Source: Parapedobacter indicus
GTDB taxonomy: Bacteria; Bacteroidota; Bacteroidia; Sphingobacteriales; Sphingobacteriaceae
Length of the DNA stretch: 64,000 nt
Assembly: GCF_900113765.1 (NCBI RefSeq)
Contig: NZ_FOQO01000001.1
Coordinates: 186,001-250,000 of the forward strand
Direction of reading: 5' to 3'
In this document: piece by piece, positions 1-64,000 of the stretch
Layout: every line of letters begins with the position of its first letter
How positions within the stretch are numbered: the stretch's first letter is position 1
Program-made: the position numbers and the translations under genes
Notes under the pieces: model-generated
What the model was told of the DNA's origin: nothing
What the model saw: the letters and a program-made list of their open reading frames with translations, nothing else
Databases searched by the model: none

Positions 1-2
1 CC

Positions 3-482
3 GCTCAGGAGAGCAATGCGTATACGGAGAGCAGTGCGTATACAAGCGGAATCGGGGGGCGCTTTGGGGTGGCAAACGGTATCACCTACAAACATTTCAT
101 CAACGAAAGTCATGCCATTGACGGAATTTTGAATTTTCAGGGAAACCGGAATTTTACGATATTTAAACTGCTGGGTCTATATGAGATCCATCAACCTGTC
201 AATTTTGTTGACGTCGAAGGTCTCCGGTGGTATTACGGCTTCGGGGGAGGCCTGGGTGCTTATAAATATAAAGATACAGACGACAGTGGCATGGCATGGA
301 GCTTTGACGGAGTTGTGGGCTTGGATTATAAAATACCGACTGCACCCATTAATCTATCGTTGGATTGGAAACCCACGATGGAACTGACGCCCGAATCGGG
401 TGTGCGGTTTGACGGTATTGGATTATCAATACGGTTTGTGTTGCCATCAGCATTTGGTCGGCAGCTGACTTCTGGTTCCTAG
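3..482 (+). CDS. Outer-membrane beta-barrel-like protein, 5' truncated
   Basis: The frame is open back to the window edge, so the true start lies upstream; an internal GTG at 69 is not needed. The visible 159 residues begin AQESNAYTES, which could be the end of a signal peptide and the mature N-terminus. They show alternating hydrophobic/aromatic strands with glycine-rich turns (for example WYYGFGGGLGAYKY) and end in short strands typical of small outer-membrane barrels. No catalytic motif is visible and the family cannot be named. It converges on the M61 peptidase gene, 35 bases away. Confidence 0.6.
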   Translation, partial: AQESNAYTESSAYTSGIGGRFGVANGITYKHFINESHAIDGILNFQGNRNFTIFKLLGLYEIHQPVNFVDVEGLRWYYGFGGGLGAYKYKDTDDSGMAWSFDGVVGLDYKIPTAPINLSLDWKPTMELTPESGVRFDGIGLSIRFVLPSAFGRQLTSGS

Positions 483-517
483 TTTTTGATTTCCAGTTCC
501 TAGTTCCCGATCCCCGA

Positions 518-2326
518 TTACTCCTGCGAAAGCCAGATTTTTCCGAGGCGCTGCTGTTCGACCGTTGCGTCAGCCAACGGAATAATGCCAAACGACCCCC
601 TGGTATCTTTTAGAAGTGTTACACGAAGCTGTTGTATTTTCCCGTCCCTTGCAATCAATACGTGCAGCACGTCGCCAATGGCCGCCGTTTGCAATACGCG
701 GTTTAATTCTTTGCCATGCGCATCCAGCCGTTCCCCGTTGATGGCAATGATTTCATCCCGCACGTTGATGCCAGAATCCCATGCTGCGGTGCCCCTACCC
801 ACGCCGGTAACTAGTACACGACCGTCAGAAACCGAAGTTGAGATACCCAGGTCAGGTAATTCCCGTCCGTCGTTGTAATCAATCACTTCATAGCCTACCG
901 CGTTGAGGTAGCGATTATAATCTAACGATCCGGTAGTATGTGCCGCATCGAAAATATCTGCTACCGATATACCGGTTACTTGTTCAATCAGTGTTTGTAA
1001 TTCGAGTTCCTCAAACCCTCTTTTTTTCTGAACGTAAAACGTTTCATAAGCAGCTTTTAATACATCATCCAGTCGCTTTTCACCATTCGTTCCGGCAAGT
1101 AGCTTAAGGTCGAGCATCATGGCAAGCAAGGCCCCTTTATTGTAATAGGAAATACTCGTATTTGCCGAGTTTTCATCCGGGCGGTAGTATTTGATCCAGG
1201 CATCGAAGCTGGCCGAAGCGGCAGATTGCACTTGGTTGCCCGGCCGATTTTCAATGGTGTTGATGTCGCTGCTTAATGCCTGTAGATAGCTGGTTTCAGT
1301 AAGAAAGCCACAGCGCCTGAGCAAGAGGTTGTCGAAGTAGGCAGTGAAGCCTTCCATGATCCACAATGCGGTTGTATAGTTTTCGGCATCGTAATCAAAC
1401 GGGCCGAGTTCAAGGGGACGTAGTCGCTTAACATGCCACAGATGGAAATATTCATGTGCCACCAATCCCAGAAATCCGACATACGACCGTTCATTCTGAT
1501 AACCGTTGCGGCTGGCTCCCAGTACGGTTGAATTGAGATGTTCCAGGCCGCCCCCGCCCGACTGGTAGTTGTGCACGATGAATACATAGCGCTTGTTGGG
1601 ATTTACGCCGAAGATGGCGGTGGCTTCCTCCACAATGGCGATACAATCCTTTGTTAAGCGCTCTTTATCGTAGTTACCCCCGCCTACCATGGCTATTTCG
1701 TGGAGTACACCCGCTGCTTCAAACGTAAACACGTCTTGATTCCCGACTTCGATCGGCGAATCGAACAGGATGTCAAAGTCGGCGGCTTGATAGGTTCCGG
1801 GTTTCCCGGCTACGGGCTCAAGCCCTGTGGAGATTTTGGACCAAGAAGCATGGGGAAGGATGGTGACCTCGGCAGGAAGCTCAAGGAAGCCATCGACGAA
1901 TAAAAAAGTACCCGCAGGGGATAAGAAAGCATGACTGTCGTCAATGAAATTGGTTCGTACCGATACTTCAAAGCCGTAGACGCGGTATTGGACAGTCAGC
2001 GTGCGATTCTTTTTTGAGGCGATCCGCCATGTGTTTTTGTTGATTTTCTCGGTGGCAAGCGGAGTATCTTTCCCGTCAAATGCCTCCAAGCTTTCTACGT
2101 TTTTGGCATATTCACGCACCAGGTATGAACCGGGCGTCCAAACAGGCATTTTAACATCGATAAAGTCTCTCTGGAGATTTTCGATTTCCATTTTTATTTC
2201 AACATAATGCGCTTGTGGTTCTTTGAACGAGACCTCAAAATGGATACGTGGTTGGGAAGCAGCAGTGGAAGTCACGGCAGTTGTCATTAGCAAAAATAAG
2301 TTGGTGCGGATTTTTTTCATCATCAT
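518..2326 (-). CDS. M61 family metallopeptidase with C-terminal PDZ domain
   Basis: The 602-residue protein has an N-terminal signal peptide (about residues 1-24), a beta-rich M61 N-terminal domain, and the zinc site HEYFH at 291-295 with a downstream Glu at about 325 (WIMEGFTAYFD), as in glycyl aminopeptidase/M61 enzymes. A PDZ-like domain lies at about 480-570 (VLVTGVGRGTAAWDSGINVRDEIIAING). It is probably a periplasmic or surface aminopeptidase; the family shows preference for N-terminal Gly/Ala, but the substrate here is unknown. The start is ATG followed by two more Met codons, so the exact first residue may shift by one or two. The SDR gene lies 17 bases upstream on the same strand, so the two may be co-transcribed. 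Confidence 0.9.
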   Translation of the reverse strand: MMMKKIRTNLFLLMTTAVTSTAASQPRIHFEVSFKEPQAHYVEIKMEIENLQRDFIDVKMPVWTPGSYLVREYAKNVESLEAFDGKDTPLATEKINKNTWRIASKKNRTLTVQYRVYGFEVSVRTNFIDDSHAFLSPAGTFLFVDGFLELPAEVTILPHASWSKISTGLEPVAGKPGTYQAADFDILFDSPIEVGNQDVFTFEAAGVLHEIAMVGGGNYDKERLTKDCIAIVEEATAIFGVNPNKRYVFIVHNYQSGGGGLEHLNSTVLGASRNGYQNERSYVGFLGLVAHEYFHLWHVKRLRPLELGPFDYDAENYTTALWIMEGFTAYFDNLLLRRCGFLTETSYLQALSSDINTIENRPGNQVQSAASASFDAWIKYYRPDENSANTSISYYNKGALLAMMLDLKLLAGTNGEKRLDDVLKAAYETFYVQKKRGFEELELQTLIEQVTGISVADIFDAAHTTGSLDYNRYLNAVGYEVIDYNDGRELPDLGISTSVSDGRVLVTGVGRGTAAWDSGINVRDEIIAINGERLDAHGKELNRVLQTAAIGDVLHVLIARDGKIQQLRVTLLKDTRGSFGIIPLADATVEQQRLGKIWLSQE

Positions 2327-2343
2327 CTAATTCCAAATCTAGC

Positions 2344-3108
2344 TCAATTTTCCCTAACGGTTAACGTCGCAGTTGCCTGAGCGGTGGGCATGATTACCAG
2401 GTCGTTGATGTTGACATGTCTCGGGCGGGACACAGCAAACCATACGGCTTCTGCGATGTCGTTGGCTACGAGAGGTTCAAGGTTTTGGTATACGGCAGCG
2501 GCGCGTTCTTCGTCACCTTTGAAGCGGACAACGGAAAACTCCGTCTCCACCATGCCGGGATGAATGGCGGTCACCTTGACGTGTTTATTTAACAGGTCTA
2601 TGCGCATTCCCTTTGTTAGCGCATCCACCGCATACTTGGTGGCACAATATACATTGCCATTGGGATACACCTCTTTCCCGGCGATGGAGCCGATGTTGAT
2701 GATATGGCCTTCGTTGCGTGCTGCCATAATCGGAGCTACTGCGCGCGTCACATACAGCAGGCCTTTTAGGTTGGTGTCGATCATCCGGTCCCAATCTCCG
2801 ATATCGCCCTCTTGAATTGGGTCGAGTCCCTGGCTTAAGCCCGCGTTATTGATCAGCACATCCACCTGTTGCCACTCACTGGGTAGATTGCTGAAGGTCG
2901 AGAATACTTCGTCTGCGTTACGTACATCGAGTGCCAGGAGGTGGGTTTTGATGCCATATGTCGCGATTAGCCGGTCTGAAAGTTCCGTCAGGCGGTCGAT
3001 ACGGCGCGCTGCCAGCAGAAGATCATACCCCTCGCGGGCAAGTACCGAGGCACATGCTTCGCCAATCCCTGCACTGGCACCTGTAATGAAAGCTGTTTTT
3101 TTAGACAT
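2344..3108 (-). CDS. SDR family NAD(P)-dependent oxidoreductase (YdfG-like)
   Basis: A 254-residue classical short-chain dehydrogenase. Visible are the cofactor motif TGASAGIG (9-16), NNAG (87-90), the catalytic Ser141, and YxxxK with Tyr154 and Lys158. AARR after beta-2 suggests NADP preference. Closest in style to the YdfG 3-hydroxy acid dehydrogenase group, which acts on serine, allo-threonine and malonic semialdehyde; the real substrate cannot be read from sequence. It is upstream of the M61 peptidase on the same strand. Confidence 0.88.
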   Translation of the reverse strand: MSKKTAFITGASAGIGEACASVLAREGYDLLLAARRIDRLTELSDRLIATYGIKTHLLALDVRNADEVFSTFSNLPSEWQQVDVLINNAGLSQGLDPIQEGDIGDWDRMIDTNLKGLLYVTRAVAPIMAARNEGHIINIGSIAGKEVYPNGNVYCATKYAVDALTKGMRIDLLNKHVKVTAIHPGMVETEFSVVRFKGDEERAAAVYQNLEPLVANDIAEAVWFAVSRPRHVNINDLVIMPTAQATATLTVREN

Positions 3109-3154
3109 GAGACATTAGATAGTTAAATTTGCCACTCATTTCAAATGAACCGGG

Positions 3155-3925
3155 TTACTCAAAAAATAAGCTGATTTGGAAGTTCCGCAAGGTCAGCCGA
3201 TCAATTGGATTATTATACATATTGCGCTCCCGAGCATCCAGTAAGTTACCAATGCTTTGTACCCACCTAACTTCGGGAGACATCTTGAAAAAATCGAAAT
3301 ATATATCAAACCCGATGCCGGCCTCGTACGAAAAGTAACCGGGTTTGGTTTTTAACCGCTTTTCCGTCCCTGTTAATTGCGAATCATCTGTTGCTTTGCC
3401 AGATAATACATTGACAGAGTACTTGCCTCCACCAATGAGATAGCCGCGGTAATTACCCTTCCGATCTGACTTGAACTTTAGTAGCAACGGGAGATCGATG
3501 TAAGATGCCCGTACGGGCGCTTCGAGTTCTCGTTCGTGAGGATTATTCTGGATGGGTGTATAGCGGTAATTAACCATCTTATTGGAAAAGACCAGGGATG
3601 GGGTAAACCTTATATTTAGGTTTTCAGTCAGTTTAACATCCGCCAATAATCCCAGACCCACTCCGCTGGAAAATGGAGAATATACACCGTATAGGGAGTC
3701 TGCGGAAAATGAACTATTGGGCTCATCTGAATAAGGTAGCTGCCAATCAGGTTTCAGAGCGATCTTATAATCTGCAGTTACATAATGGAAACTGAACCCG
3801 AAATGTAATGTTTCGTCGTCTACACCGCCACCCCACCGCTGAAATTTTTGTTGGGCATGGACAGGAAGGGCTGCCATCAGCAGCCCGGTAACGCACGTGG
3901 CTAATATCGGGGAGGCAAAATTCAT
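3155..3925 (-). CDS. porT: PorT-like outer-membrane barrel protein (type IX secretion)
   Basis: The 256-residue protein has a signal peptide (residues 1-24, ending VHAQQ) followed by an 8-strand-like barrel (KFKSDRKGNYRGYLIGGGKYSVNV, then a terminal strand ending FQISLFFE). Size, barrel pattern and position directly behind ubiE match the PorT/SprT proteins of Bacteroidota, which are needed for the type IX secretion system and gliding. Its ATG overlaps the ubiE stop by 4 bases, so the two are translationally coupled. PorT assignment rests partly on this gene order; another PorT-superfamily porin is the alternative. Confidence 0.75.
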   Translation of the reverse strand: MNFASPILATCVTGLLMAALPVHAQQKFQRWGGGVDDETLHFGFSFHYVTADYKIALKPDWQLPYSDEPNSSFSADSLYGVYSPFSSGVGLGLLADVKLTENLNIRFTPSLVFSNKMVNYRYTPIQNNPHERELEAPVRASYIDLPLLLKFKSDRKGNYRGYLIGGGKYSVNVLSGKATDDSQLTGTEKRLKTKPGYFSYEAGIGFDIYFDFFKMSPEVRWVQSIGNLLDARERNMYNNPIDRLTLRNFQISLFFE

Positions 3926-4659
3926 TTCGTGCCGATATAGAGGGTACAGATGCCGAACGTCTGCGGACGACTTACCGCCTGGCTGAAACCTGCGCGGCGG
4001 AGAATATCGGTGAATTTTTGCCCGTCTGGAAACTGGGCGACTGACTCGGGCAAGTAACTATACGCACGATGATCTTTTGAGAACATTTTGCCAATACGCG
4101 GTGTAACATGGTTGAAGTAAAAATGGTAAAGCTGCTTGACAGGGAATTTTCTCGGTTTTGAAAATTCGAGGATCACCGCTTTCCCGCCAGGCTTCAGCAC
4201 TCGGCAGATATCTGTAAGGCCCTTTTCAAGATGCTCGAAATTGCGGACGCCAAAAGCAACCGTGACTGCATCAAACGTGTCGGTAGCGAAAGGAAGGTTT
4301 TCTGAATCGCCTAATGTAACCTCAAACCGGTCTCCAAGCCCTTTTTTAGCTATTTTTTCCCTCGCGACATCTAGCATGCCCTGGGAAATATCAACACCGA
4401 TAATTTTTCGCGGATTCAGCATACGGAGTGCTTCCAACGCAAAATCACCTGTGCCCGTGGCAACATCCAGTATGTACTGAGGCCGGACTGCCTTGAGCGT
4501 TCGAATTGCTTTTTTTCGCCAGATGATATCAATGCCAAGTGATAGAAAATGATTGAGGAAATCGTAGGTGCCCGATATATTGTCAAACATATTTGCCACC
4601 TGCTGCTTCTTGTCTGCGTCGTTGTCGTTGTAAGGCTTTACTGTTTCGGATGTCGCCAT
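3922..4659 (-). CDS. ubiE: Demethylmenaquinone methyltransferase
   Basis: A class I SAM-dependent methyltransferase that completes menaquinone synthesis by C-methylating demethylmenaquinone. The SAM motif DVATGTGDFAL and the family signatures (FDNISGTYDFLNHFLSLGID near the N-terminus, VAFGVRNF in the middle) are clear. I place the start at the ATG at 4659 (245 residues, MATSETVKPYND), because upstream extension residues are not family-like and because a -7 type element TATCTTTG lies immediately upstream (4666-4673), implying an extremely short leader. It overlaps porT by 4 bases. Confidence 0.93.
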   Translation of the reverse strand: MATSETVKPYNDNDADKKQQVANMFDNISGTYDFLNHFLSLGIDIIWRKKAIRTLKAVRPQYILDVATGTGDFALEALRMLNPRKIIGVDISQGMLDVAREKIAKKGLGDRFEVTLGDSENLPFATDTFDAVTVAFGVRNFEHLEKGLTDICRVLKPGGKAVILEFSKPRKFPVKQLYHFYFNHVTPRIGKMFSKDHRAYSYLPESVAQFPDGQKFTDILRRAGFSQAVSRPQTFGICTLYIGTK

Positions 4660-5167
4660 GGTAGGCAAAGATAAGATTAATATGCGAAGTTGTGGTTTTG
4701 CAAAATTGCGGATTCCCGACGTTACGGTTTCGCGGTTCCGCAAATCCGCGCCTTAGCAACCTATTATTGTTAAGTAATCGTTAAGGATTTTTGTGCTAGG
4801 GTTTGATAATCAATTGGTCTTAAACCAAGTGGGGCTGCGTATCCATTTTTATTGTGCATTTTTGCTTTTCATTTTGTATATTAACAGTTTGTAAAGTTGT
4901 TAACACTTAGTTAACTAATTGGCTCAGAGAGGCTGTTTTATTTTTTTAACAATTTTTGCACAGTTGATGTTAATAACCTATCTTGCTAATCAAGCCTGTT
5001 TCAGGCGAAAAGGATTTGTGAAAAATGCATTGTGAAAAGGCTGTTCAGAACTTGTCTGCATGTGGCTGTCAAAAATCCCTACATTTGCTCTGCTGGTTTT
5101 GGGAGCAGCAGCCGGTGATAAGCCGCGGTTTCGATTCTACCATCATTTTTTAATGACGATATAGTAT
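4660..5167. other. Intergenic region between ubiE and dnaB
   Basis: This 508-base divergent spacer is AT-rich and has no convincing gene. On the minus strand TATCTTTG at 4666-4673 resembles the Bacteroidota -7 element for ubiE. On the plus strand TACATTTG at 5080-5087 is a candidate -7 element for dnaB, without a clean -33 box, followed by a short leader able to fold as CTGCT...AGCAG. A small hairpin GCCTG-TTT-CAGGC sits at 4994-5006. I see no tRNA or other structured RNA. Confidence 0.5.
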
Positions 5168-6745
5168 ATGAATAACGAGAATGAATATGCCTCCAACCAA
5201 GCCGTTAATTCTTCCCGGGGTACGTTCGCAGAACGACGTACACGGTTGAATAACCTGGTGAGCGGATTGGGGAAATTACCCCCCCAGGCGGTCGATCTGG
5301 AAGAAGCGGTATTGGGGGCACTGATGCTGGAGAAAAATGCGCTCAGCGAAGTCATTGACATTCTCAAGCCCGAAACGTTCTACGTAGAAGCTCATCAAAA
5401 GATTTTTGAGGCGATCTATAACCTCTTTCAGAAGACTTCTCCGATTGATCTGCTTACCGTGACAGCCGAATTGCGCAAAATGGGCGCATTGGAGCTGGTG
5501 GGAGGTGCCTATTACATTACCCAGCTGACGGATCGGGTCGTGTCTGCTGCTAATATCGAGTATCACGCCCGCATCATTTCTCAAAAGTACATTCAACGTG
5601 AGCTCATCAAAGTATCCACAGAAATTATCAATAATGCATACGAGGATACAACGGATATTTTCGATTTGATGGATCATGCCGAAAAGAGCCTGTTTGATAT
5701 TGCACAAAACAACTTGAGACGGGATACGCGGAAAATGGATGACATCATGCGGGAGGCCGTGGAAGCGTTGGAAACGCTCCGTGACCGTACCGATGGCCTT
5801 ACCGGTGTGCCTTCGGGATTTACGGAGCTGGACCGGATGACGTCGGGCTGGCAGCCCTCCGACCTGGTAATCATCGCGGCCCGGCCGGCGATGGGTAAGA
5901 CGGCTTTTGTCCTGAGCTGTGCACGCAATGCAGCGGTAGACCATGACAAACCGGTAGCCGTGTTTTCACTCGAAATGTCATCCGTACAGTTGGTAAACCG
6001 CTTGATTGCCGGTGAAACGGAAATCGAGCAGGAAAAACTGCGGAAAGGCAACCTGGCAGATCACGAGTGGACACAGCTCCATTCTCGCATCGGGCGACTT
6101 ACCCAGGCACCGTTGTTGATCGACGACACACCCGCACTCAACATTTTTGAATTCCGTGCCAAATGCCGCAGGCTGAAAGCCCAATACGATATTCAGATGG
6201 TGATTGTGGATTACCTGCAACTGATGCACGGAAAAAACGATGGCAAAGGGGGAAACCGCGAACAGGAGATCGGCAGTATTTCCCGTTCATTAAAGTCAGT
6301 CGCAAAGGAGCTGAACATCCCGGTTCTGGCACTTTCACAGCTAAGCCGTGCCGTGGAGAGCCGACCGGGTGGGAGTAAACGCCCCATGCTGTCGGATTTG
6401 CGCGAATCCGGCTCCATTGAACAGGACGCTGATATGGTGCTGTTTTTATATCGACCTGAATATTACGGGCTTACCGAAGATGAGGCCGGGCGCCCGACAG
6501 CCGGTGTGGGAGAGGTCATCATCGCCAAGCACCGGAACGGTGAAACCGGGACGGTACAACTCCGCTTTGTAGGTAAATATGTGAAATTTGCCGATCTGGA
6601 AGACGACTTTTCCTTTGGCGGTGGCAACCCACCCGATTCCGGTTCGTTTTCGTCGGGCATGGCCCCGTCGACCTCGTTCGAGCAGCAGGGTAGCATCATC
6701 CGGCAGTCACGGATGAATGATATGAATGATGATTCGCCATTTTAG
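5168..6745 (+). CDS. dnaB: Replicative DNA helicase DnaB
   Basis: A 525-residue hexameric 5'-3' helicase that unwinds the fork and binds primase. The N-terminal DnaB domain is at about 38-140 (PPQAVDLEEAVLGALM) and the RecA-like domain at about 205-480, with Walker A ARPAMGKTA (238-246, Lys244), Walker B VIVDYLQLM (about 345-353) and DLRESGSIEQDAD. No intein is inserted. The C-terminal 40 residues are Gly/Ser-rich and end NDMNDDSPF, like the acidic tails of SSB-type partners (similarity by eye only). Length is slightly above the E. coli protein because of both tails. Confidence 0.96.
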   Translation: MNNENEYASNQAVNSSRGTFAERRTRLNNLVSGLGKLPPQAVDLEEAVLGALMLEKNALSEVIDILKPETFYVEAHQKIFEAIYNLFQKTSPIDLLTVTAELRKMGALELVGGAYYITQLTDRVVSAANIEYHARIISQKYIQRELIKVSTEIINNAYEDTTDIFDLMDHAEKSLFDIAQNNLRRDTRKMDDIMREAVEALETLRDRTDGLTGVPSGFTELDRMTSGWQPSDLVIIAARPAMGKTAFVLSCARNAAVDHDKPVAVFSLEMSSVQLVNRLIAGETEIEQEKLRKGNLADHEWTQLHSRIGRLTQAPLLIDDTPALNIFEFRAKCRRLKAQYDIQMVIVDYLQLMHGKNDGKGGNREQEIGSISRSLKSVAKELNIPVLALSQLSRAVESRPGGSKRPMLSDLRESGSIEQDADMVLFLYRPEYYGLTEDEAGRPTAGVGEVIIAKHRNGETGTVQLRFVGKYVKFADLEDDFSFGGGNPPDSGSFSSGMAPSTSFEQQGSIIRQSRMNDMNDDSPF

Positions 6746-6909
6746 CGGGGCTATCGGCTAACAGCTGTCAGCTAACAGCCATTGACCGGCCCCCGAAGCG
6801 ACCTCCGAAAGCCGAAAACTGACCTCCGACTTCCGAAAGCTGTTTCAGCTATGCTGATAATTTCGTACCTTTACGCCTCAATCAGAAACGACAGAAGAGG
6901 AATAGGATT

Positions 6910-9180
6910 TTGGATTATTTAGCAGGTTTAAACCCGTCACAACGGGCCGCAGTAGAGCAAACCGAAGGGCCGGTCATGATTGTGGCCGGAGCGGGTTCCG
7001 GCAAGACACGTGTCATTACATATCGGGTAGCTCACCTGGTGCGGCGAGGGGTCGATCCGTTTAATGTTTTGGTGCTCACCTTTACCAACAAGGCTGCCAA
7101 GGAAATGCGCGAACGCATTATGAAGGTGGTGGGCGATGAGGCTAAAAATATCTGGATGGGTACCTTTCACTCCGTATTTGCAAAGATACTGCGGGTGGAG
7201 GCCGAGCATATCGGGTATCCGCGCAATTTTACGATCTACGATACGGACGACAGCAAGAGCCTCATCCGTAGCATCCTTAAGGAGATGCAACTGGATGACA
7301 AGCTGTACAACGCAAGCTTTGTTTACAACCGCATATCATCGGCCAAGAACAACCTGATTTCTGCGCAGGAGTATAGCAGCAATGAGCAAATACAGGCTGA
7401 GGATTTCTCCAATGGACGGGGACAGCTGGGGCAGATCTACCTTGCGTATACCCAACGGTGCTACAAAGCAGGGGCCATGGATTTTGACGACCTTTTGTTC
7501 AAAACCAATGTGCTATTTCGGGAATATCCCGACGTGCTGCATAAGTATCAGCACAAATTCAAGTACTTAATGGTGGATGAGTATCAGGATACCAACTTTT
7601 CCCAATACCTCATTGTCCGTAAACTGGCCGCGATCAACGAAAATATCTGTGTGGTGGGCGACGACGCACAAAGTATCTATGCCTTTCGCGGAGCCAATAT
7701 CCAAAACATCCTCAACTTCGAAAAAGATTACCCCGACCTAAAGGTCTTCAAGCTGGAGCAGAATTACCGTTCTACACAGAATATCGTAAACGCGGCCAAC
7801 AGCATCATCGCCAATAACAAAAGCCAGCTCAAAAAGGAAGTGTTCTCGGAGAATGAAACCGGCGAAAAAATTAAGGTATGCCGAGCTTTCAGTGATAACG
7901 AAGAAGGTAAGATCGTAGCGGAATCCATTGCCCAGGAACGAGCACTTCAGGGGGGGAAATATCGTGATTTTGCTATTCTGTATCGTACGAATGCGCAGTC
8001 ACGGGCCATGGAAGAAGCACTCCGTAAAATCAGTATTCCCTATAAAATTTACGGAGGAACCTCTTTTTACCAACGAAAAGAAATTAAAGATCTAATTGCC
8101 TATTTTAGGTTGACATTCAACCCGAACGATGAAGAAGCGATCAAACGGGTGATTAATTACCCGCGCCGCGGAATTGGGGATACCACCGTGGATCGTATTC
8201 TAATAGCTGCCGATCAACATCAGCTTACACTTTGGGATGTCATCAGCCAGGCGTCAACCTACTTGGATGGGAGAAGCGCGGGGGCTGTGGGCGTATTTGC
8301 TACGATGATACAAGGATTTCAGGTAGTGTCTAACCGCCATTCGGCTTTTGAAGCCGCCATGCACATCGCACAGCATTCGGGTATCTTGAAGGACTTGTAT
8401 GACGATAAGTCGGTGGAAGGATTAAGCCGCTACGAAAACATTCAGGAGTTGCTCAATGGAATTAAGGAGTTCAGCGAACGGGAAGATATCGAAGAAAAGG
8501 GACTGGATGTATTTATGCAGGATATTGCCTTACTTACCAACGACGACAACGACAAAGATCCCAACGCCGATACGGTGTCGCTTATGACCATCCATTCTTC
8601 CAAAGGATTGGAATTTCCGCACGTATTTATCGTGGGACTGGAAGAAAATCTGTTTCCTTCGCAGTTATCGCTCAACTCACGCAGTGAGCTGGAGGAAGAA
8701 CGGCGCCTTTTTTATGTGGCGGTTACCCGTGCTGAGAAAAAGCTGACGCTGAGTTACGCTACCTCACGGTACCGCTGGGGCACGCTGAATAATTGCGAAC
8801 CCAGCCGGTTTCTGGATGAACTGAACCCTGCTTATCTCGAATTGGATTTCAAACCGCGGTCCGTATCTGAAAGCTCGGCTTCGTTTGCCGATGAACGCCA
8901 AGCTTGGGGGCAGCGGGATGTCTTTACCAAGCCCAAGCCCAAAGTACCACCGAAAACTACGGCTATTTTGCCCAAGGCGCATACGCCTACCCCTGGGTTT
9001 GCTCCTTCAGATACCGGCAATCTGCAGGTGGGCATGGAAGTGGAACACGAACGGTTTGGATTTGGGAAGGTAATCAACCTGGAAGGAAGTAAAAACGAGG
9101 TAAAGGCAACTATTTTCTTCCGGGAATTGGGACAGAAACAATTGTTGCTTAAATTTGCCAAATTGAGGATCGTTGGGTAA
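6910..9180 (+). CDS. UvrD/PcrA-type superfamily 1 DNA helicase
   Basis: The 756-residue ATP-dependent 3'-5' helicase of the UvrD/Rep/PcrA group acts in repair and replication restart. Motifs in order are AGAGSGKT (27-34), TFTNKAAKEM, DEYQDTN, VGDDAQSIYAFRGA, QNYRST and TIHSSKGLEFPHVFIVG, followed by VAVTRA. The C-terminal tail carries a PcrA/UvrD-like small domain (GMEVEHERFGFGKVINLEG) that resembles the RNA-polymerase-binding Tudor domain. The start codon is TTG (6910), chosen because the family starts MDYLxGLNxxQRAAV and an AGAAGAGGAAT Shine-Dalgarno-like stretch precedes it. A weak -7 element TACCTTTA is at 6866-6873. Confidence 0.94.
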   Translation: MDYLAGLNPSQRAAVEQTEGPVMIVAGAGSGKTRVITYRVAHLVRRGVDPFNVLVLTFTNKAAKEMRERIMKVVGDEAKNIWMGTFHSVFAKILRVEAEHIGYPRNFTIYDTDDSKSLIRSILKEMQLDDKLYNASFVYNRISSAKNNLISAQEYSSNEQIQAEDFSNGRGQLGQIYLAYTQRCYKAGAMDFDDLLFKTNVLFREYPDVLHKYQHKFKYLMVDEYQDTNFSQYLIVRKLAAINENICVVGDDAQSIYAFRGANIQNILNFEKDYPDLKVFKLEQNYRSTQNIVNAANSIIANNKSQLKKEVFSENETGEKIKVCRAFSDNEEGKIVAESIAQERALQGGKYRDFAILYRTNAQSRAMEEALRKISIPYKIYGGTSFYQRKEIKDLIAYFRLTFNPNDEEAIKRVINYPRRGIGDTTVDRILIAADQHQLTLWDVISQASTYLDGRSAGAVGVFATMIQGFQVVSNRHSAFEAAMHIAQHSGILKDLYDDKSVEGLSRYENIQELLNGIKEFSEREDIEEKGLDVFMQDIALLTNDDNDKDPNADTVSLMTIHSSKGLEFPHVFIVGLEENLFPSQLSLNSRSELEEERRLFYVAVTRAEKKLTLSYATSRYRWGTLNNCEPSRFLDELNPAYLELDFKPRSVSESSASFADERQAWGQRDVFTKPKPKVPPKTTAILPKAHTPTPGFAPSDTGNLQVGMEVEHERFGFGKVINLEGSKNEVKATIFFRELGQKQLLLKFAKLRIVG

Positions 9181-9202
9181 GCATAAACGATAGATAAAAA
9201 GT

Positions 9203-9862
9203 ATGGAAATGAATTTTGATTATAACAGTACACGACCGAAGCTGATTTTGGCGGAGTACGGCCGAAATGTGCAGAACATGGTAGATTACATCTGTGCATT
9301 ACCGACCAAGGAAGAGCGTAACCGCCATGCCCAAGTCGTGATCGACATGATGGGATTCCTCAATCCGCATCTTCGAGATGTAGCCGATTTCAAGCATAAA
9401 TTATGGGATCACCTACACATTATATCGGACTTCAAGATCGACGTAGACTCACCTTATCCAACTCCTGATCGGACAGCCATTCACCCCAAACCGGAACTGC
9501 TTGAATATCCGCAGCATCGTATCCGGTATAAGCATTATGGGCATACCATCGAAAAGATGATTGAACGTGCCCGGAAAATCGCCGATCCGGAAAAGAAAAA
9601 GAGCATGACCCAGGCCATCGCCAATTTCATGAAAATGGCGTATATGACCTGGAATAAAGATTCCGTAGAAGACGATTTGATTATCACGGACCTTGGCGAA
9701 TTGTCCAACGGCGAATTGCAGCTTGGACCCGATGTAAGCTTAACCAAGCTTGATTTCAAAACGCCGCCTCCAGGTAGCCGCACCAAAGGGGGTGCCACCC
9801 AGCAGAACAACAACGGGAAGAATAAAAAACAACAACCCCAAAAGAAAAAGAAGAAGCATTGA
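9203..9862 (+). CDS. DUF4290 domain-containing protein
   Basis: The 219-residue protein begins MEMNFDYNSTRPKLILAEYGRN, a pattern I recognise from the Bacteroidota-specific DUF4290 family. It is soluble, mostly helical, and lacks a signal peptide or catalytic motif. The last about 30 residues are a Gln/Asn/Lys-rich tail finishing in KKKKKKH, plausibly nucleic-acid- or surface-binding. It lies 22 bases after the helicase gene, and its stop codon overlaps the murA start as TTGA, so translation is coupled to murA. Function is unknown. Confidence 0.85.
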   Translation: MEMNFDYNSTRPKLILAEYGRNVQNMVDYICALPTKEERNRHAQVVIDMMGFLNPHLRDVADFKHKLWDHLHIISDFKIDVDSPYPTPDRTAIHPKPELLEYPQHRIRYKHYGHTIEKMIERARKIADPEKKKSMTQAIANFMKMAYMTWNKDSVEDDLIITDLGELSNGELQLGPDVSLTKLDFKTPPPGSRTKGGATQQNNNGKNKKQQPQKKKKKH

Positions 9863-11184
9863 ATGCATTCGAAATACATGGGGGCAACCCGTTAACCGGC
9901 GAAATTATTCCCCAAGGTGCGAAAAATGAAGCGCTACAGATTTTGTCGGCCGTCTTGCTGACAGAAGAAGCGGTGACCGTGAGTAATGTTCCCGACATCA
10001 AGGACGTTAATAAATTGATTGAGCTTCTTGGTGAGCTGGGAGTCGAGGTAGACCGCCGAAGCGGGGATACCTACGTGTTCCGGGCAAAAGATATTAACCT
10101 GGAATATTTCAAATCGGAGGCGTTCAAAAGTAAAGGCAGCGGCTTGCGTGGGTCTATTATGATTGTGGGACCGTTACTGGCGCGATTTGGAAAAGCGGCC
10201 ATCCCAAAGCCCGGTGGTGATAAGATTGGACGTCGGAGACTGGATACTCATTTTCTCGGCTTTGAAAAATTGGGTGCGCGCTTCCATTACGATGCTGCCA
10301 CTCACTTCTTCAATGTAGATGCAACTAATTTAACCGGCACGTACATTTTGATGGATGAGGCGTCCGTAACCGGTACCGCTAACGTTGTCATGGCAGCCGT
10401 GTTGGCTAAAGGAACAACAACTATTTATAATGCAGCGTGTGAACCTTATCTGCAGCAATTATGTAAAATGCTTAACCGGATGGGTGCGAAGATTACCGGT
10501 ATTGGTTCAAATCTGTTGACCATCGAAGGGGTAGACCATTTGGGGGGAACTGAACACCGCATGTTGCCCGATATGATTGAGATCGGTTCGTTCATCGGAC
10601 TTGCGGCGATGACTGAATCCGAAATTACCATTAAAGATGTACATTTTCAGGAATTAGGCATCATTCCGTCCGTTTTCTCCAAACTCGGAATCCAGTTTGA
10701 ACTGAGGGGCGACGATATTTACATCCCGCATCAAACCAGTTACGAAATCGATACCTTTATCGATGGCTCAATTCTCACAGTGGCAGATGCGCCCTGGCCA
10801 GGTTTTACGCCCGATTTACTTAGTATCGTGCTGGTTGTGGCTACACAAGCCAAGGGCAATGTCTTGATCCATCAGAAGATGTTTGAAAGCCGGTTGTTTT
10901 TTGTCGACAAACTGATCGACATGGGTGCGCAGATTATTCTGTGTGATCCGCACAGGGCCACCGTAATCGGCCTTAACAAAGCATTTAAGTTGCGTGGAAT
11001 TGAAATGACTTCCCCGGATATCCGCGCCGGTGTCTCCCTGTTGATTGCCGCATTATCGGCACAGGGAAAATCTGTCATTCATAATATTGAACAGATTGAA
11101 CGGGGCTATCAGGATATTGAAAAGCGGTTGCAGGCAGTAGGGGCCAACATCCGCCGGATTGACTCGAATCCATCCTTGCATTAA
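9859..11184 (+). CDS. murA: UDP-N-acetylglucosamine 1-carboxyvinyltransferase with Asp at the catalytic Cys position
   Basis: A 441-residue MurA/EPSP-fold enzyme that transfers enolpyruvate from PEP to UDP-GlcNAc, the first committed step of peptidoglycan synthesis. AKNEALQI near residue 21 and VGPLLARFG at 103-111 are diagnostic. The loop that usually reads PGGC reads PGGD here, so the catalytic Cys (Cys115 in E. coli) is Asp121. In other bacteria that substitution keeps activity and blocks fosfomycin alkylation. The start is TTG at 9859, overlapping the DUF4290 stop by 4 bases (TTGA); the nearby ATG at 9863 is out of frame. Confidence 0.94.
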   Translation: MNAFEIHGGNPLTGEIIPQGAKNEALQILSAVLLTEEAVTVSNVPDIKDVNKLIELLGELGVEVDRRSGDTYVFRAKDINLEYFKSEAFKSKGSGLRGSIMIVGPLLARFGKAAIPKPGGDKIGRRRLDTHFLGFEKLGARFHYDAATHFFNVDATNLTGTYILMDEASVTGTANVVMAAVLAKGTTTIYNAACEPYLQQLCKMLNRMGAKITGIGSNLLTIEGVDHLGGTEHRMLPDMIEIGSFIGLAAMTESEITIKDVHFQELGIIPSVFSKLGIQFELRGDDIYIPHQTSYEIDTFIDGSILTVADAPWPGFTPDLLSIVLVVATQAKGNVLIHQKMFESRLFFVDKLIDMGAQIILCDPHRATVIGLNKAFKLRGIEMTSPDIRAGVSLLIAALSAQGKSVIHNIEQIERGYQDIEKRLQAVGANIRRIDSNPSLH

Positions 11185-11300
11185 AACTTTTTTGTCGATT
11201 AATTGTTAATTTTGCCGATAGGTATCGGAAATTACAATCGCTTTTATATTTTTGCGTCAAATAAATGTTTAGCCATCTATTACTTAATCATTTCAAATCC

Positions 11301-11933
11301 ATGGAAAAATTAGTTTTATCAGTAGCAGCAGGGGCGTTGGTATTAGCGTCGTGTGTAAGCAACCCAGAAGGAAACAAGGCGGAAACTACCGATCATGTAG
11401 AAACAACAGAAACCGTAGGAGCCGGCAATGCATTGACGGTAGATACCAGTGCCTCGGAATTGGCATGGACGGGACGTAAGGTCAGTGGCCAGCATCACGG
11501 AACCGTGAAAATAAAATCCGGTTCGTTGACGGTAGAAAACGGTCAACTGACGGGAGGTAATTTTGTGGCGGATCTGACGACCATCACCAACCACGATCTC
11601 GATGGTGAGTACAAAGGGAAATTGGAAGGCCATTTGAAATCGGCCGACTTTTTCGATGTTGAGAACCATCCGGAAGCCACCTTCGAGATTACTGGTGTAG
11701 AACCGGGAGCGGAAGCCGGTGTTGTTAAGGTTTCAGGCAATTTGACCATTCGCGGCGTGAGCAAGAACATTACGTTTGATGCGCATGTACAAGAAGCTTC
11801 CGATACCTCAATCAAAGCAACCGCTGATTTTAATATTGCCCGTGAAGACTGGGGTGTGAATTACGCTGGACAGGCAGACGATTTAATCAGCAAGGAAATC
11901 AATTTGAAGGTAACGTTGGTAGCCAAAGCCTAA
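11301..11933 (+). CDS. YceI family lipoprotein
   Basis: The 210-residue protein starts at ATG 11301 (MEKLVLSVAAGALVLASC) with a lipobox LASC, so it is a periplasm-facing lipoprotein after processing at Cys18. After a Glu/Thr-rich linker the YceI lipocalin-like beta-barrel follows (about 45-210), with typical strands such as SELAWTGRKVSGQHHGTVKI, LTIRGVSKNITFDA and a C-terminal NLKVTLVAKA. YceI proteins bind polyisoprenoids or other amphiphiles; the ligand here is unknown. TATTTTTG at 11247-11254 is a -7-like element, and a strong terminator lies right after the stop. Confidence 0.9.
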   Translation: MEKLVLSVAAGALVLASCVSNPEGNKAETTDHVETTETVGAGNALTVDTSASELAWTGRKVSGQHHGTVKIKSGSLTVENGQLTGGNFVADLTTITNHDLDGEYKGKLEGHLKSADFFDVENHPEATFEITGVEPGAEAGVVKVSGNLTIRGVSKNITFDAHVQEASDTSIKATADFNIAREDWGVNYAGQADDLISKEINLKVTLVAKA

Positions 11934-11970
11934 ACGAATCCGTAACGGATTTTTGCCAAACAATATGATG

Positions 11971-11996
11971 AACCCCGGAGCTTTGCCCGGGGTTTT
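11971..11996 (+). terminator. Intrinsic terminator after the YceI gene
   Basis: An 8-base GC-rich inverted repeat AACCCCGG / CCGGGGTT (11971-11978 and 11987-11994) with an 8-base loop runs into a T tract at 11993-11998. It ends the YceI transcript and lies immediately against the stop codon of the convergent cystathionine beta-synthase-like gene. Confidence 0.88.
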
Positions 11997-13361
11997 TTAG
12001 TATCCTGAAATTGCGTTGATGATATCGTATTGGGTAATGATGTTGATTTTGCCGTATTCATCCTCCACCAATACCGCTTGATTGTCTTTGTGGATAAGTG
12101 CTGATATCTTGTCGATTGATGTGAGGAGATCTACGAAAGGAAAAGATTGGGTACAGATTTCTTCCACCCGCGCTGATTTCAGGGTAGGATTCTCCAACAG
12201 GGCATGCAAGATGTCGGCTTCTGTGACCTTACCGATCACCATGCCTTGCTGAGTTACGGGTATTTGCGAAATGTTGAGTGTTTTCATCAGGTTGAATGTT
12301 TCCAAAACCGACTGTTCAACATCAGCCATCACAATCGGCACATTACCCCGCTTTCTAAGAATGGCTTGTGCAGTCAATTTTTCATCTTTGAGAAAGCCAC
12401 GTTCACGGAGCCAGTCTTCGTTGTACATTTTGCCCATGTAGCGCGATCCATGGTCATGCAGGATGATGACGACCACCGAATTGCTGTCGAGCCGTTCACG
12501 CAATTGAAGCAACCCAGCCACGGCAGCTCCGGCAGAATTGCCGGCAAAAATTCCTTCTCTGCGAGCAATTTCCCGCGTCATCAGGGCCGCATCTTTATCG
12601 GTCACTTTCTCGAATAGGTCGATCACATCGAAGTCTACATTCTTAGGTAGGAAGTCTTCCCCGATGCCCTCCGTGATGTACGGATAGATTTCCTCCTTAT
12701 CAAATATTCCCGTCTCTTTATATTTCTTGAAGACCGATCCATAGGAGTCGATCCCCCAGACTTGGATGCCGGGGTTCCTTTCTTTCAAGTACCGTCCGGC
12801 TCCACTGATGGTTCCGCCGGTGCCTACACCAACAATCAAATGCGTAATCCGGCCTTCGGTTTGTTTCCATATTTCGGGGCCGGTTTGTTCATAATGTGCC
12901 TGCGTGTTGGACAGGTTGTCGTATTGATTGGCTTTCCATGAGTTGGGGGTTTCTCTTTCTAAACGGCTGGATACCGAATAGTACGAGCGGGGATCTTCGG
13001 GGTCTACATTAGTGGGGCAGACAATCACTTCCGCGCCGAAAGCGCGCAAGGCATCGATCTTTTCCTTGGATTGCTTATCGGTCGTTGTGAAGATACATTT
13101 ATACCCCTTGATCACCGCTGCGATCGCCAGCCCCATACCGGTATTGCCGGATGTGCCTTCAATGATGGTTCCCCCGGGTTTGAGTAACCCAGCCTTTTCA
13201 GCATCTTCAATCATCTTTACCGCCATACGGTCCTTGATGGAATTTCCCGGGTTCGTGGTTTCCACTTTCACCAGTATGGTGCCTTTGACATCTTTTGTGA
13301 TGTTGTTGAGCCTAACAAGGGGAGTATTGCCGATGGTTTCCAATATGTTGTTGTACCACAT
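11997..13361 (-). CDS. Cystathionine beta-synthase-like PLP enzyme with two CBS domains
   Basis: The 454-residue protein joins a fold-type II PLP domain (about 1-320) to a CBS-domain pair (about 335-454). The PLP lysine is Lys43 in NSIKDRMA; the phosphate loop SGNTGMG and the Gly-rich GTGGTISGAGR are visible. The family makes cystathionine from serine plus homocysteine, or cysteine from O-acetylserine; the CBS module normally senses adenosyl ligands. Which reaction occurs here cannot be fixed from sequence. No haem-binding extension precedes the PLP domain. The AMP nucleosidase gene lies 10 bases upstream on the same strand. Confidence 0.9.
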   Translation of the reverse strand: MWYNNILETIGNTPLVRLNNITKDVKGTILVKVETTNPGNSIKDRMAVKMIEDAEKAGLLKPGGTIIEGTSGNTGMGLAIAAVIKGYKCIFTTTDKQSKEKIDALRAFGAEVIVCPTNVDPEDPRSYYSVSSRLERETPNSWKANQYDNLSNTQAHYEQTGPEIWKQTEGRITHLIVGVGTGGTISGAGRYLKERNPGIQVWGIDSYGSVFKKYKETGIFDKEEIYPYITEGIGEDFLPKNVDFDVIDLFEKVTDKDAALMTREIARREGIFAGNSAGAAVAGLLQLRERLDSNSVVVIILHDHGSRYMGKMYNEDWLRERGFLKDEKLTAQAILRKRGNVPIVMADVEQSVLETFNLMKTLNISQIPVTQQGMVIGKVTEADILHALLENPTLKSARVEEICTQSFPFVDLLTSIDKISALIHKDNQAVLVEDEYGKINIITQYDIINAISGY

Positions 13362-13371
13362 CGCAGAACGA

Positions 13372-14193
13372 TTAAAATTTCAGGTGTTTTACCGTCAGTC
13401 CGTCGTTGATGAGCTGCCGCAATGATTCGATCCCAATGGTAAGGTGTGTTTCTACAAACTCAGCGGTTACGCTCGAATCGCTCTCTACCGTTTTCACACC
13501 TTCGGGAATCATGGGCTGGTCCGAAACAAGAAGGAGAGCTCCGGTGGGAATTTTGTTGGCAAATCCAACGGAAAATATGGTGGCTGTTTCCATATCCACC
13601 AGCATGGCGCGAATGCGCTTGAGGTACCGTTTGAAGTCCTTATCGTGCTCCCACACCCGCCGGTTAGTTGTGTAAACGGTTCCAGTCCAATAATCCAGTG
13701 AGTGATCCCTTATGGTTGTAGAGATTGCCTTTTGTAATGCAAATGCTGGCAGGGCTGGTACTTCGGGCGGAAAGTAGTCGTTTGACGTCCCCTCACCCCG
13801 GATAGCGGCAATCGGCAATACGAGATCGCCGATTTTGTTTTTTTTCTTGAGCCCTCCGGCCTTGCCAAGGAATAATACCGCTTTGGGCGCGATGGCCGAC
13901 AGCAAATCCATAATCGTTGCCGCCATGGGGCTGCCCATTCCGAAATTGATGATGGTGATACCTTCGGCGGTCACGCTTTGCATGGGCTTGTCCAATCCCA
14001 GGATGGGTGCGTTATCATGCATCTCGGAAAAGAGCTTCACATAATTGGAGAAATTGGTCAGCAAAATGTACTTCCCGAATTGATCCAAGGAGCGACTCGT
14101 GTACCGGGGTAGCCAGTTATTTACGATATCCTCCTTGGATTTCAAGCCCGGTTTGATCGGACTTTGTACCGGTGTTGCCTTTTTTGCTGCCAT
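13372..14193 (-). CDS. AMP nucleosidase
   Basis: A 273-residue nucleoside phosphorylase-fold protein that hydrolyses AMP to adenine and ribose 5-phosphate. Family-like stretches include INFGMGSPMAATIMDLL, FLGKAGGLKKKNKIGDLVLP, RGEGTSNDYFPPEVPALP and VDMETATIFSVGFANKIPTGALLLVSDQP. It is the short single-domain form known from Bacteroidota rather than the roughly 480-residue enterobacterial Amn with its N-terminal regulatory domain. It is packed between clpX and the CBS-type enzyme on the same strand with gaps of 10-15 bases, so the block is probably one operon. Confidence 0.88.
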   Translation of the reverse strand: MAAKKATPVQSPIKPGLKSKEDIVNNWLPRYTSRSLDQFGKYILLTNFSNYVKLFSEMHDNAPILGLDKPMQSVTAEGITIINFGMGSPMAATIMDLLSAIAPKAVLFLGKAGGLKKKNKIGDLVLPIAAIRGEGTSNDYFPPEVPALPAFALQKAISTTIRDHSLDYWTGTVYTTNRRVWEHDKDFKRYLKRIRAMLVDMETATIFSVGFANKIPTGALLLVSDQPMIPEGVKTVESDSSVTAEFVETHLTIGIESLRQLINDGLTVKHLKF

Positions 14194-14208
14194 GGCGGGC
14201 CTCCCTTA

Positions 14209-15456
14209 TTATGCCGCTTTCAGCTTTTTCAAATCAGATTTTTCAAATTTGTGTTTAGCATATTCCAGCGATATGTAGAACTCTTTCGACTCATTTTTAG
14301 TTTTGGTAGAAGGCATTTCAAACATGGCATCCAGCATAATCGCTTCGCAAATGGACCGGAGTCCGCGCGCTCCCAGCTTAAATTCTTCGGCCTTATCGAC
14401 GATGAACTCGAAAACATCCTCGTCAAATTTGAGCGTCACACCCTCGTAATCAAACAATTTCTTGTATTGCTTGATGAGCGCATTTTTGGGTTCAGTAAGT
14501 ATGTTCAGAAGCGTTGTTTTGTCGAGTGGATTAAGGTACGTCAATACAGGCAATCTTCCGATTAGCTCCGGAATTAAACCGTAATTTTTTAAGTCTTGCG
14601 GTGTGATATACTTATAAAGATTGTTAACATCGATATCGGTGTCTTCCTTGTTGACTTTGTACCCGATGGTTTGGGTGCGCAACCGGTTGGCTATCTTCTT
14701 CTGAATGCCATCAAACGCACCGCCGCACATGAACAGAATGTTATTCGTGTTGACGGCGATCATTTTTTGATCGGGGTGTTTGCGACCACCCTGCGGGGGC
14801 ACATTTACGATGGTGCCTTCCAGGATTTTCAGTAATGCCTGCTGTACTCCCTCGCCGGAGACATCACGTGTGATGGACGGATTGTCGCTTTTGCGAGCGA
14901 TTTTGTCAATTTCGTCGATGTAGATGATTCCGCGCTCGGCGGCGGCCACGTCGTAATCGGCAGCTTGCAGCAGACGGGTGAGGATACTTTCCACATCTTC
15001 GCCCACGTAACCCGCTTCCGTCAGCACCGTAGCATCGCAGATGCAGAACGGTACATTCAGAATTTTAGCAATGGTCTTTGCCAAGAGGGTTTTTCCCGTA
15101 CCCGTTTCACCCACCATGATGATATTGGATTTTTCAATCTCAATTTCATCTTTGTCTACTTTTTGGTTAAGCCGCTTATAGTGGTTATATACCGATACCG
15201 CCATAACCTTTTTGGCGTCGTCCTGTCCAATCACATATTGGTCAAGGTGCTCCTTAATTTCGATGGGCCGTATCAGCTTCAATGTCGTTTGCAGCGCCTT
15301 GCTTTTGCGCAGGTTCATCTCCTCGGCCAGAATCTCACCGGCTTGGGTGATACAGCGGTCACATATGTGTGCACCGTCGCCCGCGATGAGCATCAATGCA
15401 TCCTGTTTCCGTATGCCGCAAAATGAGCAGGTCACTTCTTTCATGTTTTTCGCCAT
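14209..15456 (-). CDS. clpX: ClpX, ATPase subunit of ClpXP protease
   Basis: The 415-residue AAA+ unfoldase starts with a C4 zinc-binding domain (Cys10, Cys13, Cys32, Cys35) and carries Walker A GETGTGKT (116-123), Walker [11 protein letters not shown], and the sensor-2 region LGARGLRSI. The ClpP-docking loop reads TIGY rather than IGF. It lies 2 bases after clpP on the same strand, the classic clpP-clpX operon, supplying the unfolding ATPase for ClpP. Confidence 0.96.
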
Positions 15457-15458
15457 TT

Positions 15459-16154
15459 TTATTTTTCCTTTTTGGAACTCAGCACCTCATCTACCATGCC
15501 GTGTTCCTTGGCTTCCGAAGACGTCATCCAGTAGTCGCGATCCGACGATTTTTCCACCCAATCATAAGGTTTTCCCGAATGGTGCGAGATTATTTCGTAC
15601 AATTCTTTTTTCAATTTCAGCATCTCACGGAGATTGATTTCCATGTCCGATGCTACCCCCTGTGCACCCCCAGAAGGTTGGTGAATCATCACCCGCGAGT
15701 GTGTCAACGCCGCACGTTTACCTTTAGCTCCGGCGCAGAGCAAGACTGCTCCCATGGAAGCTGCCATACCGGTACAGATGGTGGCAACGTCGGGCGTGAT
15801 GTACTGCATGGTATCGTAGATGCCCAAGCCAGCGTATACACTTCCACCCGGCGAATTGATGTAAATCTGAATGTCCCGATGGGCATCTGCAGATTGAAGA
15901 AAGAGCAGTTGCGCCTGGATAATATTGGCCACTTGATCGGTCACGGCATCTCCTAAAAAGATAATCCGGTCCATCATCAGGCGGGAAAACACGTCCATTT
16001 GTGCCACATTCAACTGACGCTCTTCGATGATATAAGGCGTGAGTGATGTAGGCATCTTATGTTCCACGCGGGAGATAAAGCTGTCTACATGTTGGCTGCC
16101 AATCCGGTGGTGTTTGATTGCATATTTTCTGAATTCCTTTTTATCGATACTCAT
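15459..16154 (-). CDS. clpP: ClpP, proteolytic subunit of ClpXP
   Basis: A 231-residue serine peptidase. Catalytic Ser lies in [13 protein letters not shown] and His in [11 protein letters not shown], with a downstream Asp in the handle region. I choose the ATG at 16154 ([15 protein letters not shown]); an in-frame extension to 16253 has no family similarity. A TATATTAG element a short way upstream could be a weak -7 box. It forms the tetradecameric protease that works with ClpX immediately downstream. Confidence 0.95.
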
Positions 16155-16312
16155 GTTATTCTGATTAATTCCGCTAATATATGTGAATTTGTTCAAATTT
16201 TTACCTAGTGGGACGGTATTTAATCGTTGCGACAAACATCGGGCCATCGGCACTTAACTGGGTTGGACTGCCAAAATGCCCGGTGGTTTGCTGTCAGCGT
16301 GTCGGTTTTTGA

Positions 16313-16780
16313 TTAGGTGGTGAAAGGTGTGCCGAAATCGGGAAGGTCAGCGAGAAATTCAAAGGAACGCTGCTCGAAATCAATGCGGCAATAGTAATGC
16401 TGCAGACCGTTACTCACCAGCAAAAACGGAATGCGGTGAACGGTGTTATACCGGGCGATCTGTTCAAACGCCGCTTGGGTAATTTTTACAGAGGGTGCCT
16501 TGAATTCTGCAAGTAAAATCTTATTTCCCCCTGTATCGTAGACTACCAAATCACTCCGGCGAGGCATGGTGTTGACTTTGAGCCCACCCTCCAGTTTGAT
16601 GAGCGACTTGGGACAACGCTTTGCGCGAATGAGGTGTTGTACCCAATGCTGCCGTACCCATTCTTCGGGCGTAAGCACCAGCTGCTTTTTGCGCAGTTCA
16701 TCGAATATATACGACTTTTCGCCATCCTGTTGGATCTTTGCTGCATATGCCGGTAGATTCAGCGGTATCGGGATAAACAT
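16313..16780 (-). CDS. Small HsdR_N-like (PD-(D/E)XK fold) protein
   Basis: The 155-residue protein matches the N-terminal nuclease-fold region of type I restriction R subunits. The motif is Asp77 in RRSDLVVYD followed by Glu92 and Lys94 in LLAEFKA, the D...ExK signature. It has no helicase domain and no hsdM/hsdS partner, so it is not a restriction system. Stand-alone proteins like this sit next to holA in many Bacteroidota (from memory), and holA is indeed divergent 123 bases away. A DNA-metabolism role is an inference. Confidence 0.75.
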   Translation of the reverse strand: MFIPIPLNLPAYAAKIQQDGEKSYIFDELRKKQLVLTPEEWVRQHWVQHLIRAKRCPKSLIKLEGGLKVNTMPRRSDLVVYDTGGNKILLAEFKAPSVKITQAAFEQIARYNTVHRIPFLLVSNGLQHYYCRIDFEQRSFEFLADLPDFGTPFTT

Positions 16781-16903
16781 ACTGCAAACTTAGGGAAGTT
16801 ACGTGTAAAACTTAAAATTATGTTTAATTTGGCGGCGTGAAAGGGTTCAGGGCAATATCGCTAAGAAAGCCGCTTTGCGACGTTACACCTTTGGGAGAAA
16901 AAA

Positions 16904-17911
16904 ATGGATGCTACTAAGATTATAGCCGACATAAAAAACGGGAAGTTGCTTCCTGTATACCTGCTGCACGGGGAGGAACCCTATTACATTGATCAGATCA
17001 GCGATTACATTGAGCAACATGTGCTGGAGGAAGCCCAAAAGGGATTCGACCAAACAATCCTATACGGCAAAGATACCGATTTTGTAACCTTGGTGAATGC
17101 GGCCAAGCGGTATCCAATGCTAGGCAATCATCAGGTCATTATTGTCAAAGAAGCCCAGAATCTCAGATGGAAAGGCGACGATGACTTATTACTGGCCTAT
17201 TTGGAAAACCCGATGAAAAGCACCGTATTGGTGCTTGCCCATAAACATGGAAAATTCGACAAACGGAAAAAGATTTACAAAGTCGCGGAAAAAGTTGGCA
17301 TCGTGCTTGAATCGGCCAAACTGTACGACGACAAAGTGGCGCCGTGGATAGCCTCGTTTGTGAAGGATCGTGGGTGGGGGATACATCCGCAGGCTGCGGC
17401 AATGATGGCCGAATACCTGGGTAACGACCTCTCAAAAGTAGTGAACGAATTGGAAAAGCTGATGCTCAACGTTCCCAAAGAGCGGGAGATTTCCGCGCAG
17501 GATATCGAACGCAATATCGGTATCAGCAAAGATTTTAATGTGTTTGAATTGAATACGGCATTGGCCAAGCGGGATGCCGTCAAAGCGTTTCAAATCGTCT
17601 CCTATTTTGCAGCCAATCCGCGAAGCAATCCAATACAGGTGATATTGGGCGCGATGGCTGGTTATTTTACCAAAATACTGAAATACCACTACCTGCCGGA
17701 TAAGTCACCCCAACTAGTGGCGCGGGAGTTGGGGGTCCACCCGTTTTTCACGCGGGAATACGATCTGGCAGCCCGCAGCTATAACCGTCGTAAAACGTTC
17801 GACATTATCGCCTATCTACGTGAATATGACCTAAAGTCGAAGGGCCTGAATGCAGTGAATGTTGAACCGGGCGATCTACTCAAGGAATTGGTTTATAAAA
17901 TCCTCCATTAA
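16904..17911 (+). CDS. holA: DNA polymerase III subunit delta
   Basis: A 335-residue clamp-loader delta subunit, which opens the beta sliding clamp. The N-terminal AAA+-like domain (LPVYLLHGEEPYYIDQISDYIE) lacks a working Walker A, as expected for delta, and the C-terminal collar domain follows (NPIQVILGAMAGYFTKILKYHYL). The start at ATG 16904 has GGGAGAAAAAA just upstream. The next gene begins 3 bases after the stop. Confidence 0.92.
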   Translation: MDATKIIADIKNGKLLPVYLLHGEEPYYIDQISDYIEQHVLEEAQKGFDQTILYGKDTDFVTLVNAAKRYPMLGNHQVIIVKEAQNLRWKGDDDLLLAYLENPMKSTVLVLAHKHGKFDKRKKIYKVAEKVGIVLESAKLYDDKVAPWIASFVKDRGWGIHPQAAAMMAEYLGNDLSKVVNELEKLMLNVPKEREISAQDIERNIGISKDFNVFELNTALAKRDAVKAFQIVSYFAANPRSNPIQVILGAMAGYFTKILKYHYLPDKSPQLVARELGVHPFFTREYDLAARSYNRRKTFDIIAYLREYDLKSKGLNAVNVEPGDLLKELVYKILH

Positions 17912-17914
17912 CGA

Positions 17915-18472
17915 ATGAATAAGCATCTGTTTGTACTCGCTTTTTTGATCTTTTGTTTTTGTCTTCCGATTCAGGCACAACGGCGCGGAACCTATACGGT
18001 CCTGCAGGCAGGAGGTATGTTTGGCCTGTCTACTACCAGCGACCAATCGGCGATGCATGGCTATCAGTTCCAGTTTGCTTTTGGCCGTAATTTTTACGAC
18101 CGGATGTACCTGGGGTTGGGGATTGGTAATGATGTATACCGGGGGCGCTCGGATTTGGCAGATGGTAGCCGTTCGACGCGACGGATCAGCACGTTGCCCA
18201 TATTTGTTGATTTCAGAGTGCCATTTGCCCGGCTATCGCCACTGGGTACCTTTGGTGTGGTGGCCGATGCAGGATATGCCCCGAGCATAGGCGCAGATTA
18301 TTTCAAAGGATTTATGGGCAAGGCGGGTATCACGTATTCCCATTTACTGGTAGAAGGGTCCGATCTCCAATTCAGTGCCGGATATGGATTCCAGCAATTT
18401 GATTCCCGATTTTCCGGAAAGGTCTTTAGCCAGCACAACGTGTTCATTACCGTGGGATTGTTTGTGCATTGA
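17915..18472 (+). CDS. Putative outer-membrane beta-barrel protein
   Basis: The 185-residue protein has a clear signal peptide (MNKHLFVLAFLIFCFCLPIQAQ, cleaved after about residue 21) and a small barrel-like body with repeated short amphipathic strands (RTYTVLQAGGMFGLST, YQFQFAFGRNFYDRMYLGLGIG) ending FITVGLFVH. It is not recognised as a named family. It follows holA by 3 bases and is probably co-transcribed, though the functions look unrelated. Its stop is 2 bases from the stop of the convergent GH28 gene. Confidence 0.7.
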   Translation: MNKHLFVLAFLIFCFCLPIQAQRRGTYTVLQAGGMFGLSTTSDQSAMHGYQFQFAFGRNFYDRMYLGLGIGNDVYRGRSDLADGSRSTRRISTLPIFVDFRVPFARLSPLGTFGVVADAGYAPSIGADYFKGFMGKAGITYSHLLVEGSDLQFSAGYGFQQFDSRFSGKVFSQHNVFITVGLFVH

Positions 18473-18474
18473 TA

Positions 18475-19890
18475 TCACAAGGCTACATTTTTCGACTGTT
18501 TTATCTGTATTTTCCGGCGGCGTTTTGCGTCGATGGTTACTCCATGAAAATCCCAATCTTCGGCATACTTGATGGATCCAGCTTCGCTGGCTCCGATGTA
18601 GATATTTTCGAAAAAAAACCGCTGCAACGGACGCTCTTTTAATCCCTCTGCATGGAATGCTTGTTGGATGTTTTTTGCCGTGAGGTGGGAGATAGAAATA
18701 TCCCGGAAAACAGGAATACCTCGCTCTTTGGGAACCACCGGTTCGAGTATGGTCACCCAATAATCCGGTACCTCGTGGATGGAGTAATGCTTCGGCAGCG
18801 AAGCATAGCTATAGGATGGATACCAATTGGAAGTAATTTCAAGGGCGATCCCCACGCTGTCCATTGTAATATGCTCGAAATGGACATCTTCCACCACACC
18901 GCCCCGGGTGGTGGCGGATTTGAACCGGATACCGGTACGCGTGCCCAGCGCTTTCAGGTGACGGGCGATAATATGACGCATGCTACCGGATGTTTCGCTG
19001 CCGAAGGTGATAAGTCCGGCTCCATTGCGGGAGACGCAATGTTGTACCAATACGTATTCCGTCGGGCGGTTTACGCGGAGCCCATCCCAATCCCTACCTG
19101 CCTTGAGACAGAAATTGTCGTCGTTGCAATCGATGTCTGCATTTTGAATTAATATCCAAGAAGAGGAATCGATGTCAATACCGTCGGTACTGGGGCCATG
19201 TCCGCCGATGTTATTCCGTATGGTGATCCCGTCGACGGTTACGTACGACGAATACAGGATGTGGACGGTCCAAAATCCAGCTCTTTTGAATGTCACATCT
19301 TCAATTAAAATATCCCAGCATCCATCTACAAGCAGTGTCCGTGGCCGCTTGGCGTCATAATCAACAATCCAACGCAGTTTCTTCCGGTCATAGTCATCGC
19401 GCAGCGCCCAATACGCATCCCAAAAAGGTTTTCCCTGGCCATCGATGACACCACCGCCTGTTACGGCGGCATTTTTTTGGTGAAGAATATTAATCAGTGC
19501 GGATGGCCACATCATTTCGATACCCGCTACACGCGTAGGAATTTCCGGATAATCGGCCAAATTCTGGCTTCCCAGCAATTCCACTCCCTCGTCAACCTGT
19601 AGCTGCACGCCACTTTTTAGGTAAAGTGACCCAGTTAGGTATTTTCCCTTATTGAATATCACTATCCCGCCGCCCTGCGCGGCACTGGCGTCGATAGCGG
19701 CTTGAATCGCAGCGGTGTTGAGTGTAGTTCCATCGGGGATTGCCCCATAGTCAGCCACGTTGAACAGCTTATCCGGGATATCCAGTTTGCGTACTCCTAC
19801 ATAAGATACCCATTCGGGATCCTCGGCTACGGCATCCGCCACCGAACTTACCAACGACAAAATACACAGGATTCGAAGGGAAAATTTCAT
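18475..19890 (-). CDS. GH28 family glycoside hydrolase (polygalacturonase-like) with altered GHG motif
   Basis: The 471-residue right-handed beta-helix enzyme has an N-terminal signal peptide. GH28 motifs are STDGID with Asp236 (usual NTD), DD at 257-258, and RFK at 322-324 (usual RIK). The motif that usually reads GHG reads GAG at 290-292, so its His is missing although the surroundings (ITFGSETSG) are conserved. It likely cuts galacturonan or rhamnogalacturonan in the periplasm. I start at ATG 19890 because the signal peptide begins there. A -33/-7 promoter lies at 19914-19945. Confidence 0.85.
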   Translation of the reverse strand: MKFSLRILCILSLVSSVADAVAEDPEWVSYVGVRKLDIPDKLFNVADYGAIPDGTTLNTAAIQAAIDASAAQGGGIVIFNKGKYLTGSLYLKSGVQLQVDEGVELLGSQNLADYPEIPTRVAGIEMMWPSALINILHQKNAAVTGGGVIDGQGKPFWDAYWALRDDYDRKKLRWIVDYDAKRPRTLLVDGCWDILIEDVTFKRAGFWTVHILYSSYVTVDGITIRNNIGGHGPSTDGIDIDSSSWILIQNADIDCNDDNFCLKAGRDWDGLRVNRPTEYVLVQHCVSRNGAGLITFGSETSGSMRHIIARHLKALGTRTGIRFKSATTRGGVVEDVHFEHITMDSVGIALEITSNWYPSYSYASLPKHYSIHEVPDYWVTILEPVVPKERGIPVFRDISISHLTAKNIQQAFHAEGLKERPLQRFFFENIYIGASEAGSIKYAEDWDFHGVTIDAKRRRKIQIKQSKNVAL

Positions 19891-19913
19891 TAACGATGGG
19901 ATTGATTCTCCTG

Positions 19914-19945
19914 CAAGTATAGACATAGCAGACTTATTAACCAAA
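19914..19945 (-). promoter_or_regulatory. Promoter of the GH28 gene
   Basis: On the minus strand TTTG (19942-19945) is followed after 20 bases by TATACTTG (19914-19921), close to the Bacteroidota TTTG-N19/20-TAnnTTTG promoter. It lies 24 bases upstream of the chosen ATG. No LacI-type palindrome of the kind found later in the locus is present here. Confidence 0.55.
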
Positions 19946-20098
19946 TTAACAATAGGCTCGTATCTTTGTTTGTCTTTCTTGTTGGTATCCCGAATCCGTA
20001 TATATTTCCTCGATAAAAGCGGTCTCTCAACGGCGGAGGAGAGATCGACAAACCGCGAAGCGCTCATGAATGCCATTCAAGACGAATACGCTATGAAT

Positions 20099-20144
20099 AA
20101 TTCGTTTTATATGCAACGCAATTATATTGCATATAAAACGAATT
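20099..20144. repeat. 18-base perfect inverted repeat upstream of DUF1801 gene
   Basis: Left arm AATTCGTTTTATATGCAA (20099-20116) and right arm TTGCATATAAAACGAATT (20127-20144) are perfect reverse complements with a 10-base spacer. The right arm contains the TTG -33 box of the promoter at 20127-20156. There is no T tract and a promoter follows, so an operator is more likely than a terminator. Confidence 0.85.
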
Positions 20145-20156
20145 TATCTAAGTTTG
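20127..20156 (+). promoter_or_regulatory. Promoter of the DUF1801 gene
   Basis: TTG at 20127-20129, then 19 bases, then TAAGTTTG at 20149-20156: a full match to the Bacteroidota TTG-N19-TAnnTTTG promoter. The -7 box ends only 3 bases before the ATG at 20160, so the transcript should have almost no leader. The -33 box lies in the right arm of the inverted repeat. Confidence 0.7.
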
Positions 20157-20159
20157 TAT

Positions 20160-20552
20160 ATGATGAACGAATCGATCCAAACATATCACGCTTTTCTGCA
20201 AGGCGAAGATCGTGAAATCGCAAATCTTCTGTATATGGAAATCAGCGCTCAGCTTCCTGAAGCAGAAGGGAAAAAATGGCACGGTCACCCCGTTTGGTTC
20301 TTAGCTGGAAATCCAGTTGTAGGATACGCCAAGCGCAAAGATGGTATCAACCTGATGTTCTGGAGCGGCCAATCGTTTGACGAACCCCTTCTGAAAAAGG
20401 AAGGAAAATTTCAAGCAGCTGAAATCCGTTACACGGCCGCAAGAGAGCTCAATTCCACCGATCTGAAACGATGGCTCAAAAAAGCCCGTGACATCCAGTG
20501 GGACTACAAGAACATAGTCAAACGCAAAGGTGTGTTAGAGCGACTTAGGTAA
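20160..20552 (+). CDS. DUF1801 domain-containing protein
   Basis: The 130-residue soluble protein (MMNESIQTYHAFLQGEDREI) matches the DUF1801/YdhG-like family of small proteins; the core GKKWHGHPVWFLAGNPVVGYAKRKDGINLMFWSG and a Lys-rich C-terminus (LKKARDIQWDYKNIVKRKG) are typical. The function is unknown. Start is one of two adjacent ATG codons (20160 or 20163); an in-frame GTG-like start further upstream would run through the promoter. It sits behind a palindrome-bearing promoter and converges on the ABC-F gene with a 7-base gap. It appears unrelated to the flanking pectin genes. Confidence 0.78.
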   Translation: MMNESIQTYHAFLQGEDREIANLLYMEISAQLPEAEGKKWHGHPVWFLAGNPVVGYAKRKDGINLMFWSGQSFDEPLLKKEGKFQAAEIRYTAARELNSTDLKRWLKKARDIQWDYKNIVKRKGVLERLR

Positions 20553-20559
20553 CCAACGC

Positions 20560-22206
<1,647 letters not shown>

Positions 22207-22245
22207 TTAAATACGAAATAAGAAGTTAGGGATACGAAGTACCCC

Positions 22246-23253
22246 TTATCGTTGTATCAGCTCCGTTTCCAATACGATGTTTTCGAAATCGTATACCGGG
22301 TAGCGGCTTTCAATCAGTTGAATGAGCATCTCCATGGCTACCTGGCCCATTTTAAACGCAGGTTGGCGAATGCAAGTAAAACCCGGTTGTAGCAGGTCTA
22401 GCACGTCTGAATTGGAAAATCCGGCTACGGCAGGGTGGGATTCCCTAGGCATTAGTTTGTTGTAGGCACTGAGACATCCCATGCTGAGGCGGTCGCTGGC
22501 CACAAAAATAGCGTCAGGTTTTTCCCTAAGGTTAATAAAATAACGAGCGGCTTCGTCCACTTCCTCTTGCACGCGCCCGCCGTGATGACAATAGCGGATG
22601 AGTGACTCATCCAAGGGAATGTCGCATTGTCGCAAGGCTTCCTCATATCCTTCCAGACGCTCGGCTGTAATGGATAAATGCGGGGCATTGGCCAAATGGG
22701 CAATTTTTTTGAATCCCCGGTCAATCAAGGACAATGTAGCCTGTTTGGCGCCCTTCCGGTTGTCGGATGTCACGGTATGGGTTTCGAAATCATCAATTAC
22801 CCGATCAAAAAAGACGATGGGCAGTCCTTGTTCATGCAGCTTTAGAATATGAGAGAAGTCTTTGGTCTCTGCCGACATGGAAATCAGTAATCCATCCACC
22901 GCACGGTTGGCCAGGTGTTGTATATTAACCACCTCGCGTTCGTAGGCATCGTGGCTTTGTGAAATAATGACGTGGTAACCTTTGCCGTAGGCTACCGACT
23001 CAATGCCGTCGATGGCCTGTGAGAAAAAGCTATTGGCCACTTCGCATACTACTACGCCAATGGAGTAGCTCCGGCCGTGACGTAGGCTGGAAGCTATGGG
23101 GTTACGGCGGTAATTGTGCTTTTCGGCGTATTCAATCACACGTTTCTTTGTTTCCTCGTTGATCTCGTAACTATCACTCAATGCCCGCGAAACGGTAGAG
23201 GGCGAAAGTTCCAGCGCGTGGGCGATGTCTTTTATGGTAATGGGCTTGAACAC
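22246..23253 (-). CDS. LacI family transcriptional regulator (probable hexuronate/pectin locus regulator)
   Basis: The 335-residue repressor has an N-terminal LacI helix-turn-helix (TIKDIAHALELSPSTVSRALSD, about residues 6-27), the hinge region (about 45-60), and a periplasmic-binding-protein-like sensor domain (SIGVVVCEVANSFFSQAIDGIE). The start is GTG at 23253; the neighbouring ATG is out of frame. TAGTTTTG on the minus strand (23273-23280) is its -7-like element. It is divergent from the sigma factor gene and is the only LacI-type regulator in the window, so it is the best candidate to bind the palindromes in the locus. Effector unknown. Confidence 0.9.
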   Translation of the reverse strand: MFKPITIKDIAHALELSPSTVSRALSDSYEINEETKKRVIEYAEKHNYRRNPIASSLRHGRSYSIGVVVCEVANSFFSQAIDGIESVAYGKGYHVIISQSHDAYEREVVNIQHLANRAVDGLLISMSAETKDFSHILKLHEQGLPIVFFDRVIDDFETHTVTSDNRKGAKQATLSLIDRGFKKIAHLANAPHLSITAERLEGYEEALRQCDIPLDESLIRYCHHGGRVQEEVDEAARYFINLREKPDAIFVASDRLSMGCLSAYNKLMPRESHPAVAGFSNSDVLDLLQPGFTCIRQPAFKMGQVAMEMLIQLIESRYPVYDFENIVLETELIQR

Positions 23254-23308
23254 GGGTAAATCATTGTTTCTACAAAACTAAAAAAAAAGCGGACTTTTCA
23301 GCTGTTCA

Positions 23309-23340
23309 TCCATCGGTTTCCCTGGCGACTGCGTATTTTA
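23309..23340. promoter_or_regulatory. Weak operator-like site between lacI-type gene and sigma gene (site A)
   Basis: The stretch ending CGACTGCGTATTTTA is similar to site B upstream of GH106 (CGATTGCGTATTTTA); about 13 of 22 bases match before it and GCGTATTTTA matches exactly. It is not a palindrome. It lies about 100 bases before the sigma gene and upstream of the divergent LacI-type gene. Confidence 0.35.
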
Positions 23341-23432
23341 GGGAGGGGGTGTATTTAATACCTGGATTTTTTTTATGTTTGTTAAACAATTATAAACGAT
23401 AAGCGGCGATTTCACACATTTAGACGCTAGCT

Positions 23433-24032
23433 ATGCAATCTGAGGGTAAGATTAGGATATTACTTTCGCAGCTTCGTGACGGCAGTGAATGTGCATTTGA
23501 GCAGTTATATCATATGCACAGCAATATGCTGTTGGCTAATATCAGGTCTTTAGTAAAAGATCGAGAAGTTTCCTGTGACATTCTTCAGGACCTCTATGTG
23601 AAGGTATGGGAATATCGCCATTCCATTGACCCAAGTAAATCCTACGAGGCTTTTTTGTTTACGATGGCTCGAAACCTGGTTTATGATTACCTTCGAAAAA
23701 CTGCACGTGATAGGAAGAAACGGGTTGAGCTTCTGAATGTTGTCTTGGAATCCTATCCTCATGTGGAAGAATATATGATGGCGAAAGAACAGGAAGGGTT
23801 GCTGGTGAACGCCGTGAATCAGTTACCCGAACAATGTCGAAAGGTATATACACTCAGTAAACTGGAAGGAAAAAGCCACCAGGAAATCAGTCATATGCTG
23901 TGCATCTCGCTGGCTACCGTTAATAACCACATGGTCAATGCGAATCGGAAAGTACGTTCTTTTTTGCTCCATCACAAAGAAGTTTCGTTGATGATCCTGC
24001 TATATGTTGTTTCGCAAAGCCTAAAATTTTAA
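23433..24032 (+). CDS. ECF RNA polymerase sigma-70 factor (FecI-like)
   Basis: The 199-residue factor has sigma region 2 (about residues 24-92, ILQDLYVKVWEYRHSID, YEAFLFTMARNLVYDYLR) and region 4 (about 125-178, LPEQCRKVYTLSKLEGKSHQEISHMLCISLATVNNHM). The tail SLMILLYVVSQSLKF is hydrophobic. The next gene is a FecR-type anti-sigma factor, then a SusC with an STN domain, the standard layout for TonB-dependent trans-envelope signalling. A weak operator-like site is about 100 bases upstream. Confidence 0.92.
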   Translation: MQSEGKIRILLSQLRDGSECAFEQLYHMHSNMLLANIRSLVKDREVSCDILQDLYVKVWEYRHSIDPSKSYEAFLFTMARNLVYDYLRKTARDRKKRVELLNVVLESYPHVEEYMMAKEQEGLLVNAVNQLPEQCRKVYTLSKLEGKSHQEISHMLCISLATVNNHMVNANRKVRSFLLHHKEVSLMILLYVVSQSLKF

Positions 24033-24134
24033 TGTTGATATTCAATTAGATAAATTGAATATCATTCTTTTTTTCGAACGGACTAGTTATTGTTTTTCAC
24101 CGGTTCGTATTCCCCATATATAACCAATGATCCT

Positions 24135-25292
24135 ATGGGGCGCTTCGAAGCACTATTACGGAAATATCAGGCTAATCGCTGTACGCCCGAAGAACTGGAA
24201 GAATTGCTGGCACACTTCGGCAGCGATTTGAATACAGAGGAGATCAAAAAAGCCATCGAACAGCAATTGATCGAGAAGGGAGGGGAAACAAAGGAACTGC
24301 GGAGTGAAACCGATGAAATTTATAAACAAATTAAACGACGCATCTATACGCCCAAGCGATCTTATGGAAGACGTGTCTATCGATGGTGGGCGGCGGCTGC
24401 CATTCTTTTTTGCGGCTCTCTTGTTGGTTATTATTTGACCAATAGCGATCACTTACCTGTTAGCGAACCCAACCCGAATACACCCGGACCAATCGTCGCC
24501 GGAGGAAATCGGGCTACGTTGACGTTGGCGAATGGAGATACGATTCTGCTAACAAATTCTGCCAACGGACAACTGGCCGAGGATGGGGGAGTGGCCATTC
24601 AAAAAACACATGACGGACAATTGGTTTATACATCTGCAGCGGGCGAAAGCAACGGCGTAACCGGAACAAACCAGTTGACCACGCCCAACGGCGGAATATA
24701 TAATGTCGTTTTATCGGATGGATCACACGTATGGCTAAATGCGGCTTCCACGCTCAGCTATCCGTTGATGTTCACGGACGATGAGCGGTGGGTTGAATTG
24801 AGTGGAGAGGCTTATTTCGAAATTGTCCATGATACGAAGCCATTTAAAGTCATCAGCAACGGGCAAATCGTCCACGTATTGGGCACAGCATTTAATGTAG
24901 ATGCCTATGCCAATGCGGCCGCGATCCGGACGACGCTGCTTCAGGGTGCCGTCAAACTTTCCTACCAGAATCGGGAAACATTGTTGAAACCCGGAGAAAT
25001 GGCCGTGAATGATTTAAAGGGGAAAATACAGATAAAACCGGCAGACAGAGACAAGATATTGGCATGGAAAAATGGAATGTTTGTTTTCAACAACGAAAGT
25101 ATTGCCGATATCATGCGCAAAGTAGCACGCTGGTATGACATCGAAGTAACCTATGAAGACGCGGTAGCCGACAAGAAATTATGGGGTACCGTATCTCGTT
25201 ACCGAACCATTAACGAACTACTGGACAATATTGCGCTGGCAGGTAACATTAACTACAGAATCGAAGGAAGGAGGGTCATTCTAATGAAATAG
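24135..25292 (+). CDS. FecR family anti-sigma factor
   Basis: The 385-residue protein has a cytoplasmic N-terminal helical region (residues 1-80, sigma binding by family analogy), one transmembrane segment (about 84-101, WWAAAAILFCGSLVGYYL), a periplasmic FecR domain (about 170-265, LTTPNGGIYNVVLSDGSHVWLNA) and a C-terminal DUF4974/STN-like region (about 310-385). It should hold the ECF sigma factor inactive until SusC1 reports substrate through its STN domain. The ATG at 24135 is chosen because an in-frame TTG at 24090 adds 15 unrelated residues. Confidence 0.9.
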   Translation: MGRFEALLRKYQANRCTPEELEELLAHFGSDLNTEEIKKAIEQQLIEKGGETKELRSETDEIYKQIKRRIYTPKRSYGRRVYRWWAAAAILFCGSLVGYYLTNSDHLPVSEPNPNTPGPIVAGGNRATLTLANGDTILLTNSANGQLAEDGGVAIQKTHDGQLVYTSAAGESNGVTGTNQLTTPNGGIYNVVLSDGSHVWLNAASTLSYPLMFTDDERWVELSGEAYFEIVHDTKPFKVISNGQIVHVLGTAFNVDAYANAAAIRTTLLQGAVKLSYQNRETLLKPGEMAVNDLKGKIQIKPADRDKILAWKNGMFVFNNESIADIMRKVARWYDIEVTYEDAVADKKLWGTVSRYRTINELLDNIALAGNINYRIEGRRVILMK

Positions 25293-25323
25293 GGCAGTTC
25301 TTTTTCCAACACGAAAGACCAAA

Positions 25324-25349
25324 AACCAGAAGCCTGGCCGCTTCTGGTT
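25324..25349. other. 10-base hairpin between anti-sigma and susC1
   Basis: AACCAGAAGC (25324-25333) and GCTTCTGGTT (25340-25349) form a perfect stem with a 6-base loop. No T tract follows, so it may be an mRNA processing or attenuation structure rather than a terminator. Confidence 0.5.
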
Positions 25350-25491
25350 AGCAACAGTCTAAATTAGGCTGTTGGGGGTCATAGTTAATTGTATTGCATA
25401 ACCAATTTTCTAAAACCACATTCAAATGTATGTAAATTTTATTGTACCTCGACGCACGAAGTGTTTGTGTATCCAATCAAAGTTATGGCGA

Positions 25492-28400
25492 ATGATGAAA
25501 CTTTCAGTTTTGTTTGTTATGGTGGCTTTTATGCATGTGAGTGCCGCATCGAATGCGCAGCAAATCACCTTACATAAAACGAATGCAAAACTCAGCGAGA
25601 CCTTAGAGGATATTCGCAAACAAAGCGGTTACAGTTTATTGTGCGATGCCGATTTAATCAATCGCGCATATCCCGTAACGATCGCTGTAGAGAGCGTTTC
25701 GCTAGAAGAAGCATTGCAGAAAAGCCTCCTTGGTCAGCCTTTTTCTTATAAAATCAACAACCGGACGATTGTCATTCATGCGAAGCATGAATCGCCGGGA
25801 CGGTTGCAGCAACAACCCCCACAGCGGCAGGTAACCGGAAAAGTAGTCGACGGTAACAATCAGCCTCTTTCTGGGGTTTCCGTAAAGCTTAAAGGTGGGC
25901 AGGCTACAACCGTTACCGATGCCGATGGCTTGTTTACATCCCTGATACCGAGTGACAATGCAACGCTGATTTTTACATTCATCGGTTTTGCAAGCCAGGA
26001 AGTTGCCGTTCGGGCAGGTTCCACCGTGAATGTGAAGATGGTTGAAGAAAGCAGTGACCTGGATGAAGTCGTCGTTGTGGGCTATGGGACGATGAGAAAA
26101 CGGGACTTGACGGGTTCGGTGTCCTCCATTAAATCGGAAGATATAAAGCGTTCTCCCGTCACCTCGTTTGATCAGGCTATTCAAGGCAAAGCAGCCGGGG
26201 TACAGGTAACGCAAGCCTCTTCAGCTCCAGGTGGTAGAGTTGTGATCAGGGTTCGTGGAGGTAACTCATTAAGTAGCAGTAATGAACCGTTGTATGTGGT
26301 GGATGGCTTTCCTATTTCCGCCGGGAGTTCTGCCGGCGGTAACGGTACCGCGCAAAATCCGTTGGCAACATTAAATACGGCAGACATTGCCTCCATAGAA
26401 ATATTAAAGGATGCATCGGCAACTGCAATTTATGGAGCCCGTGGTGCCAACGGAGTCGTACTAATCACTACAAAAAGAGGGAGTGTAGGAAAGCCGCAAG
26501 TTACATTCGATACGTATTATGGCGTTCAAACATTAATAAAAAAGCTCGATATGATGAATGCTATGGAATACGCGACATTGGTAAATGAAGCAAGAGCCAA
26601 TGACGGACAAGATCCGGTATTTCCCAATCCAAACAATCCACATTATTTTCCTGAGATTTCTTCGTTAGGTAAAGGTATAGATTATCAAGACCAGGTATTC
26701 ACTAGCGCACCTACTCAGAATCATAATATAGGTATTAACGGAGGTAACGAAGGCATTCGTTATTCTATAGGTGGAGGCTATTTTGGTCAGGAAGGGATTA
26801 TTAAGAACAGTGATTTCAACCGTGCTTCTTTCCGTTCCAATTTGGACATACAAATAATACCGAATCTGACGGTTAATACGAATATCTCTGCCAGTCATAT
26901 CTGGGCCAATGGAATGCCTTCTGAAGGCGATGGAGGTGGAGGTACCGGCGGAGTTGTGCACGGCGCAATTACAATGCCTGCTTCTGTGCCTATTTTTGAT
27001 GAAGATGGGAGTTATACCATGACCAACCCTACCCCTGGAAGTACTCCCAGTAATAACCCCATTGCTACAGTCAATCATTATAAAGATAAGCAGGAAATCG
27101 ATCGTCTGCTGGGTTCTGTAGATGTAAATTGGGAAATAAGAAACGATTTGACGTTAAAAGTTACTTTTGGAGCAGATCGATCTACTGCCAACAGGTCGTA
27201 CTACTGGCCTAAAGAAACACATCGAGGATATACCAAAGACGGAGAGGCTTATCAACGATACCGCAGAGATGCCTCTTACCTGAATGAAAATATTTTAACT
27301 TACAATAAAGTGTTCGGGGACCATTCCATTAACGCGATGGGTGGATTTACCTGGCAGGTATTTCATTACAAAAGTTTTGAAACGTCGTCCACCGGTTATT
27401 CCACAGATTTATATTTGGCAGACAATTTAGGGGCCGGAACAACATATGGCCAACCCGGATCCAGCAGAACACAAAGCCAGTTGGCATCTTACCTAGGCCG
27501 ATTAAACTACGTCTACAAAGACCGGTACTTGTTTACGTTTACCGCCCGGTCTGATGGGAGTTCTAAATTCGGAGCAAATAATAAATGGTCTTTCTTTCCT
27601 TCCGTTGCAGTGGCCTGGCGCGCTTCCGAAGAGGAATTCATGCAAAGCTTGTATTGGCTGTCTGATCTTAAACTAAGAACGAGTTATGGAAAGACAGGTA
27701 ATCAGAATATCGATAGTTACAAATCGATGGCCATGCTTGGAACCATGAATTATCCGCTGGGAGGAGCTCTGAATTCCGGTGCAGGACCTAATAATATCCC
27801 CAATCCGGATCTGAAATGGGAAACAACGGCAACGACAGATGTAGGTTTGGATATGGGGTTGTTCAATAACAGATTATCGTTAGTTGTTGATTATTATTAT
27901 AAAAAGACAACCGATTTGTTATGGAATATCAGTACGCCAAGTTCAACTGGATTCACATCCATATTCAAAAACATCGGAAGCCTTGAAAACAAAGGATTGG
28001 AAATGGCACTGGGAGCAGATGCACTTACCGGACAGTTTAAATGGAATACACAGTTGAACTGGTCGAGAAACCGCAACAAGGTATTGGAAATCCCAGGATA
28101 CACCCCCAGTACGCAAGGTTCAATATCCGGCCATTTGAAAATAAACGGAAGTTGGCTTGAACCCGGATTGCCTGTTGGTGTTTGGAATTTGCTGAAGTAT
28201 GACGGAGTATTCCAGAACGAGGAACAATTAGCAGAAGGGCCTCATTCCTCAAGCAACGACCAGTTAGGAGATGCTCGGTTTGTAGATAGAAATGGTGACG
28301 GTACGATCAATTATACGGACGACCGGATGATTGTAGGCGATCCGAATCCGGATTTTATCTATGGATGGACGAATAACTTTTCTTTTAAGGGATTTGACCT

Positions 28401-28833
28401 TTCCGTCTATATCCAGGGTTCGCAGGGCAATGATATCCTCAATGTACAACGAGCTGAAACGAATGTATCAGGCCCGTGGGGAAATCAACGGCGAGAAATG
28501 CTGGACCGTTGGACGCCCGCCAATACAACCAGCGGTATCCCCAGGGCACGGGTAACCGTAGACCCGTTGCTTCTGCAGTCCGACTGGTTGATTGAAGACG
28601 GTAGTTATTTGCGCTTTAAGACCATATCGTTAGGATATACGTTCGAGAATTTGAAGTTTATAAACTCACTGCGTTTGTATGTGACCGGGCAGAATCTGAT
28701 AACCATAACCGACTATCAGGGTTTCGATCCGGAGGTAAACTCCCCAGGGAACAGCAATCTCCAATTAGGCGTCGATTATAACGCATATCCGTCTTATAAG
28801 GCGATGCTGTTCGGCATGAATATATCATTCTGA
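25492..28833 (+). CDS. SusC/RagA TonB-dependent transporter with STN domain (SusC1)
   Basis: The about 1,113-residue outer-membrane transporter has a signal peptide (MMKLSVLFVMVAFMHVSAASNAQ), an STN domain (about 24-80, QQITLHKTNAKLSETLEDIRKQSG), a carboxypeptidase-regulatory-like domain (about 110-185, VTGKVVDGNNQPLSGVSVKL), a TonB plug (DEVVVVGYG, SGS-type), and a 22-strand barrel finishing in MLFGMNISF. The STN domain links it to the FecR anti-sigma factor just upstream. An upstream in-frame start (25426) is possible. With SusD1 it likely imports oligosaccharides, but the ligand is not readable. Confidence 0.92.
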   Translation: MMKLSVLFVMVAFMHVSAASNAQQITLHKTNAKLSETLEDIRKQSGYSLLCDADLINRAYPVTIAVESVSLEEALQKSLLGQPFSYKINNRTIVIHAKHESPGRLQQQPPQRQVTGKVVDGNNQPLSGVSVKLKGGQATTVTDADGLFTSLIPSDNATLIFTFIGFASQEVAVRAGSTVNVKMVEESSDLDEVVVVGYGTMRKRDLTGSVSSIKSEDIKRSPVTSFDQAIQGKAAGVQVTQASSAPGGRVVIRVRGGNSLSSSNEPLYVVDGFPISAGSSAGGNGTAQNPLATLNTADIASIEILKDASATAIYGARGANGVVLITTKRGSVGKPQVTFDTYYGVQTLIKKLDMMNAMEYATLVNEARANDGQDPVFPNPNNPHYFPEISSLGKGIDYQDQVFTSAPTQNHNIGINGGNEGIRYSIGGGYFGQEGIIKNSDFNRASFRSNLDIQIIPNLTVNTNISASHIWANGMPSEGDGGGGTGGVVHGAITMPASVPIFDEDGSYTMTNPTPGSTPSNNPIATVNHYKDKQEIDRLLGSVDVNWEIRNDLTLKVTFGADRSTANRSYYWPKETHRGYTKDGEAYQRYRRDASYLNENILTYNKVFGDHSINAMGGFTWQVFHYKSFETSSTGYSTDLYLADNLGAGTTYGQPGSSRTQSQLASYLGRLNYVYKDRYLFTFTARSDGSSKFGANNKWSFFPSVAVAWRASEEEFMQSLYWLSDLKLRTSYGKTGNQNIDSYKSMAMLGTMNYPLGGALNSGAGPNNIPNPDLKWETTATTDVGLDMGLFNNRLSLVVDYYYKKTTDLLWNISTPSSTGFTSIFKNIGSLENKGLEMALGADALTGQFKWNTQLNWSRNRNKVLEIPGYTPSTQGSISGHLKINGSWLEPGLPVGVWNLLKYDGVFQNEEQLAEGPHSSSNDQLGDARFVDRNGDGTINYTDDRMIVGDPNPDFIYGWTNNFSFKGFDLSVYIQGSQGNDILNVQRAETNVSGPWGNQRREMLDRWTPANTTSGIPRARVTVDPLLLQSDWLIEDGSYLRFKTISLGYTFENLKFINSLRLYVTGQNLITITDYQGFDPEVNSPGNSNLQLGVDYNAYPSYKAMLFGMNISF

Positions 28834-28860
28834 TTAACTAATTATTAATGTGTGATGATT

Positions 28861-30336
28861 ATGAAAATTAAACCAATAATACTTGCTTTAGCGGTCCCGC
28901 TGATATTTTTTACCGGTTGTTCCGAGGGATTTTTGGAAGAGAAAGTGTACAGCAATATAACACCGTCTAATTTTTACAAGACCGAAGATGATGCGAAAAC
29001 CGCGCTGATATCTGTCTATAGCTCGTTGCGTAGCAGCAATGGTTTTCAACGCCAGATCATACTCGCTGCTGAATATCCGGGAGAAGCGACATGGCCGAAC
29101 AACTCGGGAGAAGCATGGCGGACAGAAATGGATCAATTTAAATGGACAACCAGTTCAACGGGCTTTTATCAAATATGGTCTCAATTATACGTAACAATCA
29201 ATCGTGCGAACACCGTACTTTCTTATATGGAGAACATTCAGTTTGAAACCCCGGGTTTAAAGGAGCGGATAATCGGTGAAGCACGCTTTTTGCGAGGACT
29301 TGCCTACCTTTATCTAATTCGTTTCTTTGAGAATGTTCCGCTTAAAACGGAAGAAAATATGAGTGAAATAGAAAGTTCAAATGAAGGGACCAGCGACGCA
29401 GTTTGGGCGCTCATTTTTGCTGATTTTGAATATGCCAAGAACAATCTGAATTCGAAGAATACCGGTGCGGACGTCGGAAGGGCTACCGCCGGAGCTGCCC
29501 AAACGATGTTAGCCAAAGCCTATTTATCCTATGCCGGAAAACCGTGGAATAAATCTGAGTATTGGAGCAAAGCAGCCGAGGAGGCCAAATCGGTTATTGA
29601 TAACAGTGCCTATGGTTATGATTTGGAAGGGGAGTATGAAAAAGTTTTTTTGCTGGAAAATGAACATGGCCCTGAATATATTTTCAGTGTGGAATATGAA
29701 AGTTTTATGGGACAGGGTTGGGATTTTCCTACGTTTACAGGGATCAGAAGCGGTGATCAGCTCAAACTGGATGGTTGGTCGTCGCTTACCGTTGAAACAG
29801 CTTTTTTTGACGGTATGGATGAAGCAGATAAGAGAAGAAATAAAACGTTTGTTTTATCTTATCAGGGAATAAATAATCCGGATCGAACCTATACATATCC
29901 GGGAAATATATCGCTGCCTCACTACAATAAATACATCGACATGGAAGATGTTGGCAGTGGTACCGCCGATTATGCCCTGAATCATTACATAACAAGATTT
30001 TCAGATTTATTGCTAATGCATTCGGAGGCTGAAAATGAAGTAAACGGACCCGGAGACAATGCGTTGTATGGAATCAACCGGGTGAGGGCCCGAGCCGGGC
30101 TCCCTGCTTTAAAAAGCTCCGACTTTACAAAGGAGACACTTCGGGAGGCTATATTCCAGGAAAGGTTATGGGAATTGTGTGAGGAAGGCCATGTGTGGTT
30201 TGATATGAAACGTATGAATCTGATGACTACACGTATCAAAAAATACAACGTAGAAGAAAAGCATTACGTTTTCCCTATTCCACAGAATGAATTGGATGTA
30301 AATCCAAGCCTGGTTCAAAACAGTTTGTATAAATAA
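28861..30336 (+). CDS. SusD/RagB family nutrient-binding lipoprotein (SusD1)
   Basis: The 491-residue protein has a lipobox LIFFTGC (Cys19 or so) and the SusD/RagB all-helical fold: N-terminal TPSNFYKTEDDAKTALISVYSSL, central FLRGLAYLYLIRFFENVPL, and C-terminal HYVFPIPQNELDVNPSLVQN. It caps SusC1 at the outer surface and binds glycan. Start: ATG 28861 chosen over 28855 for a compact signal peptide. A strong terminator hairpin follows 11 bases after the stop, so susC1-susD1 ends here. Confidence 0.92.
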   Translation: MKIKPIILALAVPLIFFTGCSEGFLEEKVYSNITPSNFYKTEDDAKTALISVYSSLRSSNGFQRQIILAAEYPGEATWPNNSGEAWRTEMDQFKWTTSSTGFYQIWSQLYVTINRANTVLSYMENIQFETPGLKERIIGEARFLRGLAYLYLIRFFENVPLKTEENMSEIESSNEGTSDAVWALIFADFEYAKNNLNSKNTGADVGRATAGAAQTMLAKAYLSYAGKPWNKSEYWSKAAEEAKSVIDNSAYGYDLEGEYEKVFLLENEHGPEYIFSVEYESFMGQGWDFPTFTGIRSGDQLKLDGWSSLTVETAFFDGMDEADKRRNKTFVLSYQGINNPDRTYTYPGNISLPHYNKYIDMEDVGSGTADYALNHYITRFSDLLLMHSEAENEVNGPGDNALYGINRVRARAGLPALKSSDFTKETLREAIFQERLWELCEEGHVWFDMKRMNLMTTRIKKYNVEEKHYVFPIPQNELDVNPSLVQNSLYK

Positions 30337-30347
30337 ACGACCACACC

Positions 30348-30394
30348 TTAGGTCACCGCGTAAAAAATTAGTTGATTTTTACTCGGTGACCTAA
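30348..30394 (+). terminator. Terminator after susD1
   Basis: A long inverted repeat: left arm 30348-30366 (TTAGGTCACCGCGTAAAAA) and right arm 30376-30394 (TTTTTACTCGGTGACCTAA) pair over 19 bases with one mismatch and a 9-base loop. The 3' side of the stem supplies a T5 stretch. It separates the susC1-susD1 unit from the GH106 unit. Confidence 0.7.
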
Positions 30395-30448
30395 CAATTT
30401 TAAATACCTTACTGCGGAGAGCCTCCAATAACTCCTTTTTCAATGCGC

Positions 30449-30472
30449 CCCACTGTTTTCGGCAACGATTGC
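30449..30472. promoter_or_regulatory. LacI-type operator-like site before GH106 (site B)
   Basis: The right half GGCAACGATTGC (30461-30472) matches the consensus of sites C, D and E; the left half (CCCACTGTTTTC) is degenerate. GTATTTTA directly follows. It is 74 bases before the GH106 start. Confidence 0.6.
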
Positions 30473-30545
30473 GTATTTTACGTGGGATTGATATCCCTTT
30501 TTGTGTTTAATTTGTCGTGGTAAAGACCAGTAAAACAATATCGTT

Positions 30546-33281
30546 ATGAATATCGGACCCATCTACCTGGTTATTTTTTGCATCAGCGTATTGGATGTTT
30601 CCGCACAACAGAATCCATGGCCCGAGCCAACGAAGGAAAGTAAACCCTGGGCCCGATGGTGGTGGATGGGTAATGCCGTGGATACGGAGAATCTCACTGC
30701 GGCCATGAGCAAATACAGCGAGGTTGGAATCGGCGGTCTAGAAATAGCCCCGATTTATGGAGCAAGGGGCTTCGAGGACCGTTATTTGCAATTTCTCTCT
30801 CCGGCTTGGGTGGATAGGTTTCAGTTTGCGCTACGTGAGGGAGATCGCCTCGATCTGGGCATCGACCTTACAACAGGAACAGGCTGGCCGTTCGGAGGGC
30901 CGCAGGTTTCTGTGGAAAATGCGGCTACTCGATTGATTTATCGTACCTACAGGCTTGGCCAGGGGCAGCGGCTCAGGGAAGCGATCCGTCCTGAAAGCCA
31001 AAAAAAAGATGACAAGGCGGTCTTGTTGGAAGTAGTTGCCTTCGAAGGAGTTAACCATTCCGAGGTGATAACGGAAAAAGTAAGAGCTAATGGGATGCTG
31101 GACTGGGCTGCCCCAAACGGCGATTGGACGTTATACGCGATTTTTAATGGCAAGACGGGACAGAAAGTGAAACGTGCGGCTCCGGGTGGAGCGGGGTATA
31201 CACTTGATCATTTTTCCAGCGACGCTGTTGACCACTACCTAGCACGTTTCGATAAGGCATTGGTTAACGAAGAGATGGGCGTTCGGGCCTTTTACAACGA
31301 TAGCTACGAAGTATATGGCGCCGATTGGACGCCTGGTTTTTTTGGTGAGTTTAAAAGCCGGCGCGGGTACGACCTTCGTTTGTACCTTCCGAAGCTGCTT
31401 GCAGACAGCGGGGATACCCAGGTGGCACGCATAAAATCTGACTACCGGGAAACCATCGGGGACCTACTGCGTGAGAACTTTACCACGCGGTGGACAGCAT
31501 GGGCACATGACCGTGGTGCCAAAACTAAAAATCAGGCTCACGGGTCGCCGGCAAACCTGCTTGATCTGTATGCCACCGTAGACATCCCCGAGATGGAGAC
31601 GTTCGGTTCCAGCGACTTCCCGATTCCGGGGTTCAAATCCGGAATCAAACCTAAAAGCGGCGACAAGCCAGACCCCGTACTGATGAAGTTTCCCAGTTCG
31701 GCAGCGCACCTGATGGGAAAGCCGTTAGTGTCGTCAGAAACGTTTACCTGGCTGGGCGAACATTTCCGCTCATCGTTGGCGCAATTCAAACCTGAAGTGG
31801 AACAGTGTTTCTTGGCGGGAATCAATCATGTCTTTTACCATGGTATTACCTATTCGCCGCAGGATATTCCATGGCCTGGATGGTTATTCTATGCATCGGT
31901 CAACATGGTGCCCACCAACAGCTGGTGGTCACATTCCCGTGGACTTAACACCTACATCACCCGGGTGCAGTCCATCTTGCAGTCCTCGTCAGTAGACAAT
32001 GAAGTGTTGCTTTACTGGCCGATCTATGATGTCTGGGACGATCCGAAAGGAAGAATGAAAGCGCTTACCTACCACAACGTGGAAGACTGGTTACACCCTT
32101 CTGCTTTTTATCGTTCAGCCATAGCATTGATGGATAACGGATACGGCGTCGATTTTGTATCGGATCGGTTACTGGCAGATATGCAAGCCGTGAACGGCAA
32201 ACTGCAGAGCCCGGGAGGAAACCGTTACCGCGTATTATTGATTCCTGCCGCGCGGCGGATACCACTTGAAACGCTGGCAAAAATTAAAGAATTGGCTGAA
32301 ATGGGTGCGACGGTGGTATTTGAGGAACTACCTGAAGATGTTCCCGGTTTCGGAGACTATGAACGACGAAGCCGGTCCTTCAAACAGGCCGTTAACAGCC
32401 TTCCGTCTATCCGAAATGTACATGTGATACCGGATGTGATCTCCGGGCTGGAGAACATTGGATTATCCGGCGAGCCTATCGTACAGGAAGGAATACGTTT
32501 TATCCGGTTGAAATCCGGGGATAAAACCAGTTATTATTTGGTAAATCACGGAAATAAAGATATGGATAAAGAGGTGGTTTTTAATGCGAAAGGAAATTAT
32601 GCTCTCTTAATGGATCCACAACAGGGTGATTTCGGCTGGTGCCATGCGGAAAGGCAAGGCGATCGGGTAAAGGTTCGCTTACAGATTCGCGCAGGGGAAA
32701 GCTTATTTGTTCAATTTGCTGATAAGGAGGATTCCAGAAGCGGTCAGATCCGATGGAATTATTGGGGATCCGTAGATGAAGTAATCAACCCGGAAGGCGG
32801 GTGGAAGTTAACTTTTATCAAAGGAGGTCCTCAATTGCCTGCCAATCAGAAATTTCGGGAACCGGTCTTTTGGACGTCACTTTCAGGCGAAGCTTACTCG
32901 TCGTTCAGCGGTACGGCGGCATACGAAACCACATGTATCATTGATGCGGTTGATAGCACCGGCCGGTACGATTTGGTTCTTGATGACCTTGCCGAAAGTG
33001 CGCAGGTATGGGTTAACGGCGAAGATGCCGGTTTTATATGGTCCGTTCCTTACCATCTTGAAATTTCAAAATACCTGAGACCGGGCAAGAACACCCTTCG
33101 CATCGAGGTGGCCAACTTGATGGCCAACCGGATCCGGTTCATGGATAGAAATCGGATCAAGTGGAACGACTACCACGAAATCAACGTTGTCAACATTGAC
33201 TATAAAAAATTCGACGCTTCGGCTTGGGAAGTACAGCCTTCGGGGTTGCAGGGCAGCATAGCAATCTGGAAATACCGATAA
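30546..33281 (+). CDS. GH106-like alpha-L-rhamnosidase
   Basis: The 911-residue protein has a signal peptide (residues 1-20, DVSAQQ) and a family-typical start KPWARWWWMGNAVDTENL, followed by GIGGLEIAPIYG and DLTTGTGWPFGGP, features I recognise from GH106 alpha-L-rhamnosidases. The C-terminal region (about 780-911, a GH2-like jelly roll with AQVWVNGEDAGFIWSVPYHLEI) is probably a carbohydrate-binding sandwich. It should remove terminal rhamnose from rhamnogalacturonan-type side chains. The CE15-like gene starts 35 bases after its stop, and operator B precedes it. Confidence 0.8.
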   Translation: MNIGPIYLVIFCISVLDVSAQQNPWPEPTKESKPWARWWWMGNAVDTENLTAAMSKYSEVGIGGLEIAPIYGARGFEDRYLQFLSPAWVDRFQFALREGDRLDLGIDLTTGTGWPFGGPQVSVENAATRLIYRTYRLGQGQRLREAIRPESQKKDDKAVLLEVVAFEGVNHSEVITEKVRANGMLDWAAPNGDWTLYAIFNGKTGQKVKRAAPGGAGYTLDHFSSDAVDHYLARFDKALVNEEMGVRAFYNDSYEVYGADWTPGFFGEFKSRRGYDLRLYLPKLLADSGDTQVARIKSDYRETIGDLLRENFTTRWTAWAHDRGAKTKNQAHGSPANLLDLYATVDIPEMETFGSSDFPIPGFKSGIKPKSGDKPDPVLMKFPSSAAHLMGKPLVSSETFTWLGEHFRSSLAQFKPEVEQCFLAGINHVFYHGITYSPQDIPWPGWLFYASVNMVPTNSWWSHSRGLNTYITRVQSILQSSSVDNEVLLYWPIYDVWDDPKGRMKALTYHNVEDWLHPSAFYRSAIALMDNGYGVDFVSDRLLADMQAVNGKLQSPGGNRYRVLLIPAARRIPLETLAKIKELAEMGATVVFEELPEDVPGFGDYERRSRSFKQAVNSLPSIRNVHVIPDVISGLENIGLSGEPIVQEGIRFIRLKSGDKTSYYLVNHGNKDMDKEVVFNAKGNYALLMDPQQGDFGWCHAERQGDRVKVRLQIRAGESLFVQFADKEDSRSGQIRWNYWGSVDEVINPEGGWKLTFIKGGPQLPANQKFREPVFWTSLSGEAYSSFSGTAAYETTCIIDAVDSTGRYDLVLDDLAESAQVWVNGEDAGFIWSVPYHLEISKYLRPGKNTLRIEVANLMANRIRFMDRNRIKWNDYHEINVVNIDYKKFDASAWEVQPSGLQGSIAIWKYR

Positions 33282-33316
33282 ACACCGCAATGATTGTAAA
33301 CCAAAAATCTTGTCAT

Positions 33317-34624
33317 ATGATCAGATCTGTGGAAACCCTTTTATTCATCTTGCTGTTTGCCTGTGCTACGGGTTACGGCCAGCCAGATCCCAATCAACGG
33401 GTTGCGGGATTTCCCGTAAATTACGATGAGGCGAAAGCAGGACCCTATACATTGCCCGACTTGCTAACCTTGGAAAATGGGCAGAAAGTGACCAGTAAAG
33501 AAATGTGGACCCATCAGCGCAGGCACGAAATTCACCGATTGTTTGAAACAACACAGTTCGGAAAGACACCTCCGAAACCTGTAGACCTATCATTCAAAGT
33601 ATTTGAAAATGGAACGGCAGTATTTGGAGGAAAAGCCATCCGAAAACAAGTAACTATTTATTTTACCAAAGACACGACCGACCATAAAGTGGATATATTG
33701 TTCTATTTGCCGACAAAGATGCACGAAAAGGTGCCCCTCCTGCTCAATATTTCTTTCGGCTCCAATAATAAGGCGGTCGACGATCCCGACGTCAAAGCGG
33801 GGCTCGTTTGGCCGCGGGAAGGTAAAGGCGTTGTGAGGATGCTTGCAACCCGAACTGGTGGCGAACCGCCAAGACATGCGATACCTATTGAAGACATGGT
33901 GTCCAACGGTATTGGTTTTGCTACGTTGTATTATGGTGATATAGAACCCGACCTTAAAAAGGGTATGCAACTAGGTGGTATACGGAAGTATTACCTGAAA
34001 AGGGGCCAAACCGGGCCCGAAGCAGATGAATGGGGAGCCATTGCTGCCTGGTCTTGGGGGCTGAGCCGCGTCATGGATTACCTGGAAACCGACAACCGGG
34101 TCGACGCCAAACGCGTAGCGCTCACTGGTTCATCGCGCTTGGGTAAGACCGTATTGTGGACGGGTGCCAATGACCCGCGTTTCAAAATGGTACTGGCCAG
34201 CTGTTCCGGAGAAGGTGGCGCTGCGCTGAGTAGACGTGATTATGGAGAAAATATCAAACATATGACGGATACATCGCGGTATTATTATCAGTTTGCACCC
34301 AATAGGCACTCGTATTCCAATGATTTCAACAGTTGTCCCGTTGATGCCCACGAATTGATTGCACTGATGGCGCCCCGTTATCTCTTATTGCAGACTGGCG
34401 ATACCGATTATTGGTCGGATCCGAAAGGTGAGTTCCTAGCGGCCCGGGCCGCCCAGCCCGTATATGATCTATTTGGCGTCCGGAATTTATTCCCGGAGAT
34501 GCCAAAGGCCGGAGATACTTCGTTGGCCTATCAACCGCTGGGGTATTACATGCACGATGGCGGGCACGGTATGATTCCCTCAGACTGGCAGGTATTTATT
34601 GAATACATGAAAAAATTTTTATAG
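33317..34624 (+). CDS. CE15-like alpha/beta-hydrolase esterase
   Basis: The about 435-residue secreted esterase has a signal peptide (MIRSVETLLFILLFACATGYGQ) and the CE15 nucleophile elbow GSSRLGK (271-277, Ser273), an acid at about Glu299 (SGEGGAALSRRD), and His417 in HDGGHG. CE15 was defined on glucuronoyl esterases of xylan-lignin bonds, but relatives in pectin loci act on methyl-esterified uronic acids. With GH106 and UxaC around it, esterified galacturonate side chains are the likely target. A nearby ATG at 33290 would give a longer N-terminus. Confidence 0.72.
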   Translation: MIRSVETLLFILLFACATGYGQPDPNQRVAGFPVNYDEAKAGPYTLPDLLTLENGQKVTSKEMWTHQRRHEIHRLFETTQFGKTPPKPVDLSFKVFENGTAVFGGKAIRKQVTIYFTKDTTDHKVDILFYLPTKMHEKVPLLLNISFGSNNKAVDDPDVKAGLVWPREGKGVVRMLATRTGGEPPRHAIPIEDMVSNGIGFATLYYGDIEPDLKKGMQLGGIRKYYLKRGQTGPEADEWGAIAAWSWGLSRVMDYLETDNRVDAKRVALTGSSRLGKTVLWTGANDPRFKMVLASCSGEGGAALSRRDYGENIKHMTDTSRYYYQFAPNRHSYSNDFNSCPVDAHELIALMAPRYLLLQTGDTDYWSDPKGEFLAARAAQPVYDLFGVRNLFPEMPKAGDTSLAYQPLGYYMHDGGHGMIPSDWQVFIEYMKKFL

Positions 34625-34669
34625 AATCCACGCCCTCGCCCAATTTGCAATGTGCGCTATAGCTGTCCT

Positions 34670-34693
34670 GCAATCGTTACCGGGATCGATTGC
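34670..34693. promoter_or_regulatory. LacI-type operator before susC2 (site C)
   Basis: Left half GCAATCGTTACC (34670-34681) and right half GGGATCGATTGC (34682-34693) form a near-palindrome around a central CCGG. It lies 110 bases before the susC2 start. Confidence 0.65.
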
Positions 34694-34803
34694 GTAGATA
34701 TTTTGCACCCATGTTCATCCGCTAGTTGATTATTGTCGCTATAATTGTTGTACATACGCTTATATGCCCTCAGCATAAAGGCATCCAATTAAAATCTATA
34801 ATT

Positions 34804-37800
34804 ATGAGGCAAGTACTAGTTATTAGTGTTCTGTTTTTGTGCGTGGTTTTCCATGCGGTAGGCCAAACGTCCCTCACGGGCAAAGTGACAGATTCCTTTG
34901 GCGATTCACTTCCAGGTGCTACGGTGACAGTTAAAGGAACGTCAATTTCAACAGTAACCAATGGGGAGGGGAATTACTCGCTTTCCAATGTCCCAAAAAA
35001 CGCTATTTTGCTCGTTTCATTTATCGGAATGAAGACGCAAGAAATTGCGGTTGGGAACAGGGCAACAATTGATGTAGCATTAGCTGGCGAGGCCACGCAA
35101 ATGGACGAAGCAGTGGTGGTAGGTTACGGCGTTCAGAAAAAAATCAATGTAATCGGTTCCGTTTCAACGTTATCTTCGGAGGAGATTACTGCCGCACCGG
35201 CTCCCAATGTTTCCAGTGCATTAAGTGGCCGTGTGCCTGGTCTATTCGTTACGCAGTCGAGCGGGCGCCCGGGTGCTGATAATGCCAGCTTAAATATAAG
35301 AGGAAAGGCAACGATTGGGTATCGCGAAGATACGGGTATTGATAATACCGCTGTTCTCGTGGTTATTGACGGTATTCCCGGACGAGATCTTAATTCCATA
35401 GAGCCCGGAGATATTGAAAGCCTATCCGTTTTGAAAGATGCTTCTGCGGCCATTTACGGTTCTCGCGCTGCGAATGGGGTAATATTGGTCACTACAAAAT
35501 CAGGAAAGGAAAGTCCGCCAAGGTTCGAATTTGATTTTTATTCCGGATGGTCTTCGGCGTCGGTACTTCCGGAAATGACCGATGCTGCTACGTATGCCAC
35601 CATGGTACGGGAAGTACAATCCTACAGAGGGATTCCTGAAGAAAATATGGCCTATTCGACTGAAGATGTTGAAAAGTTCAAATCGGGCAATTATCCATGG
35701 ACCCATCCGAACACCGATTGGTTCAAGAGCGTGATAAAAGATTATTCAAAGAGCGACCATTATAGTTTTAGGGTATCAGGTGGTTCCAAAGATGTAAAGT
35801 ATTACGGCGGATTCGGTGTGCAGAAGGACGATGGAATCTATAAATCCGGATCCTCATCTCATAATCGGTATAATTATCGACTCAACTTACAAGCGGATTT
35901 AAATGAGTACATCAGGCTCAACTTGAACGTAGCTGGAACGCAATCTAATATAATGGATCCTTATAACACGGAGTTTACCAGTATTATCCGTAACCTGCCG
36001 GTGTCTACGGCTATTTGGCCAACGGGCGAACCGGGCCCTGATATTGAAAAGGCGCAGCAACCGGTAACAGATACCGATGCGGATAAAACAGGGTATACAG
36101 ATAACAAACGTTATACCAGTCAGAATATGCTGACCGCTACGGTAAAAATTCCCTGGGTGGACGGGTTATCCGTAGTCGGCAACTACTCGTACGATATGGT
36201 CTTTGGTGTGCAGAAATATGTAAGAGATCTGGCAACGTTATATTTTTTGGACAAAGATGCCTACTTGGCGGCTGGAAACGATGGTAGCCAAAATGGCCAG
36301 GCCTTTTTAACGCCTCAGATTCGAGCTGAAATAGCCGATCCAAGGGTAGAAGATACCTATAGCGATGCAAAACGAGTAACGGGTAGTTTGAAGATAAATT
36401 ATGACAAATCGTTCGATAAGCACTCCATAAGCACATTTGCCGCTGTTGAAAGCATGGACTATCTTGACAAGGGAATTACTGCGTACCGCAGAGGTTTTCA
36501 AACGGTTGCCCTGCCGTATCTGAATTTTGGATCGACTGAGGAAATGAGTAATAACTCGTCTGCAAGCATCGACGCCCGGCTAAACTATTTTGGAAGACTT
36601 GCTTATAATTACGACAGTAAGTATCTGTTTGAATTTACTTTTCGAAGAGACGGTTCCCTTCGGTTTTCCAAAGATGTCGGTCGCTGGGGAAATTTCCCGA
36701 GTGTTCTTTTAGGGTGGACTGCCTCAAGCGAGGATTTCTGGCAGAATAATATCCAGGCAATTAATTATTTTAAATTAAAGGCCTCATGGGGGCAGTTGGG
36801 AAACGATGCTGTGCTCCCGTTTCAATACCTGACAATGTATGCAATAGGTGATGGACAGTCATTTGGACCATCGAGAGGTTATCAGACCAGTTTGTACCAG
36901 GTTGGAGAACCCAATCCCAACATCACCTGGGAAGTAGCCAATGTCTTCAATTTGGGATTTGAATCGCTTTTGCTGGATAGTAAAATCAGATTTGACGTTG
37001 ACGCGTTCTATCAAAAACGCACCGACATTCTCGTGGCCCGGAATGCTTCCGTGCCGGATTTTACGGGGCTGTCTTTACCGGATGAGAACTTTGGAATCGT
37101 ATCGAGCAAAGGATTTGATGCAACATTTGGATATCGCAGTAAATCGACAAACTTCGACTATGCCATAACCGGCATATTTTCCTTTGCGCGTAATAAGATT
37201 GTCGAATATGATGAGCCGGCAGTTTCGTATGATTGGCAGCGGCTAACCGGGCATCCTACGACCGCTTTTTTACAATATAAAGCCATTGGGATCTATAAAG
37301 ATGCAGATCAGGTCAACGCTACACCGCATGTTCCGGGAGCAAGACCCGGGGATGTGATATTGGCAGATTACAATGGAGACGGTGAAATCACGGAAGCCGA
37401 TCGGATTGTTTACAATCTGAACGGGGACCCGGAAATTACTTTTGGCGTTAATCTTTCTGTGCGGTACAAAAATATACAATTGCAGGCGTTGGTACAGGGG
37501 GTTGGAAACAACTGGCGGCGGATTGCTGATACAGAAGGTGATTTTATATACATGGGAACCTTCGGTAATTACTTTCAATATTATGCAAATGATAGATGGA
37601 CGGAATCCAATACCGATGCAACGATGCATAGAGCATTTGAACGGGTAGAAGAATACTGGAGAAAAGATGCATATCTATCCAGTTTTGATTATTATAACAT
37701 GGCGTTTGCCCGTCTTAAAAGCGTGGAGCTTTCTTATACATTTACGGAGAACCTATTGAAATCAGTACGACTTAAAGGAGCAAGCGTATATGTTACCGGT

Positions 37801-37917
37801 AAAAATCTGTTTTTTCTGTATAACAAAAATGCAGTGGGAACAGATCCGGAAGTAGCTTCGGTCTCTACTTATCCCACTACCCGGGTGCTGGCATTGGGTG
37901 CAAGGGTCTCTTTTTAA
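34804..37917 (+). CDS. SusC/RagA TonB-dependent transporter without STN domain (SusC2)
   Basis: The 1,037-residue transporter has a signal peptide (MRQVLVISVLFLCVVFHAVGQ), then directly a carboxypeptidase-regulatory-like domain (TSLTGKVTDSFGDSLPGATVTVKG), the plug (DEAVVVGYG) and the barrel, ending LALGARVSF. Unlike SusC1 it lacks the STN domain, so it is not expected to signal to FecR. The ATG at 34804 is chosen because the signal peptide begins there. Operator C lies 110 bases upstream, and SusD2 follows after 18 bases. Confidence 0.92.
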   Translation: MRQVLVISVLFLCVVFHAVGQTSLTGKVTDSFGDSLPGATVTVKGTSISTVTNGEGNYSLSNVPKNAILLVSFIGMKTQEIAVGNRATIDVALAGEATQMDEAVVVGYGVQKKINVIGSVSTLSSEEITAAPAPNVSSALSGRVPGLFVTQSSGRPGADNASLNIRGKATIGYREDTGIDNTAVLVVIDGIPGRDLNSIEPGDIESLSVLKDASAAIYGSRAANGVILVTTKSGKESPPRFEFDFYSGWSSASVLPEMTDAATYATMVREVQSYRGIPEENMAYSTEDVEKFKSGNYPWTHPNTDWFKSVIKDYSKSDHYSFRVSGGSKDVKYYGGFGVQKDDGIYKSGSSSHNRYNYRLNLQADLNEYIRLNLNVAGTQSNIMDPYNTEFTSIIRNLPVSTAIWPTGEPGPDIEKAQQPVTDTDADKTGYTDNKRYTSQNMLTATVKIPWVDGLSVVGNYSYDMVFGVQKYVRDLATLYFLDKDAYLAAGNDGSQNGQAFLTPQIRAEIADPRVEDTYSDAKRVTGSLKINYDKSFDKHSISTFAAVESMDYLDKGITAYRRGFQTVALPYLNFGSTEEMSNNSSASIDARLNYFGRLAYNYDSKYLFEFTFRRDGSLRFSKDVGRWGNFPSVLLGWTASSEDFWQNNIQAINYFKLKASWGQLGNDAVLPFQYLTMYAIGDGQSFGPSRGYQTSLYQVGEPNPNITWEVANVFNLGFESLLLDSKIRFDVDAFYQKRTDILVARNASVPDFTGLSLPDENFGIVSSKGFDATFGYRSKSTNFDYAITGIFSFARNKIVEYDEPAVSYDWQRLTGHPTTAFLQYKAIGIYKDADQVNATPHVPGARPGDVILADYNGDGEITEADRIVYNLNGDPEITFGVNLSVRYKNIQLQALVQGVGNNWRRIADTEGDFIYMGTFGNYFQYYANDRWTESNTDATMHRAFERVEEYWRKDAYLSSFDYYNMAFARLKSVELSYTFTENLLKSVRLKGASVYVTGKNLFFLYNKNAVGTDPEVASVSTYPTTRVLALGARVSF

Positions 37918-37935
37918 TCGATAAACAGCAAAGTT

Positions 37936-39843
37936 ATGAAACGATATTTGATAGTTGCCTTCTTGTTTTTTGCTACTGCATGCAGCAAAAATATTCTAGA
38001 TAAAACTCCTTTGGACCAATATTCGGATGAAATCGTATGGTCCAGTCCGGAGCTTGCAAGTTCTTACCTGAATTACTGTTACGACGGACTTGGTCATGGT
38101 TTTCAGAGTGTTAAAGCAAGTAATTTTACCGATGAGGCTATATTTGGAAGAGGGGCGAGTACAACCACGCTTCTGAACGGAACGATGTCTCCCGATGCCG
38201 CCATTGGCCAGCATTTTATGGAGCCGTATCGGTGGACGCAATTCGAACAGATACAGCGTATCAATCAGTTCCTTGAGAAAATTGATGGGATTGCAGATAC
38301 CTATCCTTCCGGACAACAAGCGGACGTAAAAATAAAAACAGATATTTTAAAAGGAGAGGCGTTGTTTTTGCGGGCATTCAATTATTGCAACATGGCCCGT
38401 AGCTACGGAGGTTTGCCTTTATTGAACAAAGCGGCTAAATTAAATGATGATTTTTCGACAGTTACAAGGGCCACTTTTGAAGAAACCGTTAATTTTATCG
38501 TGGCAGACTGTGACGCTGCCGCCGCACTGTTGCCGCTTAAATCGGAACAAGTGCTGGGACGGGCGTGTAAAGAAGCTGCTTTAGCGCTTAAAGCAAGGAT
38601 GTTATTATTTGCAGCAAGTGAGCTCACAGCCGGGGACGTGTCAGGTATCGGTATAAGTGCCGACAATGCGCTTGTTCACTACGTAAATCCCGATAGGACT
38701 GCATTATGGACAGCTGCAAAAAATGCTGCTAAGGAGTTAATGGAACTTCCCGGTTCTTCGTTGGCATTGGCCGATTTCGGGGCATCGGGTGGTGATAAGG
38801 CAACGGTAGCGCAAAACTATCGAGCGTTGACAGGAAATAGCACCACACCGGCCGACGGTGAATTCATATTTGCGAAAATGTTTGATCAAGCATTGGGTAC
38901 CCGGCACCGGAATAATCAAATAGACGGACCAAACGGGTATGATGGACTTTATGGAAGAAATGCACCGCTACAACGAATGGTGGATGAATACGAAATGGAG
39001 GATGGTACAGATTTCTTTGATCATTATTATATCGAAGAGGTGGCTGAGGGATCAAACACGGGCAGGTATATAAAAAATAAGCCGGAAACTACGGGTTTTG
39101 AAGATCAAAACCCCTATCATAATCGTGAAGCGAGATTTTATGCGAATGTATTGTATGATAGCGCCATATATGACATTGAACCCAGGCCCTCGAGCTTAAA
39201 ACTTCGGGACCCTGTAGGGATTTACGATAGACGTACGCGCGTGACGATCAAAGCGGATGGATCAGAGACGGTTGTCTACGGATTGGATACACGTAACGGC
39301 CCGATTGTAGCGGGCAACGGTAATTATGTCGGGTATTTGACAATGAAATGGGTGCAGCAAGGGGTTACCGGTAGCACAGATTATAATTTCAACATTTGGC
39401 CTTATCTCCGCTACACCGAAGTGGTACTTGGCTACGCGGAAGCTTGCTGGGAGTTAGGCGAATATGAAGAAACCAGAACGTGGGTGGATTTTTTCAGAAA
39501 CCGTGTACTTCTTCCCAATACGACCGCAACGGATGCTGAATTAAGAGATGCGTTAAGGCATGAACGGAAAATTGAACTATATGGGGAAGAATCACGGTGG
39601 TTTGACATAAGAAGGTGGGTAATCATGGCCGAAACGATGACGCCGCCACAGTATGGTGTCGAAATCACGGAAATAACCGATAATAGGAACACACCAGCAA
39701 CGGTTACAACTACATGGAAATATAATCAGGCAATGCCAAACAATATCATGACAAATGCCGTATATTGGTTGCCCATCACAACAACTGAGCGCCAGAAAGC
39801 TCCTCAATTGTTGCAAAACCCCAATTATCGCGAGGATATTTAA
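37936..39843 (+). CDS. SusD/RagB family nutrient-binding lipoprotein (SusD2)
   Basis: The 635-residue lipoprotein (lipobox FFATACSKN) shows the SusD fold: GEALFLRAFNYCNMARSYGGLPLLNK, KARMLLFAASELT, and a C-terminal region finishing YWLPITTTERQKAPQLLQNPNY. At 635 residues it is about 100 longer than SusD1, with inserts around residues 290-380. It pairs with SusC2 18 bases upstream and is the end of that unit. Confidence 0.92.
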   Translation: MKRYLIVAFLFFATACSKNILDKTPLDQYSDEIVWSSPELASSYLNYCYDGLGHGFQSVKASNFTDEAIFGRGASTTTLLNGTMSPDAAIGQHFMEPYRWTQFEQIQRINQFLEKIDGIADTYPSGQQADVKIKTDILKGEALFLRAFNYCNMARSYGGLPLLNKAAKLNDDFSTVTRATFEETVNFIVADCDAAAALLPLKSEQVLGRACKEAALALKARMLLFAASELTAGDVSGIGISADNALVHYVNPDRTALWTAAKNAAKELMELPGSSLALADFGASGGDKATVAQNYRALTGNSTTPADGEFIFAKMFDQALGTRHRNNQIDGPNGYDGLYGRNAPLQRMVDEYEMEDGTDFFDHYYIEEVAEGSNTGRYIKNKPETTGFEDQNPYHNREARFYANVLYDSAIYDIEPRPSSLKLRDPVGIYDRRTRVTIKADGSETVVYGLDTRNGPIVAGNGNYVGYLTMKWVQQGVTGSTDYNFNIWPYLRYTEVVLGYAEACWELGEYEETRTWVDFFRNRVLLPNTTATDAELRDALRHERKIELYGEESRWFDIRRWVIMAETMTPPQYGVEITEITDNRNTPATVTTTWKYNQAMPNNIMTNAVYWLPITTTERQKAPQLLQNPNYREDI

Positions 39844-39872
39844 TTTAAACGATTCCGGTGCCAGAAGATTTC

Positions 39873-39896
39873 GCAAACGTTTTCGGTAACGATTGC
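39873..39896. promoter_or_regulatory. LacI-type operator before Gfo/Idh/MocA gene (site D)
   Basis: Left half GCAAACGTTTTC (39873-39884) and right half GGTAACGATTGC (39885-39896). It lies 166 bases before the gene start at 40062. Confidence 0.65.
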
Positions 39897-40061
39897 GGAA
39901 ATAAAAGGGCCGGATTCCTTCTTCGGCTTGAAAGATTACGGTATCATTGTAGTCAAGTGCTAACTGATTACTAAAAGAAAAGGCGATCGGTGCATTTATC
40001 AAGCGATCCTGTATTTTGACCATTAATATAGTAATAGTCACCATTATAAAATCAAATAGAG

Positions 40062-41405
40062 ATGAAATCAACAAATTCACGCCGAGAATTTATCAAACAG
40101 GCTTCAATGGGAGCCGGAGTCGCTGGGCTATCCGCGATGGGGTTCAGCGCAAAAAGCTATGCAAAGATTATCGGAGCTAACGACCGGGTGCGGGTAGGTA
40201 TCGTTGGATTTTCCAATCGGTTTAGAGGCTCGCTGTTCCCAGCCTTTATGAATCATGCAAAGGCTCAGAATTTTGAATTTGTAGCAGTTTCGGACTTGTG
40301 GAATCGCCGTCGTGACGAAGCATATGCCTATGCGAAGGAAAAGGCAGGTATTGAAATCGCAAAGTACCGCAACAACGATGAACTTTTTCCACGGACCGAT
40401 GTGGATGCAGTGATCATCAGTACGGCTGACTTCCAGCATGCCCTGATTGCGGCGGATGCCGTGCGCCACGGAAAGGATGTGTACGTAGAAAAGCCGATGG
40501 CAGAATCCATCGAAGATGCCAAAACGCTACGGAAAGCGGTGGAAGAAACCGGAAAGATTCTTCAGGTTGGGTCGCAGCGGCGCAGTGCTCCTAACTACAT
40601 CGCGGCCAACGAGTACATCCGGTCCGGCAAATTCGGAGACATTAAAATGGTAGAAATGACCTGGAATGTGAATCAGCCCGGTCGCTGGCGTTTGCCCGAG
40701 TTAACAAAGGAAATCCGCGAAAAGGATACCGATTGGAACCGTTTCCTGATGAACCGCCCGAAAGTGGCGTGGAATCCACGCTATTACCTCGAATACCGCC
40801 TGTTCTGGCCCTATTCGTCCGGAATCTTCGGCCAGTGGATGGCTCACCAAATCGATACTGTACACTGGTTTACAGACCTGCCGCATCCGCGTAGCGTAGT
40901 TGCGAATGGAGGTATCTATATGTGGAACGATGGCCGTATCAACCCGGATACACTGACTGCGGTGATGGACTATGGCCCGGCAAACGACCCTACAAAAGGA
41001 TTCCAAGTGCAATATTCGTCGCGGTTTACCAACTCCGCCGGTGGTGTGAAGGAACTGTACTTCTCGAACGCGGGCTCACTAAACCTTGATACCAATGAAG
41101 TGACTTCAGAGGGCGGGTTAACGCAGCGTATGGCAGACCAGATGGGAATGAAGGAAAATCTCCTTGAGCCATTTACCCTTTCAAATGCTGCAAAAATAGA
41201 AACGTCAGCAAATACCGGAAGTGATCCGATGACTTCATTACACATGCTGAATTGGATGGAATGCGTGCGGAATCGGAAAAAACCGAATGCAGATGTCGTG
41301 GCCGGATACAATCACTCTGTAGCCAATATTATGGGACACACGGCCTATGAGACCGGCAAACGGGTAACGTTCGACGACGAAAAGCAAGAAGTAGTGGTTT
41401 CTTAA
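40062..41405 (+). CDS. Exported Gfo/Idh/MocA family oxidoreductase
   Basis: The 447-residue dehydrogenase carries a Tat signal peptide (NSRREFIKQASMGAGVAGL, twin Arg at residues 7-8), so it is exported folded, probably with NAD(P) bound. The Rossmann part reads VGIVGFSNRFRGS and the family motif is EKPMAES. Periplasmic members in Bacteroidota take part in 3-keto-glycoside chemistry, but the substrate here is open. DUF6807 follows after 14 bases; operator D is upstream. Confidence 0.88.
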   Translation: MKSTNSRREFIKQASMGAGVAGLSAMGFSAKSYAKIIGANDRVRVGIVGFSNRFRGSLFPAFMNHAKAQNFEFVAVSDLWNRRRDEAYAYAKEKAGIEIAKYRNNDELFPRTDVDAVIISTADFQHALIAADAVRHGKDVYVEKPMAESIEDAKTLRKAVEETGKILQVGSQRRSAPNYIAANEYIRSGKFGDIKMVEMTWNVNQPGRWRLPELTKEIREKDTDWNRFLMNRPKVAWNPRYYLEYRLFWPYSSGIFGQWMAHQIDTVHWFTDLPHPRSVVANGGIYMWNDGRINPDTLTAVMDYGPANDPTKGFQVQYSSRFTNSAGGVKELYFSNAGSLNLDTNEVTSEGGLTQRMADQMGMKENLLEPFTLSNAAKIETSANTGSDPMTSLHMLNWMECVRNRKKPNADVVAGYNHSVANIMGHTAYETGKRVTFDDEKQEVVVS

Positions 41406-41419
41406 TTGATGAGACGCAG

Positions 41420-42508
41420 ATGAAAACAGCAACTATTTTAGTAGGTGCCCTTGCGCTATCCACAGCCCTTGCGGGCTGCGGACAATCCCAGTCGGGACAG
41501 TCGCAGTCCGAACAGGGGTCAGCTGAGCAGACCGATCGGTTCTCGTTCGTTGAGCATCCCGAAAGTAACAGCATAGCGGTATTGCTTGACGGGCAGCCTT
41601 ATACCGCCTATTGTTATGCTGACAGCTTAAAAAAGCCGGTATTGTTCCCCTTACGTACCAAAGGCGGGCATTTCATAACGAGAGGATGGCCCGTGCAGCC
41701 TCGGGCAAACGAGCGAACAGATCATCCACACCACATTGGACTGTGGTTTAATTATGGCGATGTAAACGGGCTTGATTTTTGGAACAACTCACCGGCCATC
41801 CCAGCCGAAAAGCGGATGGGCTACGGAAGTATCCACCACGCAGCCGTTAACGAGACAGAAAGTAAGGGAAATACGGGGGTCCTTGATGTCACTAAATATT
41901 GGATGGGACCGCAGGGAGACAGTCTCTTGAAAGAAGATACCCGGTATGTTTTCCAAGTGGAAGACGATAGCAGTACTTCCATTGAGCTGGATATCAAATT
42001 GACGGCACTGAAAGATGTGTCACTGAAGGATAATAAAGAAGGTGTGCTGGGCATACGGCTAGCCCGTGAGCTCGAACATCCCTCCGATCAGCCCGCTAAA
42101 TTTACCGATGCCAACGGCATTGTCACTGAAGTGGCGAAGGCCAACAACGAGGGAGTTACCGGGCACTACGTGAGCAGCGAAGGTATCGAGGGTGATGATG
42201 TGTGGGGAACACGGGGAAAATGGGTTACACTTAATGGAACCATCCAAGGAGAGGACGTATCGCTCGTTATTCTTGATCATTCCGGGAATCCGGGATATCC
42301 CACGTATTGGCATGCACGCGGCTACGGGCTGTTCGCGGCTAATCCGCTGGGACAGAAAGAACTCAGTGGTGGAAAAGATGTGCTGAATTTCAAATTGGAT
42401 AACGGCTCATCAACCCGGTTCAGGTATAAGGTCTTAATCCATGCTGGAAGCAAATTGGATGCTGCTGCCATCAACGATCGGTTTGTGGAATTCAGCGGTC
42501 AACAATAA
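41420..42508 (+). CDS. DUF6807 (PmoA-like annotated) lipoprotein
   Basis: The 362-residue lipoprotein has a lipobox LAGC (Cys20), a low-complexity GQSQSGQSQSEQGS linker, and the DUF6807 core with RGWPVQPRANERTDHPHHIGLWFNYGDVNGLDFW. The many His residues (HPHHIG) are a plausible metal site. Databases sometimes call this family PmoA, but it is not methane monooxygenase. It is tightly coupled to the exported Gfo/Idh/MocA gene, which suggests one shared periplasmic task. Function unknown. Confidence 0.82.
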   Translation: MKTATILVGALALSTALAGCGQSQSGQSQSEQGSAEQTDRFSFVEHPESNSIAVLLDGQPYTAYCYADSLKKPVLFPLRTKGGHFITRGWPVQPRANERTDHPHHIGLWFNYGDVNGLDFWNNSPAIPAEKRMGYGSIHHAAVNETESKGNTGVLDVTKYWMGPQGDSLLKEDTRYVFQVEDDSSTSIELDIKLTALKDVSLKDNKEGVLGIRLARELEHPSDQPAKFTDANGIVTEVAKANNEGVTGHYVSSEGIEGDDVWGTRGKWVTLNGTIQGEDVSLVILDHSGNPGYPTYWHARGYGLFAANPLGQKELSGGKDVLNFKLDNGSSTRFRYKVLIHAGSKLDAAAINDRFVEFSGQQ

Positions 42509-42524
42509 ACCACTTTCTTATCCG

Positions 42525-42560
42525 AATTGCGCAAACGTTGCCGGCAACGTTTGCGCAATT
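42525..42560. promoter_or_regulatory. 36-base perfect palindrome, LacI-type operator before uxaB (site E)
   Basis: Bases 42525-42560 are a perfect palindrome. Its core halves are GCAAACGTTGCC and GGCAACGTTTGC (42531-42554), flanked by AATTGC and GCAATT. It is the strongest member of the operator family. It sits 162 bases before uxaB. The 213-base gap between DUF6807 and uxaB holds nothing else I can name. Confidence 0.85.
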
Positions 42561-42721
42561 ATAATGATTCAATTGTTTCGTTCCTTATTCACCAAGCTGT
42601 AAAATTGCAATGGTAAGTGATTAGTGAGTTTGCCACATGGGTGAAACTTGTTAGGTCAGCGGCTTTGTGCGTCGACGAAATGCAGGTCATTAAAAATAAG
42701 AAAGATCAATAACTATTTTAA

Positions 42722-44095
42722 ATGAATTTACTGAACAGGCAATTAATTAAGGAACGTCCTTATCCTGAAAAGGTACTCCAATTCGGAACAGGTGTATTGC
42801 TTCGTGGGTTGCCAGACTATTTTATTGAAAAAGCGAATAAAACGGGGCTATTTGGCGGAAGTATCGTTGTAGTGAAGTCGACGGCGTCGGGAGGTACGGA
42901 TAAATTCGAGCTGCAGGATAATTTGTATACGCTCCATATCAAAGGACTTGAAAAAGGAGTGGATGTACAGGATGTGCTGTTGGTATCGGCAATCAGCCGA
43001 GTCGTTTCCGCTGCCAGCGATTGGACGGCTATTTTGGACGTCGCCAGAAACCCCGAAGTGGAAACGGTTATTTCAAATACCACCGAAGTAGGAATTGTTT
43101 TCGACGAGCAGGATGATCCGCTGACTTCGCCACCGGTGTCTTTTCCTGGTAAACTGACCGCAGTTTTGTTGGAACGGTTCCGTGCTTTCAGCGGCGCGAA
43201 GGACAAGGGTATGATTATTCTTCCCACCGAACTTATTGATAAAAATGGGGATGTGTTGCGGGACATCATAATCGCAATGGCCGAGCGTCATCAGTTGGGA
43301 GCTGATTTTATCAATTGGATAAAACGCTGTAACCATTTTTGCAATACGCTGGTTGACCGGATTGTACCGGGTAGTTTGAGTGCATCCGAACAGGAACAAG
43401 CGGAAAGCCAGCTAGGCTATAAAGATGAGTTGGCCATTATGGCTGAACCATTTTGCCTTTGGGCCATCGAGTCGTCCCATCCGCGTGTGTCGGAAGTGCT
43501 CTCATTTGCACGCGCAGACAAACGGGTGGTGATTACCCCTGATATTCAGAAATTTAAAGAGCTGAAACTTCGCCTGCTCAACGGAAGCCACACGTTTGCG
43601 TGTGGATTGGCCATACTGGCGGGCTTCGATACGGTCAAAGAGGCCATGGCCGATCCGGTGTTTTCGAAGTATGTAAAACAAGTGATGCACAAAGAGATTA
43701 TTCCTACCTTGTTAGAGGTAGGAATAGATAAGGGAGAAGCGTCGGAATTTGCAGACCATGTGATTGATCGGTTCGGAAACCCATACCTCCATCATCAATG
43801 GCAGAGCATCAGTACAAACTACACGTCTAAAATGCGGATGCGCAACCTGCCGACGATCGCACGTTATGTGCAACGGTATAACGAAGTGCCGGCCTACATG
43901 GCGTTGGGTTTTGCAGGGTATTTACAGTTTATGAAGGCTACGGAAGGCAATGAATTGTTCGCCGTGTGGGAAGCGGATCTACTGCCATACACCGGTTTCC
44001 GGAATGCAGTGGAGGACTACATAACCCGTCTGGAGACACAGCCTGTATTGGACGTGATCAATCAATTGAATAGAAACGAGGAAGCGAGGGATTAG
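42722..44095 (+). CDS. uxaB: Tagaturonate reductase (altronate oxidoreductase)
   Basis: The 457-residue NAD-dependent enzyme is a member of the mannitol dehydrogenase family and reduces tagaturonate to altronate. Typical stretches are KVLQFGTGVLLRGLPDYFIEKANKTGLFGGSIVVVKST near the N-terminus, NTTEVGI, and KLRLLNGSHTFACGLAILAGFDTVKEAM with the catalytic Lys region. Operator E lies upstream and uxaA starts 3 bases after its stop. Confidence 0.93.
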   Translation: MNLLNRQLIKERPYPEKVLQFGTGVLLRGLPDYFIEKANKTGLFGGSIVVVKSTASGGTDKFELQDNLYTLHIKGLEKGVDVQDVLLVSAISRVVSAASDWTAILDVARNPEVETVISNTTEVGIVFDEQDDPLTSPPVSFPGKLTAVLLERFRAFSGAKDKGMIILPTELIDKNGDVLRDIIIAMAERHQLGADFINWIKRCNHFCNTLVDRIVPGSLSASEQEQAESQLGYKDELAIMAEPFCLWAIESSHPRVSEVLSFARADKRVVITPDIQKFKELKLRLLNGSHTFACGLAILAGFDTVKEAMADPVFSKYVKQVMHKEIIPTLLEVGIDKGEASEFADHVIDRFGNPYLHHQWQSISTNYTSKMRMRNLPTIARYVQRYNEVPAYMALGFAGYLQFMKATEGNELFAVWEADLLPYTGFRNAVEDYITRLETQPVLDVINQLNRNEEARD

Positions 44096-44098
44096 GTT

Positions 44099-45742
44099 AT
44101 GGATGTCCGTGTATTGAAAATTCACCCCGACGATAATGTGTTGGTTGCCTTGCAGGACCTAAAGTCGGGTGAGCGCGTCGTCTGCGACGGCAACGCCTAC
44201 GTGCTGATGGAAGATATAGCCGCAAAGCATAAATTTTTTACCGACGACCTGTCTGCGGGCAGCGCAGTGATGATGTACGGTGTGATAGTGGGACGTGCGT
44301 TACACGATGTGAAAGCCGGGCAATGGATGAGTACGGGCAACGTAAGGCATGCTACGGAACCCTATGGCTATCGGCCGTACCACTATACATGGGAGGTGCC
44401 GGATGTTTCTACGTTTGAAAACCGGTCGTTCCTCGGCTATCATCGTAGCGATGGACGCGTAGGGACTGCCAATTATTGGCTGTTTATCCCCACCGTATTC
44501 TGCGAGAACCGTAACCTGGACGTGATACGGGAGGCGATGCACAACGAACTGGGGTATGCCGTTACGGATAGGTATCGCGCTAAGACCCATATGCTGCGCA
44601 AACTGTACCAGCAGGGAGAGGACGTGGCTTCAGCCGACCTCACGGTGCGTGAATCGGTTGTGCCGGTAGACCGGCTATTTAAGAATGTGGATGGCATTAA
44701 GTTCCTTAACCATCAAGGAGGGTGTGGCGGTATCCGGCAGGATGCGGCGGTATTGGGTAAATTGCTGGCCGCATATGCCAATCATCCCAACGTAGCAGGG
44801 GTTACGGTACTTAGCCTCGGATGCCAAAATCTACAGGTACGTGATTTCCTGGATGACCTCTATGCATTGAATCCGAAATTCGACAAACCCTTGCTGATTT
44901 TTGAGCAACAACAATCCCAAAGCGAAGAACAACTGGTTACAGATGCAATCCGGCAAACCTTTATCGGTCTTATTGAGGCCGATAAATGCATACGTAGTCC
45001 GGCACCCTTGAGTAAACTCTCCATCGGCGTTAAATGTGGCGGAAGCGATGGCTTTAGCGGTATATCGGCCAATCCGGCGGTAGGGCATTGTGCTGATCTA
45101 CTGGTTGCCCTCGGCGGGACCGTCTTGTTGGCCGAATTTCCGGAACTATGCGGCGCGGAGCAAAACTTAATTGATCGGACGATCGACGAAGAGGCCGCCC
45201 ATAAATTCATTCGGTTGATGAAGGACTACAGCGAAGCAGCCGATCGGGTAGGATCCGGCTTCCACATGAATCCTTCTCCGGGAAATATACGCGATGGATT
45301 GATAACGGATGCCATCAAGAGCAATGGGGCAGCAAAAAAAGGGGGGACCTCGCCAGTCGTCGATGTGCTTGACTATACCGAACAGGCTACAAAACCCGGA
45401 TTGAATTTGGTCTGTACACCTGGAAACGACGTTGAGGCAACAACAGGTAAAGCAGCAAGCGGCGCAACATTGATCCTGTTTACCACCGGACTGGGTACAC
45501 CCACTGGGAATCCGATCTGCCCGGTCATCAAGGTTGCGACCAACACGGGCCTCGCGGAACGGATGGCCGATATCATCGATATCGATTGCGGTCCGATCAT
45601 AGCGGGAACACGGACCATCCAGCAGATGGGAGAAGATATATTGGCGTATTGCATACGCGCAGCTTCGGGCGAAGTAGTACCAAAAGCGGTACAGCTTAAC
45701 CAGGACGACTTTATTCCTTGGAAACGGGGAGTTTCATTGTAA
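44099..45742 (+). CDS. uxaA: Altronate dehydratase
   Basis: The 547-residue UxaA has an N-terminal SAF domain (about residues 1-100, HPDDNVLVALQDLKSGERV) and a C-terminal catalytic domain with HQGGCGG, GVKCGGSDGFSGISANPAVG and FTTGLGTPTGNPICPVIKVATNT. It dehydrates altronate to 2-keto-3-deoxygluconate, needs Fe2+, and is the third step of galacturonate catabolism. The gap to uxaB is 3 bases and to uxaC 16 bases, a compact operon. Confidence 0.94.
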   Translation: MDVRVLKIHPDDNVLVALQDLKSGERVVCDGNAYVLMEDIAAKHKFFTDDLSAGSAVMMYGVIVGRALHDVKAGQWMSTGNVRHATEPYGYRPYHYTWEVPDVSTFENRSFLGYHRSDGRVGTANYWLFIPTVFCENRNLDVIREAMHNELGYAVTDRYRAKTHMLRKLYQQGEDVASADLTVRESVVPVDRLFKNVDGIKFLNHQGGCGGIRQDAAVLGKLLAAYANHPNVAGVTVLSLGCQNLQVRDFLDDLYALNPKFDKPLLIFEQQQSQSEEQLVTDAIRQTFIGLIEADKCIRSPAPLSKLSIGVKCGGSDGFSGISANPAVGHCADLLVALGGTVLLAEFPELCGAEQNLIDRTIDEEAAHKFIRLMKDYSEAADRVGSGFHMNPSPGNIRDGLITDAIKSNGAAKKGGTSPVVDVLDYTEQATKPGLNLVCTPGNDVEATTGKAASGATLILFTTGLGTPTGNPICPVIKVATNTGLAERMADIIDIDCGPIIAGTRTIQQMGEDILAYCIRAASGEVVPKAVQLNQDDFIPWKRGVSL

Positions 45743-45758
45743 CAAAGCAACATACAAA

Positions 45759-47174
45759 ATGAAGAAATTTTTGGATGAGCATTTTCTGTTGAGTACAGAT
45801 ACCGCTCAGATTTTATACCATGAATATGCGGCAAACATGCCCATCATTGATTATCATTGCCACCTGCCGCCGCAACAGATCGCTGAGAATACCCATTTTG
45901 ATAATATCACACAGGTGTGGCTCAATGGCGATCATTACAAATGGAGGGCCATGCGGACAAACGGTGTCGATGAACGTTATATTACCGGCGATGCATCCGA
46001 CCGTGAGAAATTCCGTAAATGGGCCGAAACGGTGCCTTACACCATGCGGAACCCGCTGTATCACTGGACACACCTAGAGCTGCAACGCTATTTCGGTATA
46101 TCGGAACTCCTAAATCCAGGTACCGCAGATCGCATATTTGATGAGACCGAGGAAAAACTCCAATCACCAGAATACCGCGTGCGCGGATTGCTGGAACGCA
46201 TGAATGTGAAAATCATCTGTACGACAGATGACCCCACAGATACACTCGATTTTCACCAGCAATTGCGCGAAGAAGCCTACGAAATCCCGGTCTTCCCGGC
46301 ATTTCGCCCAGATGCAGGAATGAATCTCAGCGACCTGGGTAAATTTAAAGCGTACGTTGCGGCTTTGGAGAACGTGTCGGGTCGCTCCATCTCAGGTTTT
46401 GACGATTACCTATACGCGCTCAAATCCCGCCATGATTTTTTTGCATCTATGGGCTGCTGTGTGTCCGACCATGGATTGGAAGAGATATATGCCGAAGACT
46501 ATACGGATGAAGAGGTTCGACGCATCTTTGAAAAGGCGTTGACGGGACAGGCAGTGTCCGACTTGGAACACCGGAAATTTAAATCGGCGCTGTTGCTCGT
46601 ATTTGCGCAATGGGATGCGGAAAAAAATTGGGTGCAGCAATATCACTTGGGCGCTTTGCGCAATAACAATTCGCGGATGATGGCGAAACTGGGGCCCGAT
46701 ACCGGTTGGGATTCCATCGGTGACTTCCGACATGGAAAAGCGCTTTCTAAATTTCTCGATAGGCTCGATCGTGATAATCAACTGGCAAAGACAATTTTAT
46801 ATAACCTGAACCCAGCCGACAATGAATTGATGGCAACGATGATCGGAAATTTCAATGACGGGTCTGTGGCTGGTAAGATTCAATTTGGGTCAGCCTGGTG
46901 GTTCCTCGACCAAAAAGATGGAATGATCAAACAGATCAATGCATTAGCCAATATGGGGTTGTTAAGCCGCTTTTTGGGTATGCTGACCGATTCACGAAGT
47001 TTCCTTTCCTTCCCCCGCCACGAGTATTTCCGGCGGCTCCTGTGCGACTTATTCGGAACGGAAATTGAAAATGGTGAATTGCCAAATGACCTGCCATGGA
47101 TCGGACGGATGATCCAAGATATCTGCTATCACAACGCAAACCGGTACTTTGGCTGGAATGAACTTTCGCGGTGA
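45759..47174 (+). CDS. uxaC: Glucuronate/galacturonate isomerase
   Basis: The 471-residue uronate isomerase has the amidohydrolase-like metal site MPIIDYHCHLPPQQIAENTHF and typical ICTTDDPTDTLDFHQQL and DSRSFLSFPRHEYFRRLLCDL. It converts D-galacturonate to D-tagaturonate, and D-glucuronate to D-fructuronate. With UxaB and UxaA but no UxuA/UxuB in this window, the galacturonate branch is favoured. Confidence 0.95.
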   Translation: MKKFLDEHFLLSTDTAQILYHEYAANMPIIDYHCHLPPQQIAENTHFDNITQVWLNGDHYKWRAMRTNGVDERYITGDASDREKFRKWAETVPYTMRNPLYHWTHLELQRYFGISELLNPGTADRIFDETEEKLQSPEYRVRGLLERMNVKIICTTDDPTDTLDFHQQLREEAYEIPVFPAFRPDAGMNLSDLGKFKAYVAALENVSGRSISGFDDYLYALKSRHDFFASMGCCVSDHGLEEIYAEDYTDEEVRRIFEKALTGQAVSDLEHRKFKSALLLVFAQWDAEKNWVQQYHLGALRNNNSRMMAKLGPDTGWDSIGDFRHGKALSKFLDRLDRDNQLAKTILYNLNPADNELMATMIGNFNDGSVAGKIQFGSAWWFLDQKDGMIKQINALANMGLLSRFLGMLTDSRSFLSFPRHEYFRRLLCDLFGTEIENGELPNDLPWIGRMIQDICYHNANRYFGWNELSR

Positions 47175-47245
47175 GAGCGAAAACGATTTCGAAGAAATTC
47201 GGTAATAAAGCGGGGCATTTCAACAAGTGTTGTTATATTTGGCTG

Positions 47246-47261
47246 GCGTAAACGTTTACGC
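47246..47261. promoter_or_regulatory. 16-base palindrome, CRE-like operator before the MFS gene (site F)
   Basis: GCGTAAACGTTTACGC is a perfect palindrome with a central CG, the typical shape of a LacI-family operator. It differs in spacing from sites B-E. It lies 30 bases before the transporter start. Confidence 0.7.
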
Positions 47262-47290
47262 GATATAAATCTAATCACATTAAAACTTAT

Positions 47291-48742
47291 ATGATGACTT
47301 CTAGCCAGCGAGCCAGTAAATACAGATGGACGATTTGCTATTTGCTTTTTTTTGCCACTACAATCAATTATTTGGATAGACAGGTTCTTTCATTGACGTG
47401 GAAAGATTTCATCGTTCCGGAGTTTCATTGGACGAATAGTGATTATGGAAATATCGCCGCCATCTTTTCGTTGGTATATGCCATCGGAATGCTGTTCGCG
47501 GGGAGGTTTGTGGATTGGCTGGATACCAAAAAAGGGTTTCTATGGGCAATTGGTATCTGGTCTGTTGGTGCTTGTTTGCATGCATATTGCGGGATTGCTA
47601 CAGCGGGTGTCCTCACGGGCAATTGGTTTGTCGGTTTTGAACAGGCGAAAGAGTTGCTTGGTACGGTCGGCGATGTAGGGAGCGTCATTTCGGTCAGCGT
47701 CTCCTTGTTTATTGTTGCCCGGATTGTGTTAGCACTTGGTGAATCGGGCAATTTTCCGGCAGCCATTAAAGCGACGGCGGAGTTTTTTCCAAAAAAAGAC
47801 CGTGGATTTGCGACTAGTATTTTTAACGCCGGATCAACAGTAGGAGCATTGGCTGCACCGGTGACCGTTCCCTTTATTGCAGAAGCTTATGGTTGGGAGG
47901 CATCCTTTATCATTATCGGGGCATTGGGATTCATCTGGATGGGTTTTTGGCTTTTCATGTACAAAAAGCCGCATGAGCACCCCAAAGTCAATGCGGCTGA
48001 GCTGGCTTATATTCAGCAGGACGATGTGGAAAAACAGCCGTCGACGGCGACGGACCAACCGTCGGTACGTAGAAAAATGTCTTTCTTGCAGGCATTTGGA
48101 TACAGGCAAACATGGGCGTTTGCGGTAGGCAAATTCATGACGGACGGAGTTTGGTGGTTTTTCCTGTTTTGGACGCCTGCATACCTTAGTTCGGTTTATA
48201 ATTTAGACTCTACGGAAAGCGCGCTACATATATTTGTGCTCTATGCACTCACATTGTTGTCGATAATAGGCGGATGGCTGCCTACTTATTTTGTAGATAA
48301 AAAGGGAATGAATGCGTATGCCGGCCGAATGAAATCAATGCTGATCTTTGCGTTCTTCCCGTTATTGACACTGCTTGCACAGCCGTTGGGTCATATCTCC
48401 GTATGGATTCCGATATTGATTATCGGTATAGCTGCTGCAGCGCACCAAGCGTGGTCTGCGAATATTTTTTCGACAATCGGCGATATGTTTCCACGGTCAA
48501 GTGTGGCCACCATTACCGGAATCGGCGGAATGGCCGGTGGTGTCGGGTCCTTCTTTATCAACAAAGGATCGGGCATGCTTTTCGATCATGCAGCCAACAC
48601 AGATATGAAATTTATGGGCTTTACTGGAATTGAATCGGGATATTTCATTATTTTTTCAATTTGTTCGGTTGCCTATTTAATCGGCTGGGTCATCATGAAG
48701 TCGCTGGTGCCGCATTATGCACCGATAACGGATATTGACTAG
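47291..48742 (+). CDS. MFS transporter, ExuT-like hexuronate permease
   Basis: The 483-residue MFS protein has about 12 hydrophobic segments and the anion:cation symporter-type start YRWTICYLLFFATTINYLDRQVLSLTWKDFIVPEF, typical of ExuT-like hexuronate permeases; the cytoplasmic loop is at about 240-265 (KPHEHPKVNAAELAYIQQDDVEKQ). Position directly behind uxaBAC supports galacturonate/glucuronate uptake across the inner membrane. It has its own palindrome (site F), so it may be transcribed separately, and ends at a bidirectional terminator. Confidence 0.88.
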   Translation: MMTSSQRASKYRWTICYLLFFATTINYLDRQVLSLTWKDFIVPEFHWTNSDYGNIAAIFSLVYAIGMLFAGRFVDWLDTKKGFLWAIGIWSVGACLHAYCGIATAGVLTGNWFVGFEQAKELLGTVGDVGSVISVSVSLFIVARIVLALGESGNFPAAIKATAEFFPKKDRGFATSIFNAGSTVGALAAPVTVPFIAEAYGWEASFIIIGALGFIWMGFWLFMYKKPHEHPKVNAAELAYIQQDDVEKQPSTATDQPSVRRKMSFLQAFGYRQTWAFAVGKFMTDGVWWFFLFWTPAYLSSVYNLDSTESALHIFVLYALTLLSIIGGWLPTYFVDKKGMNAYAGRMKSMLIFAFFPLLTLLAQPLGHISVWIPILIIGIAAAAHQAWSANIFSTIGDMFPRSSVATITGIGGMAGGVGSFFINKGSGMLFDHAANTDMKFMGFTGIESGYFIIFSICSVAYLIGWVIMKSLVPHYAPITDID

Positions 48743-48770
48743 TACGGTGATTAATAATTGTGGCCGTCAC

Positions 48771-48807
48771 AAAAAAATCCTTTAGCGAGAAGCTAAAGGA
48801 TTTTTTT
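48771..48807. terminator. Bidirectional terminator between MFS and DEAD-box helicase genes
   Basis: A 16-base perfect inverted repeat (48771-48786 and 48792-48807), loop GAGAA, with A7 on the left and T7 on the right. It serves both convergent genes. Confidence 0.92.
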
Positions 48808-48825
48808 AATAATAAGGGTCGTTTC

Positions 48826-50613
48826 CTACCAACGGCTTTTTTCTCTACGTTTTCCTCCCGAGAAATCCCGGAAACCGCCACCGTTTTCACGCTTGCGGCG
48901 GCCACCATTGTAATCCGATGATCCGTTACGGAACGATCGGTTACGTTTTTCTCCGCCACGGCTATCCCCGCGCCCTTCTCCGGCATTTTCCACGCGTACA
49001 CTGCGGCCATTGAATTCAGCGTTTTGAAATCCGCTGAATACCTTGTCAACCGAAGCATTCTCGACTTCAAAAAACGTGTAAACACCTTTCAGATCAATTT
49101 TGCCGATAGACTTGCCACTTATATGTGTTGTATTGCAGATATATCCGAGGATATCCCCGCGGGTGAATTCATCCACCGAACCGAGATTAATGAATAAACG
49201 GGTGTAATCCGATTTATAGCCATCGCGGCCAAAACGCTCACCTTTACCTTTTCGTTCGCGATCGAAGCTATTGCGTCCTTCATTGGCATCCACATTGAGA
49301 TCCGGCGCATTTTGATAATATTCCAAAAAGCGGTTGAATTCAAGTGAGGCAAATCGTTTGATGATTTCTTCCTTGCTCAGATCGGCAAAGCTTTCTAGGA
49401 TTTTTGGTAAATAGGGATCGATGTGATCGTCATTTACGGAAACCTGCTGCACCTTGTGGATCATGGCAAACAACTGGCTTTCTACTACCGCTTCGCCCCT
49501 TGGGACCTCCATTTTGACAAAGGATTTACCAATGACTTTCTCAATCTGGCGTATCTTACCCAGTTCTTTGAGATTTACCAATGAAAGTGAAATACCCGTT
49601 TTACCGGCCCGCGCGGTACGGCCGCTTCGGTGGGTGTAGTTTTCGATTTCGTCCGGCAGCGAATAGTTAATGACGTGTGTTACATCATTTACGTCGATGC
49701 CACGTGCAGCAACATCGGTAGCAATCAATAGTTGAAGGCTACGTTCGCGATAGCGTTTCATTACTTTGTCCCGCTGTTGTTGCGAGAGATCGCCATGCAG
49801 CGAGTCGGCATTATAACCGTCCTTGATGAGGGACTCAGCAATTTCCTGGGTTTCAACTTTTGTACGGCAGAATACGATACCGAAAATCTCGGGATTTGAA
49901 TCCACAATGCGCTTAAAAGCTGCATACTTGTCGCGCGCACGTATTACGTAGTAGTGGTGTTCGATATTGGCGTTACCACTGTTTTTGGTGCCTACAGTAA
50001 GTTCAAATGGATCGGTCATGTAATTTTTCGCAATCCGCCGAACTTCGGCAGGCATGGTGGCTGAGAACAGCCATGTTTTTTTCTCATCCGGAGTAGTGGA
50101 CAGGATATTGTTGATGTCTTCCTGAAAGCCCATGTTGAGCATTTCATCAGCTTCATCCAACACCACATACCTTACATTAGAAAAATCGATGGCATTGCGA
50201 CCAATAATGTCGAGCATGCGTCCTGGGGTGGCCACGACAATTTGCACGCCTCGACGGATCTGCCGCAACTGATCGCTGATGCTAGCACCGCCGTAAACGG
50301 CGACTACATGGACATTCGGAATGTTCTTGGCAAATTTTTCGATGTCTTTGGAAATCTGCAGACACAACTCGCGCGTAGGACATAGTACCAACGCTTGCGG
50401 GTGTCGCTGTGAAAAATCCAATAGTTCTAATAAGGGCAGACCAAACGCTGCTGTTTTGCCGGTACCGGTTTGGGCTAATCCGACAAAATCGTTGCTGCCT
50501 GTCAAAAGTACGGGAACGGCTTGTTCCTGGATGGGAGTGGGTTTCTCGAAACCTAACTCTGTGATGGCATTAACAATATCATGACGGATCCCCAGTTCAA
50601 TAAATGGGTTCAT
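48826..50613 (-). CDS. DEAD-box ATP-dependent RNA helicase with DbpA-like C-terminal domain
   Basis: The 595-residue helicase has AQTGTGKT, DEAD in VLDEADEMLNMGF, SAT, and HRSGRTARAGKTG; a DbpA-like RNA-binding domain (about 470-545, RLFINLGSVDEFTRGDILGYICN) and an Arg/Gly/Asn-rich basic tail (about 550-595) follow. It is likely a ribosome-assembly or cold-adaptation helicase. I choose ATG 50613 (MNPFIELGIRHDIV); the 8 residues upstream are not family-like. The promoter is at 50655-50685, and TAGGCA/TGCCTA can pair in the leader. Confidence 0.93.
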   Translation of the reverse strand: MNPFIELGIRHDIVNAITELGFEKPTPIQEQAVPVLLTGSNDFVGLAQTGTGKTAAFGLPLLELLDFSQRHPQALVLCPTRELCLQISKDIEKFAKNIPNVHVVAVYGGASISDQLRQIRRGVQIVVATPGRMLDIIGRNAIDFSNVRYVVLDEADEMLNMGFQEDINNILSTTPDEKKTWLFSATMPAEVRRIAKNYMTDPFELTVGTKNSGNANIEHHYYVIRARDKYAAFKRIVDSNPEIFGIVFCRTKVETQEIAESLIKDGYNADSLHGDLSQQQRDKVMKRYRERSLQLLIATDVAARGIDVNDVTHVINYSLPDEIENYTHRSGRTARAGKTGISLSLVNLKELGKIRQIEKVIGKSFVKMEVPRGEAVVESQLFAMIHKVQQVSVNDDHIDPYLPKILESFADLSKEEIIKRFASLEFNRFLEYYQNAPDLNVDANEGRNSFDRERKGKGERFGRDGYKSDYTRLFINLGSVDEFTRGDILGYICNTTHISGKSIGKIDLKGVYTFFEVENASVDKVFSGFQNAEFNGRSVRVENAGEGRGDSRGGEKRNRSFRNGSSDYNGGRRKRENGGGFRDFSGGKRREKSRW

Positions 50614-50654
50614 GAATATTATGTATACAATAGGCACTATTGCCTAAGGCGGTG

Positions 50655-50685
50655 CAAAGGTAAGGTTAATTTATTGAAATTCAAA
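50655..50685 (-). promoter_or_regulatory. Promoter of the DEAD-box helicase gene
   Basis: TTTG (minus strand, 50682-50685), 19 bases, then TACCTTTG (50655-50662): an exact Bacteroidota TTTG-N19-TAnnTTTG promoter. It gives a leader of about 35 bases. Confidence 0.85.
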
Positions 50686-50752
50686 GAGAGAAGTGTTGAA
50701 AGTAAAAAGTAAAAAATCAAACATAAAAAGTGAATGGGTTAAGTAAGAAAGC

Positions 50753-50785
50753 AAAAGCCGGTCTGAATTACCAGGCCGGCTTTTT
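50753..50785 (-). terminator. Terminator after the OmpA-like gene
   Basis: AAAAGCCGGTCT (50753-50764) pairs with AGGCCGGCTTTTT (50773-50785), an interrupted GC stem of about 10 pairs with an 8-base loop. On the minus strand a T-rich stretch follows, fitting the end of the OmpA-like gene (stop at 50810). Confidence 0.75.
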
Positions 50786-50809
50786 GACTTTTAACTTTTG
50801 GTTTTTAAC

Positions 50810-52132
50810 TTAATACAGCGTGAACTCCACCCGTCGATTTTGTTGGCGGCCTTCTGCCGTGTTGTTGCTGGCAATTGGCTGGGTTGGACCATATCCGGTA
50901 GCTTCAATACGCGATGGATTGGCACCTTTGCTTACAAGGTAAGCTTTTACGGCCTCGGCCCTTTCTTTCGAAAGACGCATATTGGTTTGCATAGAGCCGG
51001 TGTTGTCCGTATGGCCCGCCAATTTGAGACTGAAGTTTTTCTCAATAAGCAACGCCGCAACCTTATTGAGGCTAGCATGTGAGGTTGCCCGAATTGTGGC
51101 TTTCCCTAAGTCAAATTCCAGATTTTGGATGGCCTCATCCACAACTCGCCGATCTTCATCTGTTACGGTAATTTGTTGAACAACGGGAGCTTTGGGTTCA
51201 GGTAAAGGACATCCCGCACCATCCACCTTGGTTTTTTCGGGTGTATCAGGACATTTGTCGTATCGGTTTGCTACGCCGTCGCCATCATCATCTGCAAGAT
51301 CTGCATACAGGCGTTCCAGTTGTGATTTTAATTTTTCGTTCTCTGCTTTTTGAGCGTCAAGCGTTGCTTTCTGAGCAACCAACTCGTCATACTGAGCGGT
51401 ATACTCTTTTTGCATGGCTGATACCGGGTTGCTGTTGGCAAGGAACGGTTTGCTCCGGTCACCAAGCGCAAACTCCACACCAACGTGGGCATAGGAGAAG
51501 ATGTCTTTGGACCCGCCGTGGCTTGAGCCATCAAAATTAGCAGACTGAACGAGGTTAAGGCGATAACCTAAATCGATGGCAATGTCATTGGACACCCCAA
51601 ATTTCAGTCCGACACCACCGGGTACAAAGAGCTTCGTAGTTTGATCGTAATCGGTGGTCACACCGTTTATTTCAGAAGAAGGCTCAAAGCCCAGGGCACC
51701 CAGACCGACATTAGCGTAAGGCTTGATCAGCCCCTGATGCTGCCGCCAGTTGATGTTGGCAAGGGTGACGTGGGCAGACACAGCCACTGACCACGGTAGT
51801 TTGGTTTCAAACGAGTTGCCGTTGTTTTCCCGCACTCCGGATACTTTCCCGCCCACATATTCAGCTTGTATACCAAAACCGGGAAGAATTTGCCTTTTTA
51901 CATAAAGACCATAGCCAAAGTTGTTTTCGACTTGGTCGAATTTACGCCGTAAACCGATCAGGTTCGACTGGTTTAAGAGGCCGCCATGTACGCCGATAGA
52001 CCACGTCCGATATTCAGTGTCTGGTGCAAAAGGCTTTACTTCATTTAGGGTTGGTGTTTGCGCAACCAATTGTGTTACAGATAGGATGCCTGCTGCGGCA
52101 AGCCATCCGGTTTTGGTAATATTTATTCTCAT
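50810..52132 (-). CDS. OmpA family outer-membrane protein with TSP3-type repeat
   Basis: The 440-residue protein has a signal peptide (about 1-25, ending VAQTPT), an N-terminal 8-strand barrel (about 40-225), a coiled-coil-like stretch (KATLDAQKAENEKLKSQLERLYAD), a calcium-binding thrombospondin-3-type motif (DDDGDGVANRYDKCPDTPEK), and the C-terminal OmpA domain (about 320-440, with FSLKLAGHTDNTGS and LSKERAEAVKAYLVSKG). It anchors the outer membrane to peptidoglycan. A terminator follows. Confidence 0.92.
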   Translation of the reverse strand: MRINITKTGWLAAAGILSVTQLVAQTPTLNEVKPFAPDTEYRTWSIGVHGGLLNQSNLIGLRRKFDQVENNFGYGLYVKRQILPGFGIQAEYVGGKVSGVRENNGNSFETKLPWSVAVSAHVTLANINWRQHQGLIKPYANVGLGALGFEPSSEINGVTTDYDQTTKLFVPGGVGLKFGVSNDIAIDLGYRLNLVQSANFDGSSHGGSKDIFSYAHVGVEFALGDRSKPFLANSNPVSAMQKEYTAQYDELVAQKATLDAQKAENEKLKSQLERLYADLADDDGDGVANRYDKCPDTPEKTKVDGAGCPLPEPKAPVVQQITVTDEDRRVVDEAIQNLEFDLGKATIRATSHASLNKVAALLIEKNFSLKLAGHTDNTGSMQTNMRLSKERAEAVKAYLVSKGANPSRIEATGYGPTQPIASNNTAEGRQQNRRVEFTLY

Positions 52133-52339
52133 TCGTCCGTAATTAGTTTATTATTTTATCCCCATTAAGCAATTAGCGAGCCATTTATTAAAAAAATAGG
52201 ATATGTTTCAAAGTTTCCAAGTAGTTTTCTGATATTTTTACCATTAAAAATAAACAATAACTAGATTAAAAGTTAATGCAATTTTACTAGATATCATATA
52301 TATATATATGGTAAAAATTAGGTGTTTTTATCGTATTTA

Positions 52340-52383
52340 ATACGATAACAATACGATGAAAATACGATAATGATACGATGAAT
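52340..52383. repeat. Four 11-base tandem repeats (ATACGATNANN)
   Basis: Units at 52340-52350, 52351-52361, 52362-52372 and 52373-52383 each begin ATACGAT and differ only in the last four bases (AACA, GAAA, AATG, GAAT). The period equals about one DNA turn. The first unit is also the right half of a palindrome. Confidence 0.9.
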
Positions 52384-52490
52384 TTTAAATAATATATCCT
52401 ATTTATTTAAAGTCTATTTATTTTTCAATATAGAACGAGTTTCTGAATTTGGTCTGCCCAGTTTAGCCGCCGTTACGTTTACCTATGAAA

Positions 52491-52521
52491 TTGCAATTGC
52501 ATGCTATTTTGCCTAAATTTG
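52491..52521 (+). promoter_or_regulatory. Promoter of alaS
   Basis: TTG (52491-52493), 20 bases, TAAATTTG (52514-52521). It lies 25 bases before the ATG of alaS and fits the Bacteroidota promoter form. Confidence 0.75.
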
Positions 52522-52546
52522 CGCAAAAGATTAACAATCGTTTTCA

Positions 52547-55252
52547 ATGACAAGTAGGGAAATCCGCGAAGCTTTTCTGGCTTTTTTTAAAAATAAAGGG
52601 CATCATATTGTGCCCTCTGCTCCGGTGGTCGTGAAAAATGACCCGACACTGATGTTTACCAATGCTGGTATGAACCAGTTCAAGGATATCTTTTTGGGAG
52701 ATGCCCGGGCGAATTTTTCTCGTATAACGGATACTCAACGCTGTTTGCGTGTATCGGGAAAACATAATGACTTGGAAGAGGTAGGGATCGATACCTATCA
52801 CCATACGTTGTTCGAAATGCTGGGAAACTGGAGCTTCGGTGATTATTTCAAGAAAGAAGCAATTGCATGGAGCTGGGAGTTACTTACCGAAGTATATAAA
52901 CTGGATAAAGACCGCCTTTATGTAACCATCTTTGAGGGCGACAAAGCAGATGGACTGTCCCAAGACGATGAAGCATATACGTATTGGAAAGAAATCATCG
53001 CCGAAGACCGCATCTTACTTGGCAATAAAAAAGATAATTTTTGGGAAATGGGAGATACGGGACCTTGCGGCCCCTGTTCCGAAATCCATGTGGATTGCCG
53101 CGCCGACGCCGAGCGGAATGCGGTGGACGGGAAGACGCTTGTAAACGCCGATCATCCGCAAGTGATTGAAATCTGGAACCTCGTGTTTATGCAGTTTAAC
53201 CGTCAAAAAGATGGTTCACTCCATCCGCTGCCCGCGAAACATGTAGATACCGGAATGGGTTTCGAACGCTTGGTACGGGTAATCCAGGGTAAATCTTCTA
53301 ACTACGATACGGATGTATTCCAACCCATCATTGGGTATATCGCTCGAAAAGCAGGTATTACGTATGGTAGCAATGAAAAGACGGATATTGCCATGCGGGT
53401 GCTGGCTGACCATATTCGAGCCATTAGCTTTACCATAGCCGACGGCCAATTGCCTTCAAACAATAAGGCAGGATATGTAATCCGGCGCATTTTAAGGCGC
53501 GCCGTTCGATATGCATATACATTTCTCCATTTCAAAGAGCCATTTTTACACGAGCTGGTGCCGCTATTGGCAAAGCAATTTGAAGGAGTGTTTGACGAAT
53601 TGATAGCTCAGCAGGAGTTTGTGCAGAAGGTGGTACTGGAAGAAGAACAGTCTTTTCTGCGTACATTAGTTACAGGTGTACAACGTTTTGAAAATTATAT
53701 TTTGGAAGATGGAGCATTGAGAAATAGTGCTTTACGGGGAGAATTGAATAAATCGCTTGGCGATGCAAATAGTTGCGATGATAAACGGCACGCTAAAGTG
53801 ATAGATGGGGACTTCGCTTTTGAACTATATGACACATACGGGTTTCCAATTGACTTAACCGAACTGTTGGCGAGGGAAAAAGGTTGGCGTATAGACATGG
53901 CTCGATTCCAACAGGCGCTGGATGAACAAAGGAACCGTTCGAGGGCCGCTACTGCCATCGATACCGATGACTGGGTCGTACTGCAGGAAAGCGAATCGGT
54001 AGATTTTGTTGGATATGACCAAATGGAATGCGAAACCGAAATTCTTAAATATCGGAAAGTTGCCGCCAAGGGAAAAGAGCAATATCAACTGGTGTTGACC
54101 GCTACGCCGTTCTATGCAGAGGGTGGAGGCCAAGTAGGCGATACGGGGATGTTGGTTTCACGTGAGACTGGTGAAAAAATAGTCATTACCGATACAAAAA
54201 AAGAAAACGGGCTCGCTGTACATTATGCGCAGTCGTTGCCGACCGATTTACGGGGTACATTTGTTGCTGCGATAAATGCAGAAAGACGGCGCGATATCGA
54301 AGGAAATCATTCGGCTACCCACTTGCTGCATGCGGCGTTGAAACAAGTGCTTGGAAATCATGTGAACCAAAAAGGCTCGCTGGTTAACACCGATTACCTC
54401 CGTTTTGACTTCTCGCATTTTGCAAAAGTGAATGACGACGAGCTTTTACAGATTGAACGCATTGTGAATGATAAAATAAGAGAAAATATTCCATTGAAAG
54501 AAGAACGGGATGTGCCCTTCCAACAAGCAATTGATGCCGGGGTGACCGCATTGTTTGGGGAAAAATATGGCGATCATGTGCGTGTGATTACGTTTGATGA
54601 CCGATTTTCAAAGGAACTCTGTGGGGGTACACATGTGCAGGCAACCGGACAGATCGGCTTTTTCAAAATTGTTGCCGAAAGTGCTGTGGCGGCGGGAGTA
54701 AGACGCATAGAAGCTATTACAGGAAGCGCAGCAGAGCGCTTTATCGAAGAGCAGGTAAAGACCGTTAGCAGGTTCCGGGAGCTGCTTAACAATCCGAAAG
54801 ACCTGGCGTCGGCACTGAATCGGCTGTTGGATGAGAATAACTCGCTACGGAAAGAGGTTGAGCGCACCGTGACTGACAAGGCACTTCAATTAAAGGATAA
54901 ACTGACAGCTAAGGCGTTGGATATCGACGGAGTGAGTTTTATTGCTGATCAGATAGATCTTCCTAATGCAGAGGCAGTAAAGACCCTGGCTTATGCTTTA
55001 AAAGGTGGAGTCGAAAATCTGTTTCTTGTACTGGGAGCCGAAATAAATGGGAAACCGTTGCTTACGGTAGTTGTTTCAGATAGTTTGATCAAACAAAAGG
55101 ATTGGAATGCCGGCACCATTGTACGTGAACTGGCAAAGGAAATTCAGGGAGGTGGTGGTGGCCAACCTTTTTATGCAACAGCGGGAGGTAAGGATGCCAG
55201 CGGCTTACCCCGCGCGCTGGCCAACGCAAAAGAATTTGTAATGTCTCAATAG
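52547..55252 (+). CDS. alaS: Alanyl-tRNA synthetase
   Basis: The 901-residue class II synthetase starts MTSREIREAFLAFFKNKGHHIVPSAPV and has motif 1-3 regions (TLMFTNAGMNQFKDIFLG, WEMGDTGPCGPCSEIH), the editing-domain zinc site HSATHLLHAALKQVLGNHVNQKGSLV with the distal CGGTHV, and the C-terminal C-Ala oligomerisation domain. It charges tRNA-Ala and edits Ser/Gly mischarging. The thioredoxin-like lipoprotein gene starts on the base after its stop. Confidence 0.97.
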   Translation: MTSREIREAFLAFFKNKGHHIVPSAPVVVKNDPTLMFTNAGMNQFKDIFLGDARANFSRITDTQRCLRVSGKHNDLEEVGIDTYHHTLFEMLGNWSFGDYFKKEAIAWSWELLTEVYKLDKDRLYVTIFEGDKADGLSQDDEAYTYWKEIIAEDRILLGNKKDNFWEMGDTGPCGPCSEIHVDCRADAERNAVDGKTLVNADHPQVIEIWNLVFMQFNRQKDGSLHPLPAKHVDTGMGFERLVRVIQGKSSNYDTDVFQPIIGYIARKAGITYGSNEKTDIAMRVLADHIRAISFTIADGQLPSNNKAGYVIRRILRRAVRYAYTFLHFKEPFLHELVPLLAKQFEGVFDELIAQQEFVQKVVLEEEQSFLRTLVTGVQRFENYILEDGALRNSALRGELNKSLGDANSCDDKRHAKVIDGDFAFELYDTYGFPIDLTELLAREKGWRIDMARFQQALDEQRNRSRAATAIDTDDWVVLQESESVDFVGYDQMECETEILKYRKVAAKGKEQYQLVLTATPFYAEGGGQVGDTGMLVSRETGEKIVITDTKKENGLAVHYAQSLPTDLRGTFVAAINAERRRDIEGNHSATHLLHAALKQVLGNHVNQKGSLVNTDYLRFDFSHFAKVNDDELLQIERIVNDKIRENIPLKEERDVPFQQAIDAGVTALFGEKYGDHVRVITFDDRFSKELCGGTHVQATGQIGFFKIVAESAVAAGVRRIEAITGSAAERFIEEQVKTVSRFRELLNNPKDLASALNRLLDENNSLRKEVERTVTDKALQLKDKLTAKALDIDGVSFIADQIDLPNAEAVKTLAYALKGGVENLFLVLGAEINGKPLLTVVVSDSLIKQKDWNAGTIVRELAKEIQGGGGGQPFYATAGGKDASGLPRALANAKEFVMSQ

Positions 55253-56350
55253 ATGATACGATTAAGTGTAATAACAGGGATTTTGGTGTGTTTGTTGTCG
55301 GCGTGTGCTAATGACGACCAGTTTACAATTGAAGGTGAAATACACCATGCGGGAAACATACGTACCGTTGTCTTGTATGAGGGAGACCGGAAATTGGATT
55401 CCGTGTTTTTGAACGAACAGGGCGAATTCGTGTTGCGCCGGGCAGCGGCGAATCCGCGGCTGCTCACGTTGCAAGCCGGAAATAACAAATATCACTTAAT
55501 ACTGCAGAATGGTGACCGCGTTATGTTTCGCACCGATTTGATGTCCGAAGGGAATACCTACGAACTTTCCGGTTCTCCGTTATCTGAAAAAATACAGCAT
55601 TTTGCCGGTACGATTACTGAGAAAGAACAATTTGAAGCCGAGTTGGAAGCTTCGTTTGCCACGCAGGCAGCGGGGTTGGACGATGCCAAGCTTACGGACC
55701 TGCGGCAGCAATTTATGCAAAAATACCGCGAGCATATGCAGGCATACACAGATGCTGCTATCCAGTTTGCAAATGAACACGACGACTTGGCTGGCTTTTT
55801 TGCCATGAGCACACTGGATAAGGAATTGGCGGAAGCGGAGCTGGTCGCTTATGCAGACCGGATTGCGGGTCGATGGAATGACAACGTACAGGTACGGCAA
55901 TTTGTGGAGGAAATGGCGCGTCTGAAGCGGCTGGCAGTGGGGCAGCCGGCACCTGATTTTGAGTCGATCACACCGGATAATAAGCGCGTGAAACTATCAG
56001 ACTTCCAGGGCAAATATACGCTCGTAGATTTTTGGGCCTCCTGGTGCGTGCCCTGCCGTCAGGAAAATCCGAATATTGTAACACAATATCACGCCTTTAA
56101 AGATAAAGGGTTTACGATATTGGGTGTGTCATTAGACGATAATCCCGGCTCTTGGATGCGTGCCATAAAAGACGATGGGCTGGAATGGACTCAAGTTTCA
56201 GACTTACAGCAATGGGGCAGCGAGGTGGTGGGTCTGTACCGGATACAGGCGATTCCTGCCTCTTATCTACTTGATCCAAAGGGAATAATTATCGCAAAAA
56301 ACTTAAGAGGTCCTGAATTGGCGACCTTTTTAAAGAAAACGTTGGATTAG
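55253..56350 (+). CDS. TlpA-like thioredoxin-domain lipoprotein
   Basis: The 365-residue protein has a lipobox LLSACAND (Cys18), a DUF4369-like beta domain (about 22-110), a helical linker (about 115-225), and a TlpA/thioredoxin-fold domain (about 228-365) with the active site WCVPC (Cys265, Cys268) and the cis-Pro region IQAIPASYLLDP. It should reduce or isomerise thiols at the periplasmic face of the envelope. It starts directly after the alaS stop, so it is co-transcribed, although the link to tRNA charging is not obvious. Confidence 0.92.
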   Translation: MIRLSVITGILVCLLSACANDDQFTIEGEIHHAGNIRTVVLYEGDRKLDSVFLNEQGEFVLRRAAANPRLLTLQAGNNKYHLILQNGDRVMFRTDLMSEGNTYELSGSPLSEKIQHFAGTITEKEQFEAELEASFATQAAGLDDAKLTDLRQQFMQKYREHMQAYTDAAIQFANEHDDLAGFFAMSTLDKELAEAELVAYADRIAGRWNDNVQVRQFVEEMARLKRLAVGQPAPDFESITPDNKRVKLSDFQGKYTLVDFWASWCVPCRQENPNIVTQYHAFKDKGFTILGVSLDDNPGSWMRAIKDDGLEWTQVSDLQQWGSEVVGLYRIQAIPASYLLDPKGIIIAKNLRGPELATFLKKTLD

Positions 56351-56449
56351 TGAATATTCTGTGTTAATGACATGTGCTGTTTAATGATTTGTTAATATTG
56401 GTTTAACAATGATTTGTCAATAAGTACATACTTTAGCAAAAAAAACACG

Positions 56450-57136
56450 ATGAGCACTGCAAAACAAAAGATTCTGGTGGTCGACGATGAACCCGATATC
56501 GTGGAGCTGATTGCCTATAACCTCAAACGGGAGGGTTATCAGGTACACACCGCGTCCAACGGTCAAGAGGCTGTCACGACGGCAAAAAAGATCATGCCTG
56601 ACCTGATTATCCTGGACGTAATGATGCCCAAAATGGATGGAATAGAAGCCTGTCGTATCATGCGGGCCATGCCGGAGTTCAAAAGCACGTTCATGGTGTT
56701 TCTTACCGCCCGGAGTGAAGAGTATTCGGAGATCGCGGGATTTAATGTTGGTGCGGATGATTACATCGCTAAACCCATCAAACCACGCGCCCTCCTAAGC
56801 CGCATCAATGCAATCCTACGGCGGAACGCACCTACCGATGAACTCCCTAATGAGAAGCTGGAGATCTCGGATTTGGTAATTGATCGGGAAGCTTTCCTGG
56901 TGTTTAAGAACGGGGAAAAGATCGTGCTGGCAAAGAAGGAATTTGAACTGCTTTACCTGCTGGCCTCCAAACCGGGTAAAGTGTATACCCGGGAGGTAAT
57001 TCTAAAGAATATCTGGGAAGATTCGGTGGTGGTTACCAATCGGACCATTGATGTACACATCCGTAAACTGCGTGAAAAAATAGGCGAAAATTATGTTTCT
57101 ACGGTAAAAGGCGTGGGATATAAATTTGAGGCTTAA
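56450..57136 (+). CDS. OmpR/PhoB-type response regulator
   Basis: The 228-residue regulator has a receiver domain (about 8-122; phospho-Asp in DLIILDVMMPKMDG) and a winged-helix DNA-binding domain (about 135-228, FELLYLLASKPGKVYTREVILKNIW, TIDVHIRKLREKIG). ATG 56450 is chosen; an in-frame TTG at 56414 adds only 12 residues. No histidine kinase is adjacent, so it is an orphan here. Its TAA and the TAA of the convergent hutH share TTAA at 57133-57136. Confidence 0.93.
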   Translation: MSTAKQKILVVDDEPDIVELIAYNLKREGYQVHTASNGQEAVTTAKKIMPDLIILDVMMPKMDGIEACRIMRAMPEFKSTFMVFLTARSEEYSEIAGFNVGADDYIAKPIKPRALLSRINAILRRNAPTDELPNEKLEISDLVIDREAFLVFKNGEKIVLAKKEFELLYLLASKPGKVYTREVILKNIWEDSVVVTNRTIDVHIRKLREKIGENYVSTVKGVGYKFEA

Positions 57137-58695
57137 ATGCCAAATACATCATAGTTGGGTTTGTTGAGGTGATAACCGGACGCCTCGGCAGCTTGATTCG
57201 CCTCGTCGAGCAGCCGGCCACTGCTGATCAGCTGCTGCAGCTTGTTGATATCATCGGCGAAGATACGGTCACGATCCGCGAAAGGAACTTCTTTTCTTAC
57301 CAAGCTATGGCATGCCTCCAATACCTCCGATGACCTGAGAGGGCGGCGGAAATCCAGCGCCTGGGCAGCATATAGCAGCTCGACAGCCAAAATATATTCG
57401 AGATTGTCGATAACTTTGTTCAATTTACGCGCACCGATCGCGCCCATCGACACGTGGTCTTCCTGTCCCAGTGATGTCGGGATGCTGTCGGCACTTGCTG
57501 GAAAGCACAACGTCTTATTTTCGGAGACCAATGCCGCTGCCGTATATTGCGGTACCATGAAGCCCGAATGGAGACCGGCGTCCGGTATTAGCAGTTTGGG
57601 GAGGCCGTAACGCCCTTCGATGGTGAGGTAACTCCGGCGATCAGAGATGTTGCCAAGTTCTGCAGCACCGACGGTGGCGTAGTCGATAGCGATAGCCAAC
57701 GGCTGGCCGTGGAAATTACCGCCGCTAATGGCTTCGTGCTGTCCCAGTACAATCGGATTATCGGTGACCGCATTAATTTCAATTTCGGTGAGCTCCTTGA
57801 GATGTAGCCACGCCGTCCGCGAAGCGCCGTGTACCTGAGGCATACATCGTAGCGAATAAGGGTCCTGTACCCGTCCACAATCCGGATGTGAGTTGGCGAT
57901 CTCTGAGGTATGGAGCAATTCCCACAAGCGATGGGCGACTAATTGATTTCCCGGAAACGGGCGGAGCTCGTGCAGACGGGCATCAAACGGCTTGTAAGAG
58001 CCCATGAGTCCTTCCAACGACATCGCGCCGATAAGGTCGGCTACCTCGAGGGTAGTATACATCCGGTGTAAAGCATGCACGGAATGGGCCGCAATGAATT
58101 GCGTGCCGTTGATCAACGCCAATCCTTCCTTGGGACCAAGCTGTAATGGAGACATTCCGCAGGCCTTCAGTGCAACTTCGGCTGGCATAATGTTTCCTTT
58201 GAAACATACTTCGCCAAGCCCAATGAGTGGTAAGAAAAGATGGGCGAGCGGAGCGAGGTCGCCCGATGCTCCCACCGAACCCTGTGACGGAACCATAGGG
58301 ATAATGTCCTGTTCAGCCATCCAGATGATACGCTCCAATGTACGCAACTGTACACCGGAATAGCCCTGGGCAAGCGCCTGCGCCTTCATGATCATCATGG
58401 TTTTGGCAATAGAGACAGGGAGAGGGGTGCCAACGCCTACCGCATGGCTTTGCAGTAGGTTACATTGTAGCTGGTTGACGTCTTTGGCGGAGATGACGGT
58501 GTTGCATAAGGGACCGAATCCCGTATTGATGCCGTACACCACTTCACGGTTGGACACCATGTCTTTTACGAATGATGCCGACTGATCCACTTTATGCCGC
58601 GCCTTGGCAGAAAGTGTCCCTTGGAGTCGCCCGTGAGTGAGTGCTAAAACCGACCTTATGGTAAGTTTATCAGTGCCGTACCGAAAGTTCTTCAT
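57133..58695 (-). CDS. hutH: Histidine ammonia-lyase
   Basis: The 520-residue MIO enzyme converts histidine to urocanate and ammonia. The MIO tripeptide is Ala143-Ser144-Gly145 (GSVGASGDLAPLAHL), with Tyr54 in YGINTGFG, and SHAVGVG (His84) that favours histidine over tyrosine or phenylalanine. No hutU, hutI or hutG is in the window, so the rest of the pathway is elsewhere, or the enzyme serves another path (some Bacteroidota pigment clusters carry related lyases). TAAATTTG on the minus strand (58737-58744) is a -7-like element. Confidence 0.92.
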   Translation of the reverse strand: MKNFRYGTDKLTIRSVLALTHGRLQGTLSAKARHKVDQSASFVKDMVSNREVVYGINTGFGPLCNTVISAKDVNQLQCNLLQSHAVGVGTPLPVSIAKTMMIMKAQALAQGYSGVQLRTLERIIWMAEQDIIPMVPSQGSVGASGDLAPLAHLFLPLIGLGEVCFKGNIMPAEVALKACGMSPLQLGPKEGLALINGTQFIAAHSVHALHRMYTTLEVADLIGAMSLEGLMGSYKPFDARLHELRPFPGNQLVAHRLWELLHTSEIANSHPDCGRVQDPYSLRCMPQVHGASRTAWLHLKELTEIEINAVTDNPIVLGQHEAISGGNFHGQPLAIAIDYATVGAAELGNISDRRSYLTIEGRYGLPKLLIPDAGLHSGFMVPQYTAAALVSENKTLCFPASADSIPTSLGQEDHVSMGAIGARKLNKVIDNLEYILAVELLYAAQALDFRRPLRSSEVLEACHSLVRKEVPFADRDRIFADDINKLQQLISSGRLLDEANQAAEASGYHLNKPNYDVFGI

Positions 58696-58818
58696 GACAT
58701 GTCCAAAAGTGATTCGGTGATTCGCTTGGATTGCGCCAAATTTACATGTGCGTCTACAATGATCGGAACTATTCGCTAATTACGCAATAGAAATCTGAAT
58801 TTTTAACTTTACCCCCGT

Positions 58819-59529
58819 ATGTCTATATTCCGTTTTAAGCAATTTGTGGTCGATCAAACTGAAAGTACCATGAAAGTGAATACCGATGGAGTGTTGCTGG
58901 GTGCTATGGCTTCGGCGGCTGGTCCTGGGCGCATCCTTGATATAGGAACCGGTACTGGCGTGATCGCGCTGATGTTGGCACAGCGATTCCCCTCGGCCAG
59001 GGTGGAAGCCATTGAAGTAGATGCCCTTGCGGCTAAACTGGCTGGTGAGAATTTCATCAGATCCACTTTTGCAACGCGGATTTCTGCTCAGGCTGTCGCC
59101 TTAGCAGATTTTCAGCCGATGGAGGCTTTTGATCTCATCGTGTCCAATCCCCCCTTTTTTCTGCATGCACTTAAAAGTCGAGACTACCGAAAGCGGGTGT
59201 CTCGGCATACAGAAACGTCGTTTTATTCCGAATTGCTGGATCGGGCCTTCAAGTGGCTGACGGCAAAGGGAAGTTTGCAGCTTGTGCTTCCGATTCCAGT
59301 GGCAGAGTGGATCAAGCAGCAGGCAATCGATGAATACGGCTTGGTTGTGCAAGGGCAGCATAACATCCGATCGTTTGCATCTCATCCGCCGATCCGTTGC
59401 ATTTTAGCCATTGGTAAAACTCCATTAGCGATTCCGGCATTGACGGGCGACTTGGTAATTTACGAAGATAAAGGCGTATATAGCCAAGCATACCGGACAT
59501 TGTTGGCCGATTTTTTCTTGGCATTTTAA
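58819..59529 (+). CDS. trmN6: tRNA1(Val) (adenine(37)-N6)-methyltransferase-like protein
   Basis: The 236-residue SAM-dependent methyltransferase has DIGTGTGVIALMLAQRFP and the N6-adenine motif NPPFF (IVSNPPFFLHALKSRDYRKRVSRH). This matches TrmN6/YfiC, which methylates A37 of tRNA-Val. A -7-like TAACTTTA (58804-58811) ends 7 bases before the ATG, so the transcript is likely nearly leaderless. It is divergent from hutH. Confidence 0.9.
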   Translation: MSIFRFKQFVVDQTESTMKVNTDGVLLGAMASAAGPGRILDIGTGTGVIALMLAQRFPSARVEAIEVDALAAKLAGENFIRSTFATRISAQAVALADFQPMEAFDLIVSNPPFFLHALKSRDYRKRVSRHTETSFYSELLDRAFKWLTAKGSLQLVLPIPVAEWIKQQAIDEYGLVVQGQHNIRSFASHPPIRCILAIGKTPLAIPALTGDLVIYEDKGVYSQAYRTLLADFFLAF

Positions 59530-59551
59530 GAATTCTTATATTCGCCCGTCT

Positions 59552-60046
59552 ATGATCAGAATCGGGTTGCTTTCGGATACGCACGGTTACCTGGATGAGC
59601 GGGTGTTTAAACATTTTGAGTTGTGTGACGAAATATGGCACGCTGGAGATTTCGGTGATATTGCAGTGGCGGATACACTGGCGGCATTCCGGCCACTGAA
59701 GGGCGTTTATGGAAATATAGATGGCAAGGATATTCGCGCGATGTATCCTGAGCACCTGCGTTTTTATTGTGAGGAGGTGGACGTCTGGATGACCCACATC
59801 GGCGGCTACCCCAATCACTATAGTCCACAAGTACGGAAAGCAATCCAACTCAATCCACCTAAACTTTTTATCAGCGGCCATTCGCACATTCTTAAAGTCA
59901 TGTACGACCAAAAGTTACAATGCCTGCATCTGAATCCGGGCGCCGCCGGAAAGCAGGGGTGGCATAAAGTTCGTACGCTTTTACGTTTTAGCATTCACGA
60001 TAATCGTATTGAAGACCTTGAGGTTGTCGAATTGCATAATGTTTAA
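59552..60046 (+). CDS. YfcE/MJ0936-type metallophosphoesterase
   Basis: The 164-residue protein has the calcineurin-like motifs GLLSDTHGYLD, WHAGDFGDI, GNIDGKD, and FISGHSH near the C-terminus (GxH). It is probably a phosphodiesterase of the YfcE group acting on cyclic nucleotides or nucleotide-like diesters; the substrate is unknown. It follows trmN6 by 22 bases. Confidence 0.9.
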   Translation: MIRIGLLSDTHGYLDERVFKHFELCDEIWHAGDFGDIAVADTLAAFRPLKGVYGNIDGKDIRAMYPEHLRFYCEEVDVWMTHIGGYPNHYSPQVRKAIQLNPPKLFISGHSHILKVMYDQKLQCLHLNPGAAGKQGWHKVRTLLRFSIHDNRIEDLEVVELHNV

Positions 60047-60152
60047 TTTATATTTACACTAAGTTTTTTGATTTTTGTTGTTTTAATGCTGTTTTTGGCT
60101 ATTTTTGCTTGCGTTTTTAAGTATTATAATACACTAACTAAAGCAGGATTTA

Positions 60153-61172
60153 ATGACGAAAGTGATTACACTGGGCCAGTTCATCATCGAAAAACAGGCT
60201 GACTTTCCGTATGCGAAGGGCGAACTATCAAGGCTGTTACGCGATATCGGCATTGCCGCAAAAATTGTGAACCGCGAAGTAAATAAAGCTGGGCTTGTTG
60301 ACATACTCGGGGATAATGGAACAACCAATATTCAGGGTGAAGGCCAGAAGAAGCTGGATGTATACGCAGATGAGCAGTTTATTTCTGCGTTACGCAGCGG
60401 TGGCGAATGCTGTGTTGTCGCTTCTGAAGAACACGATGACTGCATCTTCATTGATTCCCATGTGTCTCGAAATGCCAAATATATCGTCTGTATCGATCCA
60501 TTAGATGGTTCCTCAAACATTGATGTCAATGTATCTGTGGGTACCATCTTTTCGATTTACAGGCGTACCGATCCGGGCGGGCCTATACGGCTTGAGGAAG
60601 TTCTTCAAAAAGGAACGCAACAGGTTGCTGCGGGCTATGTGATTTATGGTTCCTCAACGATGCTGGTTTATACCACCGGTAAAGGTGTGAATGGGTTTAC
60701 GCTTGATCCTTCCATTGGTGAATTTTGCCTTTCGCATCCGAATATGCGGATACCACTCGATGGTACAATTTATTCCATCAACGAAGGTAACTACGTAAAA
60801 TTTCCGCAGGGTGTGAAAGATTATATCAAATATTGCCAAGTGGAGGAACCGGAGACCAACCGGCCTTTCACATCCCGGTACATCGGATCGATGGTGGCCG
60901 ATGTGCACCGTAACCTGATCAAAGGGGGGGTGTTTCTGTATCCCACCACGTCGTCACATCCGCAGGGAAAACTGCGGCTGATGTACGAATGCAATCCGTT
61001 GGCTTTCATTATTGAACAGGCGGGCGGGAAAGCAACCGATGGATGGCGACGGATTTTAGACATCCAACCCCAAGAACTCCATGAGCGTACGCCGATTTTT
61101 ATCGGTAGTATAGCGATGGTGGAAAAAGTAGAAGAATTTATCCAGCTAAAGACTGTCGCGTACTTCCAATAG
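60153..61172 (+). CDS. fbp: Fructose-1,6-bisphosphatase class I
   Basis: The 339-residue gluconeogenic enzyme has the metal-binding cluster with VASEEHDD and [23 protein letters not shown], and C-terminal [25 protein letters not shown]. Its last 27 bases overlap the 3' end of the convergent merR gene (61146-61172). The start at 60153 is chosen by the family pattern ([14 protein letters not shown]). Confidence 0.95.
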
Positions 61173-61481
61173 GAAGGTTTTCAAGCGCTGGAGCGAGTCA
61201 ATGACCCGTTGATTTTCCCGCGCTTCGCTTTTATTGTTTCGTAGGTAGTCTTTTGCTCCCTGCAATGTGTATCCTTTGTCTTTTACCAGATTGAAGATGA
61301 CTTTCAGGTTTGCAATGTCATCGGGAGTAAACAGCCGGTTTCCTTTCTTGTTTTTCTTGGGTTGAAGAATGTCAAATTCGCGTTCATAAAACCGTATTTG
61401 GGATGCATTAACACCAAATAGGGCTGTCACTTCACCCATGGTGTAATAGAGTTTGTTTATTTCGCGCTCTTTGTAAGGCAT
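61146..61481 (-). CDS. MerR family transcriptional regulator
   Basis: The 111-residue protein has a MerR winged HTH (about 8-75, [28 protein letters not shown]) and no C-terminal ligand domain or metal-binding Cys. The stop lies inside fbp, a 27-base convergent overlap. On the minus strand TATCTTTG (61514-61521) precedes it, with the palindrome CTTTGCAAAG beside it at about 61507-61518, a possible autoregulation site. Target genes are unknown; the M23 peptidase upstream on the same strand is a candidate. Confidence 0.88.
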
Positions 61482-61549
61482 ATAACGAACGGGATTGATG
61501 TACCTTTGCTTTGCAAAGATACAATTACCGTTGAAATATCCTACGCCTA

Positions 61550-62518
61550 TTAATCGAACGACTGATTTTCCTGTGATGCAGCCTCTAAGATGGCTACGTA
61601 TTCGGTGGGAGTAAGGTCGTTATAAATGAAATTAATGGGATTTACGGGCTTATTGTTTTTGTGCACTTCGTAATGTACATGGGGGCCGGTGGAAATTCCG
61701 GTATTGCCTACATAGCCGATCAAATCGCCCCGTTGTACCCGTTGGCCCACCCGCACTGCAAACCGGCTCATGTGGCCATAAAGCGTTTTATAGCTGTACC
61801 CATGGTTGATGACTATCCGCCGCCCATATCCGCCATCCATGCCCGCCGCTTCGACTTTTCCGTTTCCGGTCGCATAAATCGGAGTGCCTACCGGTGCCGC
61901 GAAGTCGATTCCTGCGTGCATTTTCCGGATCTTATATACCGGATGTATTCGTGTGCCAAAACCCGATACACCGGCATGCCCCTTACGGCTATCCACAGGT
62001 TGGATGGCTGGAATGCTAGCCATCATTTCGGTTTTGGATTTTGCCATTTCGGTCAGGTCATCGTACGATTTCGATTGTACGTACAGCGCTTTGGTAATGT
62101 AATCAAGTTTTTTGGCCGTTTCAACCATCAAATCTGAATTACTGAAGTGTTCAAGATTTTTGTATCGATTGACGCCGCCAAACCCTGCCTTGCGGATATC
62201 GGAGTCTATGGGGTCGGCCTCAAAGATCACCCGGTAAATATTATCATCGCGGTGTTGCATGCCTTCCAAGGCCGCATCAATCTGCTTCAGCCGTTCCTGC
62301 ATCAGGTTGTATTGAAGTGCCATTTGGTCTACTTCCCGTTGTAGTTGTTTTTCTTTCGGCGAATCAAAAAACGTGAAACCTATATAGAAGAGGAAAATCG
62401 CACATGCGAAGGAACTCGTAAGGAAACCGATAATACGGAAGGTCCAGGTCCTGGTACTTGTTTTTATCTTCTCATATTTCAATGTATGAGAGTTGTAATG
62501 GTACTTTGTTTTCGCCAT
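61550..62518 (-). CDS. M23 family murein peptidase with N-terminal membrane anchor
   Basis: The 322-residue protein has one transmembrane segment (about 29-51), a coiled coil (about 55-95, EKQLQREVDQMALQYNLMQERLKQIDA), and a C-terminal LytM/M23 zinc domain (about 185-300) with HAGIDFAAPVGTP and GPHVHYEV. It is likely an envelope-bound endopeptidase or a regulator of murein hydrolysis. TATCTTTG (62569-62576) is a -7-like element upstream. Confidence 0.9.
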   Translation of the reverse strand: MAKTKYHYNSHTLKYEKIKTSTRTWTFRIIGFLTSSFACAIFLFYIGFTFFDSPKEKQLQREVDQMALQYNLMQERLKQIDAALEGMQHRDDNIYRVIFEADPIDSDIRKAGFGGVNRYKNLEHFSNSDLMVETAKKLDYITKALYVQSKSYDDLTEMAKSKTEMMASIPAIQPVDSRKGHAGVSGFGTRIHPVYKIRKMHAGIDFAAPVGTPIYATGNGKVEAAGMDGGYGRRIVINHGYSYKTLYGHMSRFAVRVGQRVQRGDLIGYVGNTGISTGPHVHYEVHKNNKPVNPINFIYNDLTPTEYVAILEAASQENQSFD

Positions 62519-62709
62519 TAGCGTTGCATTTAATGGATTTCAGTTAATGGTCAGACTGACTTCGACTACAAAGATAGCTACTAGCTGGCGGCAAACTTAA
62601 CTAAAGTTGATTGAATATACAACGGGGTACGAAACAAAATGTCCGATTTCGTTGCAAATCCATAAGAAGCGAAGTCGCAGTTTAGTAAATATGCGGTTTT
62701 GCACATCCG

Positions 62710-63552
62710 CTAGCTGACCATCGATAGAAACAGGGCTACTTGTTGTTTGAGCTGGCGGCGGTCGACAATAAAATCGAGAAAACCGTGCTCCAGCAGAAAC
62801 TCAGAAGTTTGAAATCCCTTAGGCAGGTCCTTTTTGATGGTTTCTTTAATGACACGAGGGCCCGCGAAACCAATGAGCGCACCTGGCTCAGCAATGTTAA
62901 TGTCGCCCAGCATGGCGTAAGAAGCTGTTACGCCGCCGGTGGTGGGGTCTGTTAGTAGACAGATGTAGGGTAGTTTTGCTTCGTTAAGCAGCGCGAGTTT
63001 AGCTGATGTCTTGGCCATCTGCATCAGTGAAAATGCAGCTTCCATCATACGGGCACCGCCCGATTTCGATATCAGCATGAAAGGGGTCCGGTGTTGGAGG
63101 CAGTAGTCGATGGACCGCGCAATTTTTTCGCCCACTACCGATCCCATGGAGCCACCGATAAATGTGAAGTCCATGCATGCCACTACCAGATCGCGGCCCT
63201 CCACTTTACCGTGGGCACAACGAATCGCATCGTTCAATCCGGTTTTGGCGTAGCTTTCTTCCAAACGTGCCGTATATTTTTTGGTGTCTTCAAAGTGTAG
63301 GGGGTCTCCGGATTTCAGGTTGGCAAACAGCTCCGTAAACTGATTGTCATCAAAAAGGATGGAAAAGTATGCGGCCGATCCAATGCGGAGGTGATAACCG
63401 CAATATTGGCATACATACTTGTTTTCGATCTGTTCGATGTTCAGCAAAGGTTTTTTGCAGGAAGGGCATTTGTTCCAAAGGCCGTCGGGCGCTTCCTTTT
63501 TATGTTCGGTAGCCGTACTAATACCGGCCTTTTCACGTCTAAACCAACTCAT
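62710..63552 (-). CDS. accD: Acetyl-CoA carboxylase carboxyltransferase subunit beta
   Basis: The 280-residue AccD starts [13 protein letters not shown] (ATG 63552), carries a zinc ribbon with CPSC and CQYC, and has the crotonase-like core [37 protein letters not shown]. It transfers carboxyl to acetyl-CoA in fatty acid synthesis. The promoter TTG-N20-TAAGTTTG lies at 63573-63603. AccA is not in the window. Confidence 0.95.
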
Positions 63553-63572
63553 GCAAATTTGATTATGGGATG

Positions 63573-63603
63573 CAAACTTAGATAAACTTGTGGGGATATG
63601 CAA
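63573..63603 (-). promoter_or_regulatory. Promoter of accD
   Basis: TTG (63601-63603), 20 bases, TAAGTTTG (63573-63580) on the minus strand, 21 bases before the ATG of accD. It lies just past the 3' end of the SRP RNA, so accD need not depend on read-through. Confidence 0.75.
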
Positions 63604-63641
63604 GAACCGTCATGTACTTGTTCGTAGCCGGAATTATCAAT

Positions 63642-63746
63642 AAAAAATGGGCAAGCTCCTTTTATCGCACCGCTACAACCCAATACCCTTGCTGCGTTCC
63701 CGCCCTGGGGGATTCTTGGGGAGCTGGTCGTAAAAGACTTACCCAT
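63642..63746 (-). ncRNA. ffs: Small signal recognition particle RNA (4.5S type)
   Basis: On the minus strand the conserved SRP hairpin appears with GCG-GGAA-CGC (GGAA tetraloop) and the flanking AGCA internal-loop bases, inside CAGGGCGGGAACGCAGC. The 5' ATGGGTAAG and 3' CTTGCCCAT ends pair over 9 bases with one G-U pair, closing the roughly 105-base RNA. A T6 tract follows the 3' end. A full promoter lies at 63751-63780. It partners Ffh in co-translational targeting to the membrane. Ends are estimated to within a few bases. Confidence 0.92.
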
Positions 63747-63750
63747 GGTG

Positions 63751-63780
63751 CAAAGGTAACGAAAATCGTGAGAAAATCAA
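63751..63780 (-). promoter_or_regulatory. Promoter of the SRP RNA gene
   Basis: TTG (63778-63780), 19 bases, TACCTTTG (63751-63758) on the minus strand. The -7 box is the same as that of the DEAD-box helicase gene. Confidence 0.85.
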
Positions 63781-63818
63781 TAGAAATAATGCATACTCCT
63801 AATTAATTGGTTTGCAGG

Positions 63819-64000
63819 TTAGTTCAAAATTCGATACACCCACCCTGGCAGTACAGCAATGACGCCTTTTATCTCCATTTCTAGCAACGTGATCGCTAAC
63901 TTACTTTGTGGCCATTGCAATCGCCGCGAAAGTTCATCGATAGCGATCTGTCCGGCTGCCTGAATGGCATCATATACCTGTTGTTCCGTTTTATCCAGCG
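63819..64000 (-). CDS. dprA: DprA C-terminal winged-helix end, 5' truncated by window edge
   Basis: The visible 60 residues read LDKTEQQVYDAIQAAGQIA, then IDELSRRLQWPQSKLAITLLEMEIKGVIAVLPGW, ending VYRILN. This is the winged-helix end of DNA-processing protein DprA, which loads RecA on single-stranded DNA in transformation. The Rossmann-like part lies beyond position 64000. It is too short to rule out another helix-turn-helix protein, but the pattern IDEL...LLELEIKG...LPGxxY is typical. Confidence 0.7.
   Translation of the reverse strand, partial: LDKTEQQVYDAIQAAGQIAIDELSRRLQWPQSKLAITLLEMEIKGVIAVLPGWVYRILN

Follow-up and report, generated by a model that had tools for sequence, protein, structure and literature searches.

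Oxidative cleavage through 3-keto intermediates has recently been described as a way to break glycosides other than by glycosidases. The 3-keto glycoside pathway of Bacteroides and Alistipes (BT2156-BT2160 type) was reportedly described by Nasseri et al. in Nature in 2024, a paper cited in PMC12550630, and the proteins of the PDB series 8tdf, 8tdh, 8tda and 8tcd are presumably those of this type of pathway. To our knowledge, DUF6807 is not one of its components. Redox-neutral NAD-dependent glycosidases also exist, namely GH109 and the NAD-dependent sulfoquinovosidases. In rhizobia and Agrobacterium, ThuAB serves disaccharide assimilation via 3-keto derivatives, according to the part of PMC4765114 that cites Ampomah 2013. 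DUF1080 proteins have been proposed or shown to hydrolyse 3-keto-glycosides (PMC9007349). DUF6807 (PF14100) is a family without assigned function that occurs in Bacteroidota, Acidobacteria, Gemmatimonadota and others; our literature search on it returned nothing beyond a metagenomic operon in which Lac161_ORF9 (PF14100) is flanked by the lactose-cleaving ORF7 and ORF10 (PMC5342196). A search for literature on 3-keto uronide chemistry found nothing relevant.

Parapedobacter is a soil bacterium. We analysed a window of 64,000 nucleotides from Parapedobacter indicus (the whole stretch of DNA under study), in which the genes for an exported dehydrogenase and a DUF6807 lipoprotein, both intact and spaced 14 bp apart, lie within a hexuronate locus. 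The features are the following.

22246..23253 (-), LacI-family regulator (PF00356/PF00532), probable owner of the operator
34669..34694 (.), LacI-type operator upstream of SusC2
34726..37917 (+), SusC-like TonB-dependent transporter (SusC2; PF07715), operator-controlled
37936..39843 (+), SusD-like lipoprotein (SusD2; PF07980, 8e-48)
39872..39897 (.), LacI-type operator upstream of the pair, CGCAAACGTTTTCGGTAACGATTGCG
40062..41405 (+), Tat-exported Gfo/Idh/MocA dehydrogenase (GFO*), 447 aa, PF01408; candidate hexuronoside/glycoside 3-dehydrogenase
41420..42508 (+), DUF6807 lipoprotein, 362 aa, PF14100; galactose-mutarotase-like supersandwich fold predicted
42530..42555 (.), LacI-type operator upstream of uxaB
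42722..44095 (+), UxaB tagaturonate reductase (PRK03643, 533 bits against a cutoff of 359)
44099..45742 (+), UxaA-type altronate dehydratase (GD_AH domains, 5e-96)
45759..47174 (+), UxaC uronate isomerase (PF02614, 4e-210)
47291..48742 (+), MFS transporter, probable hexuronate importer (PF07690, 1e-46)

The UxaA-type protein scored far below the cutoff of the galactarate-dehydratase model. We detected neither a DUF1080 nor a PF01261 gene in the locus of the pair.

The locus resembles the BT2156-BT2160 route in its exported Gfo/Idh/MocA dehydrogenase and in that relatives of the pair adjoin DUF1080 and PF01261 proteins that have solved homologues in the PDB series, but its dehydrogenase falls far under the BT_2158 and BT_2159 cutoffs and the Parapedobacter module is tied to galacturonate catabolism without a local DUF1080. 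The P2B11 glucuronide-3-dehydrogenase (8tdi) offers a precedent, as a Gfo/Idh/MocA enzyme annotated for C3 oxidation of a uronide, although the sequence similarity is weak and the substrate is a glucuronide, not a galacturonide. ThuA genes adjoin, or are fused to, distant DUF6807 genes, whereas the Parapedobacter locus has no ThuA gene. The Caulobacter lactose pathway (LacABC and DUF1080) likewise has a periplasmic oxidation and then a DUF1080 step, but with another type of dehydrogenase, and DUF6807 is not reported there (PMC9007349). Finally, galactose mutarotase (aldose 1-epimerase) has the supersandwich fold predicted for DUF6807, yet the two have no sequence or profile relation. We interpret the pair as belonging to a variant of this oxidative 3-keto pathway, in which the chemistry would be known and the novelty would be a galacturonate-regulated module with an uncharacterised DUF6807 protein. 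An earlier note on this DNA had proposed an undescribed pathway step, which fits the DUF6807 step but not the 3-keto chemistry itself, already described. If DUF6807 were catalytic in a 3-keto route, a family without function would gain a role and, if the reading is true, galacturonate-containing glycans would join the substrates of that route. The pair, its regulator and a defined set of relatives allow a direct test of the question.

The earlier note had called the first protein a Tat-exported Gfo/Idh/MocA oxidoreductase, and our searches agreed: the leader is of the twin-arginine type (NSRREFIKQ), with R7, R8 and F10 invariant in 27 orthologues, and PF01408 matched at 7.9e-20 (72 bits against a cutoff of 24). 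The EKP catalytic motif (E143-K144-P145) was invariant among the orthologues, and H262 and D265 were conserved, as were K144 and P145. Judged by the PF01408 match and the EKP motif, the protein belongs to the Gfo/Idh/MocA oxidoreductases. The best NCBIfam match was the BT_2158 glycoside 3-dehydrogenase (NF058561; 103 bits, below the curated cutoff of 750), and the score against the BT_2159 disaccharide 3-dehydrogenase equivalog (NF058563) was 38.7 bits, under the curated cutoff of 650. The closest solved relatives by sequence were 8tdf/8tdh (8tdf, E 1.1e-18), while 8tdi reached E 5.4e-5 by sequence, with ~17% identity in the structural alignment, and GH109 was much weaker than 8tdf (E 1.6e-5). 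The predicted structure (pLDDT 73) matched 3-dehydrogenases in Foldseek, including the glucoside-3-dehydrogenase 8tdf and the glucuronide-3-dehydrogenase 8tdi, and was also near GH109 (6t2b) and the NAD-dependent glycoside hydrolases 8qc2 and 8qc5.

The second protein was confirmed as a DUF6807 lipoprotein, with the lipobox LAGC and a match to PF14100 at 4.2e-74 (250 bits against a gathering threshold of 27, model positions 2-268 of 270). Its closest relatives were those of P. pyrenivorans and P. defluvii (89%). Across 44 relatives, ~60 columns were invariant, many of them His, Asp, Glu or Arg, and including E98-R99, D101-H102-P103-H104, W297-H298 and R300. The HPHHIG motif singled out in the earlier note thus lies in a conserved region (H105 was kept in at least 90% of the 44 relatives), although "His-rich" was overstated for a protein with ~12 His in 362 residues. 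The AlphaFold (AF2) model (pLDDT 88, pTM 0.85) matched galactose mutarotase in Foldseek (E 1e-6, probability 1.00), and VIA aligned it with GalM (Z ~16) and with the beta-sandwich of the PL26 exo-rhamnogalacturonan lyase (Z 17.7, rmsd 3.2, 239 residues). We found no relation to solved proteins by sequence or profile, no profile link with hhalign to the GalM proteins that the genome itself encodes, and no Pfam match to PF01263 (aldose 1-epimerase); the likeness is therefore one of fold, not of family.

The operator is a 26-bp palindrome, CGCAAnCGnTnnCGnTAACGnTTGCG, located before SusC2 (34669), the dehydrogenase (39872, ~165 bp 5' of the gene) and uxaB (42530). No copies were expected by chance in the window, according to shuffled sequence, and a scan of the whole genome (6.16 Mb, at most 2 mismatches) returned three sites only, before SusC2, the pair and uxaBAC-MFS. 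Four other species share the operator (P. pyrenivorans, P. defluvii, P. soli and P. koreensis): it precedes SusC, or else the head of the operon, and/or uxaB, and the copy before uxaB is conserved in the last three. Sphingobacterium sp. JB170 has it at the head of a GH105-uxaB-uxaA-uxaC-MFS operon; in Olivibacter it is close to genes for pectinesterase, GH28/SusCD and LacI. In both of these genomes the pair is elsewhere. Since it is shared with pectin and galacturonate genes in related genera, we consider it a pectin/galacturonate operator. Among the relatives compared, only the P. indicus genome had it immediately 5' of the dehydrogenase, and palindromes at that position in other genera showed nothing consistent; as far as sampled, the pair is in the pectin/galacturonate regulon only in Parapedobacter. 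The earlier note had placed the pair in one operon with an operator of the galacturonate family. The operator was found, and because the pair has its own copy, we describe the pair as co-regulated with uxaBAC, a shared transcript being less certain.

The LacI protein at 22246..23253 is the probable owner of the operator, judging from gene neighbourhood: in P. pyrenivorans and P. koreensis its orthologues (86-90%) adjoin the corresponding operon, which begins with this operator, LacI and SusC2 being directly divergent in P. pyrenivorans, and the P. defluvii orthologue lies just 5' of that operon. In the window, LacI (22246) is separated from the SusC2 operon by a block of ECF/FecR, SusCD1, GH106 and CE15 genes (23433-34624) without an operator; in P. 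defluvii only GH106-CE15 lies between them. The GH106 frame (30546-33281) and the CE15 frame (33224-34624) overlap by 58 bp, and the listed CE15 start is a TTG, the real start probably being further in. Neither P. pyrenivorans nor P. koreensis has GH106 or CE15 at this position.

We searched 395 Bacteroidota genomes with the dehydrogenase as query and recovered an orthologous clade in 28 of them, with 56-70% identity and usually in single copy. Near the clade dehydrogenase (27 loci) we found DUF6807 in 11 loci, DUF1080 in 15 and PF01261 in 5. DUF1080 was near in 2 of the 11 loci with DUF6807 versus 13 of the 16 without it (Fisher p 0.002, kinship-uncorrected). In a tree built from 70 dehydrogenases, the presence of DUF6807 was gained or lost at least 8 times, and among 5 independent pairs DUF1080 changed opposite to DUF6807 in ~3.5 and in the same direction in ~0.1, which is not significant and has low power. 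In this sample, DUF6807 and DUF1080 tend to alternate beside the orthologous dehydrogenase.

Hexuronate genes beside the orthologous dehydrogenase showed ~7 changes on the tree. In particular, we found UxaBAC in Parapedobacter, UxaC in Kriegella/Aurantibacter and in the L152 and L154 genomes, UxaA-SDR-UxuA in Pleomorphovibrio, and GMC-UxuA-SDR in L139. In L139 a GMC-type FAD oxidoreductase (4255-5958) follows the orthologous Gfo gene, and DUF6807 and DUF1080 are both missing. CE15 lay directly 5' of the pair in Segetibacter and Paraflavisolibacter, PL11 directly 5' of a DUF1080-Gfo-DUF6807 operon in Flavobacterium, and GH28 was also among the adjoining pectin/uronate genes. The P. soli operon reads pectinesterase, GDSL esterase, GH28, GH88, the pair and uxaBAC. 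The earlier note had suggested a rhamnose- or uronate-containing glycoside: the uronide link is supported, by the co-regulation and by UxaA/UxaC/UxuA, CE15, GH28 and PL11 near the orthologues, while a rhamnoside substrate for the pair is weak, because GH106 and CE15 lack the operator and vary between species.

The partners of DUF6807 were counted in 80 loci from named genomes, a sample in which close relatives of the query are over-represented, by comparing the density of genes up to 2.5 kb from DUF6807 with that 4-8 kb away; the DUF1080 profile was built without the DUF1080-DUF6807 fusion proteins. A Gfo gene was present within 2.5 kb in 67 of the 80 loci (0.188 versus 0.009 per kb), DUF1080 (PF06439, 3-keto-disaccharide hydrolase) in 21 (0.073 versus 0.002 per kb) and a PF01261 TIM barrel in 29 (0.078 versus 0.002 per kb), with at least one of the three in 71. 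In the P. indicus genome, a Gfo gene adjoined 3 of the 5 DUF6807 genes and was a few genes off in the remaining 2; the genome holds 61 PF01408 genes, and adjacency by chance is estimated at ~2% (for ~5,200 genes). The four genes PF01261, DUF1080, Gfo and DUF6807 were consecutive in Adhaeribacter rhizoryzae (L015), whose DUF1080 protein matched 8tda and whose PF01261 protein matched 8tcd/8tcs/8tct; 8tdf/8tdh, 8tda and 8tcd belong to one numbered PDB series that includes glucoside-3-dehydrogenase. The PF01261 protein of Algoriphagus (L018) was of a different subfamily, closest to D-tagatose 3-epimerase.

We also found DUF1080 and DUF6807 in a single chain, followed by a Gfo gene, in Portibacter lacus (L046:7374-8966) and in a Bacteroidetes MAG (L057:5931-7529). 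By sequence, DUF6807 tends repeatedly to stand in for, or be fused to, the known cleavage enzyme. DUF6807 also co-occurs with DUF1080 in the Maribacter group and Flavobacterium and is therefore not simply its substitute. ThuA lay within 130 bp of DUF6807 in L043, L091, L100 and L102. A DUF6807-ThuA fusion of 746 aa (L103:5314-7554) and a DUF6807-DUF7133-HEAT-cytochrome c fusion of 1337 aa (L106:3044-7057) are further ties of DUF6807 to sugar oxidation. The DUF1080, PF01261 and ThuA partners and the fusions lend good support to 3-keto chemistry, which the earlier note had suggested, as a candidate role of the pair. One of the conditions under which that note would have given up its proposal was a pair common outside uronate loci and without conserved partners; the pair is indeed common outside them, but conserved partners are present in many of those loci.

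On balance, belief and doubt weigh about equally for us on the proposal that the two proteins form a periplasmic module for oxidative cleavage within a locus for galacturonate oligosaccharides, and that DUF6807 acts on the 3-keto intermediate. The gene structure, the export signals, the shared operator, the conservation of partners, the fusions and the predicted fold are its observed basis, and we infer oxidation at C3, the identity of the substrate, what DUF6807 does, the recycling of the cofactor and the order of the steps. The oligosaccharide would enter via SusCD2, and the Tat-exported dehydrogenase, carrying its own NAD(H), would oxidise a ring hydroxyl of the uronide, at C3 by analogy. 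The ketone would acidify the neighbouring proton, so that elimination and a subsequent hydration could break the glycosidic bond. Most likely, the DUF6807 lipoprotein would perform or complete this cleavage, which is the job of DUF1080 in the related Bacteroides route. Re-reduction of the keto sugar would close the NAD cycle, and free galacturonate would be taken up by the MFS importer and processed by UxaC, UxaB and UxaA. In a stronger form, which we consider rather unlikely, DUF6807 would be a new family of 3-keto-glycoside lyases or hydrolases with a mutarotase-like fold that replaces DUF1080 and, with the dehydrogenase clade, makes up an oxidative glycosidase system that is specific to uronides and dispenses with classical glycoside hydrolases and polysaccharide lyases.

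DUF6807 might instead be a mutarotase- or epimerase-like helper that equilibrates the keto sugar or the free uronate (anomers or C2 epimers), with cleavage by a DUF1080 protein encoded elsewhere. The mutarotase-like fold, the 29 PF06439 domains above cutoff elsewhere in the genome, and the coexistence and fusion of DUF6807 with DUF1080 would fit such a helper, but the supersandwich fold is widespread and includes non-catalytic domains, the profile comparison with GalM and the PF01263 search were negative, and the alternation with DUF1080 suggests a role beyond a helper; we consider this explanation unlikely. The structural proximity of the dehydrogenase to GH109, 8qc2 and 8qc5, as well as to 3-dehydrogenases, would suit a redox-neutral NAD-dependent glycosidase acting alone, with DUF6807 as a non-catalytic substrate-binding lipoprotein. 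We regard that as very unlikely, given that the separate cleavage partners DUF1080 and PF01261 recur beside the same Gfo orthologue, that the invariant columns of DUF6807 look catalytic, and that 8tdf is far ahead of GH109 by sequence.

The pair could also be a passenger that processes another glycoside, unrelated to uronides, and was recruited behind the galacturonate operator in Parapedobacter. It lies outside LacI/uxa or uronate loci in Sphingobacterium, Olivibacter and most Algoriphagus, and just 20 of the 80 DUF6807 loci had any uronate/pectin gene within 8 kb, yet hexuronate genes adjoin the orthologous Gfo gene in unrelated lineages (Parapedobacter, Pleomorphovibrio, the Maribacter group, L139, L152 and L154) and the P. 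soli operon joins the pair to pectin genes and uxaBAC, which makes a passenger role distinctly improbable. Demethylation of 4-O-methyl-glucuronate, a candidate prompted by CE15, was dropped because the co-regulated enzymes, UxaB and UxaA, are those of the galacturonate branch and the glucuronate-type UxaC/UxuA set is elsewhere. That separate UxaC-UxuA pair (L137, G000:C19:374406-376970) has no operator and is the probable glucuronate branch.

A second DUF6807-Gfo pair in the P. indicus genome (L089, G000:C18:71000-86000) was accompanied by sulfatase, SusCD and ECF/FecR genes, which suggests a sulfated glycan as its target. In two other loci, an ApbE gene (flavin transferase) lay amid Gfo genes (L144:7490-8401 and L104:4059-4985), a hint that the exported dehydrogenase may have a flavinylated electron-transfer partner. 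Finally, one Gfo/Idh/MocA frame of the P. indicus genome (G000:C28:28301-28636) contained an internal TAA and is probably a pseudogene.
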